From NCBI GenBank assembly GCA_900696465.1, contig CAADGE010000027.1, forward strand, positions 1 to 64,000: a DNA stretch of 64,000 nt, given 5' to 3'. The translations under genes were made by a program, and so were the position numbers. Each line of letters opens with the position of its first letter. Within the stretch, counting starts at the first letter, position 1. The notes under the pieces were generated by a model, which was not told where the DNA came from, ran no database searches, and saw nothing but the letters and a program-made list of their open reading frames with translations. Source of the DNA: an uncultured Planctomycetota bacterium (GTDB lineage: Bacteria; Planctomycetota; Phycisphaerae; UBA1845; UTPLA1). Positions 1-64,000 of the stretch are shown here, in pieces.

Positions 1-60
1 CCAGCCACTCGCAGGGCCATCCTGGCCAACGCCTTCGGCGATCGCGTCATGCTTCGTTGA
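1..60 (+). CDS. C-terminal tail of an unidentified upstream gene
   Basis: Frame 1 is open from the first base to a TGA at 58-60 and encodes 19 residues ending in DRVMLR. The composition (Ala/Arg/Leu with an NAFGD stretch) is consistent with the end of a real protein that began outside the window, but the piece is too short to identify. The following 120 bases up to the next gene are non-coding. Confidence 0.35.
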   Translation, partial: PATRRAILANAFGDRVMLR

Positions 61-182
61 GTGCTCATGAGTCATATAACGGCCTTCAATAGGCACAAAG
101 TTGAAGGATTTCTACAGGGCAATTTCAAATCTCAGATTTCTGATGCAGGATTATGGTCCAAAGTTTATGGAGCATTAATCGC

Positions 183-620
183 ATGAACACAGAACAGGAC
201 TCTGCTCGCGACGTCGGCTGCTGGGCCTCGCTGATGATGCGGCTCGCCATCGCCGCGCTCTTCACCTCCGCAGCCATCGGCAAGCTCAAAGGTGGCATGG
301 AGTCCGTCAGGGCCACCGTCGGCTACTTCCAGTCCGCCTTCGCCGAAACCTGGCTGCCCGGCTCGCTGGTTACGATGCACGGATACCTGACGCCCTTCAT
401 CGAAGCGATCATCCCCATCTGGCTGATTCTCGGCTGTCGGCTCAAGTACGCGTGGCTGTTCACTGGCCTCTTCATGATCTCGCTGGCCTTCGGCATGTCC
501 GTCGCTGGTAAATATGACATCGCCGCAGGTAACTACAACTACGTGCTCATGTGTGCCGTCGGCCTCTACTTCTCGCGATTTGATTGCCTGAACATGGACG
601 CCATGCGGCGACCTCGCTGA
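183..620 (+). CDS. DoxX/MauE-like small integral membrane protein
   Basis: A 145-residue protein with four hydrophobic segments (about 16-32, 62-83, 89-106 and 116-131) separated by short polar loops, the size and layout of the DoxX/MauE superfamily of four-helix inner-membrane proteins. The first helix contains the motif AAIGKLKGG, resembling the FxxxGxxKL motif at the start of DoxX-type proteins. Members are linked to redox or electron-transfer chemistry, but no partner is encoded next to it, so no role is assigned. The ATG at 183 is preferred over an in-frame ATG at 153 because the extra ten residues are not family-like. It is convergent with the OleBC gene, 24 bases away. Confidence 0.6.
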   Translation: MNTEQDSARDVGCWASLMMRLAIAALFTSAAIGKLKGGMESVRATVGYFQSAFAETWLPGSLVTMHGYLTPFIEAIIPIWLILGCRLKYAWLFTGLFMISLAFGMSVAGKYDIAAGNYNYVLMCAVGLYFSRFDCLNMDAMRRPR

Positions 621-644
621 TGCGGATTCCGGCGCCGGGATGAT

Positions 645-3242
645 CTATCGGCCTCGCTGCATGGCGCTTCTGAGCGAGACTGTAAGCCGCTCGCTCGCCC
701 ACGCTGCCAGCTGCTCGCGGAAAATCTTCGAATTGTGCCGGATGTCCACGGGAAATCCCTGGTGGTAGAGCACCGACTCAATCGCCCGCGTATGCTCGTG
801 CGCGCGGGCCATCTCCAACAGCTCGTGCGTCAGGCCGTCAAGGTTGCTCCGATCGTCCCCTTCGCGCAGCTCGATGCAGATGACCGGCCTCTGATCGGGC
901 GGCCTGCCGACGCCGACGAGTGCCGATCGAAACACCCGCGCATGCCCGTTGAAGATCGCCTCGCACGGCTCGGTGAACAGCGTGCCGCCCGGCGTGATGA
1001 CGCGGTGCGACTTTCGCCCGCAGAACCAAATCCGCCCGCGATCGTCGAAGTATCCCACGTCGCCCATGCGATGCCACACATCGCCGCCCTCGCGAATCTT
1101 GTGCAATCGGTTCGCTCGTTCGTTGGTGCAGTAGCGCCGCGTCACCATCGGCCCTTTTACCACGACCTCGCCGATCTCACCCGGCGGCAGAACGAGATCA
1201 TCCGACCACGTCTCGATCGGCACGTCGCGGATTCGTAAGATCCGTACGGTCGCCTCGCGCATCGGTTTGCCGACACACGTCCCCGCGCCGCGCGAGGTGG
1301 CCGACGCCGTCTCGACGAGCACTTCGGCATGATCGATGGACGCCACCGGCAGGGCCTCGGTCGCGCCGTAGGGCGTGTGAATCCGCGCTTCCGGTTCCAG
1401 CATCTTCACGAAACGTGCGAGCGTCTCCGGCGGTACCGGCGCCCCCGCGGAGATGACCCGCCGGAGTGACGGCAATTTGACACCTTTTTCCTCGCCATAA
1501 AGCCCCACCCGATTGAGAAGTGCCGGCGAGCCGAACATGTGCGTCACCTGCTGATCGCGGATCGCCCCGATGATCTTGGTCGGATCGACCCATGCCGGCC
1601 GCGTCGGGTCCATCTCCGGTAACACCGCCGTCATCCCCAGCGCCGGGTCGAACAATGCAAAGAGCGGAAACGTCGGCAGATCAATTTCGCCGGGTCGGAT
1701 GCCGAAATGATCGCGCAGAATGCGCACCTGCGCATCGAACATCCCATGTTCAAACAGCACGCCCTTGGGCGGTCCCGTGCTGCCCGTCGTGAAAATGATC
1801 GCCGCGGGGTCCTCCGATCGCGTTGGCACGCACTCAAACGGCCGCCACGGATCGTCACGAAGTTCGCTCAGTGACCATCCGCCCCAGCACCATCGCGTGC
1901 CGATGGTGACATGGATGTGGCACGTCCTGAATGCCTGCCGATGCGACAATCGCAAGAGATGCGCCAGCGGGATTCCGATGAAGGCCTGCGCATCGACCTG
2001 CCGCAGACATTCAACCATCCGCCGCCTGCCCATGCCGGGATCAATCAGCACCGGCACCGCCCCGATCTTGTACAAGGCAAACGTGAGCACGAAAAACTCG
2101 ATGCTCGGCCGCACCATCAGGATCGTCCGCATGCCGCGCGTCACCCCCGCGCGGACCAGCCCATGCGCACAGCGATCCGTCTCGCGGTCCAGTTCGCCGA
2201 AACTGATCTGTGCGTAATCCGTCCGCCCATCCGGCCCGCGACGCAGCGCCCAGACGATCGCCCGCTGTTCGGGATGCTTCTGTGCCGCATCGTGCAAGTG
2301 CGCGGCGACGTTGACAACGGCTTGCGGAACCACAGCAGGAGCAGTTGATCCGGATTGCCTTCGTAGAAAATCCTGCACGAGCGGAATGATGCGATCGCCT
2401 GCGTCCTCGAGAACATAATGTCCCGCATCGGCGAAGGTATGCACCTCCGCTCGGGGAAAGCGCCGCCGCCACTCCGCGAGAAAATTCCGATCAAATACAA
2501 AATCATGATCCCCCCAGCAGATCAGCATCGGCACGGCGGCCAGTTGGTGCAGATTCTCATCAACCCACTTCGACATCGGATAGGCAGGATCGAGCGGCCC
2601 CAGCGGTATGTCCTGCACGAATCGCAGCGTCGCCCGCCGATTCGCCCACGAATCGTACGGTGCCACCAGCCCGGCACGTACCTCCGGCGGCAGACCCTTC
2701 TTCGTCGCCATCCACGTCGCACATCCGGCAAACGCGTTAAGCCCCTGCACGGCGAGCGTCGCCAACGGATTCCGCCGGCGCAGCAGCTTCAACCGCATCG
2801 GCAGCCGCTTGCCCGGCGGCAAGAGAAACGCAGCCGTATTGAGGATGACCACCCGTCGCACCGCCGACAGTCGACGCAGCGCCGCCGCAAGCCCGATCAT
2901 CCCGCCCCAGTCATGCACAACGACGGTCAGATCATCCTCGATGCCCAGGTGCGTGAGCAATGCATCCAGATCGTCGACGCGAACTTCAAGCGTATAACGA
3001 TACTGCGTATCGTCCGGCTTGTCGGAAAGCCCGCAGCCGATGTGATCCGGCACGATGCAGCGATGCGAGCCGCGAAGGGCCCTTACCAGTTCGCGATAGT
3101 AAAATGACCACGTCGGATTGCCGTGCACCATCAGCACCGGAGGGCCCGTACCTTCGTCGAGATAGTGATAGCGCCAGCCGTTGCGATCGAGGTAGCGGCT
3201 TTCGAAGGGATACAAACGCCGAATGGTTTCAGGCAGGATCAT
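645..3242 (-). CDS. oleBC: OleBC fusion: beta-lactone decarboxylase/beta-lactone synthetase for long-chain olefin synthesis
   Basis: An 865-residue two-domain protein. Residues about 1-295 are a haloalkane-dehalogenase-type alpha/beta hydrolase: oxyanion region HGNPTWS (40-46), nucleophile Asp111 in the motif HDWGG, and His274 in DAGHYVLED. This is the OleB signature (Asp nucleophile, cis-olefin-forming beta-lactone decarboxylase). Residues about 305-865 are an acyl-CoA-synthetase-like adenylating enzyme with the AMP-binding loop FTTGSTGPPKG near 484-494 and a C-terminal hinge around GYFDDRGR, matching OleC. In this pathway OleA condenses acyl-CoAs, OleD reduces the product, OleC closes the beta-lactone and OleB removes CO2. 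Natural OleB-OleC fusions in this order are known in actinobacteria, and separate ole genes occur in planctomycetes. OleA and OleD are not in this window. The ATG at 3242 fits the start of the hydrolase fold. Confidence 0.82.
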   Translation of the reverse strand: MILPETIRRLYPFESRYLDRNGWRYHYLDEGTGPPVLMVHGNPTWSFYYRELVRALRGSHRCIVPDHIGCGLSDKPDDTQYRYTLEVRVDDLDALLTHLGIEDDLTVVVHDWGGMIGLAAALRRLSAVRRVVILNTAAFLLPPGKRLPMRLKLLRRRNPLATLAVQGLNAFAGCATWMATKKGLPPEVRAGLVAPYDSWANRRATLRFVQDIPLGPLDPAYPMSKWVDENLHQLAAVPMLICWGDHDFVFDRNFLAEWRRRFPRAEVHTFADAGHYVLEDAGDRIIPLVQDFLRRQSGSTAPAVVPQAVVNVAAHLHDAAQKHPEQRAIVWALRRGPDGRTDYAQISFGELDRETDRCAHGLVRAGVTRGMRTILMVRPSIEFFVLTFALYKIGAVPVLIDPGMGRRRMVECLRQVDAQAFIGIPLAHLLRLSHRQAFRTCHIHVTIGTRWCWGGWSLSELRDDPWRPFECVPTRSEDPAAIIFTTGSTGPPKGVLFEHGMFDAQVRILRDHFGIRPGEIDLPTFPLFALFDPALGMTAVLPEMDPTRPAWVDPTKIIGAIRDQQVTHMFGSPALLNRVGLYGEEKGVKLPSLRRVISAGAPVPPETLARFVKMLEPEARIHTPYGATEALPVASIDHAEVLVETASATSRGAGTCVGKPMREATVRILRIRDVPIETWSDDLVLPPGEIGEVVVKGPMVTRRYCTNERANRLHKIREGGDVWHRMGDVGYFDDRGRIWFCGRKSHRVITPGGTLFTEPCEAIFNGHARVFRSALVGVGRPPDQRPVICIELREGDDRSNLDGLTHELLEMARAHEHTRAIESVLYHQGFPVDIRHNSKIFREQLAAWASERLTVSLRSAMQRGR

Positions 3243-3329
3243 GGAGCGGCGTGAAAGGTAACGGGACGCAGGCCGGCCGTCGAGGTGGATGTTGAGGAGA
3301 GCGCACCAGCAGCGGTGCGAAGTGAGGTG

Positions 3330-4361
3330 TCAGCCGCCGTCCCGGGCCATGAAAGGCATATCCACGGCGGTCATGCTCTTGATCACCAGTGGTGTCTTCG
3401 GTCGTCGATTATCATCGATCTCCACTTCGCCGAGGCGACGGAGCGTGGACAGTGATTGCGGCCCGGTGATCTGCCCGAAGGCCGTGTAGCGACCGTCCCA
3501 GCCCGGCTGCCGCGATAGGCAGATAAAGAACTGACAACTGCCGGATTGCGGATCGCCCGGGATCAGGGCCATGCCCACCGTGCCGAACTCAAAGGGCGTG
3601 TCGTTGAATTCAGGCGGCAGCGTCATGCCATCAGGTCGCTTGCCTTCGCCGTAGCCGTCGGGCGAACCGCCGAGGATGAACTGATTCGGAAGGACCAGAT
3701 GAAAGACCTTGCCGTTGTAAAAGCGGCGCTCGACAAGTTCAAGGAAGTTGCCCACGTGCATCGGCGCCTTCTCATAGAGCAGATTGATCGTCAACGCTCC
3801 CAGGTCGGTCTCCATCACCACCTGCTTGTACGGCACGACGCTGATGACCACCGGCGGGGCCTCGACCATGCCGCCGTAAGGACGCCATCGAAGTTGATAG
3901 ACGCCCGCCTGATGCAGACCGGGATAAAAGCGGGCCACATCGAAGCGCAACCCTACGACACCGAACGGAGCGAGAGTCACTTCCGGCACCGGGTACTGTG
4001 GCTTTCGCGTGACGCGCTCGCCCATGCTGGGCATCTCATCCGACGAGATTTCCAGGGCGCGAAATTGCGGCGCGGAGAACACATGCTCCAGCGGCAGGCC
4101 CATACCGAGGTCCATGCGCTCGCGGCCGGCCAGCGCACCGGGCACGGTCAGCTTGACCGGCTCATCCGTCAGGTTGCAGATGGCAAACTCGACCATGACG
4201 CGGCCACCGACCGGGTAAACGGTTTTCTCAGGTCGAAGCTCGGCGCGGATCAGCGTGGAGAGCGGACGCTCCGCCGTGATCGGAGCCACCGGCTCCGTCG
4301 GCAGCGTCTGCCCCGCGAGGCATGCCGATAGTACGACCGCGAGTTGGACCAGTCCGGTCAT
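3330..4361 (-). CDS. secreted cyclophilin-type peptidyl-prolyl isomerase with N-terminal extension
   Basis: A 343-residue protein. A hydrophobic N-terminus (residues 3-16) contains LSAC, a possible lipobox, so it is exported and perhaps lipid-anchored; however no Lys or Arg precedes the hydrophobic stretch. Residues about 35-175 form a beta-rich extension without a recognised family. Residues about 180-340 are a cyclophilin domain with the core motifs ETDLGALTINL, NFLELV, FILGG, GTVGMAL and CQFFI. The catalytic arginine of the usual FHRV motif is leucine here (F220-H221-L222). Three in-frame start codons lie together (GTG 4370, GTG 4367, ATG 4361); the ATG is chosen. It follows the sugar transferase on the same strand with an 88-base gap. 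Confidence 0.75.
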   Translation of the reverse strand: MTGLVQLAVVLSACLAGQTLPTEPVAPITAERPLSTLIRAELRPEKTVYPVGGRVMVEFAICNLTDEPVKLTVPGALAGRERMDLGMGLPLEHVFSAPQFRALEISSDEMPSMGERVTRKPQYPVPEVTLAPFGVVGLRFDVARFYPGLHQAGVYQLRWRPYGGMVEAPPVVISVVPYKQVVMETDLGALTINLLYEKAPMHVGNFLELVERRFYNGKVFHLVLPNQFILGGSPDGYGEGKRPDGMTLPPEFNDTPFEFGTVGMALIPGDPQSGSCQFFICLSRQPGWDGRYTAFGQITGPQSLSTLRRLGEVEIDDNRRPKTPLVIKSMTAVDMPFMARDGG

Positions 4362-4449
4362 CAACACCACACCACGTTCAGGTTCGCGACAGCTTGCCCC
4401 CGACCCGCAGGATCGACGGCCGGCATCTCATGCCGTGCCGACAAACCGC

Positions 4450-5877
4450 TCAGGCGCCGCTTCCGCTGAGCACCGCGGAAACGGTACGGAACAGGATAAG
4501 GAAATCGAGCTTCAATGACCAATGATCGATGTAGAACAAATCCAGCTTCATCCATTCCTCGAAGCCGATGCGATGGCGTCCCTTGATCTGCCACAGGCAG
4601 GTAAGCCCCGGTCGCATGCTCAGTCGGCGGCGCTGCCAGCGATCGTATTTCGCGACCTCCGACGGCAGCGGGGGCCTCGGACCGACCAGCGACATGTCGC
4701 CGCGCAGTACGTTGAAGAGCTGCGGAAACTCGTCCAGACTCCAGCGACGCAGGAATCGGCCGACCGGAGTCACGCGCGGATCGTTCTCGATCTTGAAGAC
4801 CGGTCCGGTCACCTCGTTCAGTTCCTCCAGCTCGCGCTGCCGCTCCTCGGCATCTGTGAACATGGTGCGAAACTTGAGCATCTGAAACTCGCGCCCGTTG
4901 AGGCCGCTTCGCCTTTGTCGAAAGATTATCGGACCCGGCGAGGATAGCTTGATCGCAATCGCGCATAACAACATTATCGGCGCTGTCAGGATGATCCCGA
5001 TAACCGCCAGCAGGACATCCAACGCCCGTTTGATCGAGAGCAGCTCGGGTGCATGGCTGACCGGCGAATAAGCCAGCAGCGGAATGCCGTGAAAATTCAC
5101 AAGTTCCGGGTTGGAATGGCATTGCAGCGAGTCCACCTGTATCTGTGCCGTGACCCCGATCTCCTCGCACATCCGGACGTAAGTCAGCAGTCGCGGCAGG
5201 GCATCCAGCGGGGCGCAAAAAATGACCTCATCCACCACGCTGCCGTCGAGGATTCGCGTGAGTTGATCGATTTCGCCCAGGATGGCCCCGGTACCGGCAT
5301 CGTCACCTCGTTTTTCCCAGAATCCTCGCAGATGGCCCAGGACCATCGGCTTACCGAGAGCGGAAGTCCGCAGCAGCCGGCGCATTCGCACCGCCTCACG
5401 GCCAGTCCCGACAATCAGGACATGTCGCTGCTGCCGGGAGCTGATCCAGCGGCCGACGACGCCTGTTATACCTCGCACGGCGAGCGTGGTCGCAGGAACC
5501 AGGGCGAGCATCAGTCCGATCTGTGCACGGGGGTAAGCTTCTCGGACGAAGAGCAGCGCCAGCCCTGCCATGAGCATGGCCAGAATCGCGGATGCGAAGA
5601 CAGCCGTGCGGACCAGCCAGCCGAGAGGCCGCCAGCGCATCTGATACCAGCCAAGAATCCACAGGATGGCCGGCCAGGCCGGCGGAAGGAGGGCAAGCAC
5701 CTTCAGATGGACTTCGCGAACGCTGCTGATCCTGCCCGGCAGGAGTTCAGGCCAGTCCACGCCCATGTAGAGCTTGCAGCGGATGACATCCGCCAGGACG
5801 TAAGTGAGAAGGATCGCCAGCGCGTCGGCCGCGATCATACCCACTCGAAACTGTCGCCAGATACGTGCCTGCGTCAT
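4450..5877 (-). CDS. polyprenyl-phosphate glycosylphosphotransferase (exopolysaccharide initiating enzyme)
   Basis: A 475-residue member of the WcaJ/WbaP family that transfers a sugar-1-phosphate to undecaprenyl phosphate to start exopolysaccharide repeat assembly. The N-terminal half has four to five membrane helices and a CoA-binding/Rossmann-like region (GTGREAVRMRRLL). A further helix (LLAVIGIILTAPIMLLCAIAI) precedes the catalytic domain, which shows KLSSPGPIIFRQRRSG, FKFRTMF-like LKFRTMF, RRWSLDEFPQLFNVLRG and MSLVGPRPP. The ATG at 5877 (MTQARIWRQF) is preferred over an in-frame start at 5973 because the added 32 residues are low-complexity and precede the first positive-then-hydrophobic stretch. 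Related enzymes often sit in exosortase/PEP-CTERM polysaccharide loci, but no other glycan genes are adjacent here. Confidence 0.85.
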   Translation of the reverse strand: MTQARIWRQFRVGMIAADALAILLTYVLADVIRCKLYMGVDWPELLPGRISSVREVHLKVLALLPPAWPAILWILGWYQMRWRPLGWLVRTAVFASAILAMLMAGLALLFVREAYPRAQIGLMLALVPATTLAVRGITGVVGRWISSRQQRHVLIVGTGREAVRMRRLLRTSALGKPMVLGHLRGFWEKRGDDAGTGAILGEIDQLTRILDGSVVDEVIFCAPLDALPRLLTYVRMCEEIGVTAQIQVDSLQCHSNPELVNFHGIPLLAYSPVSHAPELLSIKRALDVLLAVIGIILTAPIMLLCAIAIKLSSPGPIIFRQRRSGLNGREFQMLKFRTMFTDAEERQRELEELNEVTGPVFKIENDPRVTPVGRFLRRWSLDEFPQLFNVLRGDMSLVGPRPPLPSEVAKYDRWQRRRLSMRPGLTCLWQIKGRHRIGFEEWMKLDLFYIDHWSLKLDFLILFRTVSAVLSGSGA

Positions 5878-6249
5878 GGAGTGTAAGCTCGGGCGAGGCG
5901 ATTCGATCGTGAGTGGCGGCGGTTCATTCGCAGCAGCCGAGACTGGGCTGCCACCGGCTACGCGGCCTGCCACGCTTGCCCGATTCTATCGACAGGGGAA
6001 AAAAGCGACAAACCCTGCGAAGGGCGCACATTGCGATTACGGCAGAGGTGGGATCGCCGCGCTGCAGGGCCGATGCTCGTGAATTACATGCAAACTTAAC
6101 GCCACGCTGATACGCGGTTAACCAGGCATGGCTACAAAGAGTACACCTTTTACGTCGGCTCCACCCATTCCACCCTTCGCCGCCCCGACCGCGACAAGAC
6201 GGGCGGTCACGTCTTTTTACGAGAGCCGGTCGCCGGGTGAGCAGAAGTA
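5878..6249. other. 372-base gap between sugar transferase and aldolase
   Basis: No convincing gene was found here. It should contain the aldolase 3' end signals and the sugar transferase promoter, both on the minus strand, but I could not identify a strong terminator hairpin or a good -35/-10 pair. Confidence 0.4.
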
Positions 6250-7167
6250 TTACTTCGCATAGATCTTGATGATCTCGTCGAGAAACTTGAGCGCTTCCGG
6301 GCGCTTGCGCTGGAAGGTGTTGCGACCGATGATGGAGCCGAAGCCGCCGCCGTCGCGGATGGCCTTGCATTCCTCGAATACTTCGGCGTCGTTCTCCTTC
6401 TTGGCGCCGCCGCTGAAGATGACGATCCGCTTGCCGGCAAAGGCGCATTGAGTGACGTGGCGCACGCGCTCAGTCAGGGTGCCGATCGGAATCTTCTCCT
6501 TCTCGTAAACTTTTCGAGCGGCGTCCTGCTCGATGTGGTTCGAAGGCAGCTTCACCTTGACGATGTGTGCCCCAAGCTGGCAGGCGATCTGAGCCGCATA
6601 CCCGCAGACATCAATGGCCGTCTCGCCTTCCTTGCTCAAGCTGCTTCCACGCGGATAGCTCCAGACGATCACGGCCAGTCCGGCGGCCTTGGCTTCTTCC
6701 GCGTAGCAGCGGACGTTTTCGTACATCTCCTTGCGAAGGGCCGAGCCGGGATAGATCGTCAGACCGATGCCGCAGCAGCCCAGCCGCACGGCATCCTTCA
6801 CGGTTGCTGTCAAGGCCTGCCACGAATCCTTTTCGTCGGCGAGCAGGTCATGATTGTTTGCTTTGAGGATCAGCGGCACTTCACCAGCAAACTCAGCGGC
6901 GCCGGCTTCGAGAAAGCCGAGCGGCGCGGCGTATGCATTCAGCCCCGCCTCGATGGCGATCTTAAAGTGATAATGCGGGTCGTAGCCCTCAGGGTTTGGC
7001 GCGAAACTGCGTGCCGGACCGTGTTCCCATCCCTGATCGACCGGAAGGATCACCATGCGACCCGTGCCCGCGAGTCGACCGTGGTTGAGCATTCGGGCGA
7101 GGTTGGTCAGCACACCGGGATTGTCACTTCGATACCAGCCCAGGATTTCGCGTACGCGCTCGGTCAT
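6250..7167 (-). CDS. fbaB: class I fructose-bisphosphate aldolase (DhnA/FbaB type)
   Basis: A 305-residue TIM-barrel aldolase of the archaeal/FbaB branch, which uses a Schiff-base lysine rather than zinc to cleave fructose-1,6-bisphosphate. Family features include the N-terminal LPVDQGWEHGP motif (residues 41-51), APLGFLE near 81, LKANNHD near 101, VIVWSYPRG near 166 and the VKVKLP strand (203-208), whose lysines 204/206 include the probable Schiff-base residue. The C-terminal IFSGGAKK binds phosphate. The length is normal for the group. The start ATG at 7167 has a purine-rich AGGAGAACTC just upstream. It lies downstream of mlaD on the same strand with a 96-base gap; no other glycolytic gene is adjacent, though pgk is at 23992. 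Confidence 0.9.
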   Translation of the reverse strand: MTERVREILGWYRSDNPGVLTNLARMLNHGRLAGTGRMVILPVDQGWEHGPARSFAPNPEGYDPHYHFKIAIEAGLNAYAAPLGFLEAGAAEFAGEVPLILKANNHDLLADEKDSWQALTATVKDAVRLGCCGIGLTIYPGSALRKEMYENVRCYAEEAKAAGLAVIVWSYPRGSSLSKEGETAIDVCGYAAQIACQLGAHIVKVKLPSNHIEQDAARKVYEKEKIPIGTLTERVRHVTQCAFAGKRIVIFSGGAKKENDAEVFEECKAIRDGGGFGSIIGRNTFQRKRPEALKFLDEIIKIYAK

Positions 7168-7263
7168 GGTGAGTTCTCCTCCGTAGTTTCGGGATGATCA
7201 GCGTACCGCGAACGCAGGTCGGGTCAAGACCATCGGTCTGTCGACGTCCCGCCATCCTTCCCG

Positions 7264-8271
7264 TCAGAAGGCCTTGATCCGCAGCTTCCCCTGCTTGGCC
7301 TGGTCAAGTACCTCGCGCAGGTCCTCAAGCATGCTGGTCATCCGTCGGGCGGTCAGCAGCAACTCTTCGTACAGACGGTCGTCGTTGAGCAGGCGGCCGA
7401 CCGTTCCGGTCTTCTGTTGCATGATCGCGACCGTCTGATCCAGCCGGCGCAGCAGGGTGGACATATCGTCGATGCCGCTGGCCAGGGCGGAGAGCAGCTT
7501 GTTCATGTCGCGGGCGACATCGGCGCTGATCTCGCGTACGTGCTCCATCGTCTTCGCTGTGGATTCGGAAATCTCCCGGGCATTGGCCAGGGCGACGCGG
7601 ATGTTCTCCTGGTTTCCCGGGTCGCCGACGATGGCGTTCAACGATTGCAGCGTCATGTCGAATCGCTGAATCACGGTATCGAGCGTCGCAGTGAGGTGCT
7701 TCTCGTCCACATCCTGCATGGCCCGGGCCTCCATCAGGCGGGCGAGGTTCTCGGCCGCCGGCTTCAGTGTGGCCGCCAGTTCGCCGATGTGGTCCGCAGC
7801 CGACTGGAAGGTCTGCTGCATGTGCACGGGGATGAGTTGATCGAGAACCGGAAGCATTTTGCCTTTGATTTCGGCGGTCCCGTCCATCGGCAGTCGACGC
7901 GAATCCGTGGGATCGGTGATGACGATATTGATCGGCGGCTTGCCGATCCCCATCAGATTGGGGGACACCTGCATCTCGCACTTCTCCGGTAATTCGAAGC
8001 CCTCGACGGATACGATCAGCCGCACACCTTTCTCGAGATTGGCGTTCTGGACGAACTCCACGCTCTTGGTAATACCGATCCGCTTGCCGAACAGGGTCAC
8101 GGCTTGACCCTCCTGGATGCCTTGCACGCCTTTCTCGAAAACGACGTGCAGGTCATACGTGCGGATGAAGAGGGTTCGTCCGCCGCCGAAGGCCATGATC
8201 AGGCCGCCGAGTACGACGAGGCCCATCGTGACGAAGACACCGACAATCGTGGTCTGCCGTTGATCCTGCAT
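7264..8271 (-). CDS. mlaD: MlaD-like MCE-domain lipid-binding protein
   Basis: A 335-residue protein with one N-terminal membrane anchor (about 10-33, VFVTMGLVVLGGLIMAF) followed by an MCE domain (about 38-125: YDLHVVFEKGVQGIQEGQAV ... GIGKPPINIVI) and a long helical, coiled-coil-prone tail rich in Ala, Leu and Glu. This is the arrangement of the periplasmic substrate-binding subunit of Mla-type ABC systems, which traffic phospholipids between inner and outer membranes. It is the last gene of an mlaE-mlaF-mlaD run on the minus strand, 118 bases after mlaF. The start at 8271 has AAGGTGAG directly upstream. Confidence 0.85.
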   Translation of the reverse strand: MQDQRQTTIVGVFVTMGLVVLGGLIMAFGGGRTLFIRTYDLHVVFEKGVQGIQEGQAVTLFGKRIGITKSVEFVQNANLEKGVRLIVSVEGFELPEKCEMQVSPNLMGIGKPPINIVITDPTDSRRLPMDGTAEIKGKMLPVLDQLIPVHMQQTFQSAADHIGELAATLKPAAENLARLMEARAMQDVDEKHLTATLDTVIQRFDMTLQSLNAIVGDPGNQENIRVALANAREISESTAKTMEHVREISADVARDMNKLLSALASGIDDMSTLLRRLDQTVAIMQQKTGTVGRLLNDDRLYEELLLTARRMTSMLEDLREVLDQAKQGKLRIKAF

Positions 8272-8389
8272 GTCTCACCTTTCAGGAATGTCTTACGACC
8301 AGTGACGGCCGACAGCGTGGCGCCCGGCTTCCGTTTCGGCGCTTCGGGCAGCTTTCTGTCGGTTGTCCTTCGCCATTGGTCTTGTCCGC

Positions 8390-9178
8390 TTAATCATCCA
8401 GTGCGGCGAGGTCTTCCGGATTCGCGTGGCCGTCAACAAAACGCCGTACGCGAGGATCATTGGAGGTCTTGTACCACTCCGGAGGGCCGTCGGCGATGAT
8501 CCGCCCCTTGTCCAGCATGACGATCCGATCAGCGACCTTATAGGCGCTTGTCATGTCGTGCGTGACCACGATCCCGGTGACGCGCAGCTCGCGCTTCAGC
8601 TTGAGAATCAGCTCATTGATCACATCGGCTCGGACCGGGTCGAGGCCCGTCGTCGGCTCGTCGTAGAGGACGACTTCGGGGTTCAACGCGATGGCCCGTG
8701 CCAGGGCGACGCGCTTCCGCTGACCCCCGGAGATCTGTCCTGGCGAACGGGACTGTAGCCCGTCGAGGCCGACCATGCGGAGCTTCTGGGCGACGGTTTC
8801 CTCGAGTTGACGGTCGTCGGGCCGCGCATGCTGCACGATCGGAAAGGCGACGTTTTCGCCGACGGTCATTGAATCGAAGAGTGCACCCATCTGGAAAAGA
8901 AAGCCGAATCGCTTACGGACTTCGACAAGCTGATCTTCCGAGAGGTGATCCACCCGGCGACCATGAAAATAGACCTCACCGCTGTCCGGGCGCAGGAGCA
9001 CGACAAGATGTTTGAGCAGGACGCTCTTTCCGGTGCCGGATTCACCGATGACCACGGTCGTCTGGCCCCGCTGCAGGGTGAGATCAAGCCCGTCAAGGAC
9101 GGTGAGTGTGCCGAATCGCTTGCTGACACCGCGCAGCTCGATGAGGACATCGTCGTTGGCGGCGTCTGTGGCGGGCAT
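8390..9178 (-). CDS. mlaF: MlaF-like ABC transporter ATPase
   Basis: A 262-residue ABC ATPase with Walker A GESGTGKS (45-52), a Q-loop in FLFQMGALFDSMTV (93-106), the signature ISGGQRKRVALARA and Walker B VVLYDEPTTGLDP, followed by a switch histidine in THDM. The FQMGALFDSMTV segment is typical of the Mla/Ttg2A lipid-transport branch. It is encoded between the permease and the MCE protein of the same system, with all three genes in one direction. The start at 9178 has AGGATAG immediately upstream. Confidence 0.9.
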   Translation of the reverse strand: MPATDAANDDVLIELRGVSKRFGTLTVLDGLDLTLQRGQTTVVIGESGTGKSVLLKHLVVLLRPDSGEVYFHGRRVDHLSEDQLVEVRKRFGFLFQMGALFDSMTVGENVAFPIVQHARPDDRQLEETVAQKLRMVGLDGLQSRSPGQISGGQRKRVALARAIALNPEVVLYDEPTTGLDPVRADVINELILKLKRELRVTGIVVTHDMTSAYKVADRIVMLDKGRIIADGPPEWYKTSNDPRVRRFVDGHANPEDLAALDD

Positions 9179-9276
9179 CTATCCTGTCCTCGGGCGACTG
9201 TCGGGATTCTTTTCGCTAGGGATTCGAGGGAAACCGGCGGTTTGCCATCTGCCGGCCGCGGAAACCCTCACGCTTC

Positions 9277-10107
9277 TTACAAGAACGTTCGGAACCCGTA
9301 GATGCGGATGCTGATCGTCTGAAGGGCCTCTGCCAGGAAGTAATCCAGCGCCAGGATGGCCATGAACGAGGTCACAAAGGCCTCGGTGCAGGCGCGACCG
9401 ACGCCCTCAGCGCCGGGCCGACAGTAAAAACCCTTGAAGCAGCTGATCAACCCGAGGGCCGCTCCGAAGAAGAAGGCCTTGAGCACCCCGGAGAGCAGGT
9501 CAAAGTTGTCGACCGCGAGCTGGGTGAATTCCCAGTAGGGCCCGCTGTCCACGCCGCGCTGAACGACGGAGATAAACCATCCGCCGATCGAGCCGGTCAG
9601 ATTGGCATAGAGCGTCAGGATCGGCGTGAGCAGAAAACAGGCCACCACGCGCGGGGCAACCAGATAACGAATCGGATCAACACCCATGCTGCGAAGCGCG
9701 TCGATCTGCTCAGTCACTTTCATCGTGCCCAGTTCGGCCGTCAGTGCGCCGCCGACCCGACCGGCCAGCATGATTCCGGCCAGGACTGGCCCCAGCTCGC
9801 GGACCACGGAGATGTTAACGACCGCCCCCATGCGCTCTTCAAGGCCGACTGCGCGAAACTGCTCGATCGCCTGGACCGCGAGAACCATGCCGACGAAGGC
9901 ACCGGTAATCAGGATGACGGGAAGGGAGCGGTAGCCGACTTCGAACATCTGCGGCATGAGCAGACGCCAGAAACGAGGATGTGCAATCTCCCGAAGGGAA
10001 CCAATGCAGGATTCCCACGAAAAGATGCAGAACTCACCGAACTTGTCGATGTTTCGTCGGGTGCCTGCAAAGAGGACGGAGAGATTCGCCGCTGGACCGC
10101 TCGCCAC
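9277..10107 (-). CDS. mlaE: MlaE-like lipid transporter permease
   Basis: A 276-residue MlaE/YrbE-family permease with five to six membrane helices. It contains the family core: GAFVGMVLAVQ near 76, VVRELGPVLAGIMLAGRVGGALTAELGTM near 114 and EQIDALRSMGVDPIRYLV. It would form the membrane dimer of the Mla transporter with the MlaF ATPase and MlaD. The start is a GTG at 10107 with AGGAG seven bases upstream. Genes for MlaB and MlaC are not adjacent, which is common outside proteobacteria. It lies 233 bases downstream of the sigma factor gene on the same strand. Confidence 0.9.
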   Translation of the reverse strand: MASGPAANLSVLFAGTRRNIDKFGEFCIFSWESCIGSLREIAHPRFWRLLMPQMFEVGYRSLPVILITGAFVGMVLAVQAIEQFRAVGLEERMGAVVNISVVRELGPVLAGIMLAGRVGGALTAELGTMKVTEQIDALRSMGVDPIRYLVAPRVVACFLLTPILTLYANLTGSIGGWFISVVQRGVDSGPYWEFTQLAVDNFDLLSGVLKAFFFGAALGLISCFKGFYCRPGAEGVGRACTEAFVTSFMAILALDYFLAEALQTISIRIYGFRTFL

Positions 10108-10340
10108 GCTGCTGCTCCTGGGAAGAATCCGCCCGAATCTCTGGCGCCGCGCGTCGTGTCACCATTGAGGCGCAAGCGAGGACCGCTCGCTGCTCGCGCA
10201 TTCATTCTTCAGGGGTTTTCTAGCAACGGTCCGATGCCGTGTCAAATCAAGCCGCGTCATCGGATGGAAGTGCGTGACTTTTTGACGACATGTTTACGCG
10301 CAGACCGGCGCGATTCGCGGTCCGCGCTGCGCAACATCGA

Positions 10341-11198
10341 CTAATCCGACAGGGTCTTGTTGAGCTTGCGCAGGGCTTCACATTCGATCTGGCGGACCCG
10401 CTCGCGGGTCAGGCCGATGCGGGCACCGATGTCCTTGAGCGTCATCGGCTCGTTGTCATCCAGACCGTAGCGCAGGCGGAGGATGGTCGCCTCACGGTCG
10501 TCAAGCTGGTCGACCAGACGGGTGATCAACTCCGTTTCGTCTTCGTTGAACATGACTTCGTCGGGCGTCAGGGCCTTGTCGTCGGGGAGCATGTCCGCCA
10601 GGAGCATGCCGCCCTCGGTCATGGAGGACTGGCTCGGCGAGCTGAAGGCTCGGACAGCGCGCTTGATGATCCGCACCTTCCGCTCCGGCAGCTTCATCCG
10701 ATCGGCGATCTCCTGAATCGAAGGTGAGCGGCCCAGCTCCTCGGTCAACTCGCTGTGGGCCTGCTTCCACCGGGCGATCATCTCAACCATGTACGCGGGA
10801 ATGTGCACCGGCTGGACGCCGTTGATCAAGGCCCGCTTGATCGCCTGCTTGATCCACCAGCTGGCATAAGTGCTGAAGCGGGCGCCCATGTCGGGGTCGA
10901 ATCCCTCGACGGCCCGAAGCAGCCCGAGGTTGCCTTCCTCAATGAGGTCGGAGAGCGGCATGCCGCGGTTGCCGTAGGCCTTGGCAATGTTGACCACCAG
11001 ACGCAGGTTGGAGCGGATCATCCGCTCGCGCGCCAGGTTGGCCTCATTCTCGATGCGCTCCTTCTCCGCGAGCGTCAACTCCCCCCGCGCGAATCGCTGC
11101 GAGGCCGAACTGCCCCGGGCGATCGTGCGAGCGAGTTCCTTCTCCTCGTCCGCCGTCAGCAGCTTCGACTCGTTGATCTGCTTGAGGTACTGTTGCAA
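10341..11198 (-). CDS. RNA polymerase sigma-70 family factor (group 1/2 like)
   Basis: About 285 residues with sigma regions 1.2-2 (YLKQINESKLLTADEE; GNLGLLRAVEGFDP; FSTYASWWIKQAI), region 3 (HIPAYMVEMI ... LGRSPSIQEIADRM) and region 4 (LRYGLDDNEPMTLKDIGARIGLTRERVRQIE). Region 1.1 is absent, so this may be a stationary-phase/alternative group 2 factor or a short housekeeping factor. The start is uncertain. A TTG at 11198 lacks a good Shine-Dalgarno sequence, whereas an in-frame ATT at 11216 has GGAGG eight bases upstream, which would add IPVEPG-type residues. Its neighbours are rpsA upstream and mlaE downstream, all on the minus strand. Confidence 0.88.
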   Translation of the reverse strand: MQQYLKQINESKLLTADEEKELARTIARGSSASQRFARGELTLAEKERIENEANLARERMIRSNLRLVVNIAKAYGNRGMPLSDLIEEGNLGLLRAVEGFDPDMGARFSTYASWWIKQAIKRALINGVQPVHIPAYMVEMIARWKQAHSELTEELGRSPSIQEIADRMKLPERKVRIIKRAVRAFSSPSQSSMTEGGMLLADMLPDDKALTPDEVMFNEDETELITRLVDQLDDREATILRLRYGLDDNEPMTLKDIGARIGLTRERVRQIECEALRKLNKTLSD

Positions 11199-11461
11199 TC
11201 CGGGCTCGACGGGAATGGCAGAATCCTCCGTGGTTGGTGCTGGTTGCGCGTCCGGCTGTCGGGCCCGGCCGGGGCAGGCCCCTCTCTTCCCAATCGGTCA
11301 GTTGGCTCTGGCGCTTTTTCTGTAATCGCCCGTCGGCCGGATCACGTCCGTATGCCGGGAAGTCGATTACCCGCCAGCCGGTCCCGGCGTGATTCTAGGA
11401 CTCCTTCAGCGCCGCGGCCGATTTGCGCGCAGAAAAACGCCGCAAAGCGAGTCAACCGTCA

Positions 11462-13297
11462 TTACGACTGGGGATCTTCCGTGGTCTCAGAGGCCGGCGC
11501 TTCCGTCGAGCCGGGGGAGGTCGCATCGTTGAGCAGGACCGTGCCCTGAATGATGTCGGTCGTTTCCTCGCCGGTCGAGCCGTGCAGACCACCGCGACGC
11601 TGCTTGGGAACGCCACGCTTATCGGCTTCGCCGCTGCCGTCGGCCGCCCAGTCGGCACGCTTCTTCGAGAGGCCGATCTTGCGGTCCTGCGTATCGACGC
11701 GAAGGATTTTGACCTCAATCTCCTGGCCGATCTGAACCTCCTGATGCGGGTCTTCGATGCGGTGGTCCGTCAGCTCGGAAACGTGCAGCAGCCCTTCGAG
11801 GTCCGACTCGAGTTCGACGAAGACTCCGAAATTCGTGATCTTCGTCACCTTGCCCTGAACGATCATGCCCGGGATGTAGCGATCCGGCACGGCGTGGAGC
11901 CACGGGTCCTCGGTCAACTGCTTGAGGCCCAGGGCGATGCGCTGCTTCTCCTGATCCACGGAGAGGACGACGCATCGAACCTCGTCCCCCTTCTTGATCA
12001 TCTCGGACGGGTGGCTGACTTTCTTGGTCCAGCTCATGTCGGAAACATGCAACAGGCCGTCGATGCCTTCTTCGATCTCGATGAAAGCGCCGTAGTTTGT
12101 CAGGTTTCGCACCTTGCCGGTGACCACCGTGTTCGGCGGGTACTTCTCGGCCACCCGCGTCCACGGGTTCGTCTCCGTCTGCTTGATGCCGAGGGAGATC
12201 TCCTGCTTGGCCTTATTGATCTCCAGCACAATGACGTCGATCTCCTGACCAACGGTGAGCATCTCCGACGGGTGAGTGATGCGGCGGGTCCAGGACATCT
12301 CGGAAATGTGGACCAGCCCCTCGATACCGCCTTCGAGCTTCACGAAGGCGCCGTAGTTCGTCAGGTTGACGACGCTGCCGCGGATCTTCGCCCCGATCGG
12401 ATACTTCTGCTCGACGGCGTCCCACGGATTCTCCTGCGTCTGCTTGAGACCCAGGGCGATCTTCTCCTTGTCCTTGTCGATCGACAGGACCTTGACCTTG
12501 ATCTTCTCGTCAATCTTGAGCATCTCGCTGGGGTGGCCGATGCGGTCCCAGCTCATGTCGGTGATGTGCAGCAGGCCGTCGATGCCGCCCAGGTCGATGA
12601 ATGCGCCGAAGTCGGCGATGTTCTTCACCGTGCCCTCGCGGATCTGGCCGATCTCGATCTCCGACATCAGCTTCGACTTGGCTTCGTTGCGCTCGGTCTC
12701 GATGAGCTTGCGCCGCGAGACGACGATGTTGCGCCGCTCGGTGTCAATCTTCAGCACCACAGCCTCGATCGTCTTGCCGATGAACTCGCCCACATCGCCC
12801 GGTCGCCGCGTATCGACCTGGCTGGCCGGCAGAAAGACCGGCACGCCGATATCGACGAGCAGGCCACCCTTGATCTTGCGGACGACCTTGCCGGAGACCT
12901 TCTGGCCTTCCTGGCAGTTGGTGAGCACGCGCTCCCAGCCGCGGATGCGGTCTGCCTTGCGCTTCGAGAGAATGATCGTGCCGGTGTCGGACTCGACCTG
13001 TTCGAGCAGGACTTCAATCTCGTCGCCGACGTCGATCTCGCCGGGATCGTCCCACTCGTTGACCGCGATGTAGCCCTCGCTCTTGAGGCCCACGTCCACG
13101 ACGACCTCGGTACCGCTGATGCGGACGACCTTGCCTTTGAGGATCGTGTCGGGCTGATACTCTTCGCAGCTCGTGCCGATGGCCTTCTCGATCGTGGCCG
13201 TGTCCGTCGCGCTGGCGCCCAGTGCCTGCAACTCCCGGTTCAATTCCTCGTCGGAGACGTCAATCTGCGCCAGCATGTCGTTGTCAATTCGTAGCAT
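11462..13297 (-). CDS. rpsA: 30S ribosomal protein S1, six S1 domains
   Basis: A 611-residue protein with six S1 RNA-binding repeats, at about 53-125, 137-205, 223-295, 309-382, 396-468 and 483-555. Repeats 3-6 carry the family motif variants DFGAFIDL/NYGAFVKL/NYGAFIEI/NFGVFVEL and GLLH(I/V)(T/S)(D/E)MSW. S1 helps mRNA binding and translation initiation on the 30S subunit. The N-terminal extension of about 50 residues and an acidic, Thr/Ser-rich tail flank the repeats. The ATG at 13297 is preceded by AGGATGATTC. It heads a minus-strand run and is divergent from the glycosyltransferase gene. Confidence 0.92.
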   Translation of the reverse strand: MLRIDNDMLAQIDVSDEELNRELQALGASATDTATIEKAIGTSCEEYQPDTILKGKVVRISGTEVVVDVGLKSEGYIAVNEWDDPGEIDVGDEIEVLLEQVESDTGTIILSKRKADRIRGWERVLTNCQEGQKVSGKVVRKIKGGLLVDIGVPVFLPASQVDTRRPGDVGEFIGKTIEAVVLKIDTERRNIVVSRRKLIETERNEAKSKLMSEIEIGQIREGTVKNIADFGAFIDLGGIDGLLHITDMSWDRIGHPSEMLKIDEKIKVKVLSIDKDKEKIALGLKQTQENPWDAVEQKYPIGAKIRGSVVNLTNYGAFVKLEGGIEGLVHISEMSWTRRITHPSEMLTVGQEIDVIVLEINKAKQEISLGIKQTETNPWTRVAEKYPPNTVVTGKVRNLTNYGAFIEIEEGIDGLLHVSDMSWTKKVSHPSEMIKKGDEVRCVVLSVDQEKQRIALGLKQLTEDPWLHAVPDRYIPGMIVQGKVTKITNFGVFVELESDLEGLLHVSELTDHRIEDPHQEVQIGQEIEVKILRVDTQDRKIGLSKKRADWAADGSGEADKRGVPKQRRGGLHGSTGEETTDIIQGTVLLNDATSPGSTEAPASETTEDPQS

Positions 13298-13691
13298 GAA
13301 TCATCCTGTCTTGCGCCCCGGGCCCACGTCCGGCCGCGCCTCTGTACGTTGTCTTCTCGCTGCGCGGCCGTCTTCAAAGTGGGCGGTTGCCGCGTCGCGA
13401 GCGATTCCCGCGCCGATTGTGGCGCGAGAACCCTGGTGAATCGATACCCCGAGCCGTCCGCGATCCCGGCCCTCCGGGCACCGCGGATTCCATTCCGGCA
13501 GTTCGGGGGAAACCCCGGAGTATACCTACCTCTTATCGGTCAGGCAAATCATCGAATCGGCAGCCGGATCGTGCCCCAGATCGGTCTTCTGCCGCCCACG
13601 GCTACGGGCAGTGCTTGCGCCGTGGAGGCATGCCCGTATCATGCGCCGGCGGCTACGGGATACCGACCAACCGGGCGAGAGGTTCCGACGC
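13298..13691. other. 394-base divergent intergenic region between rpsA and the TPR glycosyltransferase
   Basis: The region must contain promoters for both directions. I see no strong promoter match, structured RNA or gene here. The in-frame upstream extension of the plus-strand gene from 13611 is treated as untranslated because its Arg-rich residues precede the better-supported start. Confidence 0.35.
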
Positions 13692-16283
13692 ATGCCTTCG
13701 ACCGTCAACGGATCGCTTCCTCCAGAGAGCTGCCCTCAAGTCGTGCGATACGCGAGGGCCGTCCGGAAGGCCATCCCGGTCGTGCTGCTTCTGATGATTC
13801 ATTTCGCGCTGGGATGGTCGGCCTGGTCGCGTAAGAGCATCACCTGCGACGAGGTCGCGCACCTGACCGCCGGATACACCTACTGGCAGACGGGTGACTA
13901 TCGTCTCGTGCCTGAGCATCCGCCGTTGGCACAGCTCTGGGCGGCGCTGCCGCTGAACTTCATGACCATCGATCTGCCGCCGGCCAGCGAGCTGAGCTGG
14001 CAGACCTCCGATGCCTGGACTTACGGCACGACGCTCCATTTTCAGAGCGACAACGATGGTCATCGCATGCTCAAGGCAGGTCGAGCCATGATCGGGTTGC
14101 TCAGTGTGATACTTGGTCTGGCCGTCTATGCGATTGCCCGGCAGTGTTTCGGAATCCCCGGTGGCCTGATTGCGCTGGCGCTCTACGCCTTTTCACCAAG
14201 CACCCTTTCGCACGGATTTCTCGTGACGACAGACCTCGCCGCGGCCCTGTTCTTCCTTCTGTCAGTCGTTGGCATACGGCGAGTGCTGGATCGCGTTACT
14301 CCCGGCACGCTTCTCTTCAGCAGTGCCGCGCTGGCAGGGCTGTTCGCTTCAAAAATGTCCGCCGTGCTGATTCTCCCGCTGTACTTCTTCCTGCTCGCGA
14401 TTCGAATCATCAGCACTCGGCCGCTGGTGTGTCGCGTGTTCGTAAATCGGGAACTGCATCATCGGCTGAAGCGTCTGAGCGTACATGTTGCGACCATGCT
14501 TGTGCAGGCAGGAATCGTCATCGCCTGCCTCTGGGCGGTGCATGGTCTTCGATTCACGGCCATGCGCGACGCGTCGCCCGGTGTCGATCGGCTGCCGGTC
14601 GTCGCGGGCGTCGATCCATCGCCCGACACGAGCTGGACCTACACGCTCAATCGGCTCTCTGCCCTTCCGGCGCGCGGCATCGACTACGCCCGTGAGCATC
14701 GCCTGCTGCCGGAGGCATATCTCTACGGTTTGGCCTACACGCTCGATATGACGGTTTTGCGTGACGCATTTCTCAACGGTCGGCGTTCAGTCACTGGTTT
14801 TGCGATGTTCTTCCCATACTGCCTGTTCGCCAAGAGCACACCGGCCGAATGGACCCTGTGGCTCATAGGCGGGTGCGCGCTCATCGGAATCGCGCGGAAG
14901 GCGCGCCGTGGCAGAGACACATCGCCCTCGTCCATTCCCGCAATTCCACTGCTTGCGGCGTTGTTCCTGTACGTTGCGATCTACTTTGCCGTCGCCGTCG
15001 GCAGCGGGTTCAACATCGGCAGCCGCCATCTGCTGCCGATCTACCCGCCGTTGTTCATCCTCTCGGGCGCGGCAGGGCCATGGCTCCGGGCTCGTCGGCC
15101 GGCGTCGCTGGTGATCGTGATGCTGGCCCTGAGCCAAATCGGTGTCGCGTTGCGTACCTGGCCGGATTATCTCGCTTACTTCAACATCGCGGCCGGCGGT
15201 TCGCGAAACGGCTATCGGCATCTCGTGGACAGTTCACTCGACTGGGGACAGGACCTGACCGAACTGGCGGCATGGCTGAAGCACGATGCGTCATCCGCCG
15301 ATTCGACTGGCCGACGCGACGATGACGAGCGCGCGGTGCATCTTTCGCCGGTCTATCTCTCATATCTCGGAAGTGCTGCCCCTGAGGCCTACGGTCTGCG
15401 CGGGCGACTGCTCTTTGCCGGACTGGGCGGCGTCAGCGAGGATGCCTTTCCCCTTGAATCGGGTCTGTACTGTATCAGCGCGACGCGCCTGCAACAGGTC
15501 GGCCTCACCCCCTATGCCGGCTGGACCGAGCAGATGGAACACGTCTACCATACGCTGTCTCCCTTCCTGCAGAGCCGGTCGCGCCCAGGCGAGCAAACGG
15601 GATCAGTCAACTCGTCGGCCGAGTCGGCGGCCCGGCGCATGGTTTTTGCCCGATTGTGCGCGCAGTTGCGGCAGCGCGAGCCGGACGGTCGCGCCGGCTA
15701 CTCCATTCTCATCTATCGAGTCTCGGATGAAGAGCTGAATCACGCGCGCTTCGCTCCGATCCCGGTGCTGCAGCCGGACACCGCTTACGGGCTGAGTCTG
15801 CTCGGCGATCTGTGCGTGGAAGCTGGTGCCATCTCTGCGGCACGCGTTTGCTACCAGCGCTCCCTGGAAATGGACCCCGGACTGGCGAGATCGTCGTACA
15901 ACCTCGCCCTCGTCTGCTATCTGGAAGGCGATTCGGCAGGGGCCATGGAGCATCTTCGACGGGCGGTGGCGATCGACCCGTCGGACGCCAGCGCCCGGCT
16001 TCGATTGGCCATGCTGCTCGCACAGACGGGGCGACTCACGGAAGCCGTCGAGCAGTTACAGCGCGTCGTGCGATTACGCCCCTGCAATGCCGACGCCCAT
16101 CAGTTGCTGGCCGATTGCCTCAGTGCCATGGGCAAAGAGGCCGAGGCGCAGAAGCATCGGAAGCGGGTGCGGAGCTTGCGGCCGGATCAGCCGCAGTCGG
16201 ATGCATCCTCTTCATCCAGCAACGGCCAGGGGCCGCAGTTCAAAAAGGCCTTGAGTGCCGCAACGCAGCGGCGGTCCAGTTGA
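13692..16283 (+). CDS. GT39-like membrane glycosyltransferase with C-terminal TPR repeats
   Basis: An 863-residue protein. The N-terminal two thirds resemble the dolichyl/polyprenyl-phosphate-mannose glycosyltransferase (GT39/PMT, ArnT-like) superfamily: a first loop with the Asp-Glu pair in SITCDEVAHLTAG and PEHPPLAQLWAALP, about ten hydrophobic helices, and a later GSRHLLPIYPPLF segment. A soluble region (GYRHLVDSSLDWGQDL) leads to three TPR-like repeats near the C-terminus (about 700-800, each with an ALxxxGxxxxA pattern). Such enzymes transfer a lipid-linked sugar to protein or lipid outside the inner membrane; the acceptor is unknown, and the TPRs may recruit it. The ATG at 13692 is chosen because AGAGG lies upstream; ATGs at 13641 and 13611 are alternatives. 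Its last 97 bases overlap the convergent HD-GYP gene. Confidence 0.72.
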   Translation: MPSTVNGSLPPESCPQVVRYARAVRKAIPVVLLLMIHFALGWSAWSRKSITCDEVAHLTAGYTYWQTGDYRLVPEHPPLAQLWAALPLNFMTIDLPPASELSWQTSDAWTYGTTLHFQSDNDGHRMLKAGRAMIGLLSVILGLAVYAIARQCFGIPGGLIALALYAFSPSTLSHGFLVTTDLAAALFFLLSVVGIRRVLDRVTPGTLLFSSAALAGLFASKMSAVLILPLYFFLLAIRIISTRPLVCRVFVNRELHHRLKRLSVHVATMLVQAGIVIACLWAVHGLRFTAMRDASPGVDRLPVVAGVDPSPDTSWTYTLNRLSALPARGIDYAREHRLLPEAYLYGLAYTLDMTVLRDAFLNGRRSVTGFAMFFPYCLFAKSTPAEWTLWLIGGCALIGIARKARRGRDTSPSSIPAIPLLAALFLYVAIYFAVAVGSGFNIGSRHLLPIYPPLFILSGAAGPWLRARRPASLVIVMLALSQIGVALRTWPDYLAYFNIAAGGSRNGYRHLVDSSLDWGQDLTELAAWLKHDASSADSTGRRDDDERAVHLSPVYLSYLGSAAPEAYGLRGRLLFAGLGGVSEDAFPLESGLYCISATRLQQVGLTPYAGWTEQMEHVYHTLSPFLQSRSRPGEQTGSVNSSAESAARRMVFARLCAQLRQREPDGRAGYSILIYRVSDEELNHARFAPIPVLQPDTAYGLSLLGDLCVEAGAISAARVCYQRSLEMDPGLARSSYNLALVCYLEGDSAGAMEHLRRAVAIDPSDASARLRLAMLLAQTGRLTEAVEQLQRVVRLRPCNADAHQLLADCLSAMGKEAEAQKHRKRVRSLRPDQPQSDASSSSSNGQGPQFKKALSAATQRRSS

Positions 16284-17347
16284 TCCGGGGTCATTTCGTC
16301 GAGTTCCTTCAACGCCTCGTGCATGCTCATCGCGCGTCGATGATGTCGCGTCTGCGTCAGCGCATCGTAAGTATCCGCCACGGCCAGGATTCGCGCCGGC
16401 AGCGGCAGGTTCTCGGCGCGATACCCGTCCGGGTAGCCCGATCCGTCCAGTCGTTCGTGATGCGCACCGGCGATGAAATCTGCGCCGTCGAGTTCGCCGG
16501 TAAATCGGACCTTCGACAGAATCTGCTGGGTGTGGCGGGCGTGCTGCTGCATTTCTTCCAGTTCCGCCTGCGAAAATCGACCGGCACGCGTAAGCACGGC
16601 CTCCGGCACGCCGATCTTGCCCACGTCGTGCAGCAGGCCGGCGACGTGTACGCGATGCAGATCCTCCGCGGGAAGCCCCAGAATCGTACCGATGCCCATA
16701 GCATAGTTGGCGACGTTGCGCGAATGCGTGGCCGTCAGCAGATCCCGCGCGTCAATGGCCGACGCGATTGCGGATACGAAGTCCTGAAATTGCCGTCGAT
16801 TTGCAAGATGGCAGCACAGGTTTTCCATGGCCACGGCTGCGATGTCGCAAAGGGCTTCCAGCAGGACGAGGTCCTCCTCGCTGAAATGGCCCACCCGATG
16901 ATCCATGACTTGCAGCACGGCAGGACCGTGATTCGGCCCCGATGCCAGCGGCGCGATGAGCAATGAATGCGGCGCGCAACCATCGTATGATGCCGCATCA
17001 CGCGAGAGACGCGCATCGTCGCGCAGCTCGCGGATGCACAGCGGGCGATGCGTCGCGAAGACGCGGCCGCACAGTCCGTGGTCCGCCGGAATGCGATTCT
17101 CATGATGCAGCTCGCCCTGCGCGTCAAACGTCCGCGTCCAGAGCTCGAATCGTGCGGCATCGAACAGGTAGAGACAGGCACGATCCGCCTCAAAGGCCGT
17201 GGCCGCCTCCTGCCCGACCCGCCGGACGAATTCATCCAGATCGCGGCAACAGCCGACGGCATTGCTGAATCGCAGAACAAGATCGAGCCGGTCTCCCGCG
17301 CGGTCCTGCGCAGGGAGCGATCGCATCTTCCACGGTGAAGTTGGCAT
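16187..17347 (-). CDS. GAF-HD-GYP protein, probable cyclic-di-GMP phosphodiesterase
   Basis: A 386-residue protein. A GAF-like sensor domain spans about 30-170 (RACLYLFDAARFELWTR ... GHFSEEDLVLLEALCDIAA), and an HD-GYP domain spans about 190-370 with HVAGLLHDVGKIG, QHARHTQQIL and HHERLDGSGYPDGY. The HD pair and GYP triad are intact, so c-di-GMP hydrolysis is likely. No receiver domain or membrane segment is present; it would be a cytoplasmic ligand-responsive regulator. The reading frame stays open upstream as far as 19105, antisense to the histidine ammonia-lyase gene, but homology begins near 17330, so the ATG at 17347 is used. It overlaps the convergent glycosyltransferase gene by 97 bases and is divergent from hutH. 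Confidence 0.82.
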   Translation of the reverse strand: MPTSPWKMRSLPAQDRAGDRLDLVLRFSNAVGCCRDLDEFVRRVGQEAATAFEADRACLYLFDAARFELWTRTFDAQGELHHENRIPADHGLCGRVFATHRPLCIRELRDDARLSRDAASYDGCAPHSLLIAPLASGPNHGPAVLQVMDHRVGHFSEEDLVLLEALCDIAAVAMENLCCHLANRRQFQDFVSAIASAIDARDLLTATHSRNVANYAMGIGTILGLPAEDLHRVHVAGLLHDVGKIGVPEAVLTRAGRFSQAELEEMQQHARHTQQILSKVRFTGELDGADFIAGAHHERLDGSGYPDGYRAENLPLPARILAVADTYDALTQTRHHRRAMSMHEALKELDEMTPDQLDRRCVAALKAFLNCGPWPLLDEEDASDCG

Positions 17348-17464
17348 GTTCAGGATGGTCACGTAGCAAACATACCATTCGCCGGAAGCGGATAACTTCC
17401 GACGGACGTACTTTTTTCTTGTCTGCGTGATAACGGACGCACGAACGGAAGGTCCGCCGCCTGC

Positions 17465-17491
17465 TTGCACCCTGCCATGCTCCGATATACT
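17465..17491 (+). promoter_or_regulatory. possible sigma-70 promoter of hutH
   Basis: TTGCAC at 17465-17470 and TATACT at 17486-17491 are separated by 15 bases, which is shorter than ideal. The -10 match is good (5 of 6). Transcription would begin near 17498, which fits translation from the TTG at 17531. Confidence 0.35.
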
Positions 17492-17530
17492 TTGCCAGTA
17501 CGAAGTAGAAACTCCGGAGCGCCGTGCAAC

Positions 17531-19057
17531 TTGAAACCCCACACTGTCCACATCGATCGTAAGCCCATCACCTTCGAACAGCTCGACGCGCTGTATGCCA
17601 GGCCCCTCGCGGTCACCCTCGATGACTCGGTCCGGCAGTTGATCCGTGAGAGCCGGGCAAAAGTCCAGGCCCTTCTCGACAGCGGACGAGTCATCTACGG
17701 CGTCAACACCGGCTTCGGCAAGCTCTGCAACAAACGCATCGGCCCGGATGCCCTCGGACAGCTTCAGAACAACCTGATCGTCTCCCACGCCGTAGGCACC
17801 GGTCCGCCGATCCCACCGGAGCTGGTGCGGCTGATGATGCTTTTCAAAATCAAGTCGCTCGCCGCCGGGGCCAGTGGCGTGCAGCCCGAATGTGTGGACT
17901 GTCTGACCGCTTTGCTCAATGCCGACCTGTTGCCCGTCGTGCCGACGCGCGGCTCGCTCGGCGCCAGCGGCGACCTGGCGCCCTTGGCGCACATGGTCCT
18001 GCCGATGATCGGACGCGGCGAAGTCTGGTGCGACGGCGCAGCCCGCCCCGCGACCGAGGCAATGAAGAAGAAAAAGATCGCGGCCGTTGCCCTCGGTCCC
18101 AAGGACGGCCTGGCCCTGATCAACGGCACGCAGATGATGCTCGCCTACTCTGCGGCGATCTGTGTGCGGGCCCGGCGACTGGCAAAGCATGCGGACCTGA
18201 TCGTCTCCATGTCGCTGGAGGCCCTTCAGGGGAGTATCCGGCCGTTTGGTGCCGATCTTCTGGCACTCCGTCCGCACGCCGGGGCGATGGAGGTCGGCGA
18301 AAACATCCGCCGGCTGATGGCCGACAGCGAAATCCTCCTCTCCCACGCCAACTGCGACAAAGTGCAGGACCCCTACAGTCTGCGGTGCGTCCCGCAGGTG
18401 CATGGCGCCTGCCGCGATGCCCTCCGCCATGCCACGCAGACCATGCTCACCGAGGTCAACTCGGTCACCGACAATCCCATCCTGCTGGGCGACGACGCCG
18501 TCAGCGGAGGACTCTTCCACGGCGAACCGCTGGCGCTGACCCTTGACTACCTCGCCATGGCCCTGACCGAATGGGCGAGCATCTCCGAACGCAGAACCTA
18601 TCTCCTGCTCTCCGGTCATGACGGCCTGCCAACCCTGCTGATGCGCGACACCGGCCTGAACAGCGGCTTCATGATGCCGCAGTACACCGCCGCGGCCCTG
18701 GTGAATGAGTGCAAGGTGCTCTCGATGCCCGCGAGTGTCGATTCGATTCCCTCGTCGCTTGGTCAGGAAGATCACGTCAGCATGGGGGCGACCAGCGCGC
18801 TGAAGTGCCTGCAAATCCTGGAAAACGCCGAGACCGTACTGGCGATCGAGATGATGTGCGCCGCCCAGGCCCTCGATTATCGCCTGCCAGTCAAACCCGG
18901 CATCGGCCCGCGCACGGCTCTGGAGGCGCTTCGTAAGTCCATCCCACATGCCGAGGAGGATCGCCTTTTCGGCGAGGACATCGCCCGGGCTCTCGCCGTG
19001 TTGCGGAGCCAGGACGTACTCCGTGCCGCGGAGCACGCGACCGGTTCGCTCCACTGA
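17531..19057 (+). CDS. hutH: histidine ammonia-lyase
   Basis: A 508-residue member of the aromatic amino-acid lyase family that converts histidine to urocanate. The MIO prosthetic group forms from Ala145-Ser146-Gly147 in the intact GSLGASGDLAPL motif. Other family segments are YGVNTGFGKL, QNNLIVSHAVGTG, LINGTQMM and SVTDNPIL. The proposed start is a TTG at 17531 (LKPHTVHID) with GGAG about 12 bases upstream. In-frame ATGs at 17465 and 17477 give an unusual extension and overlap a likely promoter. No hutU, hutI or other histidine-degradation gene is adjacent, so it may serve an isolated deamination or a different aromatic amino acid; specificity is not proven here. Confidence 0.86.
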   Translation: MKPHTVHIDRKPITFEQLDALYARPLAVTLDDSVRQLIRESRAKVQALLDSGRVIYGVNTGFGKLCNKRIGPDALGQLQNNLIVSHAVGTGPPIPPELVRLMMLFKIKSLAAGASGVQPECVDCLTALLNADLLPVVPTRGSLGASGDLAPLAHMVLPMIGRGEVWCDGAARPATEAMKKKKIAAVALGPKDGLALINGTQMMLAYSAAICVRARRLAKHADLIVSMSLEALQGSIRPFGADLLALRPHAGAMEVGENIRRLMADSEILLSHANCDKVQDPYSLRCVPQVHGACRDALRHATQTMLTEVNSVTDNPILLGDDAVSGGLFHGEPLALTLDYLAMALTEWASISERRTYLLLSGHDGLPTLLMRDTGLNSGFMMPQYTAAALVNECKVLSMPASVDSIPSSLGQEDHVSMGATSALKCLQILENAETVLAIEMMCAAQALDYRLPVKPGIGPRTALEALRKSIPHAEEDRLFGEDIARALAVLRSQDVLRAAEHATGSLH

Positions 19058-19189
19058 CACGACTCTCTGTGTACCGTGCCGCGTCACCGGCTCCTGAGGC
19101 CGCATTTTTCAGGACGGCACAAAACACAGGGATATAATCAAAAGCACCGCCGGATCGCGTCCGATCTTGCTGAAGAAGGAGACGCCGCC

Positions 19190-19513
19190 ATGATCCGTCT
19201 CGCCTTCCGCGTCATCATTGCCTGTCTGATTCTCACGGCCCTCGTCGGCTGCGGTGCATTCCAATTCACTCTGCCCGAAGGTTCGAGCTTCGCACAGGCC
19301 CCGGGTCCGCCGTTGCCACCCAACAGCAGCGACATCTCCGGCGGCTTCCCGATTTCGGCAGCAGCGCCGGGCTTTCCGACCTTTTTCCCCGGTATCTTCC
19401 CCGGCGGCTTTGGCGGCGGCGGCACAACCACCGGCGCTGATACAAACAACCCGACGACCGGCAGCAACACCAATCCGAATACCACCGGCACCGGCCAGAC
19501 GACATCGCAGTGA
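19190..19513 (+). CDS. small secreted lipoprotein, Gly/Thr/Pro/Asn-rich
   Basis: 107 residues with a lipoprotein signal peptide (positively charged start, hydrophobic core, lipobox ALVGC with Cys at about 20). The remainder is low complexity: proline/glycine-rich (PGPPLPPNSSD, FFPGIFPGGFGGGG), then a Thr/Asn/Gly tail. There is no recognised domain; such tails are typical of flexible surface lipoproteins. AAGGAG at 19176-19181 lies eight bases before the ATG and supports this start over upstream in-frame codons. It follows hutH by 132 bases and may have its own promoter. Confidence 0.65.
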   Translation: MIRLAFRVIIACLILTALVGCGAFQFTLPEGSSFAQAPGPPLPPNSSDISGGFPISAAAPGFPTFFPGIFPGGFGGGGTTTGADTNNPTTGSNTNPNTTGTGQTTSQ

Positions 19514-19534
19514 CTCGCTGCGAGCGAGTCTCTT
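19512..19534 (+). terminator. possible terminator hairpin after the small lipoprotein gene
   Basis: An 8-bp perfect stem (GACTCGCT/AGCGAGTC) with a GCG loop begins at the stop codon and is followed by TCTT. The U-tract is short, so termination is only plausible. Confidence 0.4.
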
Positions 19535-19680
19535 CAGATCGCAGCAGGATACACCGTCGCAGCGGCCGGCGTCCTCGCCGGCCGAGGAGGCATGGAAACG
19601 CCACGTCGTCGCGCGCCTTGAGACGAATCTGAAAAATTACATTTTCAATGTGTACCACGGCGGACGGGGCAGGTTGCCCC

Positions 19681-20490
19681 TCAGGCCGATGCGCCGCTGT
19701 AATGTCGCAGGCCGAAGCGCCAGAAGCGATTGGAGACGATGAACATCGCCACGGCCATCAGGATCGCCCAGATCGGCGCGTTCGGTGTGAGCATGCTCTC
19801 CTGACCAATCAGCGCCGCTGCGGGAACCGTGGTGATAAATGCCAGCGGGATGAGGTAGGTCAGCGTCCATCGCACGCCCGGCGGGTAGATGACGATCGGG
19901 AATCGTCCGGCCTCGAAGACATTCCAGAAGACCATCTCGATGTTCTGCACGCGGATGAACCAGAAGCAGAGCGTGCCGAGAATCAGCCACACGCCGTAGA
20001 CAATGACAAAGCCGGCTGCAAGCAGGACAGCAAAGAGAATGGCTTCGTCCAGCGGTAGCTGGCCGGTGAGCTTGTAACAGCCGAATGCCGCGACGCACAG
20101 ACCGAGGATCATGTCCACGACACGATATACGACGATCTCGCGGATACTGATGAGGAATTGTGTGTTGACCGGTCGCATCAGGGCGAAATCAAGCGATCCC
20201 TCGCGGATGTCCTCGAGCAGCTTGCGCATGTTCGGCACGATGGCGATACGGATGCCGCCGGCGACCATGCGATAGACACCGACGAGGACCAGCATGTGCT
20301 GCCATTGCCAGCCGCGGACATTCTGTGTGCCGGTGAAGATGATCCAGACGACCATCAGTTCGCTGATCAGGTGCATGATCGAAACGACGATCCGCATGTA
20401 CATGTCGAATCGGTAGGCGGCCAGGTTCTGGATGTTGACCTTGAAATAAAGCCAGATGAGTTTGAGAGGCCGCAGGGACATCAGGGTCAT
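19681..20490 (-). CDS. ABC-2 type transporter permease (second permease)
   Basis: 269 residues with six hydrophobic segments and the profile of the ABC2_membrane_6 (DUF990) permease family: a short cytoplasmic start, LWLYF-type first helix, GGIRIAIVPNMRKLLEDIREGSLDFALMRPV loop, and WNVFEAGRFPIVIYPPGVRW before the last helices. It should pair with the permease encoded just upstream (gap of seven bases) and with the ATPase at 21315-22358 as an exporter. The substrate cannot be told from sequence. It is the last gene of the three. Confidence 0.8.
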   Translation of the reverse strand: MTLMSLRPLKLIWLYFKVNIQNLAAYRFDMYMRIVVSIMHLISELMVVWIIFTGTQNVRGWQWQHMLVLVGVYRMVAGGIRIAIVPNMRKLLEDIREGSLDFALMRPVNTQFLISIREIVVYRVVDMILGLCVAAFGCYKLTGQLPLDEAILFAVLLAAGFVIVYGVWLILGTLCFWFIRVQNIEMVFWNVFEAGRFPIVIYPPGVRWTLTYLIPLAFITTVPAAALIGQESMLTPNAPIWAILMAVAMFIVSNRFWRFGLRHYSGASA

Positions 20491-20497
20491 TCTTCCT

Positions 20498-21307
20498 TTA
20501 CCCGCTTACCGCCGTGTACCGCTTCACCGCCGCGGACCAGCCGATGCGGAACAGGATGATCGCGGCCGCCAGCCACGCGAATTGGATGCCGATCCCCGAC
20601 AGGGCCGCTTCGAGCGACGCGATCCGCCCCATGAGCAGTTCGGCCGGAAAGGCGAACATCCACCGAAACGGCAGCACCCAGGCGATGTCGTAAAGAATCG
20701 GTGGCATCGTCGCCAGCGGCGCAAAGCGCCCGCCGAAGATCATGGCGATACCGAAATAGGTCTCGCCGACGGCATCGAGCTTCGGCGACCAGAAGGCCAC
20801 CAGCGCCACGACATAGCCGAGCAGGTAGTTCAGCGCCCCGGCCATCATGACTGCCACGATGCCCAGCAGTACTTGCCAGGGCACCGCCTCGAAGGCCGGC
20901 CGGACGAAAAAGAAGAAGACGGCCCAGGCCGGCGCGACGAACGCGAGCGTCACGATTTTGTAGGCCAGGTTCTGGGCGAGGGAGTCCCAGATCGGCAGGA
21001 TGGGCCGCAGCAGCTTGGGCGAAAGTGCGCCGCTGCGGATGAAATAGCCCAGTTCGTAGGCATCCCACGCCGTCGTGAAATGCCCGATGATCATGATGCA
21101 AAGGTAATACGCCGCGAACTGCCCGCGATCAAAGCCCGCGAGCGTCTGATCGACGTTGCTCTCGGCCGCGGCGCTCCACATGAGATACAGCACCGTCGGG
21201 TTGATCAGCCCCCAGACCGCCCAGAGGAAAATCTCGCCGCGATACTGCACCATCACGCCGATGGCGGCACGCAGGAACGCCAGGAAAGAGCGAGCAATGA
21301 CGCGCAT
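20498..21307 (-). CDS. ABC-2 type transporter permease (first permease)
   Basis: 269 residues, six membrane segments, of the same ABC2_membrane_6 family as its downstream neighbour and of identical length. It includes the loop YELGYFIRSGALSPKLLRPI, which corresponds to the EDIREGSLDFALMRPV loop of the second permease. The ATG at 21307 (MRVIARSFLAF) is used; an in-frame extension to 21421 overlaps the ATPase gene and is not family-like. Spacing of seven bases to both neighbours indicates one transcript and a heterodimeric exporter. Confidence 0.8.
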   Translation of the reverse strand: MRVIARSFLAFLRAAIGVMVQYRGEIFLWAVWGLINPTVLYLMWSAAAESNVDQTLAGFDRGQFAAYYLCIMIIGHFTTAWDAYELGYFIRSGALSPKLLRPILPIWDSLAQNLAYKIVTLAFVAPAWAVFFFFVRPAFEAVPWQVLLGIVAVMMAGALNYLLGYVVALVAFWSPKLDAVGETYFGIAMIFGGRFAPLATMPPILYDIAWVLPFRWMFAFPAELLMGRIASLEAALSGIGIQFAWLAAAIILFRIGWSAAVKRYTAVSG

Positions 21308-21314
21308 AGGATTC

Positions 21315-22358
21315 TTACGGGAACTCCTTACCCGCCTTGCCGGAAGCGGCTGTGGCTTCCCCTCCCGGGTTCTCATCGCTTGAACGCCGCTGACCGAAGG
21401 CCCGTGCGATGACGTCTTCAATCGGCGGATCTTCGATGGTCAGGTCAAGCACCGGCAGCTCGCGCAGCAGGCGATCGGTGATGGTCGGCGTTGCCCGTTT
21501 CGGTACCTGCAGCAGGACCTTGCGCGCCTCGCGCAGCAGGACATCACCCAGGGAGGAAAAGTCGTATCCGTCGATCTCGCGGTCGAGGTCGATCTTGATG
21601 ACCTTGAAGGGGGCCAGCCGTGCGGAGAGTTCATCCAGACGCCCGTCGAAGAGAATCTTGCCGTGGTCGATGACGATGATCCGCTTGCACAGAGCGGTGA
21701 CGTCGGCCATGTAATGGCTCGTGAGGATGATCGTCGCCCCGTAGCGCTTGTTGTAATCGGCGACGAACGCGCGGATGCGCGCCTGCATGGTGATGTCCAC
21801 GCCGATCGTCGGCTCATCGAGAAAGAGCACCTCGGGCCGGTGCAGCAGCGAGACACAGATTTCGCATTTCATGCGCTCGCCGAGCGAGAGCGTGCGCACC
21901 TGCTTCTTGAGCACGTCGCGGATGTCGAGCAGGTCGATCAGTTCCTCGACCGTCTCCTGGTATTGTCGCTTGGGAAGGTCATACACCGCGGCATGAACGA
22001 GGAATGAATCCAGTGCCGGCAGGTCCCACGCCAGTTGGCTGCGCTGACCCATGAGCATGCTGATTCGTCGCAGATAGGCGGGCTCGCGCCGCCAGGGCAC
22101 ATGGCCCATGACCGTGCAGGCGCCTTCAGTGGGGTGCAGCAGGCCCGAGAGCATCTTGAGTGTGGTCGTTTTGCCGGCGCCATTGGGTCCGAGGAAGCCG
22201 ACGATCTCTCCACGTTCGACGGAAAAAGTGACATGATCAACGGCGTGAACCTGCCGGTATCGCCGCCGAAAGATGCTTCGCACACTGGCCCGGAATCCAC
22301 CTTCGCGCTCCGGCACGCGAAAGGTCTTGCAGAGGTTATCCACTTGTATCTGGGTCAT
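21315..22358 (-). CDS. ABC-2 exporter ATPase
   Basis: A 347-residue ABC ATPase: Walker A GPNGAGKTT near 57-65, signature LSLGERMKCEI, Walker B VLFLDEPTIGVD and switch region LTSHYMADV. The N-terminal insertion (REGGFRASVRSIFRRRYRQVHAVD) and a C-terminal extension of about 100 residues are like those of YadG/CcmA-type ATPases that work with DUF990 permeases. It heads the three-gene exporter operon. The ATG at 22358 (MTQIQVDNL) is used; the frame is open further upstream but antisense-like and without homology. Confidence 0.87.
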   Translation of the reverse strand: MTQIQVDNLCKTFRVPEREGGFRASVRSIFRRRYRQVHAVDHVTFSVERGEIVGFLGPNGAGKTTTLKMLSGLLHPTEGACTVMGHVPWRREPAYLRRISMLMGQRSQLAWDLPALDSFLVHAAVYDLPKRQYQETVEELIDLLDIRDVLKKQVRTLSLGERMKCEICVSLLHRPEVLFLDEPTIGVDITMQARIRAFVADYNKRYGATIILTSHYMADVTALCKRIIVIDHGKILFDGRLDELSARLAPFKVIKIDLDREIDGYDFSSLGDVLLREARKVLLQVPKRATPTITDRLLRELPVLDLTIEDPPIEDVIARAFGQRRSSDENPGGEATAASGKAGKEFP

Positions 22359-22485
22359 GAATGCAGGCCGCTCGCGCGGCGGTGATCTCCCAAGTCGGCA
22401 AAGTTGAGGATGGTAAAGGATATCGACGCATCGCGCAAGGAGCGATGCGTGAGCAGGACAGTGGTCATCAGCGCCAGCCGCGCGG

Positions 22486-23193
22486 CTACTTGCCGCCTGA
22501 GGTGGCCATGGCTTTGCTGAGTTTCTCGCGGTACTCGCGATAATCCCGGCGGATTTCCAGTCGCGGATTGAGCCGGATGGCCTGGTTGAGCTTCTCGTTG
22601 GCCTCGGTCCAGCGCCGGGCCTCGATGGCCTCGCCCGCTTCCTTGAGCAGGAGGCGGGAGCGATCCTCGTTGGACATCTTTGTGCTGCTCTCCTCGTGCA
22701 TATAAGAGGTGACGTACTGCACGAGATAGATGCTGCCGATGACGCCGCCGCCAAGCAGAACGGCGATGATGATGTATTTCGCGAGAAACGTTCCGAAGAT
22801 CGCGCCGAAGAGGTCGGCGATCTTGGTGAAGATGGTCGGTTTCTTGGGCAGGGCCTCGGTCGGGCGTTCGACCTTCTTGCCGTCTTTCGTGGCGGCCCCC
22901 TTGCCGGCAAGTTGATCGTAACTTTCGATGAGGTCTTTCTGCTGCTTGCGGTAGGCAGCTTCTTCTTCAGCCGTGAGCTGCTTCTTCTTCTGTGCTTCCT
23001 GAAACTTCAGCAGCGCCGCCTGTTGATCCACCTTCGAACCACTCGAGCCGACGCTCTCCGCGCCGGTCACAGCTCCCGCGCCCGTCGGGATGCGCAGCGC
23101 CGACTTGCAGTCCGGACATCGGACCGCCTTCCCGGCCAGTTCATCCTTGACTTTGAATTTCTTGCCGCATTTGCAGGCGACGGCAATCGGCAT
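22486..23193 (-). CDS. zinc-ribbon, single-pass membrane protein with TPR-like C-terminus
   Basis: 235 residues. It begins with a four-cysteine zinc ribbon (C7-x-C9 and C26-x2-C29 in CKCGKKFKVKDELAGKAVRCPDC), then a charged, coiled-coil-prone region (LLKFQEAQKKKQLTAEEEAAYRK). One membrane helix near 139-160 (YIIIAVLLGGGVIGSIYLVQYV) follows, then a short segment that resembles a TPR-type repeat (AGEAIEARRWTEANEKLNQAIRLNP). The topology suggests a cytoplasmic zinc ribbon and an extracytoplasmic C-terminus. It lies upstream of the ABC exporter with a 127-base gap and may be co-transcribed. Function is unknown. Confidence 0.7.
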   Translation of the reverse strand: MPIAVACKCGKKFKVKDELAGKAVRCPDCKSALRIPTGAGAVTGAESVGSSGSKVDQQAALLKFQEAQKKKQLTAEEEAAYRKQQKDLIESYDQLAGKGAATKDGKKVERPTEALPKKPTIFTKIADLFGAIFGTFLAKYIIIAVLLGGGVIGSIYLVQYVTSYMHEESSTKMSNEDRSRLLLKEAGEAIEARRWTEANEKLNQAIRLNPRLEIRRDYREYREKLSKAMATSGGK

Positions 23194-23375
23194 GAATCGC
23201 GCTCCCTCAAGCACCTTCGGTGAGCGATGTTGGTTTTTCCTCGCTACGATGAATGTCCAATTATTGACCCGTCCCGACGGGCTGACAAGCACCGTTGCAT
23301 GAACATTCCCACGCCGAGCGGTGAATTCGCGGGAGATCCTTGACCCGCCGCATCCTTCTTTTACCATCCTTTGCC

Positions 23376-24011
23376 ATGTGCCGTTGCATTTCAGGACGAT
23401 CATCCGTTGATGCGTCGCAGGCCGCCGCGCACCATGCAGCCGGCGTCGAAACACCCCGATTTGCAATGACGCTTATTGAAATGGTTATCACCGTATCGGT
23501 CGTCGGTTTCGGCCTCTTCCTCCTCGTCGGATGGACCGGCGACATGCGCGAGGACGCCCGGCGCGACTTGGCCGTGAGAATGCTTGCCGAACTGGATCGC
23601 GCACTCGCAAAGTACTATCGCCTGACGGGGCACTACCCGCGCACCAGCGGGCCGAATGCCGCGAACTGGGCAACCGCGGCGCTGCTCGACTATGAAAAAA
23701 CAAGGTCCACGCTGGAGGCGTTCCCGCCGAGTCTCTGGGAAGGACCGGGCTACAAGAATCTGATTGATCCCTGGGGCACACGGTTGCGGTATCACGCCGA
23801 AGACCGGGTCTCGAAGCTGGTCCGGGCCAACGGCGGCCGGCCGGTCTTCGAGTCCGCCGGCCCGGATCGAGACTTCGGTGACAACGATCCGGCACGAATT
23901 GGTGACAATCTTCGAAGCGACGATCCCGGACCGGACCGTTTCCGGCTGCACGATCTCATCCAGAAGCCCCTGACCACGGAGACAGAAGCGAATGTCGCGG
24001 AAGAAGATTGA
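23376..24011 (+). CDS. type II secretion/type IV pilus-like major pseudopilin (GspG-like)
   Basis: About 211 residues. A basic leader of some 30 residues precedes a prepilin-type segment, A|MTLIEMVITVSVVGFGLF, with Glu at +5 and a 20-residue hydrophobic helix. The residue before the cut is Ala, where Gly is usual. The C-terminal half contains YYRLTGHYP, a DPWGT turn and SAGPDRDFGDND followed by GDNLRSDD, like the calcium-binding C-terminal loops of GspG. The start is uncertain; an ATG at 23376 is used and a TTG at 23340 is in frame. Its 3' end overlaps the start of pgk by 20 bases, so translation of the two is probably coupled. No other secretion gene is adjacent. Confidence 0.68.
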   Translation: MCRCISGRSSVDASQAAAHHAAGVETPRFAMTLIEMVITVSVVGFGLFLLVGWTGDMREDARRDLAVRMLAELDRALAKYYRLTGHYPRTSGPNAANWATAALLDYEKTRSTLEAFPPSLWEGPGYKNLIDPWGTRLRYHAEDRVSKLVRANGGRPVFESAGPDRDFGDNDPARIGDNLRSDDPGPDRFRLHDLIQKPLTTETEANVAEED

Positions 24012-25236
24012 CCAGGTGGAGGTGCGCGGTCGGCGCGTGCTGATGCGCGTGGATTTCAACGTTCCGCTTGACGGAGAGCGCATTACCGATGACCGCCGAC
24101 TCGTTCAGGCGCTGCCGTCAATTCGATCGGTGATCGATCGCGGCGGCCGTCTCGTCCTGATGAGTCATCTGGGCAGGCCGGCCGGCAACGGCCCCGAGCC
24201 GGCGTTCTCGCTGCGCCCCGTCGCCGCTCACCTGGGACGACTGCTTGCCCGGCCGGTGGCCTTCGCGGATGACTGCGTCGGTGCTGCGGCTGATACGGCG
24301 GTCGACGCGCTCAAGGATGGCGAACTGCTCCTGCTGGAGAATCTGCGCTTCCATGCCGAGGAAACGCTCATCGACAAGGCAAAGAAGAACCCCGACCGCC
24401 AGCCGACTCCCGAGCAGCGCGAGAAGATCGACCGTTTCGCGGCGGGGCTCGCTCGACATGCCGACCTCTACTGCAACGATGCCTTCGGCACCTGCCATCG
24501 CAAGCATGTCAGCATGTACGATGTGCCTGTGCGGCTTGGTGCGGGCCGTCGCGTCTGTGGCCATCTTGTGGAGAAGGAGCTTCGCTACCTGGGCGAGGCG
24601 CTGGCCCGGCCGGTTCGGCCGTTCGTGGCCGTGCTCGGCGGGGCCAAAGTCAGTGACAAAATCAATGTTATTGAAAACCTTCTTCCGAAGGTGGACCTCA
24701 TTCTCATCGGCGGGGCGATGACTTACACCTTCTTGGCGGCCAAGGGGATGCGCGTCGGGAGCAGTCTCTGCGAACGCGACAAGCTCGACCTGGCACGCGA
24801 TCTGCTCGATAAAGGCGGCGGGAAAATTCGCCTGCCGATCGACAGCGTCTGCGCCGAGAAGCTCGAACCCGGCACGGTCACGAAGACAATCTCCGGCGAG
24901 ATTCCCGACGGTCTGGCCGGCTTCGATATCGGCCCCGGCACGACGCTGGCCTACCGCGATCTGTTGTCGACCGCGAAGACGGTGATCTGGAACGGACCCA
25001 TGGGCGTCTTCGAGACGCCGCCATTCGACAGCGGTACGATGGCCGTCGCTCGTGCCCTGGCCGATGCCACCGATCGCGGAGCGACGACCATCATCGGAGG
25101 TGGTGACTCTTCGGCCGCTGTTGAAGCGGCCGGCTTAGCCGATCGGATGTCTCACATCTCGACCGGCGGCGGCGCGAGTCTGGAGTTTCTGGAGGGAAAG
25201 CCGTTCGCCACGATCGAAATCCTGGACGAGGCATAA
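23992..25236 (+). CDS. pgk: phosphoglycerate kinase
   Basis: 414 residues of the PGK family, which interconverts 1,3-bisphosphoglycerate plus ADP and 3-phosphoglycerate plus ATP. Motifs are RVLMRVDFNVPLD (substrate), LVLMSHLGRP, LLLENLRFH, YCNDAFGTCHRKH, AVLGGAKVSDKI, WNGPMGVFE and the C-terminal nucleotide loop IGGGDSSAAVE. Length and order are normal, so it should be active. It starts within the 3' end of the pseudopilin gene and is followed after 106 bases by a phosphoglycerate-mutase-like gene on the same strand. Confidence 0.95.
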   Translation: MSRKKIDQVEVRGRRVLMRVDFNVPLDGERITDDRRLVQALPSIRSVIDRGGRLVLMSHLGRPAGNGPEPAFSLRPVAAHLGRLLARPVAFADDCVGAAADTAVDALKDGELLLLENLRFHAEETLIDKAKKNPDRQPTPEQREKIDRFAAGLARHADLYCNDAFGTCHRKHVSMYDVPVRLGAGRRVCGHLVEKELRYLGEALARPVRPFVAVLGGAKVSDKINVIENLLPKVDLILIGGAMTYTFLAAKGMRVGSSLCERDKLDLARDLLDKGGGKIRLPIDSVCAEKLEPGTVTKTISGEIPDGLAGFDIGPGTTLAYRDLLSTAKTVIWNGPMGVFETPPFDSGTMAVARALADATDRGATTIIGGGDSSAAVEAAGLADRMSHISTGGGASLEFLEGKPFATIEILDEA

Positions 25237-25342
25237 ACGAAGAAGCACCCATGATTCCCACACGGGGCGAAGATTGCCCGATACCGTCCGCCAATCTCAC
25301 GCAGCCAACTTCACTAGGCGCTGAACCATCCGGACCGCTTAC

Positions 25343-25963
25343 ATGACCCGACTCATCCTCGTTCCAGTAGGACAGACCGACTGGCGTGAGAACGGCCGGC
25401 TGACCGGCGACACCGATCTGCCGCTCAACGAGACCGGGCAGCGGCAGATTCTTGCCGACGCCGACGCGATCGCAGCTCTCAAGCCGTCGCTGCTTCGCAG
25501 CGGACCCGAGCAGGCCGCACGGGAATCGGTGCGGATTCTGGCCGACCGACTCGATCTGAAAGCCAAGCCCGTCAAAGAGCTGCGCGAGATGGACCTGGGC
25601 CACTGGGAGGGACTGACGCTCGACGACTTCCGTGAGCGTTTTCCGCGCGTCTATAAGCAATGGCAAAGCGATCCCACGTCGGTCGAGCCGCCCGAAGGTG
25701 AATCCGTCATGCAGGCGGCCGATCGACTGACCGCCGGTCTCGAAAAACTTCTGGCGGATCATGCGGGCGAGACGGTCGTCGTCGTGCTCGGCCACTTCGC
25801 CTATGCGATCCTGCGGTGTCGATTGCAGGATGCTTCCTTCGAGTCGTTCTGGGAGTACGTCGAGGGAAATGATCGCTGGCGGCAGATTGAGTTGCCCGAG
25901 CCGCTGCCGGAAAAGAAGGCATCCGCGACCGGCCGTCGGAAATCCGGAAAGAAAGCGACGTAG
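25343..25963 (+). CDS. histidine-phosphatase-fold protein lacking the catalytic histidine (pseudo-phosphoglycerate mutase)
   Basis: 206 residues with the overall pattern of cofactor-dependent phosphoglycerate mutase/histidine phosphatases: N-terminal strand, GQTDWRENGRLTGDTDLPLNETG, ELREMDLGHWEGL and VVVLGHFAYAILR with His151. The N-terminal RHG motif is replaced: Pro8-Val9-Gly10 stands where Arg-His-Gly is expected, so the phosphohistidine residue is absent. The usual RAxxTA arginine is also changed (PEQAARES). The downstream Glu/His region is retained. It therefore probably binds ligands or a partner rather than transferring phosphate. The Lys/Arg-rich tail (KKASATGRRKSGKK) may bind nucleic acid or membrane. 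It follows pgk, perhaps in the same transcript, and is convergent with the cobalamin gene. Confidence 0.75.
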   Translation: MTRLILVPVGQTDWRENGRLTGDTDLPLNETGQRQILADADAIAALKPSLLRSGPEQAARESVRILADRLDLKAKPVKELREMDLGHWEGLTLDDFRERFPRVYKQWQSDPTSVEPPEGESVMQAADRLTAGLEKLLADHAGETVVVVLGHFAYAILRCRLQDASFESFWEYVEGNDRWRQIELPEPLPEKKASATGRRKSGKKAT

Positions 25964-25974
25964 CATTCAGCGAG

Positions 25975-26562
25975 CTACGACTTGGGATTGATCCATGGCA
26001 CATCGCCCACGCCGGCCGCGTGGTTGGCCCAGCGCGCCCACGCAAACAGCAGATCGCTGAGCCGATTCAGATAGATCACAACTTTAGGATTGACCGCGCC
26101 GGCTGAAGCCGACTGAGCGGAGAGCGTCACCACCAGTCGTTCGGCACGGCGGCAGACCGTACGGCAGACATGGAGCTGCGCAGCCAGCAGGTCGCCGCCG
26201 GGAAGGATGAACGATCGGAGCGGTGTGACGGCGGCGGTCGCATCATCGATCCACGCTTCGAGCCGCGCGATCTCCGCGTCGGCAACCTGCGGCACCCGAT
26301 CGCGATGTGCCGCTGTCTCCGGCGTGGCCAGGTCGGAACCAATGTTGAACAGTTCCGATTGAATCGTCGTCAGCCGGGCCGCCAGTTCGGCCGTGCTGTG
26401 TGCGCCGGCGCGCTGCACGGCCACGGCAGCGGCCAGACCGATGAACGCATTGAGCTCGTCGACGGTGCCATACGCGGTGACGCGCGCATCATCTTTGCGT
26501 ACTTCACTGCCGTCAAAGAGCGATGTGAAGCCGCCGTCGCCGCGCTTTGTGTAGAGCTTCAC
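25975..26562 (-). CDS. PduO-type cob(I)alamin adenosyltransferase
   Basis: 195 residues of the ATP:cob(I)alamin adenosyltransferase family, which makes adenosylcobalamin. Motifs are KLYTKRGDGGFTSLFDG and KDDARVTAYGTVDELNA at the N-terminus (ATP binding) and RSFILPGG ... VCRTVCRRAERLVV and YLNRLSDLLFAWAR at the C-terminus. The start is a GTG at 26562 with GGAGG eight bases upstream, and the family homology begins there (KLYTKRGD). A terminator for the next gene lies upstream of this start, so it has its own promoter. No B12-dependent enzyme is adjacent. Confidence 0.92.
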   Translation of the reverse strand: MKLYTKRGDGGFTSLFDGSEVRKDDARVTAYGTVDELNAFIGLAAAVAVQRAGAHSTAELAARLTTIQSELFNIGSDLATPETAAHRDRVPQVADAEIARLEAWIDDATAAVTPLRSFILPGGDLLAAQLHVCRTVCRRAERLVVTLSAQSASAGAVNPKVVIYLNRLSDLLFAWARWANHAAGVGDVPWINPKS

Positions 26563-26613
26563 GGTCCGGTCCTCCGTGCTTGAGCAGGGCGCCTCGATCG
26601 CGCTATCGCACAA

Positions 26614-26647
26614 GAAAAAAGGCCGCCCGTCAAATTGACGAGCGGCC
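26614..26647 (-). terminator. rho-independent terminator of the 26685-28496 gene
   Basis: On the minus strand a GC-rich hairpin (GGCCGCTCGTCAA / TTGACGGGCGGCC arms, 26621-26647, with one imperfect pair) is followed by six Ts (26615-26620). It lies 38 bases after the stop of the secreted-protein gene and isolates it from the cobalamin adenosyltransferase gene. Confidence 0.85.
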
Positions 26648-26684
26648 GTGTGCGATGGTCGTTGGTATCGGTGGGCGGGCGGTG

Positions 26685-28496
26685 TTATTCGTCCTCATCG
26701 CCCATATCGGTGTCGCCACTCGTGTCATCAGCCTGCTCATCGTCCAGCTCGTCGAAGTCTTCGTCGGCCGACGATGCGGAGTACTTGTCGTAGGCCTCCT
26801 TACCGGCCTTCAGGAGCTTCATGGGTACCAGGCAGTCGATACGCATCACCTTCTCCTGAATGGTTGTCGAGCAGCCGATCGGGGAATTGAGCGTGGGCAC
26901 CTCGATGGGGAACTCATCGCTGCCGTCGCCGATCGCCGCAAGGGCGCGCTTCACCGTCTGAAGAATCGTATCGACCGAAACGAAAATCTCGGTAACTCGC
27001 GGTGTAGGAAGCTGGCCCGCCATTTCCTTGATGCCTTTGTCCGTGCTGAGCAGCTCGCCGGAAGACTTGAGGGCCTTACAGGTCGTTTCGTAGCGGCTCT
27101 TGCCGCCGCCGAAGGTGATGACCACCTTTCGATCGTCGGCCGCACCAAAGCGCAGGACAAAATCCTTCCCGAGCAGCGTCTGAACGTGCTTGAGTTCCGC
27201 GTCGCTCTCGTCCTCGTCCAGTTCCGACAGCTTCTTCAGATCGAAGGTCAGCGTGTCCACCTTCTTGCCGTCGATGGTCTCCGCGTCCGCCTTGTGGACG
27301 ATGGCTTCCTTCATCGCGGCGACTTCTTCATCTTCGCTGACTTTCCAGGCCGTCTCGTAGGCCTTGCGGATGCCTGTCATAAAGGCGTCGGCATCCTCTG
27401 TCTCCGCCACGAAGGCCAGGCCGAACATGCCGTCGCTGCCCTCGGGCATCGCCGAAATGCTCACCGCGTAGCGCTTGATCGACTTCTTCAGCTTGATGAT
27501 CTCCTTGTCGAGAACCTCCAGGGCCTTGGTGTCGATTCCTTCCATGCCGGTCAGTTGGATCATGTCGGAAAGCGGAGATTGGCTCGTGAAGCTCGCGGCG
27601 AACTCGCTGTAGGTCGTCGAGCTTCCCATCGTGAAGAGGAAATTCTCACGCGGCAGGCCGGCGATCAGGGCGTCGGCCGAGGGCTTCTCATCGGAAAAGA
27701 GCTTCTGAAGGTCGCTGTCGCCGACGGCGTCGACGAGAATCCGCAGGGCAAAGCCGGCATCGTTCATGCTCACGGCGAGGTCCAGACTGCCCACCTCGGT
27801 CAGCGCTTTGATCATTCGCTTGACGTTTTTGCCCTCGGGGTCGGTCGGGGCCATCATCATCTGGAAGAGCGGGAGGTACTGATCCTTGTAGGTGTTGACC
27901 ACGGCGGCGAGCGAGATGCTCAGGAAAAAGTCGCACTTTTCGAGCACCGCCAGCCGCGTCTTGGAGATCGAGTCGCCCAGCGTCTTCTTGGTCTTGGAGA
28001 CCCGCGTGACACAGTCCAGGTCAGGCCCGAGGATGATCATCTTGTTGCGAACGGCGGCATAGGCCGGCTCGCCCATCACGATGCACTTCGAGACGCCCTC
28101 GACCGGCGCTTCGGCTTCGAACCGTTCAAGCATGACCTTCGGGTCCTTGGCCGGTACGATCAGGACGGCGGCCTTGTCCGGGCTGGCGAACTTCTGCGCA
28201 TTCATCATCACGGCGCAGATCGGGCTCGCGCGGTCGATCACGTCGGCGATGTTGAAGGAAGCAAGTGCCAGGCCGGTGACTTCGTCGGGAATCGGAAATC
28301 CAAGCGTGGACTTGATCAGGTTCGCCTTCGCGTCGATCCCGTCCAGTGAGGAGGCCAGCACAAACCCCCATGCATCGTCGGGAATAAGATCGAGCACGTC
28401 TTTGTGTGAGGCGGCCCGCGCGCCGGCGGGGTTCAGCCACCCGATGCCGAGGACGGCAGTAAGAATCAATGAAGAGAGCATACGTCGGTTCAACAT
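26685..28496 (-). CDS. secreted protein of unknown function, DUF3352-like
   Basis: 603 residues with a clear signal peptide (MLNRRMLSSLILTAVLGIGW ... ARA, cleavage about 28). The mature protein starts HKDVLDLIPDDAWGFVLASSLDGIDAKAN, a pattern seen in DUF3352-like bacterial surface proteins, where a series of alpha/beta units scans a long mature chain; I make this link with moderate confidence. There are no catalytic motifs. The C-terminus is a strongly acidic Asp/Glu tail (ADEDFDELDDEQADDTSGDTD). It shares size, signal peptide, and the LIPDD/MIPAD opening with the gene just upstream (28622-30409), so the two look like diverged paralogues. A strong terminator follows it. Confidence 0.65.
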   Translation of the reverse strand: MLNRRMLSSLILTAVLGIGWLNPAGARAASHKDVLDLIPDDAWGFVLASSLDGIDAKANLIKSTLGFPIPDEVTGLALASFNIADVIDRASPICAVMMNAQKFASPDKAAVLIVPAKDPKVMLERFEAEAPVEGVSKCIVMGEPAYAAVRNKMIILGPDLDCVTRVSKTKKTLGDSISKTRLAVLEKCDFFLSISLAAVVNTYKDQYLPLFQMMMAPTDPEGKNVKRMIKALTEVGSLDLAVSMNDAGFALRILVDAVGDSDLQKLFSDEKPSADALIAGLPRENFLFTMGSSTTYSEFAASFTSQSPLSDMIQLTGMEGIDTKALEVLDKEIIKLKKSIKRYAVSISAMPEGSDGMFGLAFVAETEDADAFMTGIRKAYETAWKVSEDEEVAAMKEAIVHKADAETIDGKKVDTLTFDLKKLSELDEDESDAELKHVQTLLGKDFVLRFGAADDRKVVITFGGGKSRYETTCKALKSSGELLSTDKGIKEMAGQLPTPRVTEIFVSVDTILQTVKRALAAIGDGSDEFPIEVPTLNSPIGCSTTIQEKVMRIDCLVPMKLLKAGKEAYDKYSASSADEDFDELDDEQADDTSGDTDMGDEDE

Positions 28497-28621
28497 GGCC
28501 TGAATCTCCTATCGTGACGCGAAAACGTCGTTTGCAAGGTTTTTCGAAGACGGTATCGATACATTGCGGCCGGGCATGATCGGGGCCACAGCGAGAGGCG
28601 TCAAGCCGCCCGATCGGTGAG

Positions 28622-30409
28622 CTAGGGCTGCGCTTCCGTCTCGGTGAGGGTTTCCTTCAGCTGCAGCATCATCTTTCTGGCAGCTTGAGCCGTGTGCACG
28701 AAATCGTCTGTGGAGACGGCGAGCCGACCGGTGAATGTGCCCGGGCCGGCGACAGCGGACCAGCCGACCAGTGTTTGCGCAAGGTTGGAAGTATCGCACT
28801 TCAAGGAAATCGGCTTGCCGGTTTCTCCCGCCTTGGTGTTCGCCGCCGTGAGCGCAAGCCCCGGGACAGCTGCCAGCAGGCGATCGGCGTCGAACAGGAC
28901 GAGAAGATTGGGTTCCGCATGTAGTAGACGGATGGTCTTCTGCACGTTCCGATTGGCTGCGAGCGAAGCGGCTGTGCCCTTTCGCGATTGGGCCAGTTCG
29001 ACGATGTTCATCGGCGGTTGCGAGATGCAGAAGAGAATCTCCTCTTTGTCCACGGTCATCATCTGGTAGCGGGCATTCGGGCCGTAGACCATCTCCACCT
29101 CATCGCGCACCTTCGGGCTGGCGCTCGCCAGGTCGAAGATCATCTCCGAGTATTTCTTGCCGTCGGAAGTCATCTCCTTGAACCGGCTGCTGCGGACTTT
29201 AGCCCCGGGAAGCATCGACGCCACGGCTTCGTTGGCGTTTTCCTGGATGAAGCTGAGCTGTGCGAGGCCGCGCGTCGCGTCGTTCATGACGTAGGAACCG
29301 ATCATTTCCATCGGGAACATCGAGCCGGCCGGCGAGGCCATCATGAAAGCGCTGCCCTTCATCTGGCCGTAACAGTCGCGTACGTCTTTGAGCAGGCGCT
29401 CGTGGACCTTGGAGTCCATCTTCTGCTTCATCGGCTCGAGGTTCATGACGTACTCGGTGATCCGGGTGGTCAGCGATTGGTCGGGCGGACAGTTCCAGTT
29501 GGACGTCAGCGCCACCCAGAACGGTCGATCCGGGAGCGTCTCAAGCAGGTTACGTCGATCGTGCTTGACGGCGCTGAGATACGTGCCGACGGACTTGCCG
29601 GAGGCAAAGCGGTGATGATGCGTGATCTGGAGCGACTCTTCGCAGAACTTTGCCGAGAGTGAGATGCTGTCGAGTTGCTCGATGAGCGTCTGAAGCCCGT
29701 CGATGAACCAGCGGATCATGGCCTGCGAGGCCTCGAGCTGCTCGGGATCGACTTCGGCGGTGATGCCCAGACTGATCATCTGCATCGCCACGGTCATCGG
29801 CGGGAGGATTTTCTCGCGCCAGCGCGCCACGTTCAGACGGACAAAAACATCGCACTCGCTGAGCATCTGCCGCTCGACGGAATCGAGCGCATCCGCGACG
29901 CTGCGCGTCTCTTCCGAATCCTTGACCACGCGAAGTGCGCTTCGCTTCTGTGCCGCGAAGGCCATGCCTCCGCGAAGGGAGACCCAGCTCGGACCGGCCG
30001 GACCGTCGCACCGCCCCGGCATCTCCTCACGGGCGCCGGCTTTGACGATCAGACTTCCTGCATTCCTGGGTTTGAAGGCGACGACCAGCGAAGACTTGTC
30101 GAACTCAGGCCGGGGCAGAATCAGCACAACGGGAGCGCCGGTCTCCCAGCAGCCCGGTGAGAGATTGATGTCTTCCCCGAAGGCAAGCACACAAAAATCG
30201 TCCGCATCCGGCTGAATACGTTTGTAAAGCGTGCTGACCTGTTGCGTGGTCGTGGCCAGTTTCGGCATGACGATGACGCAGGGCGTATCGGCCGGAATCA
30301 TCGCCAGCGGGTCTTTGGCGAACAGAGACGTGCACAAACCAGCCAGGAGGACGACCGCGGCAATTGCGCAAATCGATCCTCGCTGTGTGTAGATAGGGGA
30401 GTCTTTCAT
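28622..30409 (-). CDS. secreted protein of unknown function, diverged paralogue of the 26685-28496 product
   Basis: About 595 residues. A signal peptide (GSICAIAAVVLLAGLCTSLFA) is followed by a mature start DPLAMIPADTPCVIVMPKLATTTQQVSTLY, which parallels the DLIPDDAWGFVLASSL opening of the downstream protein. The rest contains many alternating hydrophobic and charged segments but no known enzyme motif. The length nearly matches its neighbour (595 versus 603). The start is not fixed: in-frame ATGs are at 30454, 30421 and 30409, and the last gives a typical signal-peptide length. It lies 125 bases upstream of its paralogue on the same strand. Confidence 0.6.
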   Translation of the reverse strand: MKDSPIYTQRGSICAIAAVVLLAGLCTSLFAKDPLAMIPADTPCVIVMPKLATTTQQVSTLYKRIQPDADDFCVLAFGEDINLSPGCWETGAPVVLILPRPEFDKSSLVVAFKPRNAGSLIVKAGAREEMPGRCDGPAGPSWVSLRGGMAFAAQKRSALRVVKDSEETRSVADALDSVERQMLSECDVFVRLNVARWREKILPPMTVAMQMISLGITAEVDPEQLEASQAMIRWFIDGLQTLIEQLDSISLSAKFCEESLQITHHHRFASGKSVGTYLSAVKHDRRNLLETLPDRPFWVALTSNWNCPPDQSLTTRITEYVMNLEPMKQKMDSKVHERLLKDVRDCYGQMKGSAFMMASPAGSMFPMEMIGSYVMNDATRGLAQLSFIQENANEAVASMLPGAKVRSSRFKEMTSDGKKYSEMIFDLASASPKVRDEVEMVYGPNARYQMMTVDKEEILFCISQPPMNIVELAQSRKGTAASLAANRNVQKTIRLLHAEPNLLVLFDADRLLAAVPGLALTAANTKAGETGKPISLKCDTSNLAQTLVGWSAVAGPGTFTGRLAVSTDDFVHTAQAARKMMLQLKETLTETEAQP

Positions 30410-30678
30410 AAGGTGCTGGTGCATTACATGGTGGCGAATCTTTCGAGCCATCACTCTGGAGGTTATTCAGCAGGTGCGAGAACCATCTGCACCCAACCCT
30501 TTCGAAGACTCAGAAAGGCCGGGCATAACTACACAAAACGGAGAAGCTGGGCAAGACTCACGCCCTGACGTTGGTCGTCGGAAGGCATCGGTCCGCGTTG
30601 ATTTCCGTTGATTTCGGGGCTAATCCCGCCTGTGAAATGATATCGGTACCGCTGAACGAAGGGGCCGGTACTCTGCGG

Positions 30679-31704
30679 TCAGCCGATCTTCCAGGGGTCG
30701 CCGCGAAGGGCATTTCGAATGCACTCCATCGTCCGCCGGGAGGCGGCTTCCTGGTCGGAACGACTGGCCGCGCGGGGGTTGAGCTTGAGCCGATCACAGG
30801 CGATCGACGTGCCCGAGGACTTGGCCATCTCGTGGATGACCTCCTCCAGCCGGGAGACATACCGCACGACCGGCGGGAGGGATTCGGTCGCCACGTCGGG
30901 ATCGAAGTAGCGTGCCAGGGCGTGCTCCATGAATCGGGCAAGCGATGAGATCAACCGGGCCCTGTCTTCGCGGGCGGCATCGGCGTAGCAGCGCGCCGCG
31001 GCTTCGACGCCGTATTCATCGCGCAGCTCATCGCGGCTGCCGCTGTCGAGTTGTTCAAGCCGCCCCTGAAAGATCTCCGCGAGGGTGCGCGCCGAGAGTT
31101 CCGCGAATTTGAAGTTGCGCACCGTCGCCTTGAAATCCGCCGCCTGGTAGGTGACCCGCAACACGTGTTCGTCGGACTCGCGCGCCCCGGCGCGGCCCAA
31201 GGCCCGCAGCACCGTGTTGCACCGCTTCTGGTCGTCCTTAATCTGATCGTGCAGGCGGCAGATGGCCCGGGCGCACATCAACCGCACCGCCGGCTGGCGC
31301 GAGCGCATGCCGGCGGCGAGCGTGTCTGCCGTGTTGGCGTTGCCGAACTGCCCGAGAATCAGGACCGCATCCATGGCCGTCTCCAGCTGGTCGCCGGTCA
31401 CGATGCCGGTCAACTGCTCAGCGCAGATTTCGGAGTAGGCGTCGAGTGCCGCAGCAGTGGCACCCTTGATCGCGGCCGTCCGGAGAATCCGGTCGCGGGC
31501 CTCGCTGCGCTGCTGGGCGTTGGTCCCGGCCTCACGGAGTCGGTTCACGCGAAGCGAGACCTCGGCCTCCATCGTCGCCCGCTGTCCGCGCGTCAGCTTG
31601 TCGAGTTTCATCAGCGGTTCGAGGGAATCCTGCGCCCGAGCGGGCGCGGCTGCCAGCAGGCAGAAGCTGAACGCACAGAGGAAAGCAAAAATTCGTTGCA
31701 TCAT
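30679..31704 (-). CDS. secreted HEAT-like helical repeat protein
   Basis: About 341 residues with a signal peptide (MMQRIFAFLCAFSFCLLAAAPARAQ). The mature part is almost entirely alpha-helical, with repeated pairs of amphipathic helices such as AMDAVLILGQFGNANTADTLAAGMRSRQPAVRLMCARAICRL, resembling HEAT/armadillo-type repeats. No catalytic motif is visible. ATGs at 31704 and 31701 are both possible starts; an upstream in-frame start at 31806 would bury the signal peptide. It is upstream of the two DUF3352-like genes on the same strand but is separated by 269 bases. Function is unknown. Confidence 0.6.
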   Translation of the reverse strand: MMQRIFAFLCAFSFCLLAAAPARAQDSLEPLMKLDKLTRGQRATMEAEVSLRVNRLREAGTNAQQRSEARDRILRTAAIKGATAAALDAYSEICAEQLTGIVTGDQLETAMDAVLILGQFGNANTADTLAAGMRSRQPAVRLMCARAICRLHDQIKDDQKRCNTVLRALGRAGARESDEHVLRVTYQAADFKATVRNFKFAELSARTLAEIFQGRLEQLDSGSRDELRDEYGVEAAARCYADAAREDRARLISSLARFMEHALARYFDPDVATESLPPVVRYVSRLEEVIHEMAKSSGTSIACDRLKLNPRAASRSDQEAASRRTMECIRNALRGDPWKIG

Positions 31705-31981
31705 GCGGGCCTGGATTCGTCGTCGCGGCGACTTGCGGCCGACCCAATTCGCTGCACGCCATGGGCAGGCATTCGCAGGACGCTCCTGGAGGGTGGGAAC
31801 GCGCATCGTGCGGGTTATTCTGGCTCTGGCCGGGCTGCGGAGGTCGAGCGCGCGTGCGTCATCCTGCCACGCCGGCTTCCTTTCAAAACCGTATCAGGAT
31901 GCGGCGCACTCTGTCAAGTGCGGCGCATCGGAAAAACATTGGCGCAGCGGATGTTACGCCGATCTTCCACATGACCGCGGC

Positions 31982-32010
31982 TTGAGCGGACGCGGCATCC
32001 GAGATATTAT
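31982..32010 (+). promoter_or_regulatory. sigma-70-type promoter of rex
   Basis: TTGAGC (31982-31987) and TATTAT (32005-32010) are 17 bases apart, a good vegetative promoter. Transcription would start near 32017 and give a leader of about 43 bases before the rex ATG. The rest of the 355-base gap between the divergent genes (31705-32059) shows no gene and no obvious TTGTGAA-type Rex operator. Confidence 0.6.
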
Positions 32011-32059
32011 CACCCTATCGGTCCTGCTGAGTGCATTCGGCACGGAATGGGGTCCTTCC

Positions 32060-32698
32060 ATGAAATCCACAGCCATTCCCGCTCCGGCCGTTCGTCGGTT
32101 GAGTCTCTACCTTCGAGAGTTGGAGTCCCTGTGGCGCAATGACCAGCGGACCGTCTCCTCCAAGCAATTGGGCGAAGCCCTCAAGCTCACGCCTACCCAG
32201 ATTCGCAAGGACCTCGCCTACTTCGGCCAGTTCGGCCAGCCCGGCATCGGCTACGACGTCAACGAACTCACCACGCGCATTCGTCGCATCCTGGGGACCG
32301 ATCGCACCTGGAACGTGCTGCTTGTTGGTGCTGGTAACCTAGGAATGGCCCTCTCCGCGTATCGCGGATTTGCCCGCAAGGGTTTCCGGCTGGTCGCCGT
32401 TTTTGACGACGACCCGTCGAAGGTCGGCCGTCCGCTGCCGGGGGTGCCGGGCCTCCTGATCCAGCCGGTGGGCGACATCCCCGCAGTCGTCAGAGAAAAG
32501 GACATCCGCCTGGCGATCGTCGCCGTGCCTGCGGAGTCCGCCCAGGGCGTGGCCGATGTGCTCGTCGCCGCGGGCGTCCGCGGCCTGCTGAATTTCGCAC
32601 CGGTCAACATCAACGTTTCGGGCAAGGTGGCAGTCTCGGCCGTCGATCTGGCCGTCCAGCTTGAGCAGCTTTCCTTTCAGGTCGGCGCGGCCGTCTGA
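32060..32698 (+). CDS. rex: redox-sensing transcriptional repressor Rex
   Basis: 212 residues with an N-terminal winged helix (about 1-75: VRRLSLYLRELESLW ... SSKQLGEALKLTPTQIRKDLAYFGQFGQPGIGY) and a C-terminal Rossmann domain with GAGNLGMAL and VFDDDPSKVGR, followed by the exchanged C-terminal helix. Rex proteins sense the NADH/NAD+ ratio: NADH binding releases them from operators near fermentation and respiration genes. The ATG at 32060 is used because family homology starts there; the frame is open far upstream without homology. The gene is convergent with the COG2401-type gene, 31 bases apart, and no classical Rex target is adjacent. Confidence 0.93.
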   Translation: MKSTAIPAPAVRRLSLYLRELESLWRNDQRTVSSKQLGEALKLTPTQIRKDLAYFGQFGQPGIGYDVNELTTRIRRILGTDRTWNVLLVGAGNLGMALSAYRGFARKGFRLVAVFDDDPSKVGRPLPGVPGLLIQPVGDIPAVVREKDIRLAIVAVPAESAQGVADVLVAAGVRGLLNFAPVNINVSGKVAVSAVDLAVQLEQLSFQVGAAV

Positions 32699-32729
32699 GG
32701 CACCATCCAACTACCGCCATCAGAGTATT

Positions 32730-34229
32730 TCACGCTGCGCTGCGATCCGGATCATGCCGCCGCTGACGCGTCGCCCGCGAACCACGGTCATCCGCCTCAT
32801 CCGGTTCAGCCCGTTCGTGCGGCCGCTTCCTCGAGACGTCGCACTCCGTTCGCGGAAACACCCGCTCCCGGTCCCAGAGGTAGTAAATCGGCGGCTCCCC
32901 GATGATCTGCCGGAAGGCCCGTGTCAGCTCCTGTGGTGCACGGCCGCGCACTTTGTAGTGCGCCCCGCCGTGCATCGCCGCGACGTAATTGAGCAGTGTC
33001 TTTTCCACCATCGCCCGGATGCGCGGGTAGCGGGCCACCTTCTGCGAAAAGTCCGGGCTCAGCGGGTCGAGCTTCATCTCCCGCAACCGCTCGAGCAGTT
33101 TCCACCTTCCCGCGGGCATCGGGCATCGGCCGATGCGAATCATCCCCGCCCGCTCAAAGACCGGATTGACGGCACCCATGACGGCGAGACATTCGACGAA
33201 GCGCACGCCAACCTTCGGCAGCGCCTGCCGAACAAACCAGTGGCCCAGGCCGCACCCGCGAACGTCCGGGTGCATGACCAGCCGCCGCAGGATGCGCAGC
33301 TCTCGGTTGAGCCGCCGCATGTTGCGGATGAACCGGCCCTGCGTAGCCGCATTGCGCAACGCCAGTTCGCGCGGGGCATGGGCGAAGACGAGAATCCCCA
33401 GCGGGTCGGCCTTCGGGGCCTCGCGGAGCAGGAAGACCTTGTCAACGAAACCCAGCCCGTCGCGATGGCGGTAGTGCATCGGCGAGAAGCGATGATAGTC
33501 GCGCACGCTGCCAGACTCGATGGTCGCCCGGCGGCGCAGTGACACCGCCTTGTCACTCGGCCGATGCGTCAGTCGCGCCGGAGCCGGGCCGCCCAGGCGC
33601 ACGGTCTCGTCCGGCTGAAGGTCCTCCGCCACGTCGTCCTGCGCCGCGGCCGTGATGAAGATCAGGCGGTGTCGGGAAACGAGCTTGCGCAGGTTGTGGG
33701 CGATGGCCCGCGCCGCCCGGCGATGCAGCAGCGAAGTAAACTCGTCGCAGATGATCGGCGCGCCCTGCCGCGAAGTGATTGACCAGCCGATCGCCCGCGC
33801 CAGTGACGCCCGAAACTTCTCGCCATCGGAAAGGTCGGCATACCGGCGGATCCACAAGCGGGGTTCTCCCAGACCGCATGCCGTGAGAATTTCCAGCGCG
33901 GTTGCCAGCGGACGGCCCGGGGCAATGCCGTCAACAATCGGTCGCGGCGAGGTCGTCTGCCGGTCGCCGACCCAGAGCGGCGAATCCACCTGTTCGGCGA
34001 TGTTGGCGAGGATCGAGGTCTTCCCGCTGCCGGACGGGCCGGTCACGAGAAGGATCGACCCCGGTCGCAGCTCCAGATCGAGGCCATCGGCGATGATCTG
34101 CGGCTCCTCCCGTGGGGGAATCCCGAAATCGAGACAGATTTCTCTTTTACGAGGGGTCATGGGCACGAAGGCGGTCTCGCGGATTACGCGGACCCGGACT
34201 TTGACGGGTCGAAAAACTTCTGGCGACAT
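32730..34229 (-). CDS. ABC-type ATPase fused to an acetyltransferase-like domain (COG2401 type)
   Basis: 499 residues and soluble. Residues about 40-215 are an ABC ATPase with Walker A GPSGSGKTS (64-72), signature LSDGEKFRA (133-141) and Walker B PIICDEFTS (158-166). There are no membrane helices, and no permease is adjacent. Residues about 235-400 carry a GNAT-like acetyl-CoA site, RRLVMHPDVRGCGLGHWFV, with RGCGLG matching the RxxGxG/A loop. A C-terminal region of about 100 residues (VEKTLLNYVAAMHGGAHYKVRGR) ends in a very basic tail. COG2401 is described only as an ABC ATPase joined to a predicted acetyltransferase, with no known function. It may act on nucleic acid or ribosomes, but that is inference. 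The ATG at 34229 has GGAGGAG a few bases upstream. Confidence 0.75.
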   Translation of the reverse strand: MSPEVFRPVKVRVRVIRETAFVPMTPRKREICLDFGIPPREEPQIIADGLDLELRPGSILLVTGPSGSGKTSILANIAEQVDSPLWVGDRQTTSPRPIVDGIAPGRPLATALEILTACGLGEPRLWIRRYADLSDGEKFRASLARAIGWSITSRQGAPIICDEFTSLLHRRAARAIAHNLRKLVSRHRLIFITAAAQDDVAEDLQPDETVRLGGPAPARLTHRPSDKAVSLRRRATIESGSVRDYHRFSPMHYRHRDGLGFVDKVFLLREAPKADPLGILVFAHAPRELALRNAATQGRFIRNMRRLNRELRILRRLVMHPDVRGCGLGHWFVRQALPKVGVRFVECLAVMGAVNPVFERAGMIRIGRCPMPAGRWKLLERLREMKLDPLSPDFSQKVARYPRIRAMVEKTLLNYVAAMHGGAHYKVRGRAPQELTRAFRQIIGEPPIYYLWDRERVFPRTECDVSRKRPHERAEPDEADDRGSRATRQRRHDPDRSAA

Positions 34230-34671
34230 TTCTGCTCCTCCTTTCTGGCGGCGATGGAAGCCGCACGCATGACAGGAATACCTAACATTTTCCTAATATG
34301 CGAAAGATAACACGTGAATTGGTAAAAATCAATAAGAAGTTGTAATACGTTGTCAGAATATGACTTAGTGATTTGTCATCTCGATAAGACCGGCCGGATT
34401 CCCGCCCGGGTCAGTCTCAACCGCGGTGGAATCGAGCGGGCTGACTGGCCTACCATCGCTGATTTTTTGCGAATTTCGATGAAATTATGCACGTTTTCGG
34501 GCTGTTTTACGCACGGATGGATAGTCGGATATTGCTTTCTCGCCTGACTGGTTACCGGCCGGTTCGCGAGGGCCATGAAAGACCCGAAAATCAGCCCTCC
34601 GGCGGGTAAGGCGGCCCCGGTAACGGGGTTGAAAAAAATGCGGCTTCCGGACAATTTTGCCCAAGCGGGCC
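34230..34671. other. 442-base gap, AT-rich at 34285-34375
   Basis: The part at 34285-34375 is clearly richer in A+T than its surroundings (for example TTGGTAAAAATCAATAAGAA). It presumably holds the promoter of the COG2401-type gene on the minus strand. Small open frames here lack coding character or a convincing ribosome-binding site and are not called. Confidence 0.4.
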
Positions 34672-34701
34672 TTGAAGTGACGGGCCCGGTTCGGGTAGCA
34701 T
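34672..34701 (+). promoter_or_regulatory. possible promoter for the dockerin-like secreted protein
   Basis: TTGAAG (34672-34677) and TAGCAT (34696-34701) are 18 bases apart. If used, transcription would start near 34708 and the leader would be about 535 bases long. Confidence 0.4.
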
Positions 34702-34707
34702 GAAAGG

Positions 34708-35242
34708 TGAGCGTGCAGGCCGATTCCTCGGTCCTGCGTGCGGTTGGTGCCTTTGCAGAGGCACTCGGCCGTTCGCTCACGGCGACGGTCCGACCTGTGT
34801 CGGGCGTTTCGCCGCCTTGGTAAGGCCAGCGGTGGTCGGTGCTTTGCAAGAGTGCCGGTTGCTTTCGGCCTTTCGAGTCTGCCTCGGGCGATCCGCAAGA
34901 GCGCCCGCATGATGGCACTCGTGCAGACCACGGCGGTCGAGAAGCACGACGAAGTTGTCAGACGGTTGTCAGGTGCCAGGCGTCATTGCCGGCGGATGGG
35001 ACGAAGCTCTTTCCGGTGAGCCAGTTCAGTCGCGGCATCGCCTTGCAATGGGGATGCAGGAAGGCCATGCAGAGCCGTCCGGCATCAGCCCGGTTCACGC
35101 GTGTGTATCGCGATCCGGGTCGAAGTGGTGTAGTTACGAGCGACCTTCACGCCCCGGTAGGCGAAGGGTCCTGCGGCGATGGTCGATTGGCCTCGCTGAA
35201 AAGCAAAGTGAAGTTGCTCGTCATCGAGCAGGGAGAAAAAAG
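34708..35242 (+). ncRNA. long structured 5' leader (candidate regulatory RNA)
   Basis: No protein gene fits here, yet the region is dense in inverted repeats. Examples are GCAGGCCGA/TCGGTCCTGC around 34714, GTGCCT/AGAGGCAC around 34747, GCCTT/AAGGC around 34815 and the perfect TGCTCG/CGAGCA stem at 35215-35230. The last stem ends directly against the GGGAG ribosome-binding site (35231-35235) of the next gene. I could not match it to a known riboswitch, RNase P, tmRNA or SRP core motif. It could also be simply a long GC-rich leader. Confidence 0.35.
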
Positions 35243-36388
35243 ATGAAGAAGAGTGCAATTTTTCTGAGCACGGCCGTGGTGGCGCTGTTCGCCTCGGTCT
35301 CGCTCGGCCAGGAATCGGTTATCTGGATGGACGCTCGGCCGAACAATACGGCTGCCGGTGTGAATACGATTACCGGTGGTTCGATTGGTAACGCGTTCAA
35401 CAACCCGTACATTCAGACTGGTATTAACAGTGGTCGCCGCGGTGCAGGCCAGGTTGTTCGCCTCGAAGGCAAGCGAAACCTGAATCGCCACCTGACGCTG
35501 ATCTCCGGCGGCGCAGGTCTGACCTTCCCGAATCATGATGGCGACAGCGATCCGAGCACCGCGAGCATCTGGGTCTATCTGGACATGAACGACGATCCGG
35601 ACGGTACCGGTGACGTGCTGGCCTCGCTCGGCTTGAATATCAACAATACACCGTTAGTTCCAGGTGACCTGCGAAACCGCATTAATTCGATCAGTTTCCA
35701 GCTCTTCAACGATGGCAACGTCCGCAACTCCATCACCGGCGGTCAGCCGCTGGTCTGGGATGACAAGGTCGACGGCGCCGTGGTCCCCGGCGATCCGCCG
35801 AGCTGGGCGGGTGCCAAGGCCGTCCGCGTTCCGGTGAGCGCCGGTCCTGTCTACAACGCCTCTCTCGGCATCACGCCGCGACCTTCCGGCCTGACGGATA
35901 TTCCTTATCGCGTCGGTCGGCTTGACCTTGTCGCCGGCAGCCGAAACTGCGTAAGCGGTGGTTTGATCGGTGGTCTCCCGGCACACGCGGCGAAGTCGAC
36001 GTACAACGTTCACATGTCTGTGAACAATCTTTTGATCGCTCGCGTCTTCGAGACTGGTGGTGACACTCCACCGGATGAGAAGATCAGCTTCGGCTACAAC
36101 GGCTCCATTCCCGAGCTTCCAGTGGTCAGCGGCAGCCAGCAGGGTGCGACGTCGACCCTCCCGGATGCAATCGTCGAGATCCGTATGAAGGGCGATTACA
36201 ACGGCGACGGTCAGGTCAGTAGTGCCGACAACTCAGCCCACAGTGCTGCGGTTAGCGCTGCATCTGATACGCTGCTCCAAGTGTACACCGGCGACTTTAA
36301 CAACTCGAATACCGTTACAAGTGCGGATACCTCGTTTTTTGCTGCTGCCCGAGCTGTTGGCTCGTTAGCTCCGATCCACTGTCCGTAA
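35243..36388 (+). CDS. secreted protein with C-terminal dockerin-like calcium repeats
   Basis: 381 residues with a signal peptide (MKKSAIFLSTAVVALFASVSLGQ). The mature chain is Gly/Asn/Thr-rich and beta-like (for example DGDSDPSTASIWVYLDMNDDPDG), without an enzyme motif. The last 65 residues contain two dockerin-type calcium loops, GDYNGDGQVSSADN and GDFNNSNTVTSAD; the second is degenerate, with Asn for Asp. Such domains occur at the ends of many planctomycete secreted proteins, and a cohesin partner is not visible. GGGAG is eight bases before the ATG, and a 6-bp stem abuts it, suggesting control of translation or message stability. A hairpin after the stop separates it from the PEP-CTERM gene. 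Confidence 0.72.
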   Translation: MKKSAIFLSTAVVALFASVSLGQESVIWMDARPNNTAAGVNTITGGSIGNAFNNPYIQTGINSGRRGAGQVVRLEGKRNLNRHLTLISGGAGLTFPNHDGDSDPSTASIWVYLDMNDDPDGTGDVLASLGLNINNTPLVPGDLRNRINSISFQLFNDGNVRNSITGGQPLVWDDKVDGAVVPGDPPSWAGAKAVRVPVSAGPVYNASLGITPRPSGLTDIPYRVGRLDLVAGSRNCVSGGLIGGLPAHAAKSTYNVHMSVNNLLIARVFETGGDTPPDEKISFGYNGSIPELPVVSGSQQGATSTLPDAIVEIRMKGDYNGDGQVSSADNSAHSAAVSAASDTLLQVYTGDFNNSNTVTSADTSFFAAARAVGSLAPIHCP

Positions 36389-36415
36389 ATGACGGTGTGC
36401 TCCGATTTTAGCCTT

Positions 36416-36450
36416 GGTCCCCGGGTCATAAAAAAAGTGGCCCGGGGGCC
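36416..36450 (+). terminator. very strong stem-loop after the dockerin-protein gene
   Basis: Arms GGTCCCCGGGTCA and TGGCCCGGGGGCC pair over 13 positions (two G-U) around the nine-base loop TAAAAAAAG. No U-tract follows; instead the next promoter begins at once (TTGAAT, 36451). It may terminate transcription or protect the 3' end of the message. Confidence 0.55.
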
Positions 36451-36479
36451 TTGAATCGGAACGAGGAACCTGATAGACT
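36451..36479 (+). promoter_or_regulatory. sigma-70-type promoter of the PEP-CTERM protein
   Basis: TTGAAT (36451-36456) and TAGACT (36474-36479) are separated by 17 bases. Transcription would start near 36486, giving a leader of about 165 bases that contains a perfect GGGAAGC/GCTTCCC hairpin at 36492-36510. Confidence 0.55.
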
Positions 36480-36619
36480 GGTTAGTGTGATGGGAAGCAG
36501 CACGCTTCCCGAGGAGTGCAAAGAAGTCAAGTATTCTCGTAAAAAGCTTCCAGTGCTGCCCGCCAGTCAAGGGGATTCTTGAGGCAAGGCCGCAGGGGAG
36601 AGAGCGGGAAAGAACAGAA

Positions 36620-36636
36620 CTCAAAGTTTCTTTGAG
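36620..36636 (+). promoter_or_regulatory. stem-loop directly before the ribosome-binding site
   Basis: A perfect 7-bp stem CTCAAAG/CTTTGAG with a TTT loop ends at 36636, and the AAGGAG Shine-Dalgarno sequence starts at 36637. This may stabilise the message or tune initiation. The same geometry occurs before the dockerin-protein gene. Confidence 0.55.
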
Positions 36637-36651
36637 AAGGAGATGGAGAAA

Positions 36652-37377
36652 ATGAAAGCTGCTAAGATTCTTTCGCTGGCTGCGGCCCTTTCGCTGGCGG
36701 TCACCTCGATGGCGAACGCCGTCGGTGTGGTCTGGTTCGAAGCTCAGGGTGTTCTTCCGAATTCGTCGAGCGATGGTCTCGGCGGATCCGGCTTGGGTCG
36801 CGGCCTGAAGGTCGATTGCGACGTGACCCAGGGTCTTCGCTGTGAGTGGCTTGTTTCGGTCTTCTACCAGAACTTTGACGGTGGTGCCTACGGGTGGTCG
36901 TTGGATATCGGTACGCTCGATGGTACGATTGCGCCTGATAAGTTCCTCGTAAAGGATGTCATTCTTCCGCTTTCGACTTTGGCGACTGACGTCTCAGAGC
37001 CGCTGGTCAACCAGGAAGGTTTTCCCCTGATCTGGAATGCTGGCGGTAGCAACGTGAGTGCTACGGGAGCACCGGCTGGCACCTACTTGCTGATGCAGTT
37101 CGTCCTGTCGAAGAACAAGCGCCCGGGTGAGTTCCAGACTTCAGCGATCTACGCCGGTATCGGATTCGGCGAGTTCGGCGGAAACGACCTTCCGTCGGGT
37201 CACGAGATCCTCACGATGGTTGGCCCGAATCAGATCAACGGTGCTGGCTCGAACGATCAGTTCTGGCCTGACAATGCTCTGGGCAACCCCATTCTCGTCA
37301 TCAACAACGTTCCGGAGCCCGCTACGATCGGTCTGCTCGGCCTCGGCCTGCTGACCCTCGTCCGCCGACGCCGGTAA
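36652..37377 (+). CDS. PEP-CTERM sorted secreted protein
   Basis: 241 residues with a signal peptide (MKAAKILSLAAALSLAVTSM, cut after ANA) and a C-terminal PEP-CTERM tripartite signal: VPEPATIG, a hydrophobic helix GLLGLGLLTLV and RRRR. Exosortase recognises such tails and removes them during export to the surface. The mature part is beta-rich without a known enzyme motif. The AAGGAG at 36637-36642 is immediately adjacent to an ATG at 36643 and nine bases from the ATG at 36652, so the second is the real start. No exosortase gene is in the window. It is monocistronic: its own promoter lies upstream and a strong terminator follows. Confidence 0.9.
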   Translation: MKAAKILSLAAALSLAVTSMANAVGVVWFEAQGVLPNSSSDGLGGSGLGRGLKVDCDVTQGLRCEWLVSVFYQNFDGGAYGWSLDIGTLDGTIAPDKFLVKDVILPLSTLATDVSEPLVNQEGFPLIWNAGGSNVSATGAPAGTYLLMQFVLSKNKRPGEFQTSAIYAGIGFGEFGGNDLPSGHEILTMVGPNQINGAGSNDQFWPDNALGNPILVINNVPEPATIGLLGLGLLTLVRRRR

Positions 37378-37404
37378 GACGTACTCAGGTTTGCTTAACA
37401 CTCG

Positions 37405-37443
37405 GACGGCCGGTTGCCTCTGCAATCGGCCGTCTGTCTTTTT
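37405..37443 (+). terminator. rho-independent terminator of the PEP-CTERM gene
   Basis: A 13-bp stem with one mismatch (GACGGCCGGTTGC/GCAATCGGCCGTC) and loop CTCT is followed by TGTCTTTTT. It lies 27 bases after the stop codon. Confidence 0.9.
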
Positions 37444-37477
37444 ACGGATCGCACGCCGATTCCCGGATTATTGCCCC

Positions 37478-37507
37478 GAGACACCGTAGCCGCTCAGCGC
37501 GTATAAT
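37478..37507 (+). promoter_or_regulatory. promoter of the proline-rich secreted protein
   Basis: A perfect TATAAT at 37502-37507 is preceded by GAGACA (37478-37483, 4 of 6 to the -35 consensus) at 18 bases spacing. Transcription would start near 37514, about 100 bases before the ATG. Confidence 0.6.
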
Positions 37508-37613
37508 CCATCAGATCAAGTGCGAAGCCGAAATCGTTTGCCTGCGGTCTGCGCCCTCCCCCGTACAGCGGTGGGCTGGCGAACGCCTTGGAGTTTCTGA
37601 GGAGTTGGTCATT

Positions 37614-38870
37614 ATGCCTCGCTTGTCTTCTGTATCTATTTCTCGCTCGACTCAAACTTTGATTGGTTCGCTTGGCAGTAGAGCACTGGTTGTCACTGCC
37701 ACGGTAGCGCTCTTGCTTGCATCGCCGGGTCAGGCCACGCCGCCGGGTATGGAGCATGTCGACCCATCGTGGATCGAGTCCTGGGAATTCGAGATGGAAC
37801 GACAGCTTCAGATGATGGAGTCCGCCTACGCGCTGGATGCCGACGCGATGGCAACGCTACGGCAGGAGATGCAGAACCGCCTGCTCGAGCAGTGGAATCA
37901 CGATCAGGAATCCGACCGTGAGATGCAGGACCTGCTGCGGCAGATCGAGGAATCCGGCACGCCTGCCGATGATGAGAACTCGCCGCTCGTGCAGAAACTC
38001 AATGAGCGACTTCTTGCGCAGACGGAGTCAATGCCATTGAATGAAATGCAGATCGCTACCTGGCTTGAACAGCGATTGCCTCCGGCGGTAGCCACCCAAG
38101 GCCGCGCCCGTCTGGAAGAGTTGCGAACGCGGCATCTGTTAATGATGGCCACCCAGGAATATGACAGCGAGATGCGAGCGTCGCTCAAGAGTTCCCTCCA
38201 GCGCGAAGCCAAGGAGATGACCGCTGAGGTTCCTGCCGAATTCAACCGACCGGTTCCTCCGGCGGAGATCGTCGAATATGCCGAGGCCCGCGACCGGATG
38301 GAGAAGATGCAGCCCTACGTCGAGCCGATGCGGCCGCGTGCAGAGGCCCGTGGCTCGCGCCCTGAGCAATCCCCGCAGTTTGTCCCGCCGACCGTCCCGC
38401 ATCCGCAGCCGCAGGCACAGCCGCCGGTCACTCGCCCCGAGCACCAGGCCGCCAAGCCCGCGCCCGAGCCGATCTCTCCGCCGAGGCCGGTGGTCAATCC
38501 TCAGGCACAGCCGCCGCAGCAGAAGACTGCGGCCCCGCCTCCGCTTCAGCCGGCCCCGCCGCTGGACGACTGGGAAAAGTACGTGCTGAGCGTGGCGGCG
38601 AAGTATGAATTCGACGAGAGCCAGACGACCAATGCCCGGTCGATTCTCTCGGACCTCCGACGCCGAGCATACCAATACCAGGCCAGCCGAGCAGAGGATT
38701 TCGCCCGAACGGAGCTTATGACCGACGCGAAGGCCCGCACGGAAGAGTTGAAAAACCTGAACCGCCCGCTGGATGCCCTGTTTGAGGAGCTTAAGCAGCG
38801 GCTGGAGTCCCTGCCGACGATTTCGCAGCGGCAGAAGGCGGGTTCGGCAGCGCCGGCGGGACGCAAATAG
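37614..38870 (+). CDS. secreted, proline-rich, helical protein of unknown function
   Basis: 418 residues. A long N-terminal leader ends with a hydrophobic core (ALVVTATVALLLASPGQA), which looks like a signal peptide. Residues about 45-205 are charged and helical with many Met/Gln/Glu (coiled-coil-prone). Residues about 215-320 form a Pro/Gln/Ala-rich linker (PPTVPHPQPQAQPP, PAPEPISPPRP). The last 100 residues are helical again, with regular charge alternation. GAGGAG ten bases upstream supports the ATG at 37614 over a TTG nine bases earlier. No family is recognised; the layout suggests a cell-envelope or periplasmic scaffold. It has its own promoter and terminator. Confidence 0.65.
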   Translation: MPRLSSVSISRSTQTLIGSLGSRALVVTATVALLLASPGQATPPGMEHVDPSWIESWEFEMERQLQMMESAYALDADAMATLRQEMQNRLLEQWNHDQESDREMQDLLRQIEESGTPADDENSPLVQKLNERLLAQTESMPLNEMQIATWLEQRLPPAVATQGRARLEELRTRHLLMMATQEYDSEMRASLKSSLQREAKEMTAEVPAEFNRPVPPAEIVEYAEARDRMEKMQPYVEPMRPRAEARGSRPEQSPQFVPPTVPHPQPQAQPPVTRPEHQAAKPAPEPISPPRPVVNPQAQPPQQKTAAPPPLQPAPPLDDWEKYVLSVAAKYEFDESQTTNARSILSDLRRRAYQYQASRAEDFARTELMTDAKARTEELKNLNRPLDALFEELKQRLESLPTISQRQKAGSAAPAGRK

Positions 38871-38949
38871 AGGTAAGCGATCGCCGCCAGCTTTTTTGGC
38901 GACGCATGTACATCGTTACCGTTCACGATTCAACGCACGAAAGCCAAAG

Positions 38950-38977
38950 CCCGGAGCAGGCATGCTCCGGGTTTTTT
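38950..38977 (+). terminator. rho-independent terminator after the proline-rich protein gene
   Basis: A perfect 8-bp GC-rich stem CCCGGAGC/GCTCCGGG with loop AGGCAT is followed by six Ts (38972-38977), about 80 bases after the stop codon. Confidence 0.92.
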
Positions 38978-39015
38978 CATTGGTAATCGTATTTGCCGCT
39001 GATTTCAGGATTGGC

Positions 39016-39681
39016 TCAGAGTTCCCGGCTGACGAGGCAGACGGCGATTCCCTGAATTGAGAAATCGCGGGTTTCATCGAGCACCACGGGAGGGACGCGG
39101 GGGTTGTCGCCGCGCAGAATGATGAGTCGGTCGCCGCTGCGACTTTCAATGCTCACGCGCTTGAGCGTCGGGCGGCCGTCGACGAGACACGCGCAGATCT
39201 TCCCCTGCACGGCGAATGGGTCCACGCCGGGGCGGTAATCGACGAGGATGATGTCCCCTCGCTGAAGGGTCGGCTCCATCGAATCGAACTCGCATCGCAG
39301 GCAGTAGCGGTCCGGCTGCCACAGGTGCCGCAGGACGGGGAACATCTCCAGTTGTTCCTGGGATTCGGCCGGCGGACCGTTGGGGATCGTGCCGAACAGC
39401 GGCAGCTCGCGGGTGTCCAGCGCCTGCGGGGCGTCGTGACCTTCGCCTTCGCCCAGCAGGACGGCCTCCGGCACGCCAAGGGCGATCGCCAAAGCCCGCA
39501 GGGTGTCCGGTCGGGGGAAATGCTCACCGCGCTCAACGGAGGACAGGTGCCCCTGATTGACGCGGGCCCGTTCGGCCAGCTCGGTCTGAGTGAGGCCCTG
39601 TTCGACGCGGATTCGCCTCAGGCGCTCCCCGAGGGTCTGCTGCGCCTGCTGTTTGACGCGATGGAAGTCGAACCCGGCCAT
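39016..39681 (-). CDS. XRE-type repressor with S24 (LexA/CI-like) protease domain
   Basis: 221 residues. A helix-turn-helix spans about 17-70 (LGERLRRIRVEQGLTQTELAERARVNQGHLSSVERGE), and an S24 peptidase-like domain follows with Ser134 in DSMEPTL and Lys174 in PTLKRV, the catalytic pair of LexA/CI-type self-cleaving repressors. The place of the usual Ala-Gly cleavage site (LPLFGTIPNGPP) has Asn101-Gly102, so self-cleavage may be altered or lost. It may control its own promoter or the divergent PDZ gene, 132 bases away. Starts at 39681 and 39690 are both possible. Confidence 0.85.
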   Translation of the reverse strand: MAGFDFHRVKQQAQQTLGERLRRIRVEQGLTQTELAERARVNQGHLSSVERGEHFPRPDTLRALAIALGVPEAVLLGEGEGHDAPQALDTRELPLFGTIPNGPPAESQEQLEMFPVLRHLWQPDRYCLRCEFDSMEPTLQRGDIILVDYRPGVDPFAVQGKICACLVDGRPTLKRVSIESRSGDRLIILRGDNPRVPPVVLDETRDFSIQGIAVCLVSREL

Positions 39682-39813
39682 GGGGCGCATTCTACCTGCA
39701 TTGCGGACCGGCGGTGAGCATCGGCGTGTGTCTCGAATCGTGCTGCGAATTCATGGGCGGCGGATATGCGGGCGGATAGAATGCCCCGTAGTGGCGGTCT
39801 TTAAGGGCATGGG

Positions 39814-40971
39814 ATGTTCCTGCTGGTGACATATCTGGCGATCTGGTGGTGCTCGCTGGCACAGGCGGTTGCAGGGGCGGCACCGTCGCCGACAACGCGG
39901 GCGGTCGAGCCGGCGCATTCGATCGACTCACTCCTGGCCGACCTGGAGAGCCCGGAGTGCATGGTACGCGATGCGGCGGCGATCCTTCTGTCGGAGAAGG
40001 GACCGGAGTGCTATGAACCGCTGCGGAAGCTTTTTCATCGGACGCGGTTCTATGAGGTGCGTCGGTTGATCCGGCAGATCACGCTGGAGATTTATCTGAG
40101 CGAGCGATTCGGCCCGCCGCGGGCGTTTCTGGGCATCAGCCATCATGGAATGCCGGTAGGCGAGGCGCAGGACACGCGGGTACCGCCGTGGGCGACGGCA
40201 TTGCGGATCACGGACGTCTTCAAGGCCTCCAGCGCCCAGAAGGCGGGGCTGCAGAGCGGCGACATGGTCACAGCGATGAACGGTCGCGCTGCGACGATCG
40301 AGTATCCCGCGCTGGAGTTCACGAAGTGGATCGCCGAGCAGACGCCGGGCACACAGTGCGAGGTGACAGTGCTGCGCGGCGGAAAAGGTGTCAAGCTTGT
40401 GGCACACGAGCGCGCGCCCTTCCGGCCCGAGGCCCTGCGGACGGTGACCTTTGAGGCCCGGTCGCATGCCGAGGACCCGCGCGTGCCGCCGGGTGTGGGG
40501 GGGATCGTGCTGACGGACATCACCGGCGTGCCGATTGAGATCGACGTGCGTGAGGGGGATCTGATTCTCGCACTGGACGAGGAGGCGCTGCCCGTTGCCA
40601 CGGCCGCGGAGCGATTTGAAAAATGGCGGCAGGGGCAGTGGGTCGGGCGCGGCTTTCCCGTGGACGTCGGTCGCCTTCCGCCACAGGCACAGCTTCGGCT
40701 CCAGCCGGGTCAGGCGGTAATGGCCCGCACGGCGCAGATTTTGCGCGGCGGGGAGGCGCTGAACATCGTCGTTTCGCTGGGGCGATGGCCGACCTACCTC
40801 GCGGACCAGATGCAGGGGGCGCCACGTGCCGGCGGGGGCGGTCAGCGGGAGCAGGTGATCGAGTCTTTCGGCTCCTGGTGGCGAGAGACCTTCGATCCCG
40901 ACGGATTGTTTTCGGAACGGGCGGAGTACGACCCAGACTGGCAGCTCAAGCCCACCTGGAAGTCGCACTGA
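39814..40971 (+). CDS. secreted or membrane-anchored protein with PDZ domains
   Basis: 385 residues with a signal peptide or anchor (FLLVTYLAIWWCSLAQAVAGAA). A helical, HEAT-like segment near 35-95 (MVRDAAAILLSEKGPECYEPLRKL) precedes a PDZ domain near 130-205 (LRITDVFKASSAQKAGLQSGDMVTAMNG ... VTVLRGGK) and a shorter PDZ-like unit near 230-275 (GIVLTDITGVPIEIDVREGDLILALDEE). No protease domain is present. PDZ domains bind C-termini or internal peptides, so it may be a scaffold in envelope quality control. AAGGG is nearby upstream of the ATG at 39814. It is divergent from the XRE/S24 regulator. Confidence 0.72.
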   Translation: MFLLVTYLAIWWCSLAQAVAGAAPSPTTRAVEPAHSIDSLLADLESPECMVRDAAAILLSEKGPECYEPLRKLFHRTRFYEVRRLIRQITLEIYLSERFGPPRAFLGISHHGMPVGEAQDTRVPPWATALRITDVFKASSAQKAGLQSGDMVTAMNGRAATIEYPALEFTKWIAEQTPGTQCEVTVLRGGKGVKLVAHERAPFRPEALRTVTFEARSHAEDPRVPPGVGGIVLTDITGVPIEIDVREGDLILALDEEALPVATAAERFEKWRQGQWVGRGFPVDVGRLPPQAQLRLQPGQAVMARTAQILRGGEALNIVVSLGRWPTYLADQMQGAPRAGGGGQREQVIESFGSWWRETFDPDGLFSERAEYDPDWQLKPTWKSH

Positions 40972-41782
40972 TCGGGCGGCCTGTGATACCGGCGGTTCGT
41001 TGAACGCCAGATACGATTTGCCTGCTGCCTTCCGGCGTGATGCATCTCATCGACCTTAGCTGATAAATGGCGCACGACGTTGTGTGCGATGGTCGCGCAG
41101 GAAGTGCGCATCGTCTCAATAACGTGAAAGCGCAGTCGCGCCGGACGCGGGACGCGAAAATTTTGCGCGTTCATTTCTCGTGCGAAATATCGGTCGAAAA
41201 TGCGATACACCCTCGGCCGCGTGTCGGGCCGATACTTATTATCAGTATTGCCGGTAGCGCCGACCGGTTGCCAGCGTCCGATCATGGAAAATATCTTTCA
41301 ATGCTGCAAACTGGGTTTGCCCGCCCGACCATTGTTTCTTATGCTGAAAATGGCCTTCACCGATGTGAGTGCTGGTTTGGTGGTGAAGGCCCGGTCGATA
41401 CCGCGAGCTGAGAGAATTGAACGGCTCGCGGCTGGCCCCGGCCCATCGGCGGTTCGGGCAGCTCGATCGCGGAGGGGTATGGCGTCGCGTCGACCTTGGT
41501 CCTGCGTCGCCACACATCACACGTCTGCCGCCCTTGGAGCGTTGCGGCAGGATCCGACTTCGCCACATGAAACGACGCGTCGCGGTTCGCACGAGCAGCC
41601 GTTTGGGCATGTTCTCGCGGAAAGCGGCAGTGCGTTACGGATTCGACAGAACGGACGCTGTCGGAGTGATTTCCCCTCGCGTTGGGGGGAAAGAAGGAAA
41701 GGGCACGGAGCACGGCAGGACGCCGGATTCCGGCCTGACCGCTTGGGGGACAGCGTCCGTTCCCTGCAGGAGAGGAGAAGCT
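40972..41782. other. 811-base gap and leader before the flp pilin gene
   Basis: No convincing gene lies here. The region has a small palindrome ATACT(TATTATC)AGTAT at 41232-41248. It presumably contains the tad operon promoter and a long leader. Minor open frames, including an extension of the flp frame back to 41417, look non-coding (Arg-rich and without homology). Confidence 0.45.
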
Positions 41783-41956
41783 ATGAACGCTTTGATCAAT
41801 CGAGTGAAGTCGTTTTTCGTCGAGGAAGATGGCGCGACGGCGACGGAGTACGCCGTGATGCTCGCGCTGATTATCGTGATCGCACTCGGCGCGATCAGCG
41901 CGCTGGGCACCAAGGTTTCGGCGACGTTCGCCGACGTGGAAAGCCAGATGCCGTAA
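41783..41956 (+). CDS. flp: Flp-type IVb pilin
   Basis: 57 residues. The leader ends with EEDG and is followed by ATATEYAVMLALIIVIALGAIS, the Flp signature: cleavage after Gly, Glu at +5 and Tyr at +6, then a hydrophobic helix. It is the major subunit of the Tad pilus, processed by the prepilin peptidase at 42126. A purine-rich GAGGAGAAG lies upstream of the ATG. It is the first gene of the tad locus and, being upstream with a long leader, may be expressed at the highest level. Confidence 0.9.
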   Translation: MNALINRVKSFFVEEDGATATEYAVMLALIIVIALGAISALGTKVSATFADVESQMP

Positions 41957-42125
41957 GGCATCGCGCGACGGCGGAGGCGCCAGGCGGCGCCTTTGCCTGA
42001 ACCGTAGTGGCGGCTCGACGGGCGGCGGCATGACGCCCCGCCCGTCGGGCGCGTTACGGGAATCTCGTACGGCTCGGCGGACCAAACGTCGAACGTGCGA
42101 CTCTGACCATGAGGAAGGTGAAGTG

Positions 42126-42686
42126 ATGTTCGAAGCCGGGTCAGGATGGTGGATGTTTGCGGTGCTCGTTCCCGCGATGCTCTTCGCGGGCTGGAACGAC
42201 TACCGCACGCATCGCGTCCCGAACTGGCTGAACGTGCTTCTGGCGTCGGGCGGCCTCGCAGCGCATACCTGGTTTGCCGGTTGGGCAGGCCTGTGGCACG
42301 CGGCGGTCGGCATGCTGGTCGGCTTCGGGCTCCTCGTGGGCCTGTGGCTGATTCGCGGCATGGGCGCCGGCGATGTGAAGTTCATGGCCGGCCTCGGGGC
42401 CTGGCTGGGGCCGCAGCTGACGCTCTATGCCGTGGCGGCCGCCGGGCTAATCGGCGGCGTGATCGCGCTGGGCATGATCGCGGCGCGAGGTCAATGGCGG
42501 CAGTCGGCCTTCAACGTGGGTGTGCTGATATCCAAGTGCAGTTCCGTCCGCACGGCGCTGAGCGACTTCGGCTCGGCCGGGCAGCTTTCGGGACAGGCGG
42601 GAATGATGCCGTATGCCATTCCGCTGTCCCTGGGCACGACGGTGGTGATTCTGGCCAGGTTCTCCGGATGGTGGGGAGTGCTATGA
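42126..42686 (+). CDS. cpaA: Tad prepilin peptidase (CpaA/TadV)
   Basis: 186 residues with five to six membrane helices. The two catalytic aspartates of type IV prepilin peptidases are visible in GWNDYRTHRVPN and the GxGD motif GAGDVKF. It should cleave the Flp leader. It is short, as in the TadV branch that lacks the methylase domain. The stop overlaps the start of tadE (ATGA), so the two are translationally coupled. Confidence 0.88.
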   Translation: MFEAGSGWWMFAVLVPAMLFAGWNDYRTHRVPNWLNVLLASGGLAAHTWFAGWAGLWHAAVGMLVGFGLLVGLWLIRGMGAGDVKFMAGLGAWLGPQLTLYAVAAAGLIGGVIALGMIAARGQWRQSAFNVGVLISKCSSVRTALSDFGSAGQLSGQAGMMPYAIPLSLGTTVVILARFSGWWGVL

Positions 42687-43126
42687 AAACGAACCGAAGA
42701 AAATTCGCGCGTCGTGGTGCCGCGGTCGTTGAGGCCGCTGTGGTCGCTCCGCTGATGATCCTGTCGATGTTCGGCATGATCGAGGTGGGCTACGCTTTCA
42801 TGGTCAAACAGACTGTGACGCTCGCAGCCCGTGAGGGTGCCAGAGCTGCGGCACTACCTGGCGGGAACATGAGCAGCGTGCAGTCCGCCGTGGACGCTTC
42901 CATGGGCGCCGCAAACCTGAGCGGCTACACCACCACCAGCAACATCAGCACCGTCGGCCCGACGGACGTCGAAGTCTGGGTCGAAGTGCGCATGCCGTTT
43001 GATCGCGTCGGTTTCACCGGCCAGCTCATGGGCGGCGGCTCTTTCGACATCACCGGGCGGACCACGATGCGCCGCGAGGGCATCGAAACCGGCTCCGACG
43101 GACAGGGCGGCGGTATCGAACTCTAA
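42683..43126 (+). CDS. tadE: TadE-like minor pilin/pseudopilin
   Basis: 147 residues with one N-terminal helix and the TadE pattern RRGAAVVEAAVVAPLMILSMFGMIEVGYAF followed by VTLAAREGARAAA, the standard start of TadE/TadF proteins (Glu near +5 after Ala/Val). The rest is a soluble beta-rich domain. It is probably processed like Flp and incorporated in or needed for the pilus. The ATG at 42683 overlaps the upstream stop by four bases. Confidence 0.85.
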   Translation: MKTNRRKFARRGAAVVEAAVVAPLMILSMFGMIEVGYAFMVKQTVTLAAREGARAAALPGGNMSSVQSAVDASMGAANLSGYTTTSNISTVGPTDVEVWVEVRMPFDRVGFTGQLMGGGSFDITGRTTMRREGIETGSDGQGGGIEL

Positions 43127-43180
43127 ACGGTAGCATTCACGCGGCGACCGGCTTCGGCGCGGCGTCAATGGACGATACGG

Positions 43181-44104
43181 ATGAAACCCAAAACCATCAT
43201 ACCGTTGGTCATCGGCCTGGGCGTCGGCTTCTTCGCCATCAAGATGGGTCTGGACCTGATCCAGAAGGCCAAGGGCGCGCAGGGGCTGGAGACGGTCGTC
43301 TGCGTCAGCGCCAAGCAGATCGAAGTGGCCACCCGCGTTACCGAGTCGATGATCAGCACGGCCCGCGTGCCGGTCGCGCTCGTTCCGTCAAACGCCTTCA
43401 CCGACCCGAAGAATCTCGTCGGCCGAGTTACCAGCATGACCGTCGCGCCCGGTGTTCCGATCACCAATAACATGCTCGCCCCGGTGGGCTCGGAACCTGG
43501 CCTGCGGGCGATCATCCCGCAGGGCCATCGCGCGGTGAGTGTCAGCGTTACGGAGGAATCCGCGGTCGCCGGATTCATCACGCCGGGCAGTCGTGTGGAT
43601 GTATCCACCGTTTCGGAACGCGACGGCGCCAGCAAGCTGATTCTGACCAACATCGAAGTCGGTGCGGTCGGCCAGTCGCTCAGCGAGGTCGGCGCCGACG
43701 GCAAGAGTACGCGCGTGACCAAGTCGGTGACGCTCTTCCTTGAGCCGCACGAGGTGCAGATTCTCAACAGCCACACCGCCGGCCGCAGTCAGAAAGTACG
43801 ACTCGCACTGCGCGGCAACAATGAGGAACCGAGCGACGCTTTCTGGTCGAAGTTCCTCCAGAACACCCTGTCGAATCAACTGGTAGCCAAGGCCGCTTCA
43901 TCGAAGGCAGAGGAAGCCCCGCGGCGCCAGTACGTCGTCGAAGTGCTACACGGCGACGAACTCGAACGACTCGTTTTTGATGATTCCGGCCTCGTGGAGC
44001 GGAGAGCATCGGGCAGCACACAGGATGTGCGCTCGAGCCGCTATCCGTCAGCCAAGGGTGCGGAAAACACGCAGAACACTCCAAAGTCGGAGGTACTTGA
44101 ATGA
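43181..44104 (+). CDS. cpaB: Flp pilus assembly protein CpaB/RcpC
   Basis: 307 residues. An N-terminal membrane segment (IIPLVIGLGVGFFAIKMGLDLI) is followed by an SAF domain (about 35-95: VVCVSAKQIEVATRVTESM ... VTSMTVAPGVPITNNML) and the RcpC/CpaB domain with GHRAVSVSVTEESAVAGFITPGSRVDV and VTLFLEPHEVQIL. It lies in the periplasm and is thought to stabilise or gate the secretin channel. The last bases overlap the cpaC start (ATGA). Confidence 0.9.
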   Translation: MKPKTIIPLVIGLGVGFFAIKMGLDLIQKAKGAQGLETVVCVSAKQIEVATRVTESMISTARVPVALVPSNAFTDPKNLVGRVTSMTVAPGVPITNNMLAPVGSEPGLRAIIPQGHRAVSVSVTEESAVAGFITPGSRVDVSTVSERDGASKLILTNIEVGAVGQSLSEVGADGKSTRVTKSVTLFLEPHEVQILNSHTAGRSQKVRLALRGNNEEPSDAFWSKFLQNTLSNQLVAKAASSKAEEAPRRQYVVEVLHGDELERLVFDDSGLVERRASGSTQDVRSSRYPSAKGAENTQNTPKSEVLE

Positions 44105-46065
44105 TCGCTCCCACGGATGGAAACGCCTCGCCGGACAAGGCCGCCTCAAGGAAGAGTGCGGTCGCTTGTCCGTTATGCGTGCCCGGAATTCGCGCGGGTC
44201 AGGCCCGAGCGACCGCGCTGGCATTGGTCGCGCTGACGCTTGGTACCAGTCTGGCCACTGTGCAGGCAGGTTCGAGTCTTTCCGGACCCGTTCTGCTGGA
44301 TACGACCTGTCGTGTGATGGCCAATCGCGCCTTGGCGCTCGCCGATGGACCTGCTGATCCGGCCGAGCGTGAACAGCGTGTCGTACGGGCCAATCAGCCG
44401 ACGTCCCTGCCTCCGGTAAAAGACGCCGCTGCAAACAAAGATGAAACCACACAGCCGGGCTCCGTCGTTGAGCCGGCACCGCCGCCGCCCAAAGCGGCTT
44501 CGAATGTTACTCCACCCGATTCAAACACGGATCAGCTACTCGATACGCCTGTGCTTCTGGCCAGCGCGCAGCAGCCGCAGGGCGGAGTGCCAGCCGGCGC
44601 AGCCGCCATGGGCGATTCAGATTTGATCGCCGGTATTGATGTGCAGAGTCATCGGGCACGGCCGGTGGTCGTTTCGCGAAACAGCTCCGCCGTCGTGGAC
44701 CTCAAGGCACGATGCGATCGAGCGGAGATCGCCGATCCGAATATTGCAGAGATCTTCGTCGTATCACCGACGCGGATCATTGTGACCGGCCGGAACTTCG
44801 GTTCCACGCAGATGATCCTCTGGTTCGGCGATCAGCAGCGCGTTTTCTCGATCAACGTCGAGCATGATCTGTCGGTTTTGAACGAGGCGATCCGCCGCGT
44901 GTCGCCGACGGCGCGGGTCGAGCCGCGCAGCGTCAACGGCGTCATTGTGCTGGCCGGTACCGTGCCGGATTCCCAGAGTGCCGAGCGCATCGTCGAGATC
45001 GCCACGCTCTACCAGGGGGGGGTCGTGCGCAACCAGTTGAGCGTCGCCGGCGTGCAACAGACCATGCTGCGCGTGGTGGTCGCCGAAGTGAACAAGGAGG
45101 CCGTACGCCAACTCGGTTTCAACTGGGCGATCGGCGCTTCCGATTGGTCGCGCGATTTCTTCTTCGCCAACAATGTCGCCCAGCTCAACCCCACGGTCTA
45201 TTCGTCCAACGGGCTGGCGAATATCCTCGCGCCGAATCCGGCCGGACAGTTGACCTATTCCGTGGCCGCGACAGCGAATGGGGCGAACACGAACCTCACC
45301 TTCGGCTTCCCGCGCGCCGAGTTCCAGGTCTTTATGCAGGCCCTGCGACAGAACTCGCTGGCCCGCGTCCTCGCGGAGCCGAACCTGGTGGCCATCAGCG
45401 GACAAACCGCGACGTTCCTCGCGGGCGGCGAAGTGCCGATCCCGGTGACACAGGGCGGCGCCGTGGCCGGCTCCATCACCATCGAATACAAGGAATTCGG
45501 CGTGCGACTCGCATTCACGCCGACCGTCATGGCCGGGCAGATTGTCCGGCTGCATGTCATGAGCGAAGTCAGCGACGCCATCCCGGGCATGGCTTTGCCC
45601 GGCGGGCTGCCCGTCTTTTCGTTCACGACGCGGCGTGTGGAATCGACGATCGAATGCGGAAACGGGCAGACCTTTGCCATGGCGGGGCTGCTGAGTGAGC
45701 GAGTTCAGGCAGTCTCCGAGAAGATACCTGGCCTGGGTGACCTGCCGGTACTAGGATCGTTGTTCAGTTCAATGCAGTATCAGCGAAACAACACGGAACT
45801 GGTCATCCTGGTGACACCGCAGCTCGTCGAACCGCTCGATCCGCAGCAGGTTCCTCCGCCTCCGGGATCCGAGATGGGACACCCGGACGATTTCCAGTTT
45901 TTCGCACTGGGTCAGCTCGAAGGCACGCCACGGACCGCGCCGTCGGTCGAGCGCGTGCCGCGCGAGGAGGCCCCGGTGACATCACCGCCGTCGGTCAGTT
46001 CCGCCGGCTGGCCGTCGTCACCGCTGACGCTTCGCGGATCCTGGGGATACGCGGACTTTGAGTAA
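44101..46065 (+). CDS. cpaC: Tad outer-membrane secretin CpaC/RcpA
   Basis: 654 residues. An N-terminal signal region (ATALALVALTLGTSLATVQAG) and a Pro/Ala-rich linker precede the pilus secretin N-domain (SSAVVDLKARCDRAEIADPNIAEIFVVSPTRIIVTG), a BON-like segment (GVIVLAGTVPDSQSAERIVEIA) and the C-terminal secretin domain (EPNLVAISGQTATFLAGGEVPIP, GLGDLPVLGSLFSS, ELVILVTPQLV). It should form the channel for the Flp pilus in the outer membrane. The start overlaps cpaB by four bases. A further Pro-rich tail follows the channel domain. Confidence 0.9.
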   Translation: MIAPTDGNASPDKAASRKSAVACPLCVPGIRAGQARATALALVALTLGTSLATVQAGSSLSGPVLLDTTCRVMANRALALADGPADPAEREQRVVRANQPTSLPPVKDAAANKDETTQPGSVVEPAPPPPKAASNVTPPDSNTDQLLDTPVLLASAQQPQGGVPAGAAAMGDSDLIAGIDVQSHRARPVVVSRNSSAVVDLKARCDRAEIADPNIAEIFVVSPTRIIVTGRNFGSTQMILWFGDQQRVFSINVEHDLSVLNEAIRRVSPTARVEPRSVNGVIVLAGTVPDSQSAERIVEIATLYQGGVVRNQLSVAGVQQTMLRVVVAEVNKEAVRQLGFNWAIGASDWSRDFFFANNVAQLNPTVYSSNGLANILAPNPAGQLTYSVAATANGANTNLTFGFPRAEFQVFMQALRQNSLARVLAEPNLVAISGQTATFLAGGEVPIPVTQGGAVAGSITIEYKEFGVRLAFTPTVMAGQIVRLHVMSEVSDAIPGMALPGGLPVFSFTTRRVESTIECGNGQTFAMAGLLSERVQAVSEKIPGLGDLPVLGSLFSSMQYQRNNTELVILVTPQLVEPLDPQQVPPPPGSEMGHPDDFQFFALGQLEGTPRTAPSVERVPREEAPVTSPPSVSSAGWPSSPLTLRGSWGYADFE

Positions 46066-46277
46066 CTGCAAGCCAGGCGATGCCGGTTGTGCCCACAGCG
46101 GCGCGTCGGCTCGTGAAACAATGCCATCGTGCACTTGCTCGATGGCGAGCTTATCGCCAACTCCCGCCGGCCGTTCTGAAAGAGGCTGCGGGGCGAAACC
46201 CCACGGACAACCTGTGACGCCGCGCGGCGCCCAGTGTGTCTGGTTCGCCACGCCGGTCACTCCCAGGAGGGCAAGCG

Positions 46278-48188
46278 ATGTTCCTGTTCCGAAAATCCCG
46301 TCATCGATCCACTCGACGCGCCACGATCCTGACGCAGACCGTCATCTTCGGCGGCGCGGTCGGGCTGGGTGTGGCCGCGCTCGCGGTCGACACCGGTCTG
46401 ATGTTCGCAGCCAAGCAGGAGCTGCAAAGTGCCGCGGATGCCGCCGCGTTGGCTGCCGCGTCGCAACTTGGTTCGACGAGCAATGCGGCCGCACTCACCG
46501 TCGCGGAGGCCGCGACTTTTGCCAGTCTCAACGAGATCGCAGGCCAGTCGGCCACGCTGATTGAATCCGACGTCGTGCTCGGCCATGCCGTGCTCAACGG
46601 CGATCGATTCGATTTTGTGCCCAACGAGCAACCCTACGATGCCGTGCGTGTGTCTCTCAAACGCGATCACACCGTCGCGGATGGTCCGGTCTCGCTTGTT
46701 TTCGGAAAGGCACTCGGCATGGAAGGCGCCCGGATCAAGGCCAGCGCTACTGCGATGCTCACCCTGCGCGACATCGCCGTCGTCATCGACCTGTCCGGCT
46801 CGATGAATGATGACAGCGAACTGCGTCACCATCAGAACTACATTTCGGAGGCAGACGGTTCTTCGCGGCCTGGCGTGCAGATCAACCTGGAGGATGTCTG
46901 GCTCGCGATGCCTTGCGCAAAGGGGAACAACGGTGTCGGTAATGGTATCGACCCTGCTCCGCCGGGGAATCCTTCGAACTACAACGACCAGCCTGGTACC
47001 GGTCCCGGCTCGCCGAACAGTCAGGGCGGGAATCCCAGTCCGGGCGCCGATCCTTCAGGATCCAATGGTGGTTGCGGCGGTCCGCGGTGGGGTTGGATGA
47101 CCGGTTTCGGAAGTACGATCGTCCTCGGTTCGTACAATCCGACGACCGATCCGGGTCTCTATCACATCCCGCGATCAAGTACTTGCACGCATTCGGATGT
47201 GATCGCCAACCTGACGGAGGCCGGTTACTCTTCTGCGGAGCGATCCGCACTGCTGTCGGGTCAGTATGACAGCAATGCCACGCTCTACTACAACCGCGTG
47301 AAAGTGTGTCTCGGCCTGGCGGGATGGCGCAGCAAGAAGTCCGGCGGTAAGTACAACGGAGGCCCTGGCAACGGCGATAACAAGGTCGATACCAATGAGC
47401 TGACGCAACAGGTATCATGGCCATTTGATGCCGGCAGCTGGGATGATTACCTCGCCTATGTGACCGGCAACGGCTCGCAGATGTTTCAGACGGACTCGCG
47501 CTTCCGCTATCGTTACGGAATCAAGACCGTCGTGAACTATCTGCTGGAGAAACAGGCAGGCCGGAGCCGATGTCCGGAGCTCGGCAATGCGCCGGAAGAG
47601 CCGCTCTATTCCACAAAGAACGCCGTGCAGGCCCTGATCGATACGCTCGTGGAACTCGACACGCAGGACTACTGCTCGCTGGAAATATTTGCTACGACCA
47701 GCCGGCACGAGGTGAATCTGGTCGGGCCGACGGAGACGGTCAGTTCGGCCGAAGCACTTCAGGCGATTCCCGATCGGCTCCGTCAGATGCAGGCCGGACA
47801 TTACAACTCCACAACCTGCATCGGCTGCGGTGTTCAGCAGGGTATGACCGAGCTGACCTCAGCGCGGACCCGGAGCTCTGCCGCCAAGGTGATTATCCTG
47901 ATGACCGACGGCAAGCCGAACGTGGCCCCGAGTGGTTGGAATCCGACCAGCTACAGCATTGACCGGGCACAGGCCGCAGCAGCAATGGGGATGACCATGC
48001 ATGTTGTCGGCGTCGGTGCGGACGTGGATCCGGACCTGCTCCAGGAAATGGCGAACATCGGCAGAGGACACTACTTCTATGCCGACAGCGCGCCGGATCC
48101 TGTCACGGGGCAGCCGCTCTACGTCCATCAACTCCGTGAAATTTTCGAAACCCTGGCGACCAAGCGACCGGTTCGCTTGATCCAGTAA
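46278..48188 (+). CDS. tadG: TadG-like protein with von Willebrand A domain
   Basis: 636 residues. The N-terminus contains a TadE/TadG-type helix (ILTQTVIFGGAVGLGVAALAVDTGLMF) and the AKQELQSAADAAALAAASQL pattern. A VWA domain follows, with the MIDAS motif DLSGSMN near 185 and later TDGKPN, and is interrupted by a Gly/Asn/Pro-rich insertion of about 80 residues (for example NPSNYNDQPGTGPGSPN). TadG proteins act in or on the pilus, and the VWA may bind metal and substrate. AGGAGG is directly upstream of the ATG at 46278. It sits between cpaC and tadZ rather than at the end of the locus. Confidence 0.82.
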   Translation: MFLFRKSRHRSTRRATILTQTVIFGGAVGLGVAALAVDTGLMFAAKQELQSAADAAALAAASQLGSTSNAAALTVAEAATFASLNEIAGQSATLIESDVVLGHAVLNGDRFDFVPNEQPYDAVRVSLKRDHTVADGPVSLVFGKALGMEGARIKASATAMLTLRDIAVVIDLSGSMNDDSELRHHQNYISEADGSSRPGVQINLEDVWLAMPCAKGNNGVGNGIDPAPPGNPSNYNDQPGTGPGSPNSQGGNPSPGADPSGSNGGCGGPRWGWMTGFGSTIVLGSYNPTTDPGLYHIPRSSTCTHSDVIANLTEAGYSSAERSALLSGQYDSNATLYYNRVKVCLGLAGWRSKKSGGKYNGGPGNGDNKVDTNELTQQVSWPFDAGSWDDYLAYVTGNGSQMFQTDSRFRYRYGIKTVVNYLLEKQAGRSRCPELGNAPEEPLYSTKNAVQALIDTLVELDTQDYCSLEIFATTSRHEVNLVGPTETVSSAEALQAIPDRLRQMQAGHYNSTTCIGCGVQQGMTELTSARTRSSAAKVIILMTDGKPNVAPSGWNPTSYSIDRAQAAAAMGMTMHVVGVGADVDPDLLQEMANIGRGHYFYADSAPDPVTGQPLYVHQLREIFETLATKRPVRLIQ

Positions 48189-48417
48189 CCGTTGATGCTT
48201 CTCGGACGCCGCGGCCACCCGCGCTTCAGGGCTTGACCCGTTCCCGGCCATCCGTCGGAAGAACGAGAAGAGACCTGAAGAGCGGGGTTGCGGTGGCCGA
48301 TAAGACAGAGGCGACGAAGCCCGGTCGTGTCGCATGCGGCGCGCCCGGGTCGTTCCTCATTATTGGGAGGAGGGGGCCTGCCGCTGTGGCCGATGCTCCC
48401 CGTCGGGTGACAACGTC

Positions 48418-49668
48418 ATGGCGCAAACGGTTCGAGTCATCCTCTACACCACAAATGAATCGACCCTGCCTGAATTGCGCCGCGTGGTGACCTCGCTGCC
48501 GCAGATGAGAATCGTGGCCGAGCTGGAAGAAGCCAGTTTCTTTGCCCAGGCGGTTTCTCAGTTCCCGGCGGACCTGCTCCTGGTGGACCTCGATCCTAAC
48601 CCACTGGTAGTGATCGAGTGTCTCAAGCCGCTTCAGGAAGTCGCGCCGGAGCTTCCGATCTTCGCGCTTTCCAGCCAGACCGACGGCAACGTTGTCCTGT
48701 CGGCGATGCGCGCGGGCATTAAGGAATATCTCCTCAAACCACTCAATCCGGAAGAATTCGAACAGGCAGCCACGCGTTGCGTACGCACCCAGACCCGTAC
48801 CAAGGAGCCCGGCAAGCTGATTTCGATCATGGGCAGTTCCGGCGGCGTCGGTTGCACGACGCTGGCGACGAATCTTGCGGTGGAACTGGCCGATCTGGTT
48901 GGATCGGAACAGCGCGTGGCCCTGGTCGATCTTGATTTTCGCTTCGGCCACGTCGCGACCATGCTCGACGTGCATGGGCAGTTCACGGTCGCCGATCTGT
49001 GCAGCACGCCGGAAGAACTCGACCCGCAGATGGTCCTCAAGGCGCTTATCCGTCATGAGTCAGGCGTGCATGTGCTCCGCCGACCGCACACGTTCGCGCA
49101 GGCGGAGATGATCACGGCGGCGCATTGCGCCAACGTGTTGCAATCGCTTCAGGACCTTTGCGCCTACGTCGTGGTGGACGGTCCGACGCGACACGATCCG
49201 GGCGGCCGCTGTGTACTGGACGCGGCGGATTACAACCTGCTGCTGATTCAGTTGCTTGTTACCAGTGTACGCAATGCCGACCGCATGGTGCAGGAGCTGG
49301 CCGTGCAGGGTTACAACACGCAGCGCGTGCAATTCGTCTGCAACCGGCTCGGACGCGATTCGGGACATCTGACAGTGGACCAGGTGGAGACGATCCTGAA
49401 TCGCAAGCTGCTCTGCACGATCCTGGATGACTGGAAATCCGTCAGCGAGAGCATCAATATCGGACAGCCGCTCAAGAAGGAACACGATCGCACGAAGGTG
49501 CGGCAGGACATCCGCGCGCTGGCCCAGAGGATTCACTGCCCGGAGGCCCTGGCAGCGGAGGCCGGCCGAAGAGGCGGCCTGTTGCAGAAACTGTTTCGCC
49601 GGCCGGCCGGTGCGAAGGAAGAGGTCGTCCGCGATTCGGACCTGCCGACGCCGGCGACGATCGGCTGA
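48418..49668 (+). CDS. cpaE: Tad pilus localisation ATPase TadZ/CpaE
   Basis: 416 residues. The N-terminus is a receiver-like domain (RVILYTTNES ... LLVDLDPNPLVVIECLKPLQ) and the C-terminus is a ParA/MinD-type ATPase (GSSGGVGCTTLATNLAVELADL; ALVDLDFRFGHVATML; VVVDGPT). The deviant Walker A has Cys in place of the usual lysine (GVGCTT), which is in keeping with the atypical ATP site reported for TadZ proteins. It localises the Tad machinery at the cell pole. Its start at 48418 (MAQTVRV) follows a 229-base gap after tadG. Confidence 0.88.
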   Translation: MAQTVRVILYTTNESTLPELRRVVTSLPQMRIVAELEEASFFAQAVSQFPADLLLVDLDPNPLVVIECLKPLQEVAPELPIFALSSQTDGNVVLSAMRAGIKEYLLKPLNPEEFEQAATRCVRTQTRTKEPGKLISIMGSSGGVGCTTLATNLAVELADLVGSEQRVALVDLDFRFGHVATMLDVHGQFTVADLCSTPEELDPQMVLKALIRHESGVHVLRRPHTFAQAEMITAAHCANVLQSLQDLCAYVVVDGPTRHDPGGRCVLDAADYNLLLIQLLVTSVRNADRMVQELAVQGYNTQRVQFVCNRLGRDSGHLTVDQVETILNRKLLCTILDDWKSVSESINIGQPLKKEHDRTKVRQDIRALAQRIHCPEALAAEAGRRGGLLQKLFRRPAGAKEEVVRDSDLPTPATIG

Positions 49669-49854
49669 TGTTCCCGGCCGATAACCACTCACCGCACTTT
49701 TTGACATACCGTCTGCTAGTCAAACGCCACGTCGCGATCAACCGATGATGAGGGGGGCCCGGTGCGCACGTGGACCTGGTTCCATTCGTGATCCGGCGTC
49801 GTTGTGAGGGAAGCGGCGCGAGCTGAAGGCGCGGCCGTTGCGGGGGTATCTGGC

Positions 49855-51324
49855 ATGTTTGGTCGATCAAAGGTTCCTACGCTGAAAGTACCCAAGCAGG
49901 GCGGTTCCACGGAAACGGCCGCGGAAAAGCCCGGCGCGCACGGTCCTGCGCCGAGTGCCGCACCGCCGGTCTCGCATGCGCCCGCCGGCAAGTCACCCTC
50001 GGCCGCGAACGCGGCGATGAAAGCCGGCGACCGCGACGACGAATATTACGAGCTGAAATCTCGGATACACCGGCAACTGGTCGAGACGCTCGACCTGACG
50101 GCGCTCTCCAAGCGCAGCGGCGAAGATGTGCGCGAAGAAGTGCGGCAGGTCATTGCCGGTCTTTGCGATCAGCAGAACGTTCTGCTTAACTACAACGACA
50201 AACAGAAACTGATCAGCGAAATCCTGGACGAAACCTTCGGACTCGGACCGCTTGAAGGGCTGCTCAAGGATCCGCTGATCAGCGATATCCTCATCAACGG
50301 GCCCAAGCAGGTCTACGTGGAGCGAAAAGGACGACTGACGCTGACCGGCATCAGCTTCCGTGACAATGCCCACCTGATGCATGTGATCGACAAGATCGTC
50401 TCCTCCGTCGGCCGACGCTGCGATGAAGTCTCGCCGATGGTGGACGCCCGGCTCAAGGACGGCTCCCGCGTCAATGCGATCATCCCCCCGCTGGCGATCG
50501 ACGGACCTTCGGTGTCGATCCGCCGATTCGGCGCCGATCCAATTACCTGGGATGACTATGTCCGGTTCAACTCCGTCACGCCGGAGATGGTGGAGTTCCT
50601 GAAGGCGTGTGTCATCGCCCATCTGAACATCATCGTGGCGGGCGGTACGGGTTCAGGTAAGACCACGCTGCTGAACAACCTCTCATCTTTTATTCCGGAT
50701 ACGGATCGCATCGTGACGATCGAAGACGCCGCGGAGCTGCGTCTTCGGCAGCCGCACGTGGTTCGGCTGGAGTCGCGACCGCCGAATATCGAGGGCAAAG
50801 GCCGCATCAGCATTCGCGATCTGCTGATCAACGCGCTGCGCATGCGGCCCGACCGCATTGTGGTCGGCGAGTGCCGTGGCGCCGAGACGCTCGACATGCT
50901 TCAGGCCATGAACACCGGCCACGACGGCTCGCTGACGACGATCCACGCCAACAGCGTGCGCGACGCGGTGCAGCGCGTGGAGACGATGGTGATGATGGCG
51001 GGCTTCGATCTGCCGATCAAGGCGATTCGCCAGCAGTTCGCCAGCGCGGTGCACCTGGTGATCAATGCGTCGCGACTGACCGGCGGTCCGCGAAAGATCA
51101 TGTCGATCGCGGAGGTGCAGGGCATGGAAGGCGAGGCCGTCACCATGCAGGAGATTTTCAAGTTCGAGCAGATCGGCGTGGACGGGGCCGGGAAGGCCTA
51201 CGGTCGATTTGTGGCCACGGGTCTGCGGCCTACCTTCCTCGAACGGCTCAAGTCCGCAGGTGTAGCGCTGGATCCCGGCATTTTCGAGCGGCGCGTGCTG
51301 TCGACGGATCAACCGGCCCAGTAA
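49855..51324 (+). CDS. cpaF: Tad secretion ATPase TadA/CpaF
   Basis: 489 residues of the VirB11/CpaF-type secretion ATPases. It has a proline/alanine-rich N-terminus, a helical domain ([29 protein letters not shown]), then Walker [15 protein letters not shown], the Asp box [10 protein letters not shown], the Walker B/His box region [38 protein letters not shown]. It powers assembly and retraction of the Flp pilus. The ATG at 49855 (MFGRSKVPT) is used; an in-frame GTG at 49804 would add 17 Ala-rich residues. tadB follows after 18 bases. Confidence 0.92.
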
Positions 51325-51342
51325 AAAGCAGGAGCAGTTAAC

Positions 51343-52362
51343 GTGCTGACGGCGGGTATGCTGGCGATGGAACTGGGAATCCTGGAGCAGGTTGCGCTCT
51401 ACGGGCTGCCGCTGATCGGCTCCATCATGCTGGCGTACGCCATCTTCAACCTGGTCGCGGACCTTCGCAAGGTGGAGTCGAAGAAGGTCGATCAGCGATT
51501 GCGAGATCGCGACGACCCGGACGGCGAGAGCGCCCACGAGCGCGCGGTAAAGGAATCCATTCTCCGACGGCAGCATGAGCTGGACAGCGCGTTTTCGCAG
51601 GCGGTCGCCAAGTTCAAGTTCATTCCCGCACTTCAGCGGATGCTGGATCAGGCAAACCTGCCGTGGAGTGCGACAAAGCTCAGCATCCAACTCGTCGGTG
51701 TCGCCGCCGCCGCCTACATCGCCGCATACTTCCTGCAATGCAGCCAGTGGATCTGCATTTCGTCCGCCGGCGCGTGCGTCGCCCTTCCGCTGCTCGCCAT
51801 CCTCATCAAGCAACGCATGCGGCTGGCCAAGTTCATGAACCAGCTTCCGGACGTCTTCGAGCTGATGAGCCAGGCGCTGCGGGCCGGTCACTCGCTGGCC
51901 AACTCGATCCTGATCGTCGGCCAGCAGCTTCCCGATCCGGTCGGGACGGAGTTTGCTCGCGTCTTTCACGAGCAGAATCTCGGCATCAAGATCGAGGACG
52001 CGCTGAAGGACATGGCCCGGCGGATCGGGCTGATGGACGTGCGCTTCTTTGTGACGGCCGTGCTGATACAGCGGCAGACCGGCGGCGATCTTGCGGAAGT
52101 GCTGGACAACATCAGCGGCGTCATACGCGATCGCATCAAGCTGTTCGGCTCGGTCAAGGCCCTGACAGCGGAAGGCCGGCTCTCGGGCTATGTGCTGCTC
52201 GCGCTGCCGGTCGTGGTCTTTCTTGTCGAGCTGATCATCAATCCGAACTATGCCGACGTCATGCTCAGCGAGGAGATCGGTCAGTACGCCCTGATCGGCG
52301 CGGGCATCTCGCAGCTGTTGGGCCTGGCGATGATCCAGAAGATCGTCAACATCAAGGTGTAG
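51343..52362 (+). CDS. tadB: Tad inner-membrane platform protein TadB
   Basis: 339 residues with a GspF-type (type II secretion F) domain and four membrane helices, including QLVGVAAAAYIAAYFL and VLLALPVVVFLVELII. It contains LMSQALRAGHSLANSILIVGQQLPDPVGTEFARV, characteristic of TadB. It forms the inner-membrane platform with TadC. The GTG at 51343 has AGGAG eight bases upstream; an ATG at 51358 is alternative. It is followed one base after its stop by tadC. Confidence 0.9.
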   Translation: MLTAGMLAMELGILEQVALYGLPLIGSIMLAYAIFNLVADLRKVESKKVDQRLRDRDDPDGESAHERAVKESILRRQHELDSAFSQAVAKFKFIPALQRMLDQANLPWSATKLSIQLVGVAAAAYIAAYFLQCSQWICISSAGACVALPLLAILIKQRMRLAKFMNQLPDVFELMSQALRAGHSLANSILIVGQQLPDPVGTEFARVFHEQNLGIKIEDALKDMARRIGLMDVRFFVTAVLIQRQTGGDLAEVLDNISGVIRDRIKLFGSVKALTAEGRLSGYVLLALPVVVFLVELIINPNYADVMLSEEIGQYALIGAGISQLLGLAMIQKIVNIKV

Positions 52363-52363
52363 C

Positions 52364-53317
52364 ATGGAGACGATGGACCTCATCTTACTCGCTGGGCTTG
52401 CGGCAGTCGCCGTCGGTTTGATCGTCTATTCGCTCATGCCCAAGACCGGTGACAAGGAAGAGGTGGTGCGCCGTCGCACGGCGGGTCTGACGCCGACCGA
52501 GGACCTGACGCCGCTGAAGACCAAGGCCAAGGAACGCGCCATCACAGAGACGCTGCGCAAGGCGGCGCCGATGCTCTCGCGGCCGGTCATGCCGAAGAAT
52601 GAGGCGGAGCAGTCGAAGCTGCGCGCACGGCTGATGACGGCCGGTTTTCGGCGGGAGGCCGCGCCGATTCTTTTCCTGTCGACGAAGACGCTCGGCGGTC
52701 TGATCGGCGGTGGGCTGGCGGCGCTCTATGCCTTCGGCGCGAACAAGGAATTCAACGATGTGATCTTCTGGGCGATCGGCGGGCTGGGCATCGGCTTCAT
52801 GCTGCCGGAGTTCTGGCTTTCGAACGCGGTGAAGAAACGCGTCGAGGCCGTTCGCAACGGCCTGCCGGATTCGTTGGACCTGATGGTCGTCGCGGTGGAA
52901 TCCGGCCTGGGTCTGGACGCGGCGATCCTTCGCGTCAGCGATGAGATGGGGCAGGTGCATCCCGCGCTGGCCGAGGAGCTTCAGATCGCCACGGTGGAGG
53001 CGCAGATGGGTGTTCCTCGCAGTGAGGCCCTCAGCAAGATGGCGGAACGCTCCGGCGTGCAGGAAATGAAGGCGCTGGTGGCGGTCATCACCCAGGCGGA
53101 AAAGCTCGGCACCAGCATCGCCAAGGCCCTGCGCAATCAGGCCGAAGCACTCCGCACGAAACGACGGCAGCGCGCCGAGGAACGCGCACAGAAGACAGCG
53201 GTCAAGCTCCTGATCCCGCTCGTGCTGTTTATCTTCCCCGCGATCTTCGTGGTCGTGGCCGGCCCGGCCGTGATCCATCTCATGAAGACATTCAGCGGCG
53301 GCGGCATCGGCAAGTGA
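52364..53317 (+). CDS. tadC: Tad inner-membrane platform protein TadC
   Basis: 317 residues with a GspF-type domain: N-terminal helix, central segments GGLIGGGLAALYAFGA and VIFWAIGGLGIGFMLPEFWL, VVAVESGLGLDAAILRVSDEM, and a C-terminal helix LLIPLVLFIFPAIFVVVAGPAVIHLM. It is the partner of TadB. The start is next to the tadB stop, and it is the last gene of the tad locus; TadD and RcpB homologues are not visible. Confidence 0.9.
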   Translation: METMDLILLAGLAAVAVGLIVYSLMPKTGDKEEVVRRRTAGLTPTEDLTPLKTKAKERAITETLRKAAPMLSRPVMPKNEAEQSKLRARLMTAGFRREAAPILFLSTKTLGGLIGGGLAALYAFGANKEFNDVIFWAIGGLGIGFMLPEFWLSNAVKKRVEAVRNGLPDSLDLMVVAVESGLGLDAAILRVSDEMGQVHPALAEELQIATVEAQMGVPRSEALSKMAERSGVQEMKALVAVITQAEKLGTSIAKALRNQAEALRTKRRQRAEERAQKTAVKLLIPLVLFIFPAIFVVVAGPAVIHLMKTFSGGGIGK

Positions 53318-53327
53318 CGAAGTCGTT

Positions 53328-53347
53328 AACGTCGAAACGTCGAAACG
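53328..53347. repeat. short repeat of GTCGAAA type, copy 1
   Basis: AACGTCGAAACGTCGAAACG contains tandem ACGTCGAA units. Related sequence occurs at 58431-58463 (intergenic) and 61921-61965 (in rimO, opposite strand). Confidence 0.6.
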
Positions 53348-53352
53348 CAATG

Positions 53353-53369
53353 CGACCCCTGTGGGGTCG
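53353..53369 (+). terminator. hairpin after tadC
   Basis: CGACCCC/GGGGTCG pairs perfectly around TGT, 36 bases after the tadC stop. It has no U-tract, so it is a weak candidate terminator. Confidence 0.35.
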
Positions 53370-53492
53370 AATACGATGACGACGATCCATTCCGGCGGCG
53401 ACGCTGCGCTTGCCACCGGCTACTGAATCTCAGTCCTGTCGGACTGTAAACGGCGACGGGCATGACCCATCTTTGAATCTCATGACGTACTC

Positions 53493-53537
53493 TTGTGGGA
53501 GCGAACTTCCGACCGGTCGGGAGGCCGGCCCCACAGG
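53493..53537. repeat. REP-like palindromic element
   Basis: The segment starts TTGTGGGAGCGAACTTCC and ends GGCCGGCCCCACAGG; outer TGTGGG/CCCACA arms and inner GACCGGTC-type symmetry form a foldable palindrome. The opening resembles REP elements known in other bacteria (TGTGGGAGCG...), but only one copy was noticed in this window. Confidence 0.4.
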
Positions 53538-53679
53538 TATCTTCAGGGGTACTCCTGAATCCTGTATCGTCAACGATATGTGCAATTGCTACTGAACCCC
53601 AGTTCCCAATTTTGCCGTGGCCACGAACCGTTGAATTGGCCAAGCAGAATTCAATAGAACGCTGTGACCAGGCGAGATG

Positions 53680-56600
53680 TCAGTGGCCGATGCGTTTGGC
53701 GGGGCGCGCGGGAATTACTTCGTTTTTCGCTGCCGCTTCCTGTACCGGTGGGCGATGCGGTTGAGCGTAGATGACCGGCGCGGCCATGAACGCCTCGACG
53801 AAGGGCTGGATGTCCAGACCGTTGGCGAGGCCGTCGCAGTTCAGATCGCTCCGGTTTGCGTGGGTGGTGCTCGGTGAGAGGCCGACGAGGACGGAGACGA
53901 AGTCCTCCAAGTCGCCGAAGTCGGTGACGAAGTCGCCGTTGATATCGACGCCGGGATTGCCGGGGACGCTGAGCGGGTTCGCCGGATCGCTGCACGCTTC
54001 TATCTCGTCGCGGTCAAAATGCCCATCGAGGTCGCGATCAATACCAATGCGTGTTTCCGAGCCCTTCGGGACGACGGTGTAGGTCAGCTCGCTGCCCGGC
54101 GCTGCTGCGGCCTGCAATGCTGCGGCGGTGATGGTCTCACTTGCCCGATCGGACTGGAAGATGTTTCCGCCGTTGTAGCGCCAGCCGCGATGGATTCCGC
54201 CGCGCACGCCCTTTACGACCAGGCCGACGCGATTGATGTTGGCCTCGGTGATCATGTTTGAGATCAGCGTAAGTTGACCGGGTTCCGGATTGGCGGCGTC
54301 GCGGAGGGTGGTCTGCCAGCCGACGGCAGCGTGGGCATCCTTGCTCGCCACACCGGGTGGCTCCAGTGCGGTTCGCGGCGGATACTGCGAGCCGCCGAAC
54401 GCCAGCATGAGCGCGACCAGGTCGGCGGTCATCTGGTCGGAGCTGACGCTGAAGACCGGCTCATTCACGAAGCGGGCGATGGAATCGATACTTCCGTCGT
54501 GCAGGTAGCCGAAGCCGGAGGTGTTTCGGAGCTGGGTCAGCTCGAAGCCGACCTTGTCATGCTGGTTTCTCAGATGGGGCACCTTCATGCTGACGTTCGT
54601 GGAGCCATCGACGGAGACGAGGGCCAGATGACGTTCGCCGTTTGGTCCTGCCGGGATGGTCTGGAAGATGATTCCCTGGAGGACCGTGTCGGTGCCGGCG
54701 CCGGTCGGCAGGGTGTGACAGGTGACGCAATTGACGACGTCGAGGTTGGCCGTGCGATAGGCGCTGAGACCGTTGACGGCGTTTCCGTTGGGCAGCGGCA
54801 GCCCGGCGGGGCCGAAGCGGCCGGTGGTGTAATGACCGGGCAGCGGCAGGTCGGTCGGCAGGGTGTTGTCGAAATTGCGAAAGGGGTTGGGAGGGAAGTG
54901 AATCGTCGCCAGGAAGTTTTCGAATTCCTGCATCTCGTCGTCCGGCAATGGTGCGTCGTCGCCTTGCAGACCGGCAAACGCGCCGGCGAATTCTTCGAGA
55001 CCGTCGCGGTCGCCGCGCCAGTGGTGCGGCTCCTTGCCGATGATGTCCTGCAGCGTCTGCGTGGTCATCGGGCCTTTCATAGGGTGCCAGTCCTGACAGC
55101 CGCCGCCGAGGCAGTTCTGACAATCTCCGGAGGGGCAGGTCGTTCCGGGGCCGAAGTTGGTGAAGGTCTTGACCTCACCGCTGGGGTCGCCCAGGTCCCA
55201 TGCGAGGCGGTCCATGCGTGCATCGACATGGCACGATGCGCAGGCGATATGCCCCAGGCCGCTGTTGCGATGCGTATCGTAAAGATGCTTGCGGCCGACC
55301 TTGACGGCGATCGGCGTGGGATCATGCAATGACACGCGCGGCAGGAGTTCGATTTCGTTTGCCGGGTCGATCGTCGTGATCGTGGCAGCGAACTTGTTGA
55401 GCACGTAGAGCCGGTTGCGGTCCTCATCGAGCACGATGCCGGTCGGGCCCTCGCCGACGGGGATGGTGGGCGACAAGCCGGCGCGACCGCCGGCGGCGTT
55501 GATGACGATGACGTTGTTCGAGCCCATGCCGGTGACATAGCCGCGTGTGCCTGCTGCGTTCCAGGCGATGCCGCGCGGATCGCCGATGGACATTTCACGA
55601 TCATCCTGCGGGATGGGGACGAAAGGTACGGTGGTGCCATAGGTCAGGTGCGGATTCAGGTCGGTCACGTCGATCGCGCCGGGTCCGGCCGGATCGACGC
55701 GGGCGATGTTTACACGAAGGAACCGGCCTTCGAGCACGGGCTCGAAGCGAACTTCGTTTGTCGCGTCGGTGCCGATGACGGTGACTTCGCCGTCGGCCGG
55801 ATTGATCGCCAGGGCCATGCACAGATTCATCAGGTCGGTTGCGTAGCTGATGTTCAGCGTGTCGGCATGAATGACGGCCAGATCGTGGTCGTAGAGGTCC
55901 CAGCCGGTGAGGCGGCCGCTCAGGTGTGCCTGTGAGCCGCTGACCAGCTCGGTCCAGTCGCCGTTGTTGTCGTCCATCCATCGGTCGGCCTCGTTCTTGC
56001 GGACAATGAGACCGACAGGGGGCGGCGGCGGATTGTCAGGGTCTTGCGGCGGCTTGAAGTTCGCGCCGTCGTTGGGGGGAGGGTTGACGCCTCCATAGGG
56101 ACCGGCTGGATCGCTGACCACGTTTTCGGGGAAGCCGTTGTTGATCGTGCTGCCGCCGCCAAGGATGGTCGTGCGGTTGCCGGACTTGAAGACGGCGACA
56201 TAGACCTCGTTTCGCGTCGGGCTGTAGGCCAGGGAGCGCGGGTCTTCGCCGAGGATCGACAAGCGGGTAGGAGGTGAGTCGAGATTCGTGAGGTCGTAGA
56301 CCAGCACCGTGCTGGGCTGGGCGCAGGAGACGAAAGCGCGCGGCGCGGTTCCGCCGAAGATGACATCGCACGGCTCGTCATCGGTGCGCAGGGTGCGGAC
56401 CACGTTGCCCGTCGAGAGTCGGACGATGCTCACGTCGTCGGAGATGTGATTCACGACCCATGCTTCGTCGTTGGTGCGTGCGCGTACGGTGACCGGGTCG
56501 AGGCCGACGGGGATCGATGTCAGGTGTGCCGGTTTGCCGGTGGTGATGTCGTAGACTTCGAGGCGATTGTCCGCGGTGTTGACGGCGAGCAGATGCGTGC

Positions 56601-56724
56601 CGTCCGGCGTGATGTCGAGCGGGTGGACGTGTGCTGATTCCCAGTTGACGAAGGACTGGGCCGCGAGCGGCGGACACAATGCGGCGCAGACGATCCCGGC
56701 GAGCAGACAGTACCTACGGTTCAT
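53680..56724 (-). CDS. large secreted beta-propeller/di-haem cytochrome protein with calcium and dockerin-like repeats
   Basis: 1014 residues with a signal peptide (MNRRYCLLAGIVCAALCPPLAAQ). Residues about 25-480 have YVTN/lactonase-like propeller strands (HPLDITPDGTHLLAVNTADNRLEVYDI; GIAWNAAGTRGYVTGMGSNN; VPVGEGPTGIV-type). Two haem-binding CxxCH motifs follow, at CASCH (about 495) and CVTCH (about 666), with a Cys-rich CPSGDCQNCLGGGC between them, similar to di-haem cytochrome c peroxidase-like surface proteins. The C-terminus contains a DRDLDGHFDRDEIE calcium loop and two dockerin-like loops (DINGDFVTDFGDLED; DLNCDGLANGLD). It is an extracellular redox or structural protein; its substrate is unknown. 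It is convergent with the tad locus. Confidence 0.78.
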   Translation of the reverse strand: MNRRYCLLAGIVCAALCPPLAAQSFVNWESAHVHPLDITPDGTHLLAVNTADNRLEVYDITTGKPAHLTSIPVGLDPVTVRARTNDEAWVVNHISDDVSIVRLSTGNVVRTLRTDDEPCDVIFGGTAPRAFVSCAQPSTVLVYDLTNLDSPPTRLSILGEDPRSLAYSPTRNEVYVAVFKSGNRTTILGGGSTINNGFPENVVSDPAGPYGGVNPPPNDGANFKPPQDPDNPPPPPVGLIVRKNEADRWMDDNNGDWTELVSGSQAHLSGRLTGWDLYDHDLAVIHADTLNISYATDLMNLCMALAINPADGEVTVIGTDATNEVRFEPVLEGRFLRVNIARVDPAGPGAIDVTDLNPHLTYGTTVPFVPIPQDDREMSIGDPRGIAWNAAGTRGYVTGMGSNNVIVINAAGGRAGLSPTIPVGEGPTGIVLDEDRNRLYVLNKFAATITTIDPANEIELLPRVSLHDPTPIAVKVGRKHLYDTHRNSGLGHIACASCHVDARMDRLAWDLGDPSGEVKTFTNFGPGTTCPSGDCQNCLGGGCQDWHPMKGPMTTQTLQDIIGKEPHHWRGDRDGLEEFAGAFAGLQGDDAPLPDDEMQEFENFLATIHFPPNPFRNFDNTLPTDLPLPGHYTTGRFGPAGLPLPNGNAVNGLSAYRTANLDVVNCVTCHTLPTGAGTDTVLQGIIFQTIPAGPNGERHLALVSVDGSTNVSMKVPHLRNQHDKVGFELTQLRNTSGFGYLHDGSIDSIARFVNEPVFSVSSDQMTADLVALMLAFGGSQYPPRTALEPPGVASKDAHAAVGWQTTLRDAANPEPGQLTLISNMITEANINRVGLVVKGVRGGIHRGWRYNGGNIFQSDRASETITAAALQAAAAPGSELTYTVVPKGSETRIGIDRDLDGHFDRDEIEACSDPANPLSVPGNPGVDINGDFVTDFGDLEDFVSVLVGLSPSTTHANRSDLNCDGLANGLDIQPFVEAFMAAPVIYAQPHRPPVQEAAAKNEVIPARPAKRIGH

Positions 56725-56900
56725 GGCGATCCCTCACTCAGGAATCCATCTTACCAGATTTGTCAGGTTCGCGGGCATGGGTTACTACTGGCTTAGCGGC
56801 CGGGGGTTAGGGGCACGCCGCTATCCCAGCGGCAGCGGCACCGCAGGATCGCCGCGGTGGAACGATTCCCGCAATCGGCCAATACGAGGACCCGCCGACC

Positions 56901-58424
56901 GTGAAACCGCAGTACAGGGAAGATCATTCGGCGGAATCCGCGGCGGCTGCGTTTGAGCCGGAGGCGTCGATGCCGGCGACGGTCGCTCCGGAGCCGGTGA
57001 CGGCCGATGCACCCGCGAGGCCATCACGTCCGCTTCTGGAGGGGCCGATTCGCTCGGCGGTCTTCTGGCTGGCACTGCCGATTCTCGGTGAGCAGGTTCT
57101 CAACGCGGCGATCGCGTGGAATGACACGTTTCTCGCGGGGCGCATCTCCGCAATGGCGACCGGCGCCGTGGGGTTTGCGAGTTATGTCAGTTGGCTGATG
57201 ACCATGCTCTTTGCCATGGTGAGCGTCGGCGCGACGGCGATCGTATCTCGGGCGATTGGCGGGCGGCGCGGCGACGAGGCCTCGCAGGCGACGAATCAGG
57301 CCTTTGTGATGTCGGTGGTCGTCGGCGCGGCGGGGACGCTGCTGATCTGGCTGATCGCACCGGCCTTTGTTTATCTTCTGAATCTGCGGGGCGATGCCGC
57401 GGCACTGGCAGTGACTTATCTGCGCATCGATGCGGTGGGCTACATCGGCGCGTCGATGTCGTTTGCCCTGGCGGCGTGTCTGCGCGGAGCGGGCGATACG
57501 CGCACGCCCCTGAAGGTGCTGGGCGTCGTCAATGTGCTGAACCTGATTCTGAGCTGGGTCTTGACGTTCGGGATCGGACCGTGGCCGGGGTTGGGCGTTG
57601 CGGGCATTGCCTGGGGTACGGTCCTGGCGCGGTGGATCGGCGCGCTGGGATTCGTGGGGCTGTTGCAGAGGAGATCGTCGCCGGCAGACAGCCCGGCACA
57701 TCCTGCCGGACGCGATGGCTACAGCGTTCTGCACCTGAGCGCATCGCGGATGCGGCCGGATCGTCCGATGCTCTGGCGGATGATTCGTGTCGGCGCGCCG
57801 GCGACGCTCGACGGGCTGCTTTCCTTCTCGGGACATTTCGTCTTCATGTCGATCGTCAATCGCGTGCCGAGTGCGTTTCCGGTGGATGTGATGTACGCGG
57901 CGCACATCATCGGTATCCGCATCGAATCGCTCTCCTATCTGCCGGCCAATGCCTACATGCACGCGGCTTCGACGCTTGTGGGGCAGAATCTCGGCGCGGA
58001 GCAGCCGGATCGTGCACGGCGATGCGCGAACGAGGCGGTGCGGCAGACGATGGTGATGATGTGCGTATCTGCCATGGCGCTGTACTTCGGGGCGGGGATG
58101 ATGTACCGGTTGCTCTCGACGAGCCCGGACGTCTGGGCCTGTGGCGTGCCGGCGTTGAAGGTGCTGGCGTTTTTCCAGTTTGTGCTCGGCCCGCTGATTG
58201 TCCTGATCGGGGCGCTGCGCGGGGCGGGTGACACGCGAGTGCCGATCCTGATTACGTTCGCGGGCATGGCCCTTGTGCGCATTCCCGGCGCGCTTTTTGG
58301 CGGGTTCGTGCTGCAATGGGGCCTGCTCGGCGCATGGCTGGGGATGTTTGCCGATCTGACGGTGCGTGCGGTACTGATGATCTGGCGATTTCGCAGCGGC
58401 CGTTGGGCGAAGATCAAAGTTTGA
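56901..58424 (+). CDS. MATE family multidrug/toxin exporter
   Basis: 507 residues with twelve membrane segments arranged as two MATE repeats. Each half contains an equivalent motif: CLRGAGDTRTPLKVL in the first and ALRGAGDTRVPIL in the second. The family uses Na+ or H+ gradients to export cationic drugs or metabolites. The start is a GTG at 56901 with GAGGA upstream; an in-frame ATG at 56970 would remove a proline-rich N-terminal leader. It lies between the divergent propeller gene and purE. Confidence 0.88.
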   Translation: MKPQYREDHSAESAAAAFEPEASMPATVAPEPVTADAPARPSRPLLEGPIRSAVFWLALPILGEQVLNAAIAWNDTFLAGRISAMATGAVGFASYVSWLMTMLFAMVSVGATAIVSRAIGGRRGDEASQATNQAFVMSVVVGAAGTLLIWLIAPAFVYLLNLRGDAAALAVTYLRIDAVGYIGASMSFALAACLRGAGDTRTPLKVLGVVNVLNLILSWVLTFGIGPWPGLGVAGIAWGTVLARWIGALGFVGLLQRRSSPADSPAHPAGRDGYSVLHLSASRMRPDRPMLWRMIRVGAPATLDGLLSFSGHFVFMSIVNRVPSAFPVDVMYAAHIIGIRIESLSYLPANAYMHAASTLVGQNLGAEQPDRARRCANEAVRQTMVMMCVSAMALYFGAGMMYRLLSTSPDVWACGVPALKVLAFFQFVLGPLIVLIGALRGAGDTRVPILITFAGMALVRIPGALFGGFVLQWGLLGAWLGMFADLTVRAVLMIWRFRSGRWAKIKV

Positions 58425-58430
58425 GAATGT

Positions 58431-58463
58431 CAAAACGTCGAAACGTCGAACAGTCGAAAAATG
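58431..58463. repeat. short repeat of GTCGAAA type, copy 2
   Basis: CAAAACGTCGAAACGTCGAA followed by CAGTCGAAAAATG; the first part matches copy 1, and both ends match the copy inside rimO. It lies between the MATE gene and purE. Confidence 0.65.
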
Positions 58464-58554
58464 AAGCCGATGGATGGTCATGGTACGCCGGGATCGGCAT
58501 CTTGATTGTGTGCCAATTTGGGATTGCAATACGCGCACGTCACGGAGGTGATTT

Positions 58555-59046
58555 ATGAAGTCGCTTGTCGGAATCCTGATGGGGTCGAAGTCGGACTGGT
58601 CCACGATGGAGCATGCCGCCGCGACGCTGGAGAAGCTCGGCGTGCCGCACGAGGTGCGCGTGCTGTCGGCACATCGCACGCCGGACCAGACGCTGGAATA
58701 CGCCGCGACTGCCGAGTCGCGCGGGCTTGAGGTCATCATCGCCGCCGCAGGCGGGGCGGCGCACCTGGCCGGCGTCGTCGCCGCCAAGACGGCGCTGCCG
58801 GTGCTCGGTGTGCCGATGGAATCCGCTTCGCTCAAGGGGCTCGACTCATTGTTGTCGATGGTGCAGATGCCGGCGGGGATTCCCGTGGGGACGCTGGCCA
58901 TCGGCAAGCCCGGGGCGATCAACGCGGCGCTGCTTGCTGGTGCGATTCTCGCGAATAAGCATACCGACATCCGCGTCGCGGTGCATCGCTATCGGGAGGA
59001 GCAGTCCGCAGCGGTGCTGGCGAACACGGACCCGCGAAAGTCGTAG
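58555..59046 (+). CDS. purE: N5-carboxyaminoimidazole ribonucleotide mutase
   Basis: 163 residues of the class I PurE family, which acts in de novo purine synthesis. The family motifs are GSKSDW near 10, SAHRTP near 44 and [14 protein letters not shown] near 63, followed by PVLGVPMES and [17 protein letters not shown]. Length and motifs are normal. The ATG has GGAGGTGAT at 58544-58552, an unusually strong ribosome-binding site. purK is not adjacent. Confidence 0.94.
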
Positions 59047-59082
59047 TCCCGTATTTATGGCACTGTTTCGAGAGCGACACGA

Positions 59083-59113
59083 CGTGTATCGCGCAGCAGG
59101 GTGGGCATTGCAC
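59083..59113. repeat. GGTGGGC-type palindromic repeat, partial copy A
   Basis: CGTGTATC, nine bases, then GGTGGGCATTGCAC. It has the left half of the pattern seen in the two other copies but not the GCCCACC right arm. It follows purE. Confidence 0.45.
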
Positions 59114-59130
59114 TTCGAAGATTGCGGACA

Positions 59131-59167
59131 CGTATTTCCAGCTCTGGTGGGCGGTGCCCACCCTACA
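59131..59167. repeat. GGTGGGC-type palindromic repeat, copy B
   Basis: CGTATTTC, seven bases, then GGTGGGC(GGT)GCCCACC and CTACA. The 7-bp palindrome is perfect. It lies at the 3' side of the caspase-like gene. Confidence 0.55.
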
Positions 59168-59202
59168 ACAAACATCCCGGACATTTATGAACGATATGTT
59201 GC

Positions 59203-60699
59203 TTAGAACTTGATAATCTTCTGGCTCTGGGTGGTGTCCGGATTGTTGCATGCCAGGTTGTATGACGGGTGGGCATGGGCCCCGAGCGTCGCCAGGAGGG
59301 CGGCGCTGGTAACGGGCGTGCCCCACGGAAGCTTCTGAATTCCGACCGGATTACTTCGTCTGGCGACATCGACGGCAGAGGCGCCGTTCTGCGGACCGCC
59401 CGTGACGACGGTGATGATGTCTTCCACGCCGGAGGAACCGCCCGGGATGGAAGAAAACCGGACGAATCCGCCGCCGTCGGACATTTTTGATTCACTTCTG
59501 CGAAAGCCGTCCGACCCGATGACGTGCAGCCGCACCTCCACGCCGGGTAGCGGCGGTGTCAGTTGCATCAGCGGTTCGTAAGACTGGCCCGCGCCGGGAT
59601 TGTTCGGATCGGTGACGAGTTCAATGGAGGTGATGCCGATATTGTTCGGCGCTAATCCGTTGAAAACGGCAGTTGCAGTGAAGTTGGCCAGATCCGACGA
59701 GACCGAGCTTGCCCAGCCCAGGAAGAATCCGGCGCCGTTGCCGATGAACGCGTCGCGAAGCTGCCCACCGGCCACGGCGAGGGCGTCGCTCTGACAGGCG
59801 TCAATAAACACGAAGGAGTTCGGGTAGCTTGCCGAACTGAAGAAGGCCGGTGTGAGTCCCCAATAGACATGGCCGCCTTCCGCAACGGGGACAAAGAAGG
59901 ATCGCGCCTGCGCGAGACTGAAATGCCCGAACATGTCGAACGTCTGATTGATAATGTCGCTGGCCTCGATTTCCGTGCTGATGACGTTGGCGTCCAGGCC
60001 CTGGTTGGTCCTGCTCAGCGCGCCGTGCGATGAGATGTACAGAACGCCGCACATGGACAACTCATTCCAGAGGGCTGCGACTGCATCGAAGGAGTCCAGG
60101 CGACGGAGTGTCACCTCGAAGCCCGCATGTGTGAGCGGCTCGGTGATGTTTGCCGGATTCGCCTTGAAGAGCGACTGAAAATTGATGACCACGCAGGCCT
60201 TTCTGCTCTGCGGGAATGATGTCTCCTCGCAGATGATGAAGTCGTCCTCAATCGAGGAGGCATTCACGGCCGCTTTCCGATCGCCGGCCCTGTACGTTCG
60301 CGGTCCGGAGTCTGACGTTTGGGGATCGGGAAGAATCTGGCGTGCCGAGGGCAACGTCTGCCACTCGGTGCGATTTTTCGCATCCGTCATTACGGCGACG
60401 ACCTCGCCGTTCTCCAGAGTGATGATGACTGTCACGCCGTCCGAAGACCGCTCCACCTTGGAGATACCCGGTTTGCCGGAGAGCGCTGCGATCAGCGCGC
60501 TGACGGGGTCCTGTGCTCCTGTGGCGGCGATGGCTTCAAAGTCCGAGGCGGCCTGTTTGAGGGCGGCAAATGCCTCGCTCATGGTGTTGACGTAGGCCTG
60601 CTCATCGGGGGAGAGTGAACGGAGCGAGGTGTCACAACTGGCGAAGGCGCAAAGTGTTGTAAATAATGCACTTATAGTGATTCTGCTCATTCTGAACAT
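59203..60699 (-). CDS. caspase-fold-like lipoprotein (C14/C25/CHAT-type candidate)
   Basis: 498 residues. The N-terminus has a hydrophobic core and FASC with Cys22, a probable lipobox, so it is predicted to be an exported lipoprotein. After about 140 residues of linker, the sequence has VLYISSHGALS with His225 and FVFIDACQSDAL with Cys302, separated by about 77 residues, which fits the His-Cys dyad of the caspase/gingipain/CHAT protease fold. A beta-rich C-terminal domain of about 150 residues follows. If active it would cleave proteins outside the cytoplasm or in the periplasm. Start choice: the ATG at 60699 gives the signal; upstream in-frame sequence is Arg/Ser-rich. It is flanked by two GGTGGGC-type palindromes. 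Confidence 0.65.
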   Translation of the reverse strand: MFRMSRITISALFTTLCAFASCDTSLRSLSPDEQAYVNTMSEAFAALKQAASDFEAIAATGAQDPVSALIAALSGKPGISKVERSSDGVTVIITLENGEVVAVMTDAKNRTEWQTLPSARQILPDPQTSDSGPRTYRAGDRKAAVNASSIEDDFIICEETSFPQSRKACVVINFQSLFKANPANITEPLTHAGFEVTLRRLDSFDAVAALWNELSMCGVLYISSHGALSRTNQGLDANVISTEIEASDIINQTFDMFGHFSLAQARSFFVPVAEGGHVYWGLTPAFFSSASYPNSFVFIDACQSDALAVAGGQLRDAFIGNGAGFFLGWASSVSSDLANFTATAVFNGLAPNNIGITSIELVTDPNNPGAGQSYEPLMQLTPPLPGVEVRLHVIGSDGFRRSESKMSDGGGFVRFSSIPGGSSGVEDIITVVTGGPQNGASAVDVARRSNPVGIQKLPWGTPVTSAALLATLGAHAHPSYNLACNNPDTTQSQKIIKF

Positions 60700-60855
60700 G
60701 CTTCGACTCCGAGATAGGTTCGACGTTGACCTCCATCGGGAGTTACACGCGGCGCGATCGACTCTCACACCCGAATTTGAGATATTTCGAGGAGGAATCC
60801 CGAGCGGGGGTAGCAGGGACGGTACGGTGACGGTGCCGATCGATGAATGTGAGCG

Positions 60856-60893
60856 CGTGTATCCCGATCATGGTGGGAAGTGCCCACCGTACG
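60856..60893. repeat. GGTGGGC-type palindromic repeat, copy C
   Basis: CGTGTATC, eight bases, then GGTGGGAAGTGCCCACCGTACG. It shares the left motif and spacing with copies A and B and lies upstream of the caspase-like gene. Confidence 0.55.
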
Positions 60894-60907
60894 AATGCAC
60901 AACGACA

Positions 60908-62314
60908 TCACATCGACAGGATCGGCAGGCCCTGGGTCACTGGGCGGGCGATGAGGTCGTACGCGCGGCTGCCCGTGCAGCGGACCTGAACGAACTGGCC
61001 GGGATCGAACTCGCCGCCTTCGACGAAGACGGTACTGTCGACCTCGGGGGCCTGGCCTTCGTGGCGAGCAGGGTAGACGCCCTCGCGGCCGAAGCCGTCG
61101 ATCATTACTTCGAGCGTGCGGCCTTTCATTGCCGCCGCACGGGCAAAGGCGACTTCCTGTTGCACGCACATCAACGCATCGACGCGGGCTGCGATCGTCT
61201 CCGGCGGGATCGCGCCCTTCATGCGATGCGCAGGCGTGCCCGACTCGCTGGAGTAGGGGAAGACGCCCATCGCGTCGAAACCGAAGCCACGGACGAACTC
61301 GCACAGCTCGGCATGATCGGCGTCGGTCTCGCCGGGGAAGCCGGAGATAAAGGTCGTGCGGATCGCCACGCCGGGGATGCGGCGGCGCAATTTGTCGAGC
61401 AGTAATTCCGTCTCGCGGCGGGTGACACGACGGTACATCGCCTTGAGCACGCGGTCGCTGATGTGCTGCAAGGGGATGTCAATGTATTTGGCGATCTTCT
61501 CGCAATCGGCAATGGCGTCGATCATCTCGTCGGTGAAGTCCGACGGGTAGGCGTACATCAGGCGAATCCATCGCACGCCGTCGAGCGTGTTCATCTCGCG
61601 CAGTAGCCCTGCGAGGCCGGGGGCGTACTTGATATCCTGCCCGTAGCTCGTGGTGTCCTGCCCGATGAGGTTCAGCTCGACAGCACCGTCAGCGATCAGC
61701 TCGCGGGCCTCGGCCATGATCTCGTCGACCGGCTTGCAGTGCATGGGGCCGCGGATGGAGGGGATGGTGCAGAAGGTACATTTCTGGTTGCAGCCCTCGC
61801 TCATGCGAAGGTAGGCGTAATGCGACGGCGTGAGTCGCAGGCGGGTGCGGTCGGACTTGTTCGCGCCGGTCCAGGATGACGGGTGATACTCGCCGAGGAA
61901 AATTGTGCGGCCGTCGTCCTTCCGATTTTTCGACTTTTCGATTTTTAGACTTTTCGACGTTTTGTCTGTTACGGCGCGAACGATATCGGCACGGTTGTTT
62001 ACACCGACGAGGGCGTCGATCTCCGGCACGGCTTCGAGCAGCCGCTGGCCGTCGCGCTGGACGAGGCAACCGGCGACGACGAGACGCTTGATCTCGCCGT
62101 CACGTTTCTGTGCCGCAGCTTCCCTGAGGATTTCAATGGCTTCGTCGCGGGACGCTTCCAGGAAGCCGCAGGTGTTGACTACGACCACGTCGGCCGCGCC
62201 TCCGTCGCCGACGATGCCGCAGCCGCTCTCGGCGAGCAGGCCGAGCATCTTCTCGGAGTCGACGAGATTTTTCGGGCAACCGAGCGAGATGAATGAGACG
62301 GTCGGTGGGGGCAT
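60908..62314 (-). CDS. rimO: ribosomal protein S12 methylthiotransferase RimO
   Basis: 468 residues of the RimO/MiaB radical SAM family, which adds a methylthio group to Asp in ribosomal protein S12. The N-terminal MTTase cluster cysteines are C12 (SLGCPKN), C49 (NTCGF) and C83 (AGCLVQR); the radical SAM CxxxCxxC is C175-x3-C179-x2-C182 in CNQKCTFC. The C-terminal TRAM domain is near 400-460. RimO is favoured over MiaB by SLGCPKNLVDSE, IPSIRGP and GFPGETDADH. A linker at residues about 117-131 (TSKSLKIEKSKNRK) looks inserted: its DNA belongs to the GTCGAAA repeat family. The ATG at 62314 fits homology. Confidence 0.9.
   Translation of the reverse strand: MPPPTVSFISLGCPKNLVDSEKMLGLLAESGCGIVGDGGAADVVVVNTCGFLEASRDEAIEILREAAAQKRDGEIKRLVVAGCLVQRDGQRLLEAVPEIDALVGVNNRADIVRAVTDKTSKSLKIEKSKNRKDDGRTIFLGEYHPSSWTGANKSDRTRLRLTPSHYAYLRMSEGCNQKCTFCTIPSIRGPMHCKPVDEIMAEARELIADGAVELNLIGQDTTSYGQDIKYAPGLAGLLREMNTLDGVRWIRLMYAYPSDFTDEMIDAIADCEKIAKYIDIPLQHISDRVLKAMYRRVTRRETELLLDKLRRRIPGVAIRTTFISGFPGETDADHAELCEFVRGFGFDAMGVFPYSSESGTPAHRMKGAIPPETIAARVDALMCVQQEVAFARAAAMKGRTLEVMIDGFGREGVYPARHEGQAPEVDSTVFVEGGEFDPGQFVQVRCTGSRAYDLIARPVTQGLPILSM
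61921..61965. repeat. short repeat of GTCGAAA type inside rimO, copy 3
   Basis: On the minus strand the segment reads CAAAACGTCGAAAAGTC, then TAAAAATCGAAAAGTCG and AAAAATCGG. Its ends match the intergenic copy at 58431-58463. It is in frame and encodes a Lys/Ser-rich linker. Confidence 0.7.
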
Positions 62315-62407
62315 GGTGCGATGGTCCGGGCGATTTCGACGCAACAGGGCCATTATAGCGGCGGGCGGCTTATCCGGGCAGCGACGGCCTGCCGCGCTTG
62401 GCGCAAT

Positions 62408-62439
62408 AAAAAAGGAACGCCGGAAAAGCCCGGCGTCCC
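62408..62439 (-). terminator. rho-independent terminator of the PEP-CTERM gene at 62474
   Basis: On the minus strand GGGACGCCGG pairs with CCGGCGTTCC (62414-62439, one mismatch) around a six-base loop, followed by six Ts (62408-62413). It lies 35 bases beyond the stop and separates this gene from rimO. Confidence 0.85.
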
Positions 62440-62473
62440 TTGTAATATTGGCGAAGTCGGTTCGTTCGATGCG

Positions 62474-63121
62474 TCAGCAGGCGCGGCGGCGGCGGACCGC
62501 GATCAGGCCGAGCGTGCAAAGCAGAAGACCCGCCGTGCCGGGCTCGGGGACAATCTTGTCGGTGCCGACCCAGCCGCTGTCATTGTCGTTAATGCCCTGC
62601 ACGTGTGCAGCGGAGTAATAGGTACCCGCTCCACCGCCCTCGACGCTGGAGAAAGCGAAGGAACTGGCCGCGATCGTCTGCGGCGAGGTGATCATGTAGG
62701 TGACGGAGTCGGTGCCGTTGAATCGATTCGGACCGGCGTTTGAAAAGGTAAAGCGGATGTCGAAGAGACCGTCGCCGTCGGCCTGGAAGGCGTTGACGCC
62801 CCGGCTGATCGATGACGCGAGCGGGCCGCCGGACAGGTAATTGATGGTCAAGCTGAGCGGGTTCAGCATCGGGTCGAGATTGAAGTACCAGTTGCTGACG
62901 AACTCGCTGGAGCTTTGCAGCAGACTCTCCATCTTCAACGAGACACCGCCGGGTACGTCGGTGAAGGTTGCGCGAAGCCACGGCGGAGTGCCGTTGGGCT
63001 GGGTCGCGCCGCTGAATTCGTAGCTGAGTTCGAAGATGATCGGTCCGGCCTGTGCAGGCACTGCCCATGTAGAGATGCCACAAAGACAGACCAGAATGAG
63101 AATCGCTTGGATATTCTTCAC
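62474..63121 (-). CDS. PEP-CTERM sorted secreted protein
   Basis: 215 residues. A signal peptide (KNIQAILILVCLCGISTWAVPAQA) is followed by a beta-rich mature domain (FELSYEFSGATQPNGTPPW ... FDIRFTFSNAGPN) and a C-terminal sorting tail: VPEPGTAG, a hydrophobic helix LLLCTLGLIAV and RRRR. It would be processed by an exosortase, which is not in the window. The start is a GTG at 63121 with GGGAG about ten bases upstream; in-frame codons further upstream would bury the signal peptide. It has its own terminator. Confidence 0.88.
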   Translation of the reverse strand: MKNIQAILILVCLCGISTWAVPAQAGPIIFELSYEFSGATQPNGTPPWLRATFTDVPGGVSLKMESLLQSSSEFVSNWYFNLDPMLNPLSLTINYLSGGPLASSISRGVNAFQADGDGLFDIRFTFSNAGPNRFNGTDSVTYMITSPQTIAASSFAFSSVEGGGAGTYYSAAHVQGINDNDSGWVGTDKIVPEPGTAGLLLCTLGLIAVRRRRAC

Positions 63122-63694
63122 TTTCTTTCGTCTCCCAGTTTTACGAAACGCTCGGCTTCGTTCGTATGCCAAATTTCTGCGGCCGATGCCTGAACCGAGG
63201 CCATCGGTCAGCAAGATCATTCACCACTCGTACTCGGTTGCGGATCAGTCTTCCCCCGCCCGAGAGCGCTAACTACTGAGTAGAAATGTATCAGAACGGA
63301 GTGACCTGATCAAGGGATTCGGACTGTATATTTTCCCCTATCACTTTTGTCAGGCGATACTTATCGATGGGTTTCGTCATCATTTTATGGGGCACACCAA
63401 TCCGTACCGTTATTTCGGCCATGGGGAGGATAACCCCGATAAAATGGTCGGGTTGTAGCGGTATAGGGATTATCTATTTTGTCAGATATGGAGTTCGTTC
63501 GGTCGACTCTTACGAGTATGCGTGGGTGAACAATATGAATAAGGCGACGTGATGCCCGCACTTCCTGCGAGATCTGCGCATGCGCCGGATGGTGCACGAT
63601 GCAGACGGGCGGGATGCCCGTACCACCCTGCGCAGCGAGTTCGCCGGCGATGGATGGACAGCAGTTGACGGTCGTGTTCCGAGGAGGCAGTTAC
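63122..63694. other. 573-base gap, AT-richer at 63260-63560
   Basis: No supported gene. The middle has clearly more A+T than the rest of the window (for example GTATATTTTCCCCTATC near 63330) and probably holds promoters for both directions. A 61-codon open frame at 63367-63552 is not called because it has no ribosome-binding site or family signal. Confidence 0.45.
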
Positions 63695-63889
63695 TTGAAA
63701 CGGGTACCGAATGACACGATGCCGATGCGCAGGCGGCTGCGTTTTCGCGGTGCGCGAATCGGTTACGTACTTTTCTGCCTGCTGCTGGGCGCCGTCGTTT
63801 ATTACGCTCTGCGCAAGCACGCGCCGCCGGAGTTCTGGGATGCGCTGCGTTCGACGTACATGCAACAGGAAGAGGAGGGCGGGCAGTGA
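63695..63889 (+). CDS. small single-pass membrane protein
   Basis: 64 residues starting at TTG 63695, with AGGAGG at 63682-63687 seven bases upstream, a strong ribosome-binding site that supports this start. The sequence is basic (LKRVPNDTMPMRRRLRFRGA), then one helix IGYVLFCLLLGAVVYYAL, then KHAPPEFWDALRSTYMQQEEEGG. A positive-inside rule puts the N-terminus in the cytoplasm. No known family is recognised. The end is followed by an AT-rich hairpin (GATTTTTC/GAAAAATC at 63892-63918). Nothing further can be named up to 64000. Confidence 0.55.
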   Translation: MKRVPNDTMPMRRRLRFRGARIGYVLFCLLLGAVVYYALRKHAPPEFWDALRSTYMQQEEEGGQ

Positions 63890-64000
63890 AGGATTTTTCA
63901 TCGGTCATTCGAAAAATCAGATCAGCTGCAACAACGCTATCACGGTGAGTCATAGACGTGCAAGACGCCCGCGCCACCCATCTTGAGGTTGATTCGTAGC

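Follow-up and report, generated by a model that had tools for sequence, protein, structure and literature searches.

The closest described counterparts of the gene analyzed here come from phages: for GNATs coupled with an ABC ATPase, acylation of a nucleobase of DNA has been predicted (PMC7824862, which cites Iyer et al. 2013). These phage forms lie beside ParB-like genes and, in nickie, near the terminase as well. SSU5 has the order ParB, ParB, ABC (phrog_293), a small gene and GNAT (phrog_886), Cyrano has ParB, ParB, ABC and GNAT, nickie has ParB-like genes, ABC, a phrog_886-type gene (by deposited name), terminase large subunit and portal, and Jace carries ParB with a fused ABC-GNAT. The Cyrano GNAT gene was deposited as ‘MK0520 protein, ABC-type ATPase fused to a predicted acetyltransferase domain’, which we take to be the title of COG2401. 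A second reference point is the Mom protein of phage Mu, which modifies adenine in DNA and for which acyl transfer to N6 is described (PMC7824862).

The same coupling of ABC ATPase and GNAT is found in a single gene (hereafter ABC-GNAT) within the 64,000-nucleotide stretch of planctomycete DNA analyzed here, referred to as the window. In PHROGs, the window protein matched phrog_11143 (E 1.6e-28), phrog_293 and phrog_886, and its GNAT half compared with phrog_886 gave E 3.2e-5; it thus matches both the ABC and the GNAT family of SSU5, which differs in having separate genes with a small gene between them and two ParB-like genes upstream. The best BFVD match was a 366-aa Leptospira phage LE4 ‘GNAT’ (371 alignment columns, E 5e-18). 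Unlike the phage forms, the window gene lies on a host chromosome, is inherited with its lineage, lacks a co-conserved ParB-like partner, is linked to an XRE-S24 repressor gene (REP), has a dyad in its promoter, and encodes His for Asp in the D-loop and, in family f1, an RHxP tail. The initial annotation regarded the family as no more than a predicted fusion without an assigned function, which is too strong a statement given that DNA-base acylation by phage ABC-GNATs is already predicted in print (PMC7824862). No paper on a host form was found in the open-licence PMC literature searched.

Architecture and inheritance of the ABC-GNAT gene

The gene and its parts are as follows.

32730..34229, (-) strand: ABC ATPase-GNAT fusion gene, 499 aa, intact ORF
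33558..34127, (-) strand: ABC ATPase domain, residues 35-224 (Pfam ABC_tran and VIA-align)
34017..34043, (-) strand: Walker A TGPSGSGKT, residues 63-71 (GPSGSGKT 64-71), read in the sequence and alignment
33816..33836, (-) strand: ABC signature region DLSDGEK, residues 132-138 (LSDGE 133-137), from sequence and alignment
33735..33758, (-) strand: Walker B PIICDEFT, residues 158-165 (IICDEF 159-164), from sequence and alignment
33114..33527, (-) strand: GNAT acyltransferase core, residues 235-372, the most conserved part (identity, dN/dS and fold)
33465..33479, (-) strand: MHYRH with H252-Y253-R254 (family alignments and hand comparison with Mom)
33240..33284, (-) strand: RLVMHPDVRGCGLGH, comprising R316 and the acyl-CoA loop RGCGLG, residues 324-329 (alignments)
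32844..33113, (-) strand: C-terminal helical extension, residues 373-462, ending in a conserved P-x-Y-Y-L-W strand (alignment and model)
32733..32843, (-) strand: basic tail, residues 463-499, with RRHDP (low model confidence)

The 499-aa ORF begins with an ATG preceded by a good ribosome-binding site. Its ABC domain was identified with Pfam ABC_tran (30.4 bits against a cut-off of 25) and aligned structurally with an ABC nucleotide-binding domain over 191 residues (VIA-align Z 17.3, rmsd 3.9). Walker A, signature and Walker B motifs are all present, in agreement with the initial annotation, and their key residues are kept throughout an alignment of 29 family members: the Walker A G and K, Walker B D, and signature S and G are each found in 29/29 and the catalytic Walker B Glu in 28/29. 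The cassette is nonetheless not fully canonical, as every one of the 29 aligned proteins has His in place of the D-loop Asp and just 15 retain the H-loop His, the window protein having Gln there. This degenerate H-loop suggests that ATP turnover by ABC-GNAT may be weak. The window protein carries one ABC domain, and the two tandem ABC domains that are a feature of ABC-F proteins are absent.

AlphaFold2 modeled the whole protein with a mean pLDDT of 84.3 and a pTM of 0.77. Because PDB match lists for the whole protein were filled by the ABC half, the GNAT half was also folded alone (mean pLDDT 85.9, pTM 0.76). Pfam called no GNAT domain in the window protein itself, and 14 of the 29 members matched Acetyltransf_7, with E values reaching 0.1. 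A GNAT fold is, however, seen in the domain model with its core at residues 235-372; both the fusion to a GNAT-like domain and the fold that had been expected between residues 235 and 400 are thus upheld, as are the acyl-CoA-type RGCGLG loop and the basic tail (12 K/R/H against 9 D/E over its 37 residues). When host, prophage and phage forms were aligned (n = 22), R316 was invariant, the position of H252 held H in 22/22 and that of Y253 held Y in 21/22. The tail motif (R/K)HxP is confined to family f1, where 14/15 proteins carry it and the remaining one reads RKLDP, with 0/14 in proteins from other families; G034 shows RAHTP.

Strong matches to the window protein were found in 33 of 41 genomes (its own included), 30 near full length and three partial, of which two are cut by contig ends (G016, G020) and one consists of two neighboring pieces of one open frame (G036). 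Three genomes have only weak generic ABC matches (G025, G029, G035), which would raise the tally to 36/41 if counted, and five of the 41 have no match at all (G019, G022, G024, G032, G038). The gene was not found in any of the six f4 genomes, all of which are at least 94% complete. Relatives share 43-66% identity with the window protein, and wherever a title is given it names a MAG of Phycisphaerales, Phycisphaerae or Planctomycetota. The 29-member alignment represents 29 of the 33 gene-bearing genomes, leaving out the three partial matches and G015 (nearly identical to G007), and the fusion is kept in every member. Mean pairwise identity is 65% in the GNAT core, 48% in the ABC part and 41% in the C-terminal part, and dN/dS is 0.04-0.19 in the GNAT core against 0.13-0.49 in the ABC part, with the GNAT value lower in 8/8 closest pairs and dS near saturation in some. 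The gene is under purifying selection, and its GNAT half is under the strongest constraint. In a tree of 42 proteins (short search, SH-aLRT only, with many weak inner forks), families f1, f2, f5 and f8 each form one clade and the family labels need seven changes, the minimum possible. This match between tree and families speaks for inheritance with the lineage, and ABC-GNAT is inherited lineage-wise.

Fold comparisons and the probable substrate

The best PDB match of the GNAT half was phage Mu Mom (8bv8; phrog_1384), ranked first by Foldseek (E 3.0e-5), with TM-scores of 0.37/0.43 that are low and no better than those to ordinary GNATs, and first by VIA-align (Z 14.0 over 174 residues, rmsd 4.0), where the next rows reached Z 12.5 over 133. 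In Mom and in the window family alike, an H-Y pair precedes the core strands and the central strand opens with an R, in a register that was aligned by hand; in Mom, these residues presumably have active-site roles. Mom differs in having an N-S-E-S stretch where the window family has the RGxGxG acyl-CoA loop, and in lacking an ABC domain. Three hhalign comparisons against the Mom profile showed no significant sequence similarity (P 0.27, 0.13 and 0.38). A Mom-like working of the GNAT half is accordingly offered as a structural lead from the model, and membership of the Mom family is not claimed.

The reading that we prefer, and regard as evenly poised overall, is that ABC-GNAT is a phage-derived, now host-owned and repressor-controlled ABC-acyltransferase that most likely modifies DNA bases. 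DNA would be the likeliest substrate, with RNA or protein less likely. The ABC half may dimerize on DNA in an ATP-dependent manner and offer the duplex to the GNAT half at the C-terminus; this half would transfer an acyl group from acyl-CoA to the exocyclic amine of a base. The GNAT site would be lined by H252-Y253-R254, R316 and E346, and the C-terminal helices and basic tail could add nucleic-acid affinity. The protein would then be an ‘orphan’ modification enzyme, the window's order having kept only regulator and modification enzyme where sister orders keep ABC and GNAT beside a terminase large subunit. An ATP-gated acetylation of a nucleic-acid or ribosomal target had been suggested by the initial annotation; its nucleic-acid part is a sensible hypothesis, and no support was found for a ribosomal target. 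If the DNA reading is true, the chromosomes of most of an order carry a non-methyl base modification, made by a phage-derived enzyme turned host property, and a search for such a mark was not seen in the literature searched. It would also provide a host in which the printed prediction for phage ABC-GNATs becomes open to test, and a single small unit would bring together Mom-like chemistry, ABC ATPases and LexA-type control.

Two other substrates have to be weighed. ABC-GNAT could instead acylate a protein, its ABC half sensing ATP or DNA and thereby gating the reaction, with a target such as RNA polymerase, a nucleoid protein or, in phages, the terminase. Proteins or small amines are the substrates of many GNATs among the structural matches, and phage GNATs that acetylate RNA polymerase are described (PMC7824862). 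We nevertheless consider a protein target unlikely, as the best structural match is a DNA-modifying GNAT and, besides REP, no neighbor common to the families was found among the neighbors listed.

An RNA substrate appears less probable again. Here ABC-GNAT would acetylate a tRNA or rRNA base in the manner of TmcA (2zpa), a tRNA cytidine acetyltransferase that likewise joins an ATPase module to a GNAT acting on nucleic acid and ranked second when the GNAT half was compared by Foldseek (E 1.1e-4), and the ABC half would replace the helicase as RNA-handling motor. Inheritance that is order-wide and mostly single-copy fits such a housekeeping modification. Conversely, TmcA has a helicase instead of an ABC domain and Pfam detects no helicase module in the window protein, the gene was not found in 8/41 genomes (all of family f4 among them), its relatives stand with terminase and ParB-like genes, which is a DNA context, and the linked gene is an S24 repressor, so that a TmcA-like role is quite unlikely overall.

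Terminase-bearing relatives in sister orders

Across the phylum, 89/392 genomes matched at E 1e-20, many of them as two neighboring matches that represent an ABC and a GNAT encoded separately. In the class's other orders, ABC and GNAT are found with an HTH gene, a terminase large subunit (TerL) and, in some, a ParB-like gene; a small gene with no Pfam match takes the place of a small terminase subunit. This TerL is present in 54/77 genomes of other orders, nearly always in one copy, against 0/14 in the window's order, and is unevenly spread inside some families (8/12 in f115, 1/12 in f110). In f14 genomes, TerL and ABC-GNAT can be ~30 kb apart. An XRE-type gene adjoins the ABC gene in 9 of the 16 loci with ABC in view and is divergent in all nine; an S24 domain was found in 4/4 of those tested, one of which is detectably similar to REP. 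Genomes of f39 are different in that another TerL type follows, accompanied by a portal in L061.

Twenty of the 54 TerL-bearing class genomes were fetched, and a tree was built from 15 sequences, without G212, G301, G327 and G470 (antisense ORF taken instead) and G225 (TerL in two ORFs). Families f9, f12, f13, f14 and f112 each form one clade with six changes, the minimum possible, and the ATPase and nuclease motifs RGGGKT, RCDE, DFG, DPAG and DH..DALRY are conserved in 15/15. Among nine proteins encoded near TerL at two sister loci, none matched a head, tail or other packaging PHROG. In L271, TerL is directly followed by a recombinase of integrase type that by eye resembles XerC/D, and others of the nine read as ordinary chromosomal genes. 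Capsid family PF05065, the one capsid family searched, was found in 4/16 TerL-bearing genomes and in 0/3 of the window's family. On the basis of two loci and one capsid family, sister orders look to hold an inherited regulator-ABC-GNAT-terminase unit without adjoining virion genes. Such a terminase, seemingly with no virion genes, poses a further question of its own that is itself testable.

A broader reading would join both observations. Phycisphaerae-type planctomycetes may hold a domesticated phage ‘terminase-acyltransferase’ system composed of a LexA-type self-cleaving repressor, an HTH protein, ABC, a Mom-fold acyltransferase and, in sister orders, an intact terminase without adjoining virion genes. 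It would mark chromosomal DNA with an acylated base under repressor control, the kept terminase would act on marked or unmarked DNA, and the window's order would have shrunk the system to an orphan DNA-acylating enzyme and its repressor. We put this forward as tentative and on the doubtful side; it is weakened by the integrase beside TerL in L271 and by the uneven spread within f115 and f110.

Two further explanations draw on the same loci. In a defense system, ABC-GNAT would mark self DNA and a nuclease, represented by the sister-order terminase, would attack unmarked DNA, the nuclease having been lost from the window's order or being still unidentified there. The sister unit does have a modification-plus-nuclease make-up, and the ATPase and nuclease motifs of its terminase are invariant. 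Lineage-wise inheritance is, however, unlike the patchy spread of most defense genes, PADLOC gave ABC-domain matches only (best mad3, E 3.8e-12) and no nuclease was found among the window neighbors scanned, which makes a role in defense improbable. We rate just as low an origin in a gene transfer agent, or in a prophage of long standing, with ParB-ABC-GNAT-TerL kept in its packaging part. The wide, nearly single-copy occurrence of TerL with a tree consistent with families, the portal-associated TerL of the f39 relatives and the recombinase in L271 would suit such an origin; the lack of head, tail and packaging PHROGs at the two loci, the few genomes with PF05065 (none in the window's family) and the absence of sister TerL from the 14 genomes of the window's order argue against it.

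Neighborhood, promoter and partner repressor

The stop codon of ABC-GNAT lies 31 bases from that of the convergent rex gene, whose identity is backed by PF06971 and PF02629, exactly as the initial annotation described. The informative neighbor is the XRE-S24 repressor, not rex. Window neighbors with a Pfam match comprise rex, a PEP-CTERM protein, the S24 repressor, a PDZ protein and Tad pilus genes, with no phage, ParB-like or terminase gene among them. The lack of an adjacent permease partner was likewise borne out: none was detected by Pfam among the window neighbors scanned (several of which have no Pfam match) or among the recurring neighbors listed for relatives, which were compared with each other rather than annotated singly, and no transmembrane-permease family was found in ABC-GNAT itself. 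That ABC-GNAT is an orphan transporter ATPase fused by accident is scarcely credible. Its ABC half does best match transporter domains by fold, but the fusion is kept in all 29 members, constraint is stronger on the GNAT half than on the ABC half and no permease was found beside the gene.

Two candidates from outside the immediate locus were considered and rejected. A ParB-like partner in the host was sought through phrog_620, which is matched at E 1e-10 in 33/41 genomes, five of the eight gene-less ones included; many of these matches fall in open frames of ~430-500 aa, and that of the window's own genome, a strong one, lies at a contig end (G000:C45) in a chimeric-looking ORF. As for a gene transfer agent in the own genome, its TerL match (phrog_2, C22) sits among genes that, by inspection and from gene order, we take to be a Mu-like prophage.

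The regulatory features are listed below.

34318..34333, (-) strand: putative operator ATTG-N8-CAAT in the ABC-GNAT promoter (motif counts against shuffles)
34281..34298, (-) strand: direct repeat TATTAGG/TGTTAGG, period 11, between promoter and ribosome-binding site (sequence)
39016..39690, (-) strand: XRE-HTH and Peptidase S24 repressor gene (REP), conserved partner (Pfam, co-occurrence and linkage)

The AT-rich upstream region pointed out by the initial annotation holds a conserved dyad over the -35 region. ATTG-N8-CAAT occurs exactly in 9/29 ABC-GNAT upstream regions (9/16 of family f1), against a shuffle mean of 0.15 and maximum of 2, and in 15/29 when one mismatch is allowed (shuffle mean 3.0, maximum 8). 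Before REP, it was found exactly in 1/30 and with one mismatch in 7/30 (shuffle mean 2.0, maximum 5), and no common motif was found in REP's own promoters. The longer dyad around the -35 element, TGCN5ATTGACN5GCAAT, has seven exact sites in 12 f1 genomes, six just upstream of ABC-GNAT and one (G014) ~3 kb upstream; a further 20 sites listed are scattered and carry one mismatch each. The reversed pattern, used as a control, gave no exact site in these 12 genomes, and the exact long dyad is absent from five of them, the window's included. From these counts, the dyad at ABC-GNAT is likely to be a gene-specific operator.

The direct repeat was also considered, in the form TGTTNGGN5GTTNGG, as an SOS box or REP site and was set aside, as it is found before sigma-factor-like genes and a family of secreted proteins as well. 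It clearly exceeded its reversed control in G009 and G010 and did not in G003, G004, G006, G008, G012 and G015.

REP was found in 30/41 genomes, namely in 30/33 with ABC-GNAT against 0/8 without it (Fisher p 1.7e-6, in a test that ignores relatedness); the three gene-bearing genomes without REP are G005 (75% complete), G017 and G018. The two genes are on different contigs in 16 of the 30 genomes. In the 14 genomes where they share a contig, REP is always upstream, on the same strand and less than 8 kb away, and in eight of these it lies within 400 nt (G001, G006, G007, G010, G012, G015, G023 and G028, from families f1, f2 and f8). In the window, REP is 4.8 kb upstream with the PEP-CTERM gene and others between. 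Sequence distances of REP and ABC-GNAT correlate over 26 shared genomes (r 0.70; 0/2000 permutations as high), which is what co-inheritance predicts. REP is thus linked to ABC-GNAT.

REP resembles LexA and CI repressors in having an HTH and an S24 domain, a Ser/Lys dyad (catalytic Ser in 30/30, Lys in 29/30) and an A-G or N-G site (27/30; N in 16, A in 11). It differs from LexA in its XRE-type HTH, and the genome holds a separate LexA (TIGR00498 above cut-off at C23). From these residues we infer a self-cleavage of the LexA/CI type. Given the linkage between the two genes, REP is the presumed ligand of the dyad: it would hold ABC-GNAT down through the dyad over the -35 region and let go on self-cleavage, so that the gene may be inducible by damage.

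Beside REP, an unannotated protein of ~590 aa recurs in six loci.

The stretch between repressor and fusion gene

The XRE-HTH and Peptidase S24 repressor gene (REP) and the ABC ATPase-GNAT acyltransferase fusion gene (ABC-GNAT) are adjacent in eight other genomes, whereas in the window they are separated by other genes, one of them of PEP-CTERM type, and this intervening stretch may be an insertion. Features noted in and around this part of the window are:

34281-34298, TGTTNGG-N5-GTTNGG as a direct repeat with a period of 11, located upstream of ABC-GNAT
34955-38870, genes separating REP from ABC-GNAT
36643-37377, PEP-CTERM gene within that stretch
39814-48188, PDZ protein, then Tad/Flp pilus cluster (prepilin peptidase, TadE, RcpC/CpaB, secretin, Tad/VWA)

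A protein of ~590 aa recurs beside REP at six loci of family f1 (L050, L053, L126, L128, L130, L144). The repeat was also seen in three genomes upstream of a gene judged sigma-factor-like by eye, and four genomes have it ahead of members of a secreted protein family; the loci, besides the window, are L195, L178, L187 and L174, L177, L197, L202.

Terminases near ABC and GNAT genes

In genomes from other orders of the class Phycisphaerae, a terminase large subunit was found (L263-L282; e.g., L271, 3653-7657), which is inherited along families and is neighbored by ABC, GNAT and HTH genes and often by a divergent XRE-type gene. No head or tail genes were observed near this type of terminase at the two loci scanned, and an integrase-type gene directly follows it in L271. 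In family f39 (L057, L058, L061, L062, L064), where ABC-GNAT is fused or split, it is accompanied by a ParB-like gene and by a terminase of another type, followed in L061 by a lambda-type portal, with related genes occupying the same place in L057 and L062.

Other loci of the window's genome

Elsewhere in the window's own genome, L146 (G000:C22:96000-110000) resembles a Mu-like prophage by the look of its genes (by eye). At the end of contig G000:C45, an ORF (L092, 7685-8545) combines a ParB-like N-terminus with an ArsR-like C-terminus, possibly an assembly or insertion artefact.
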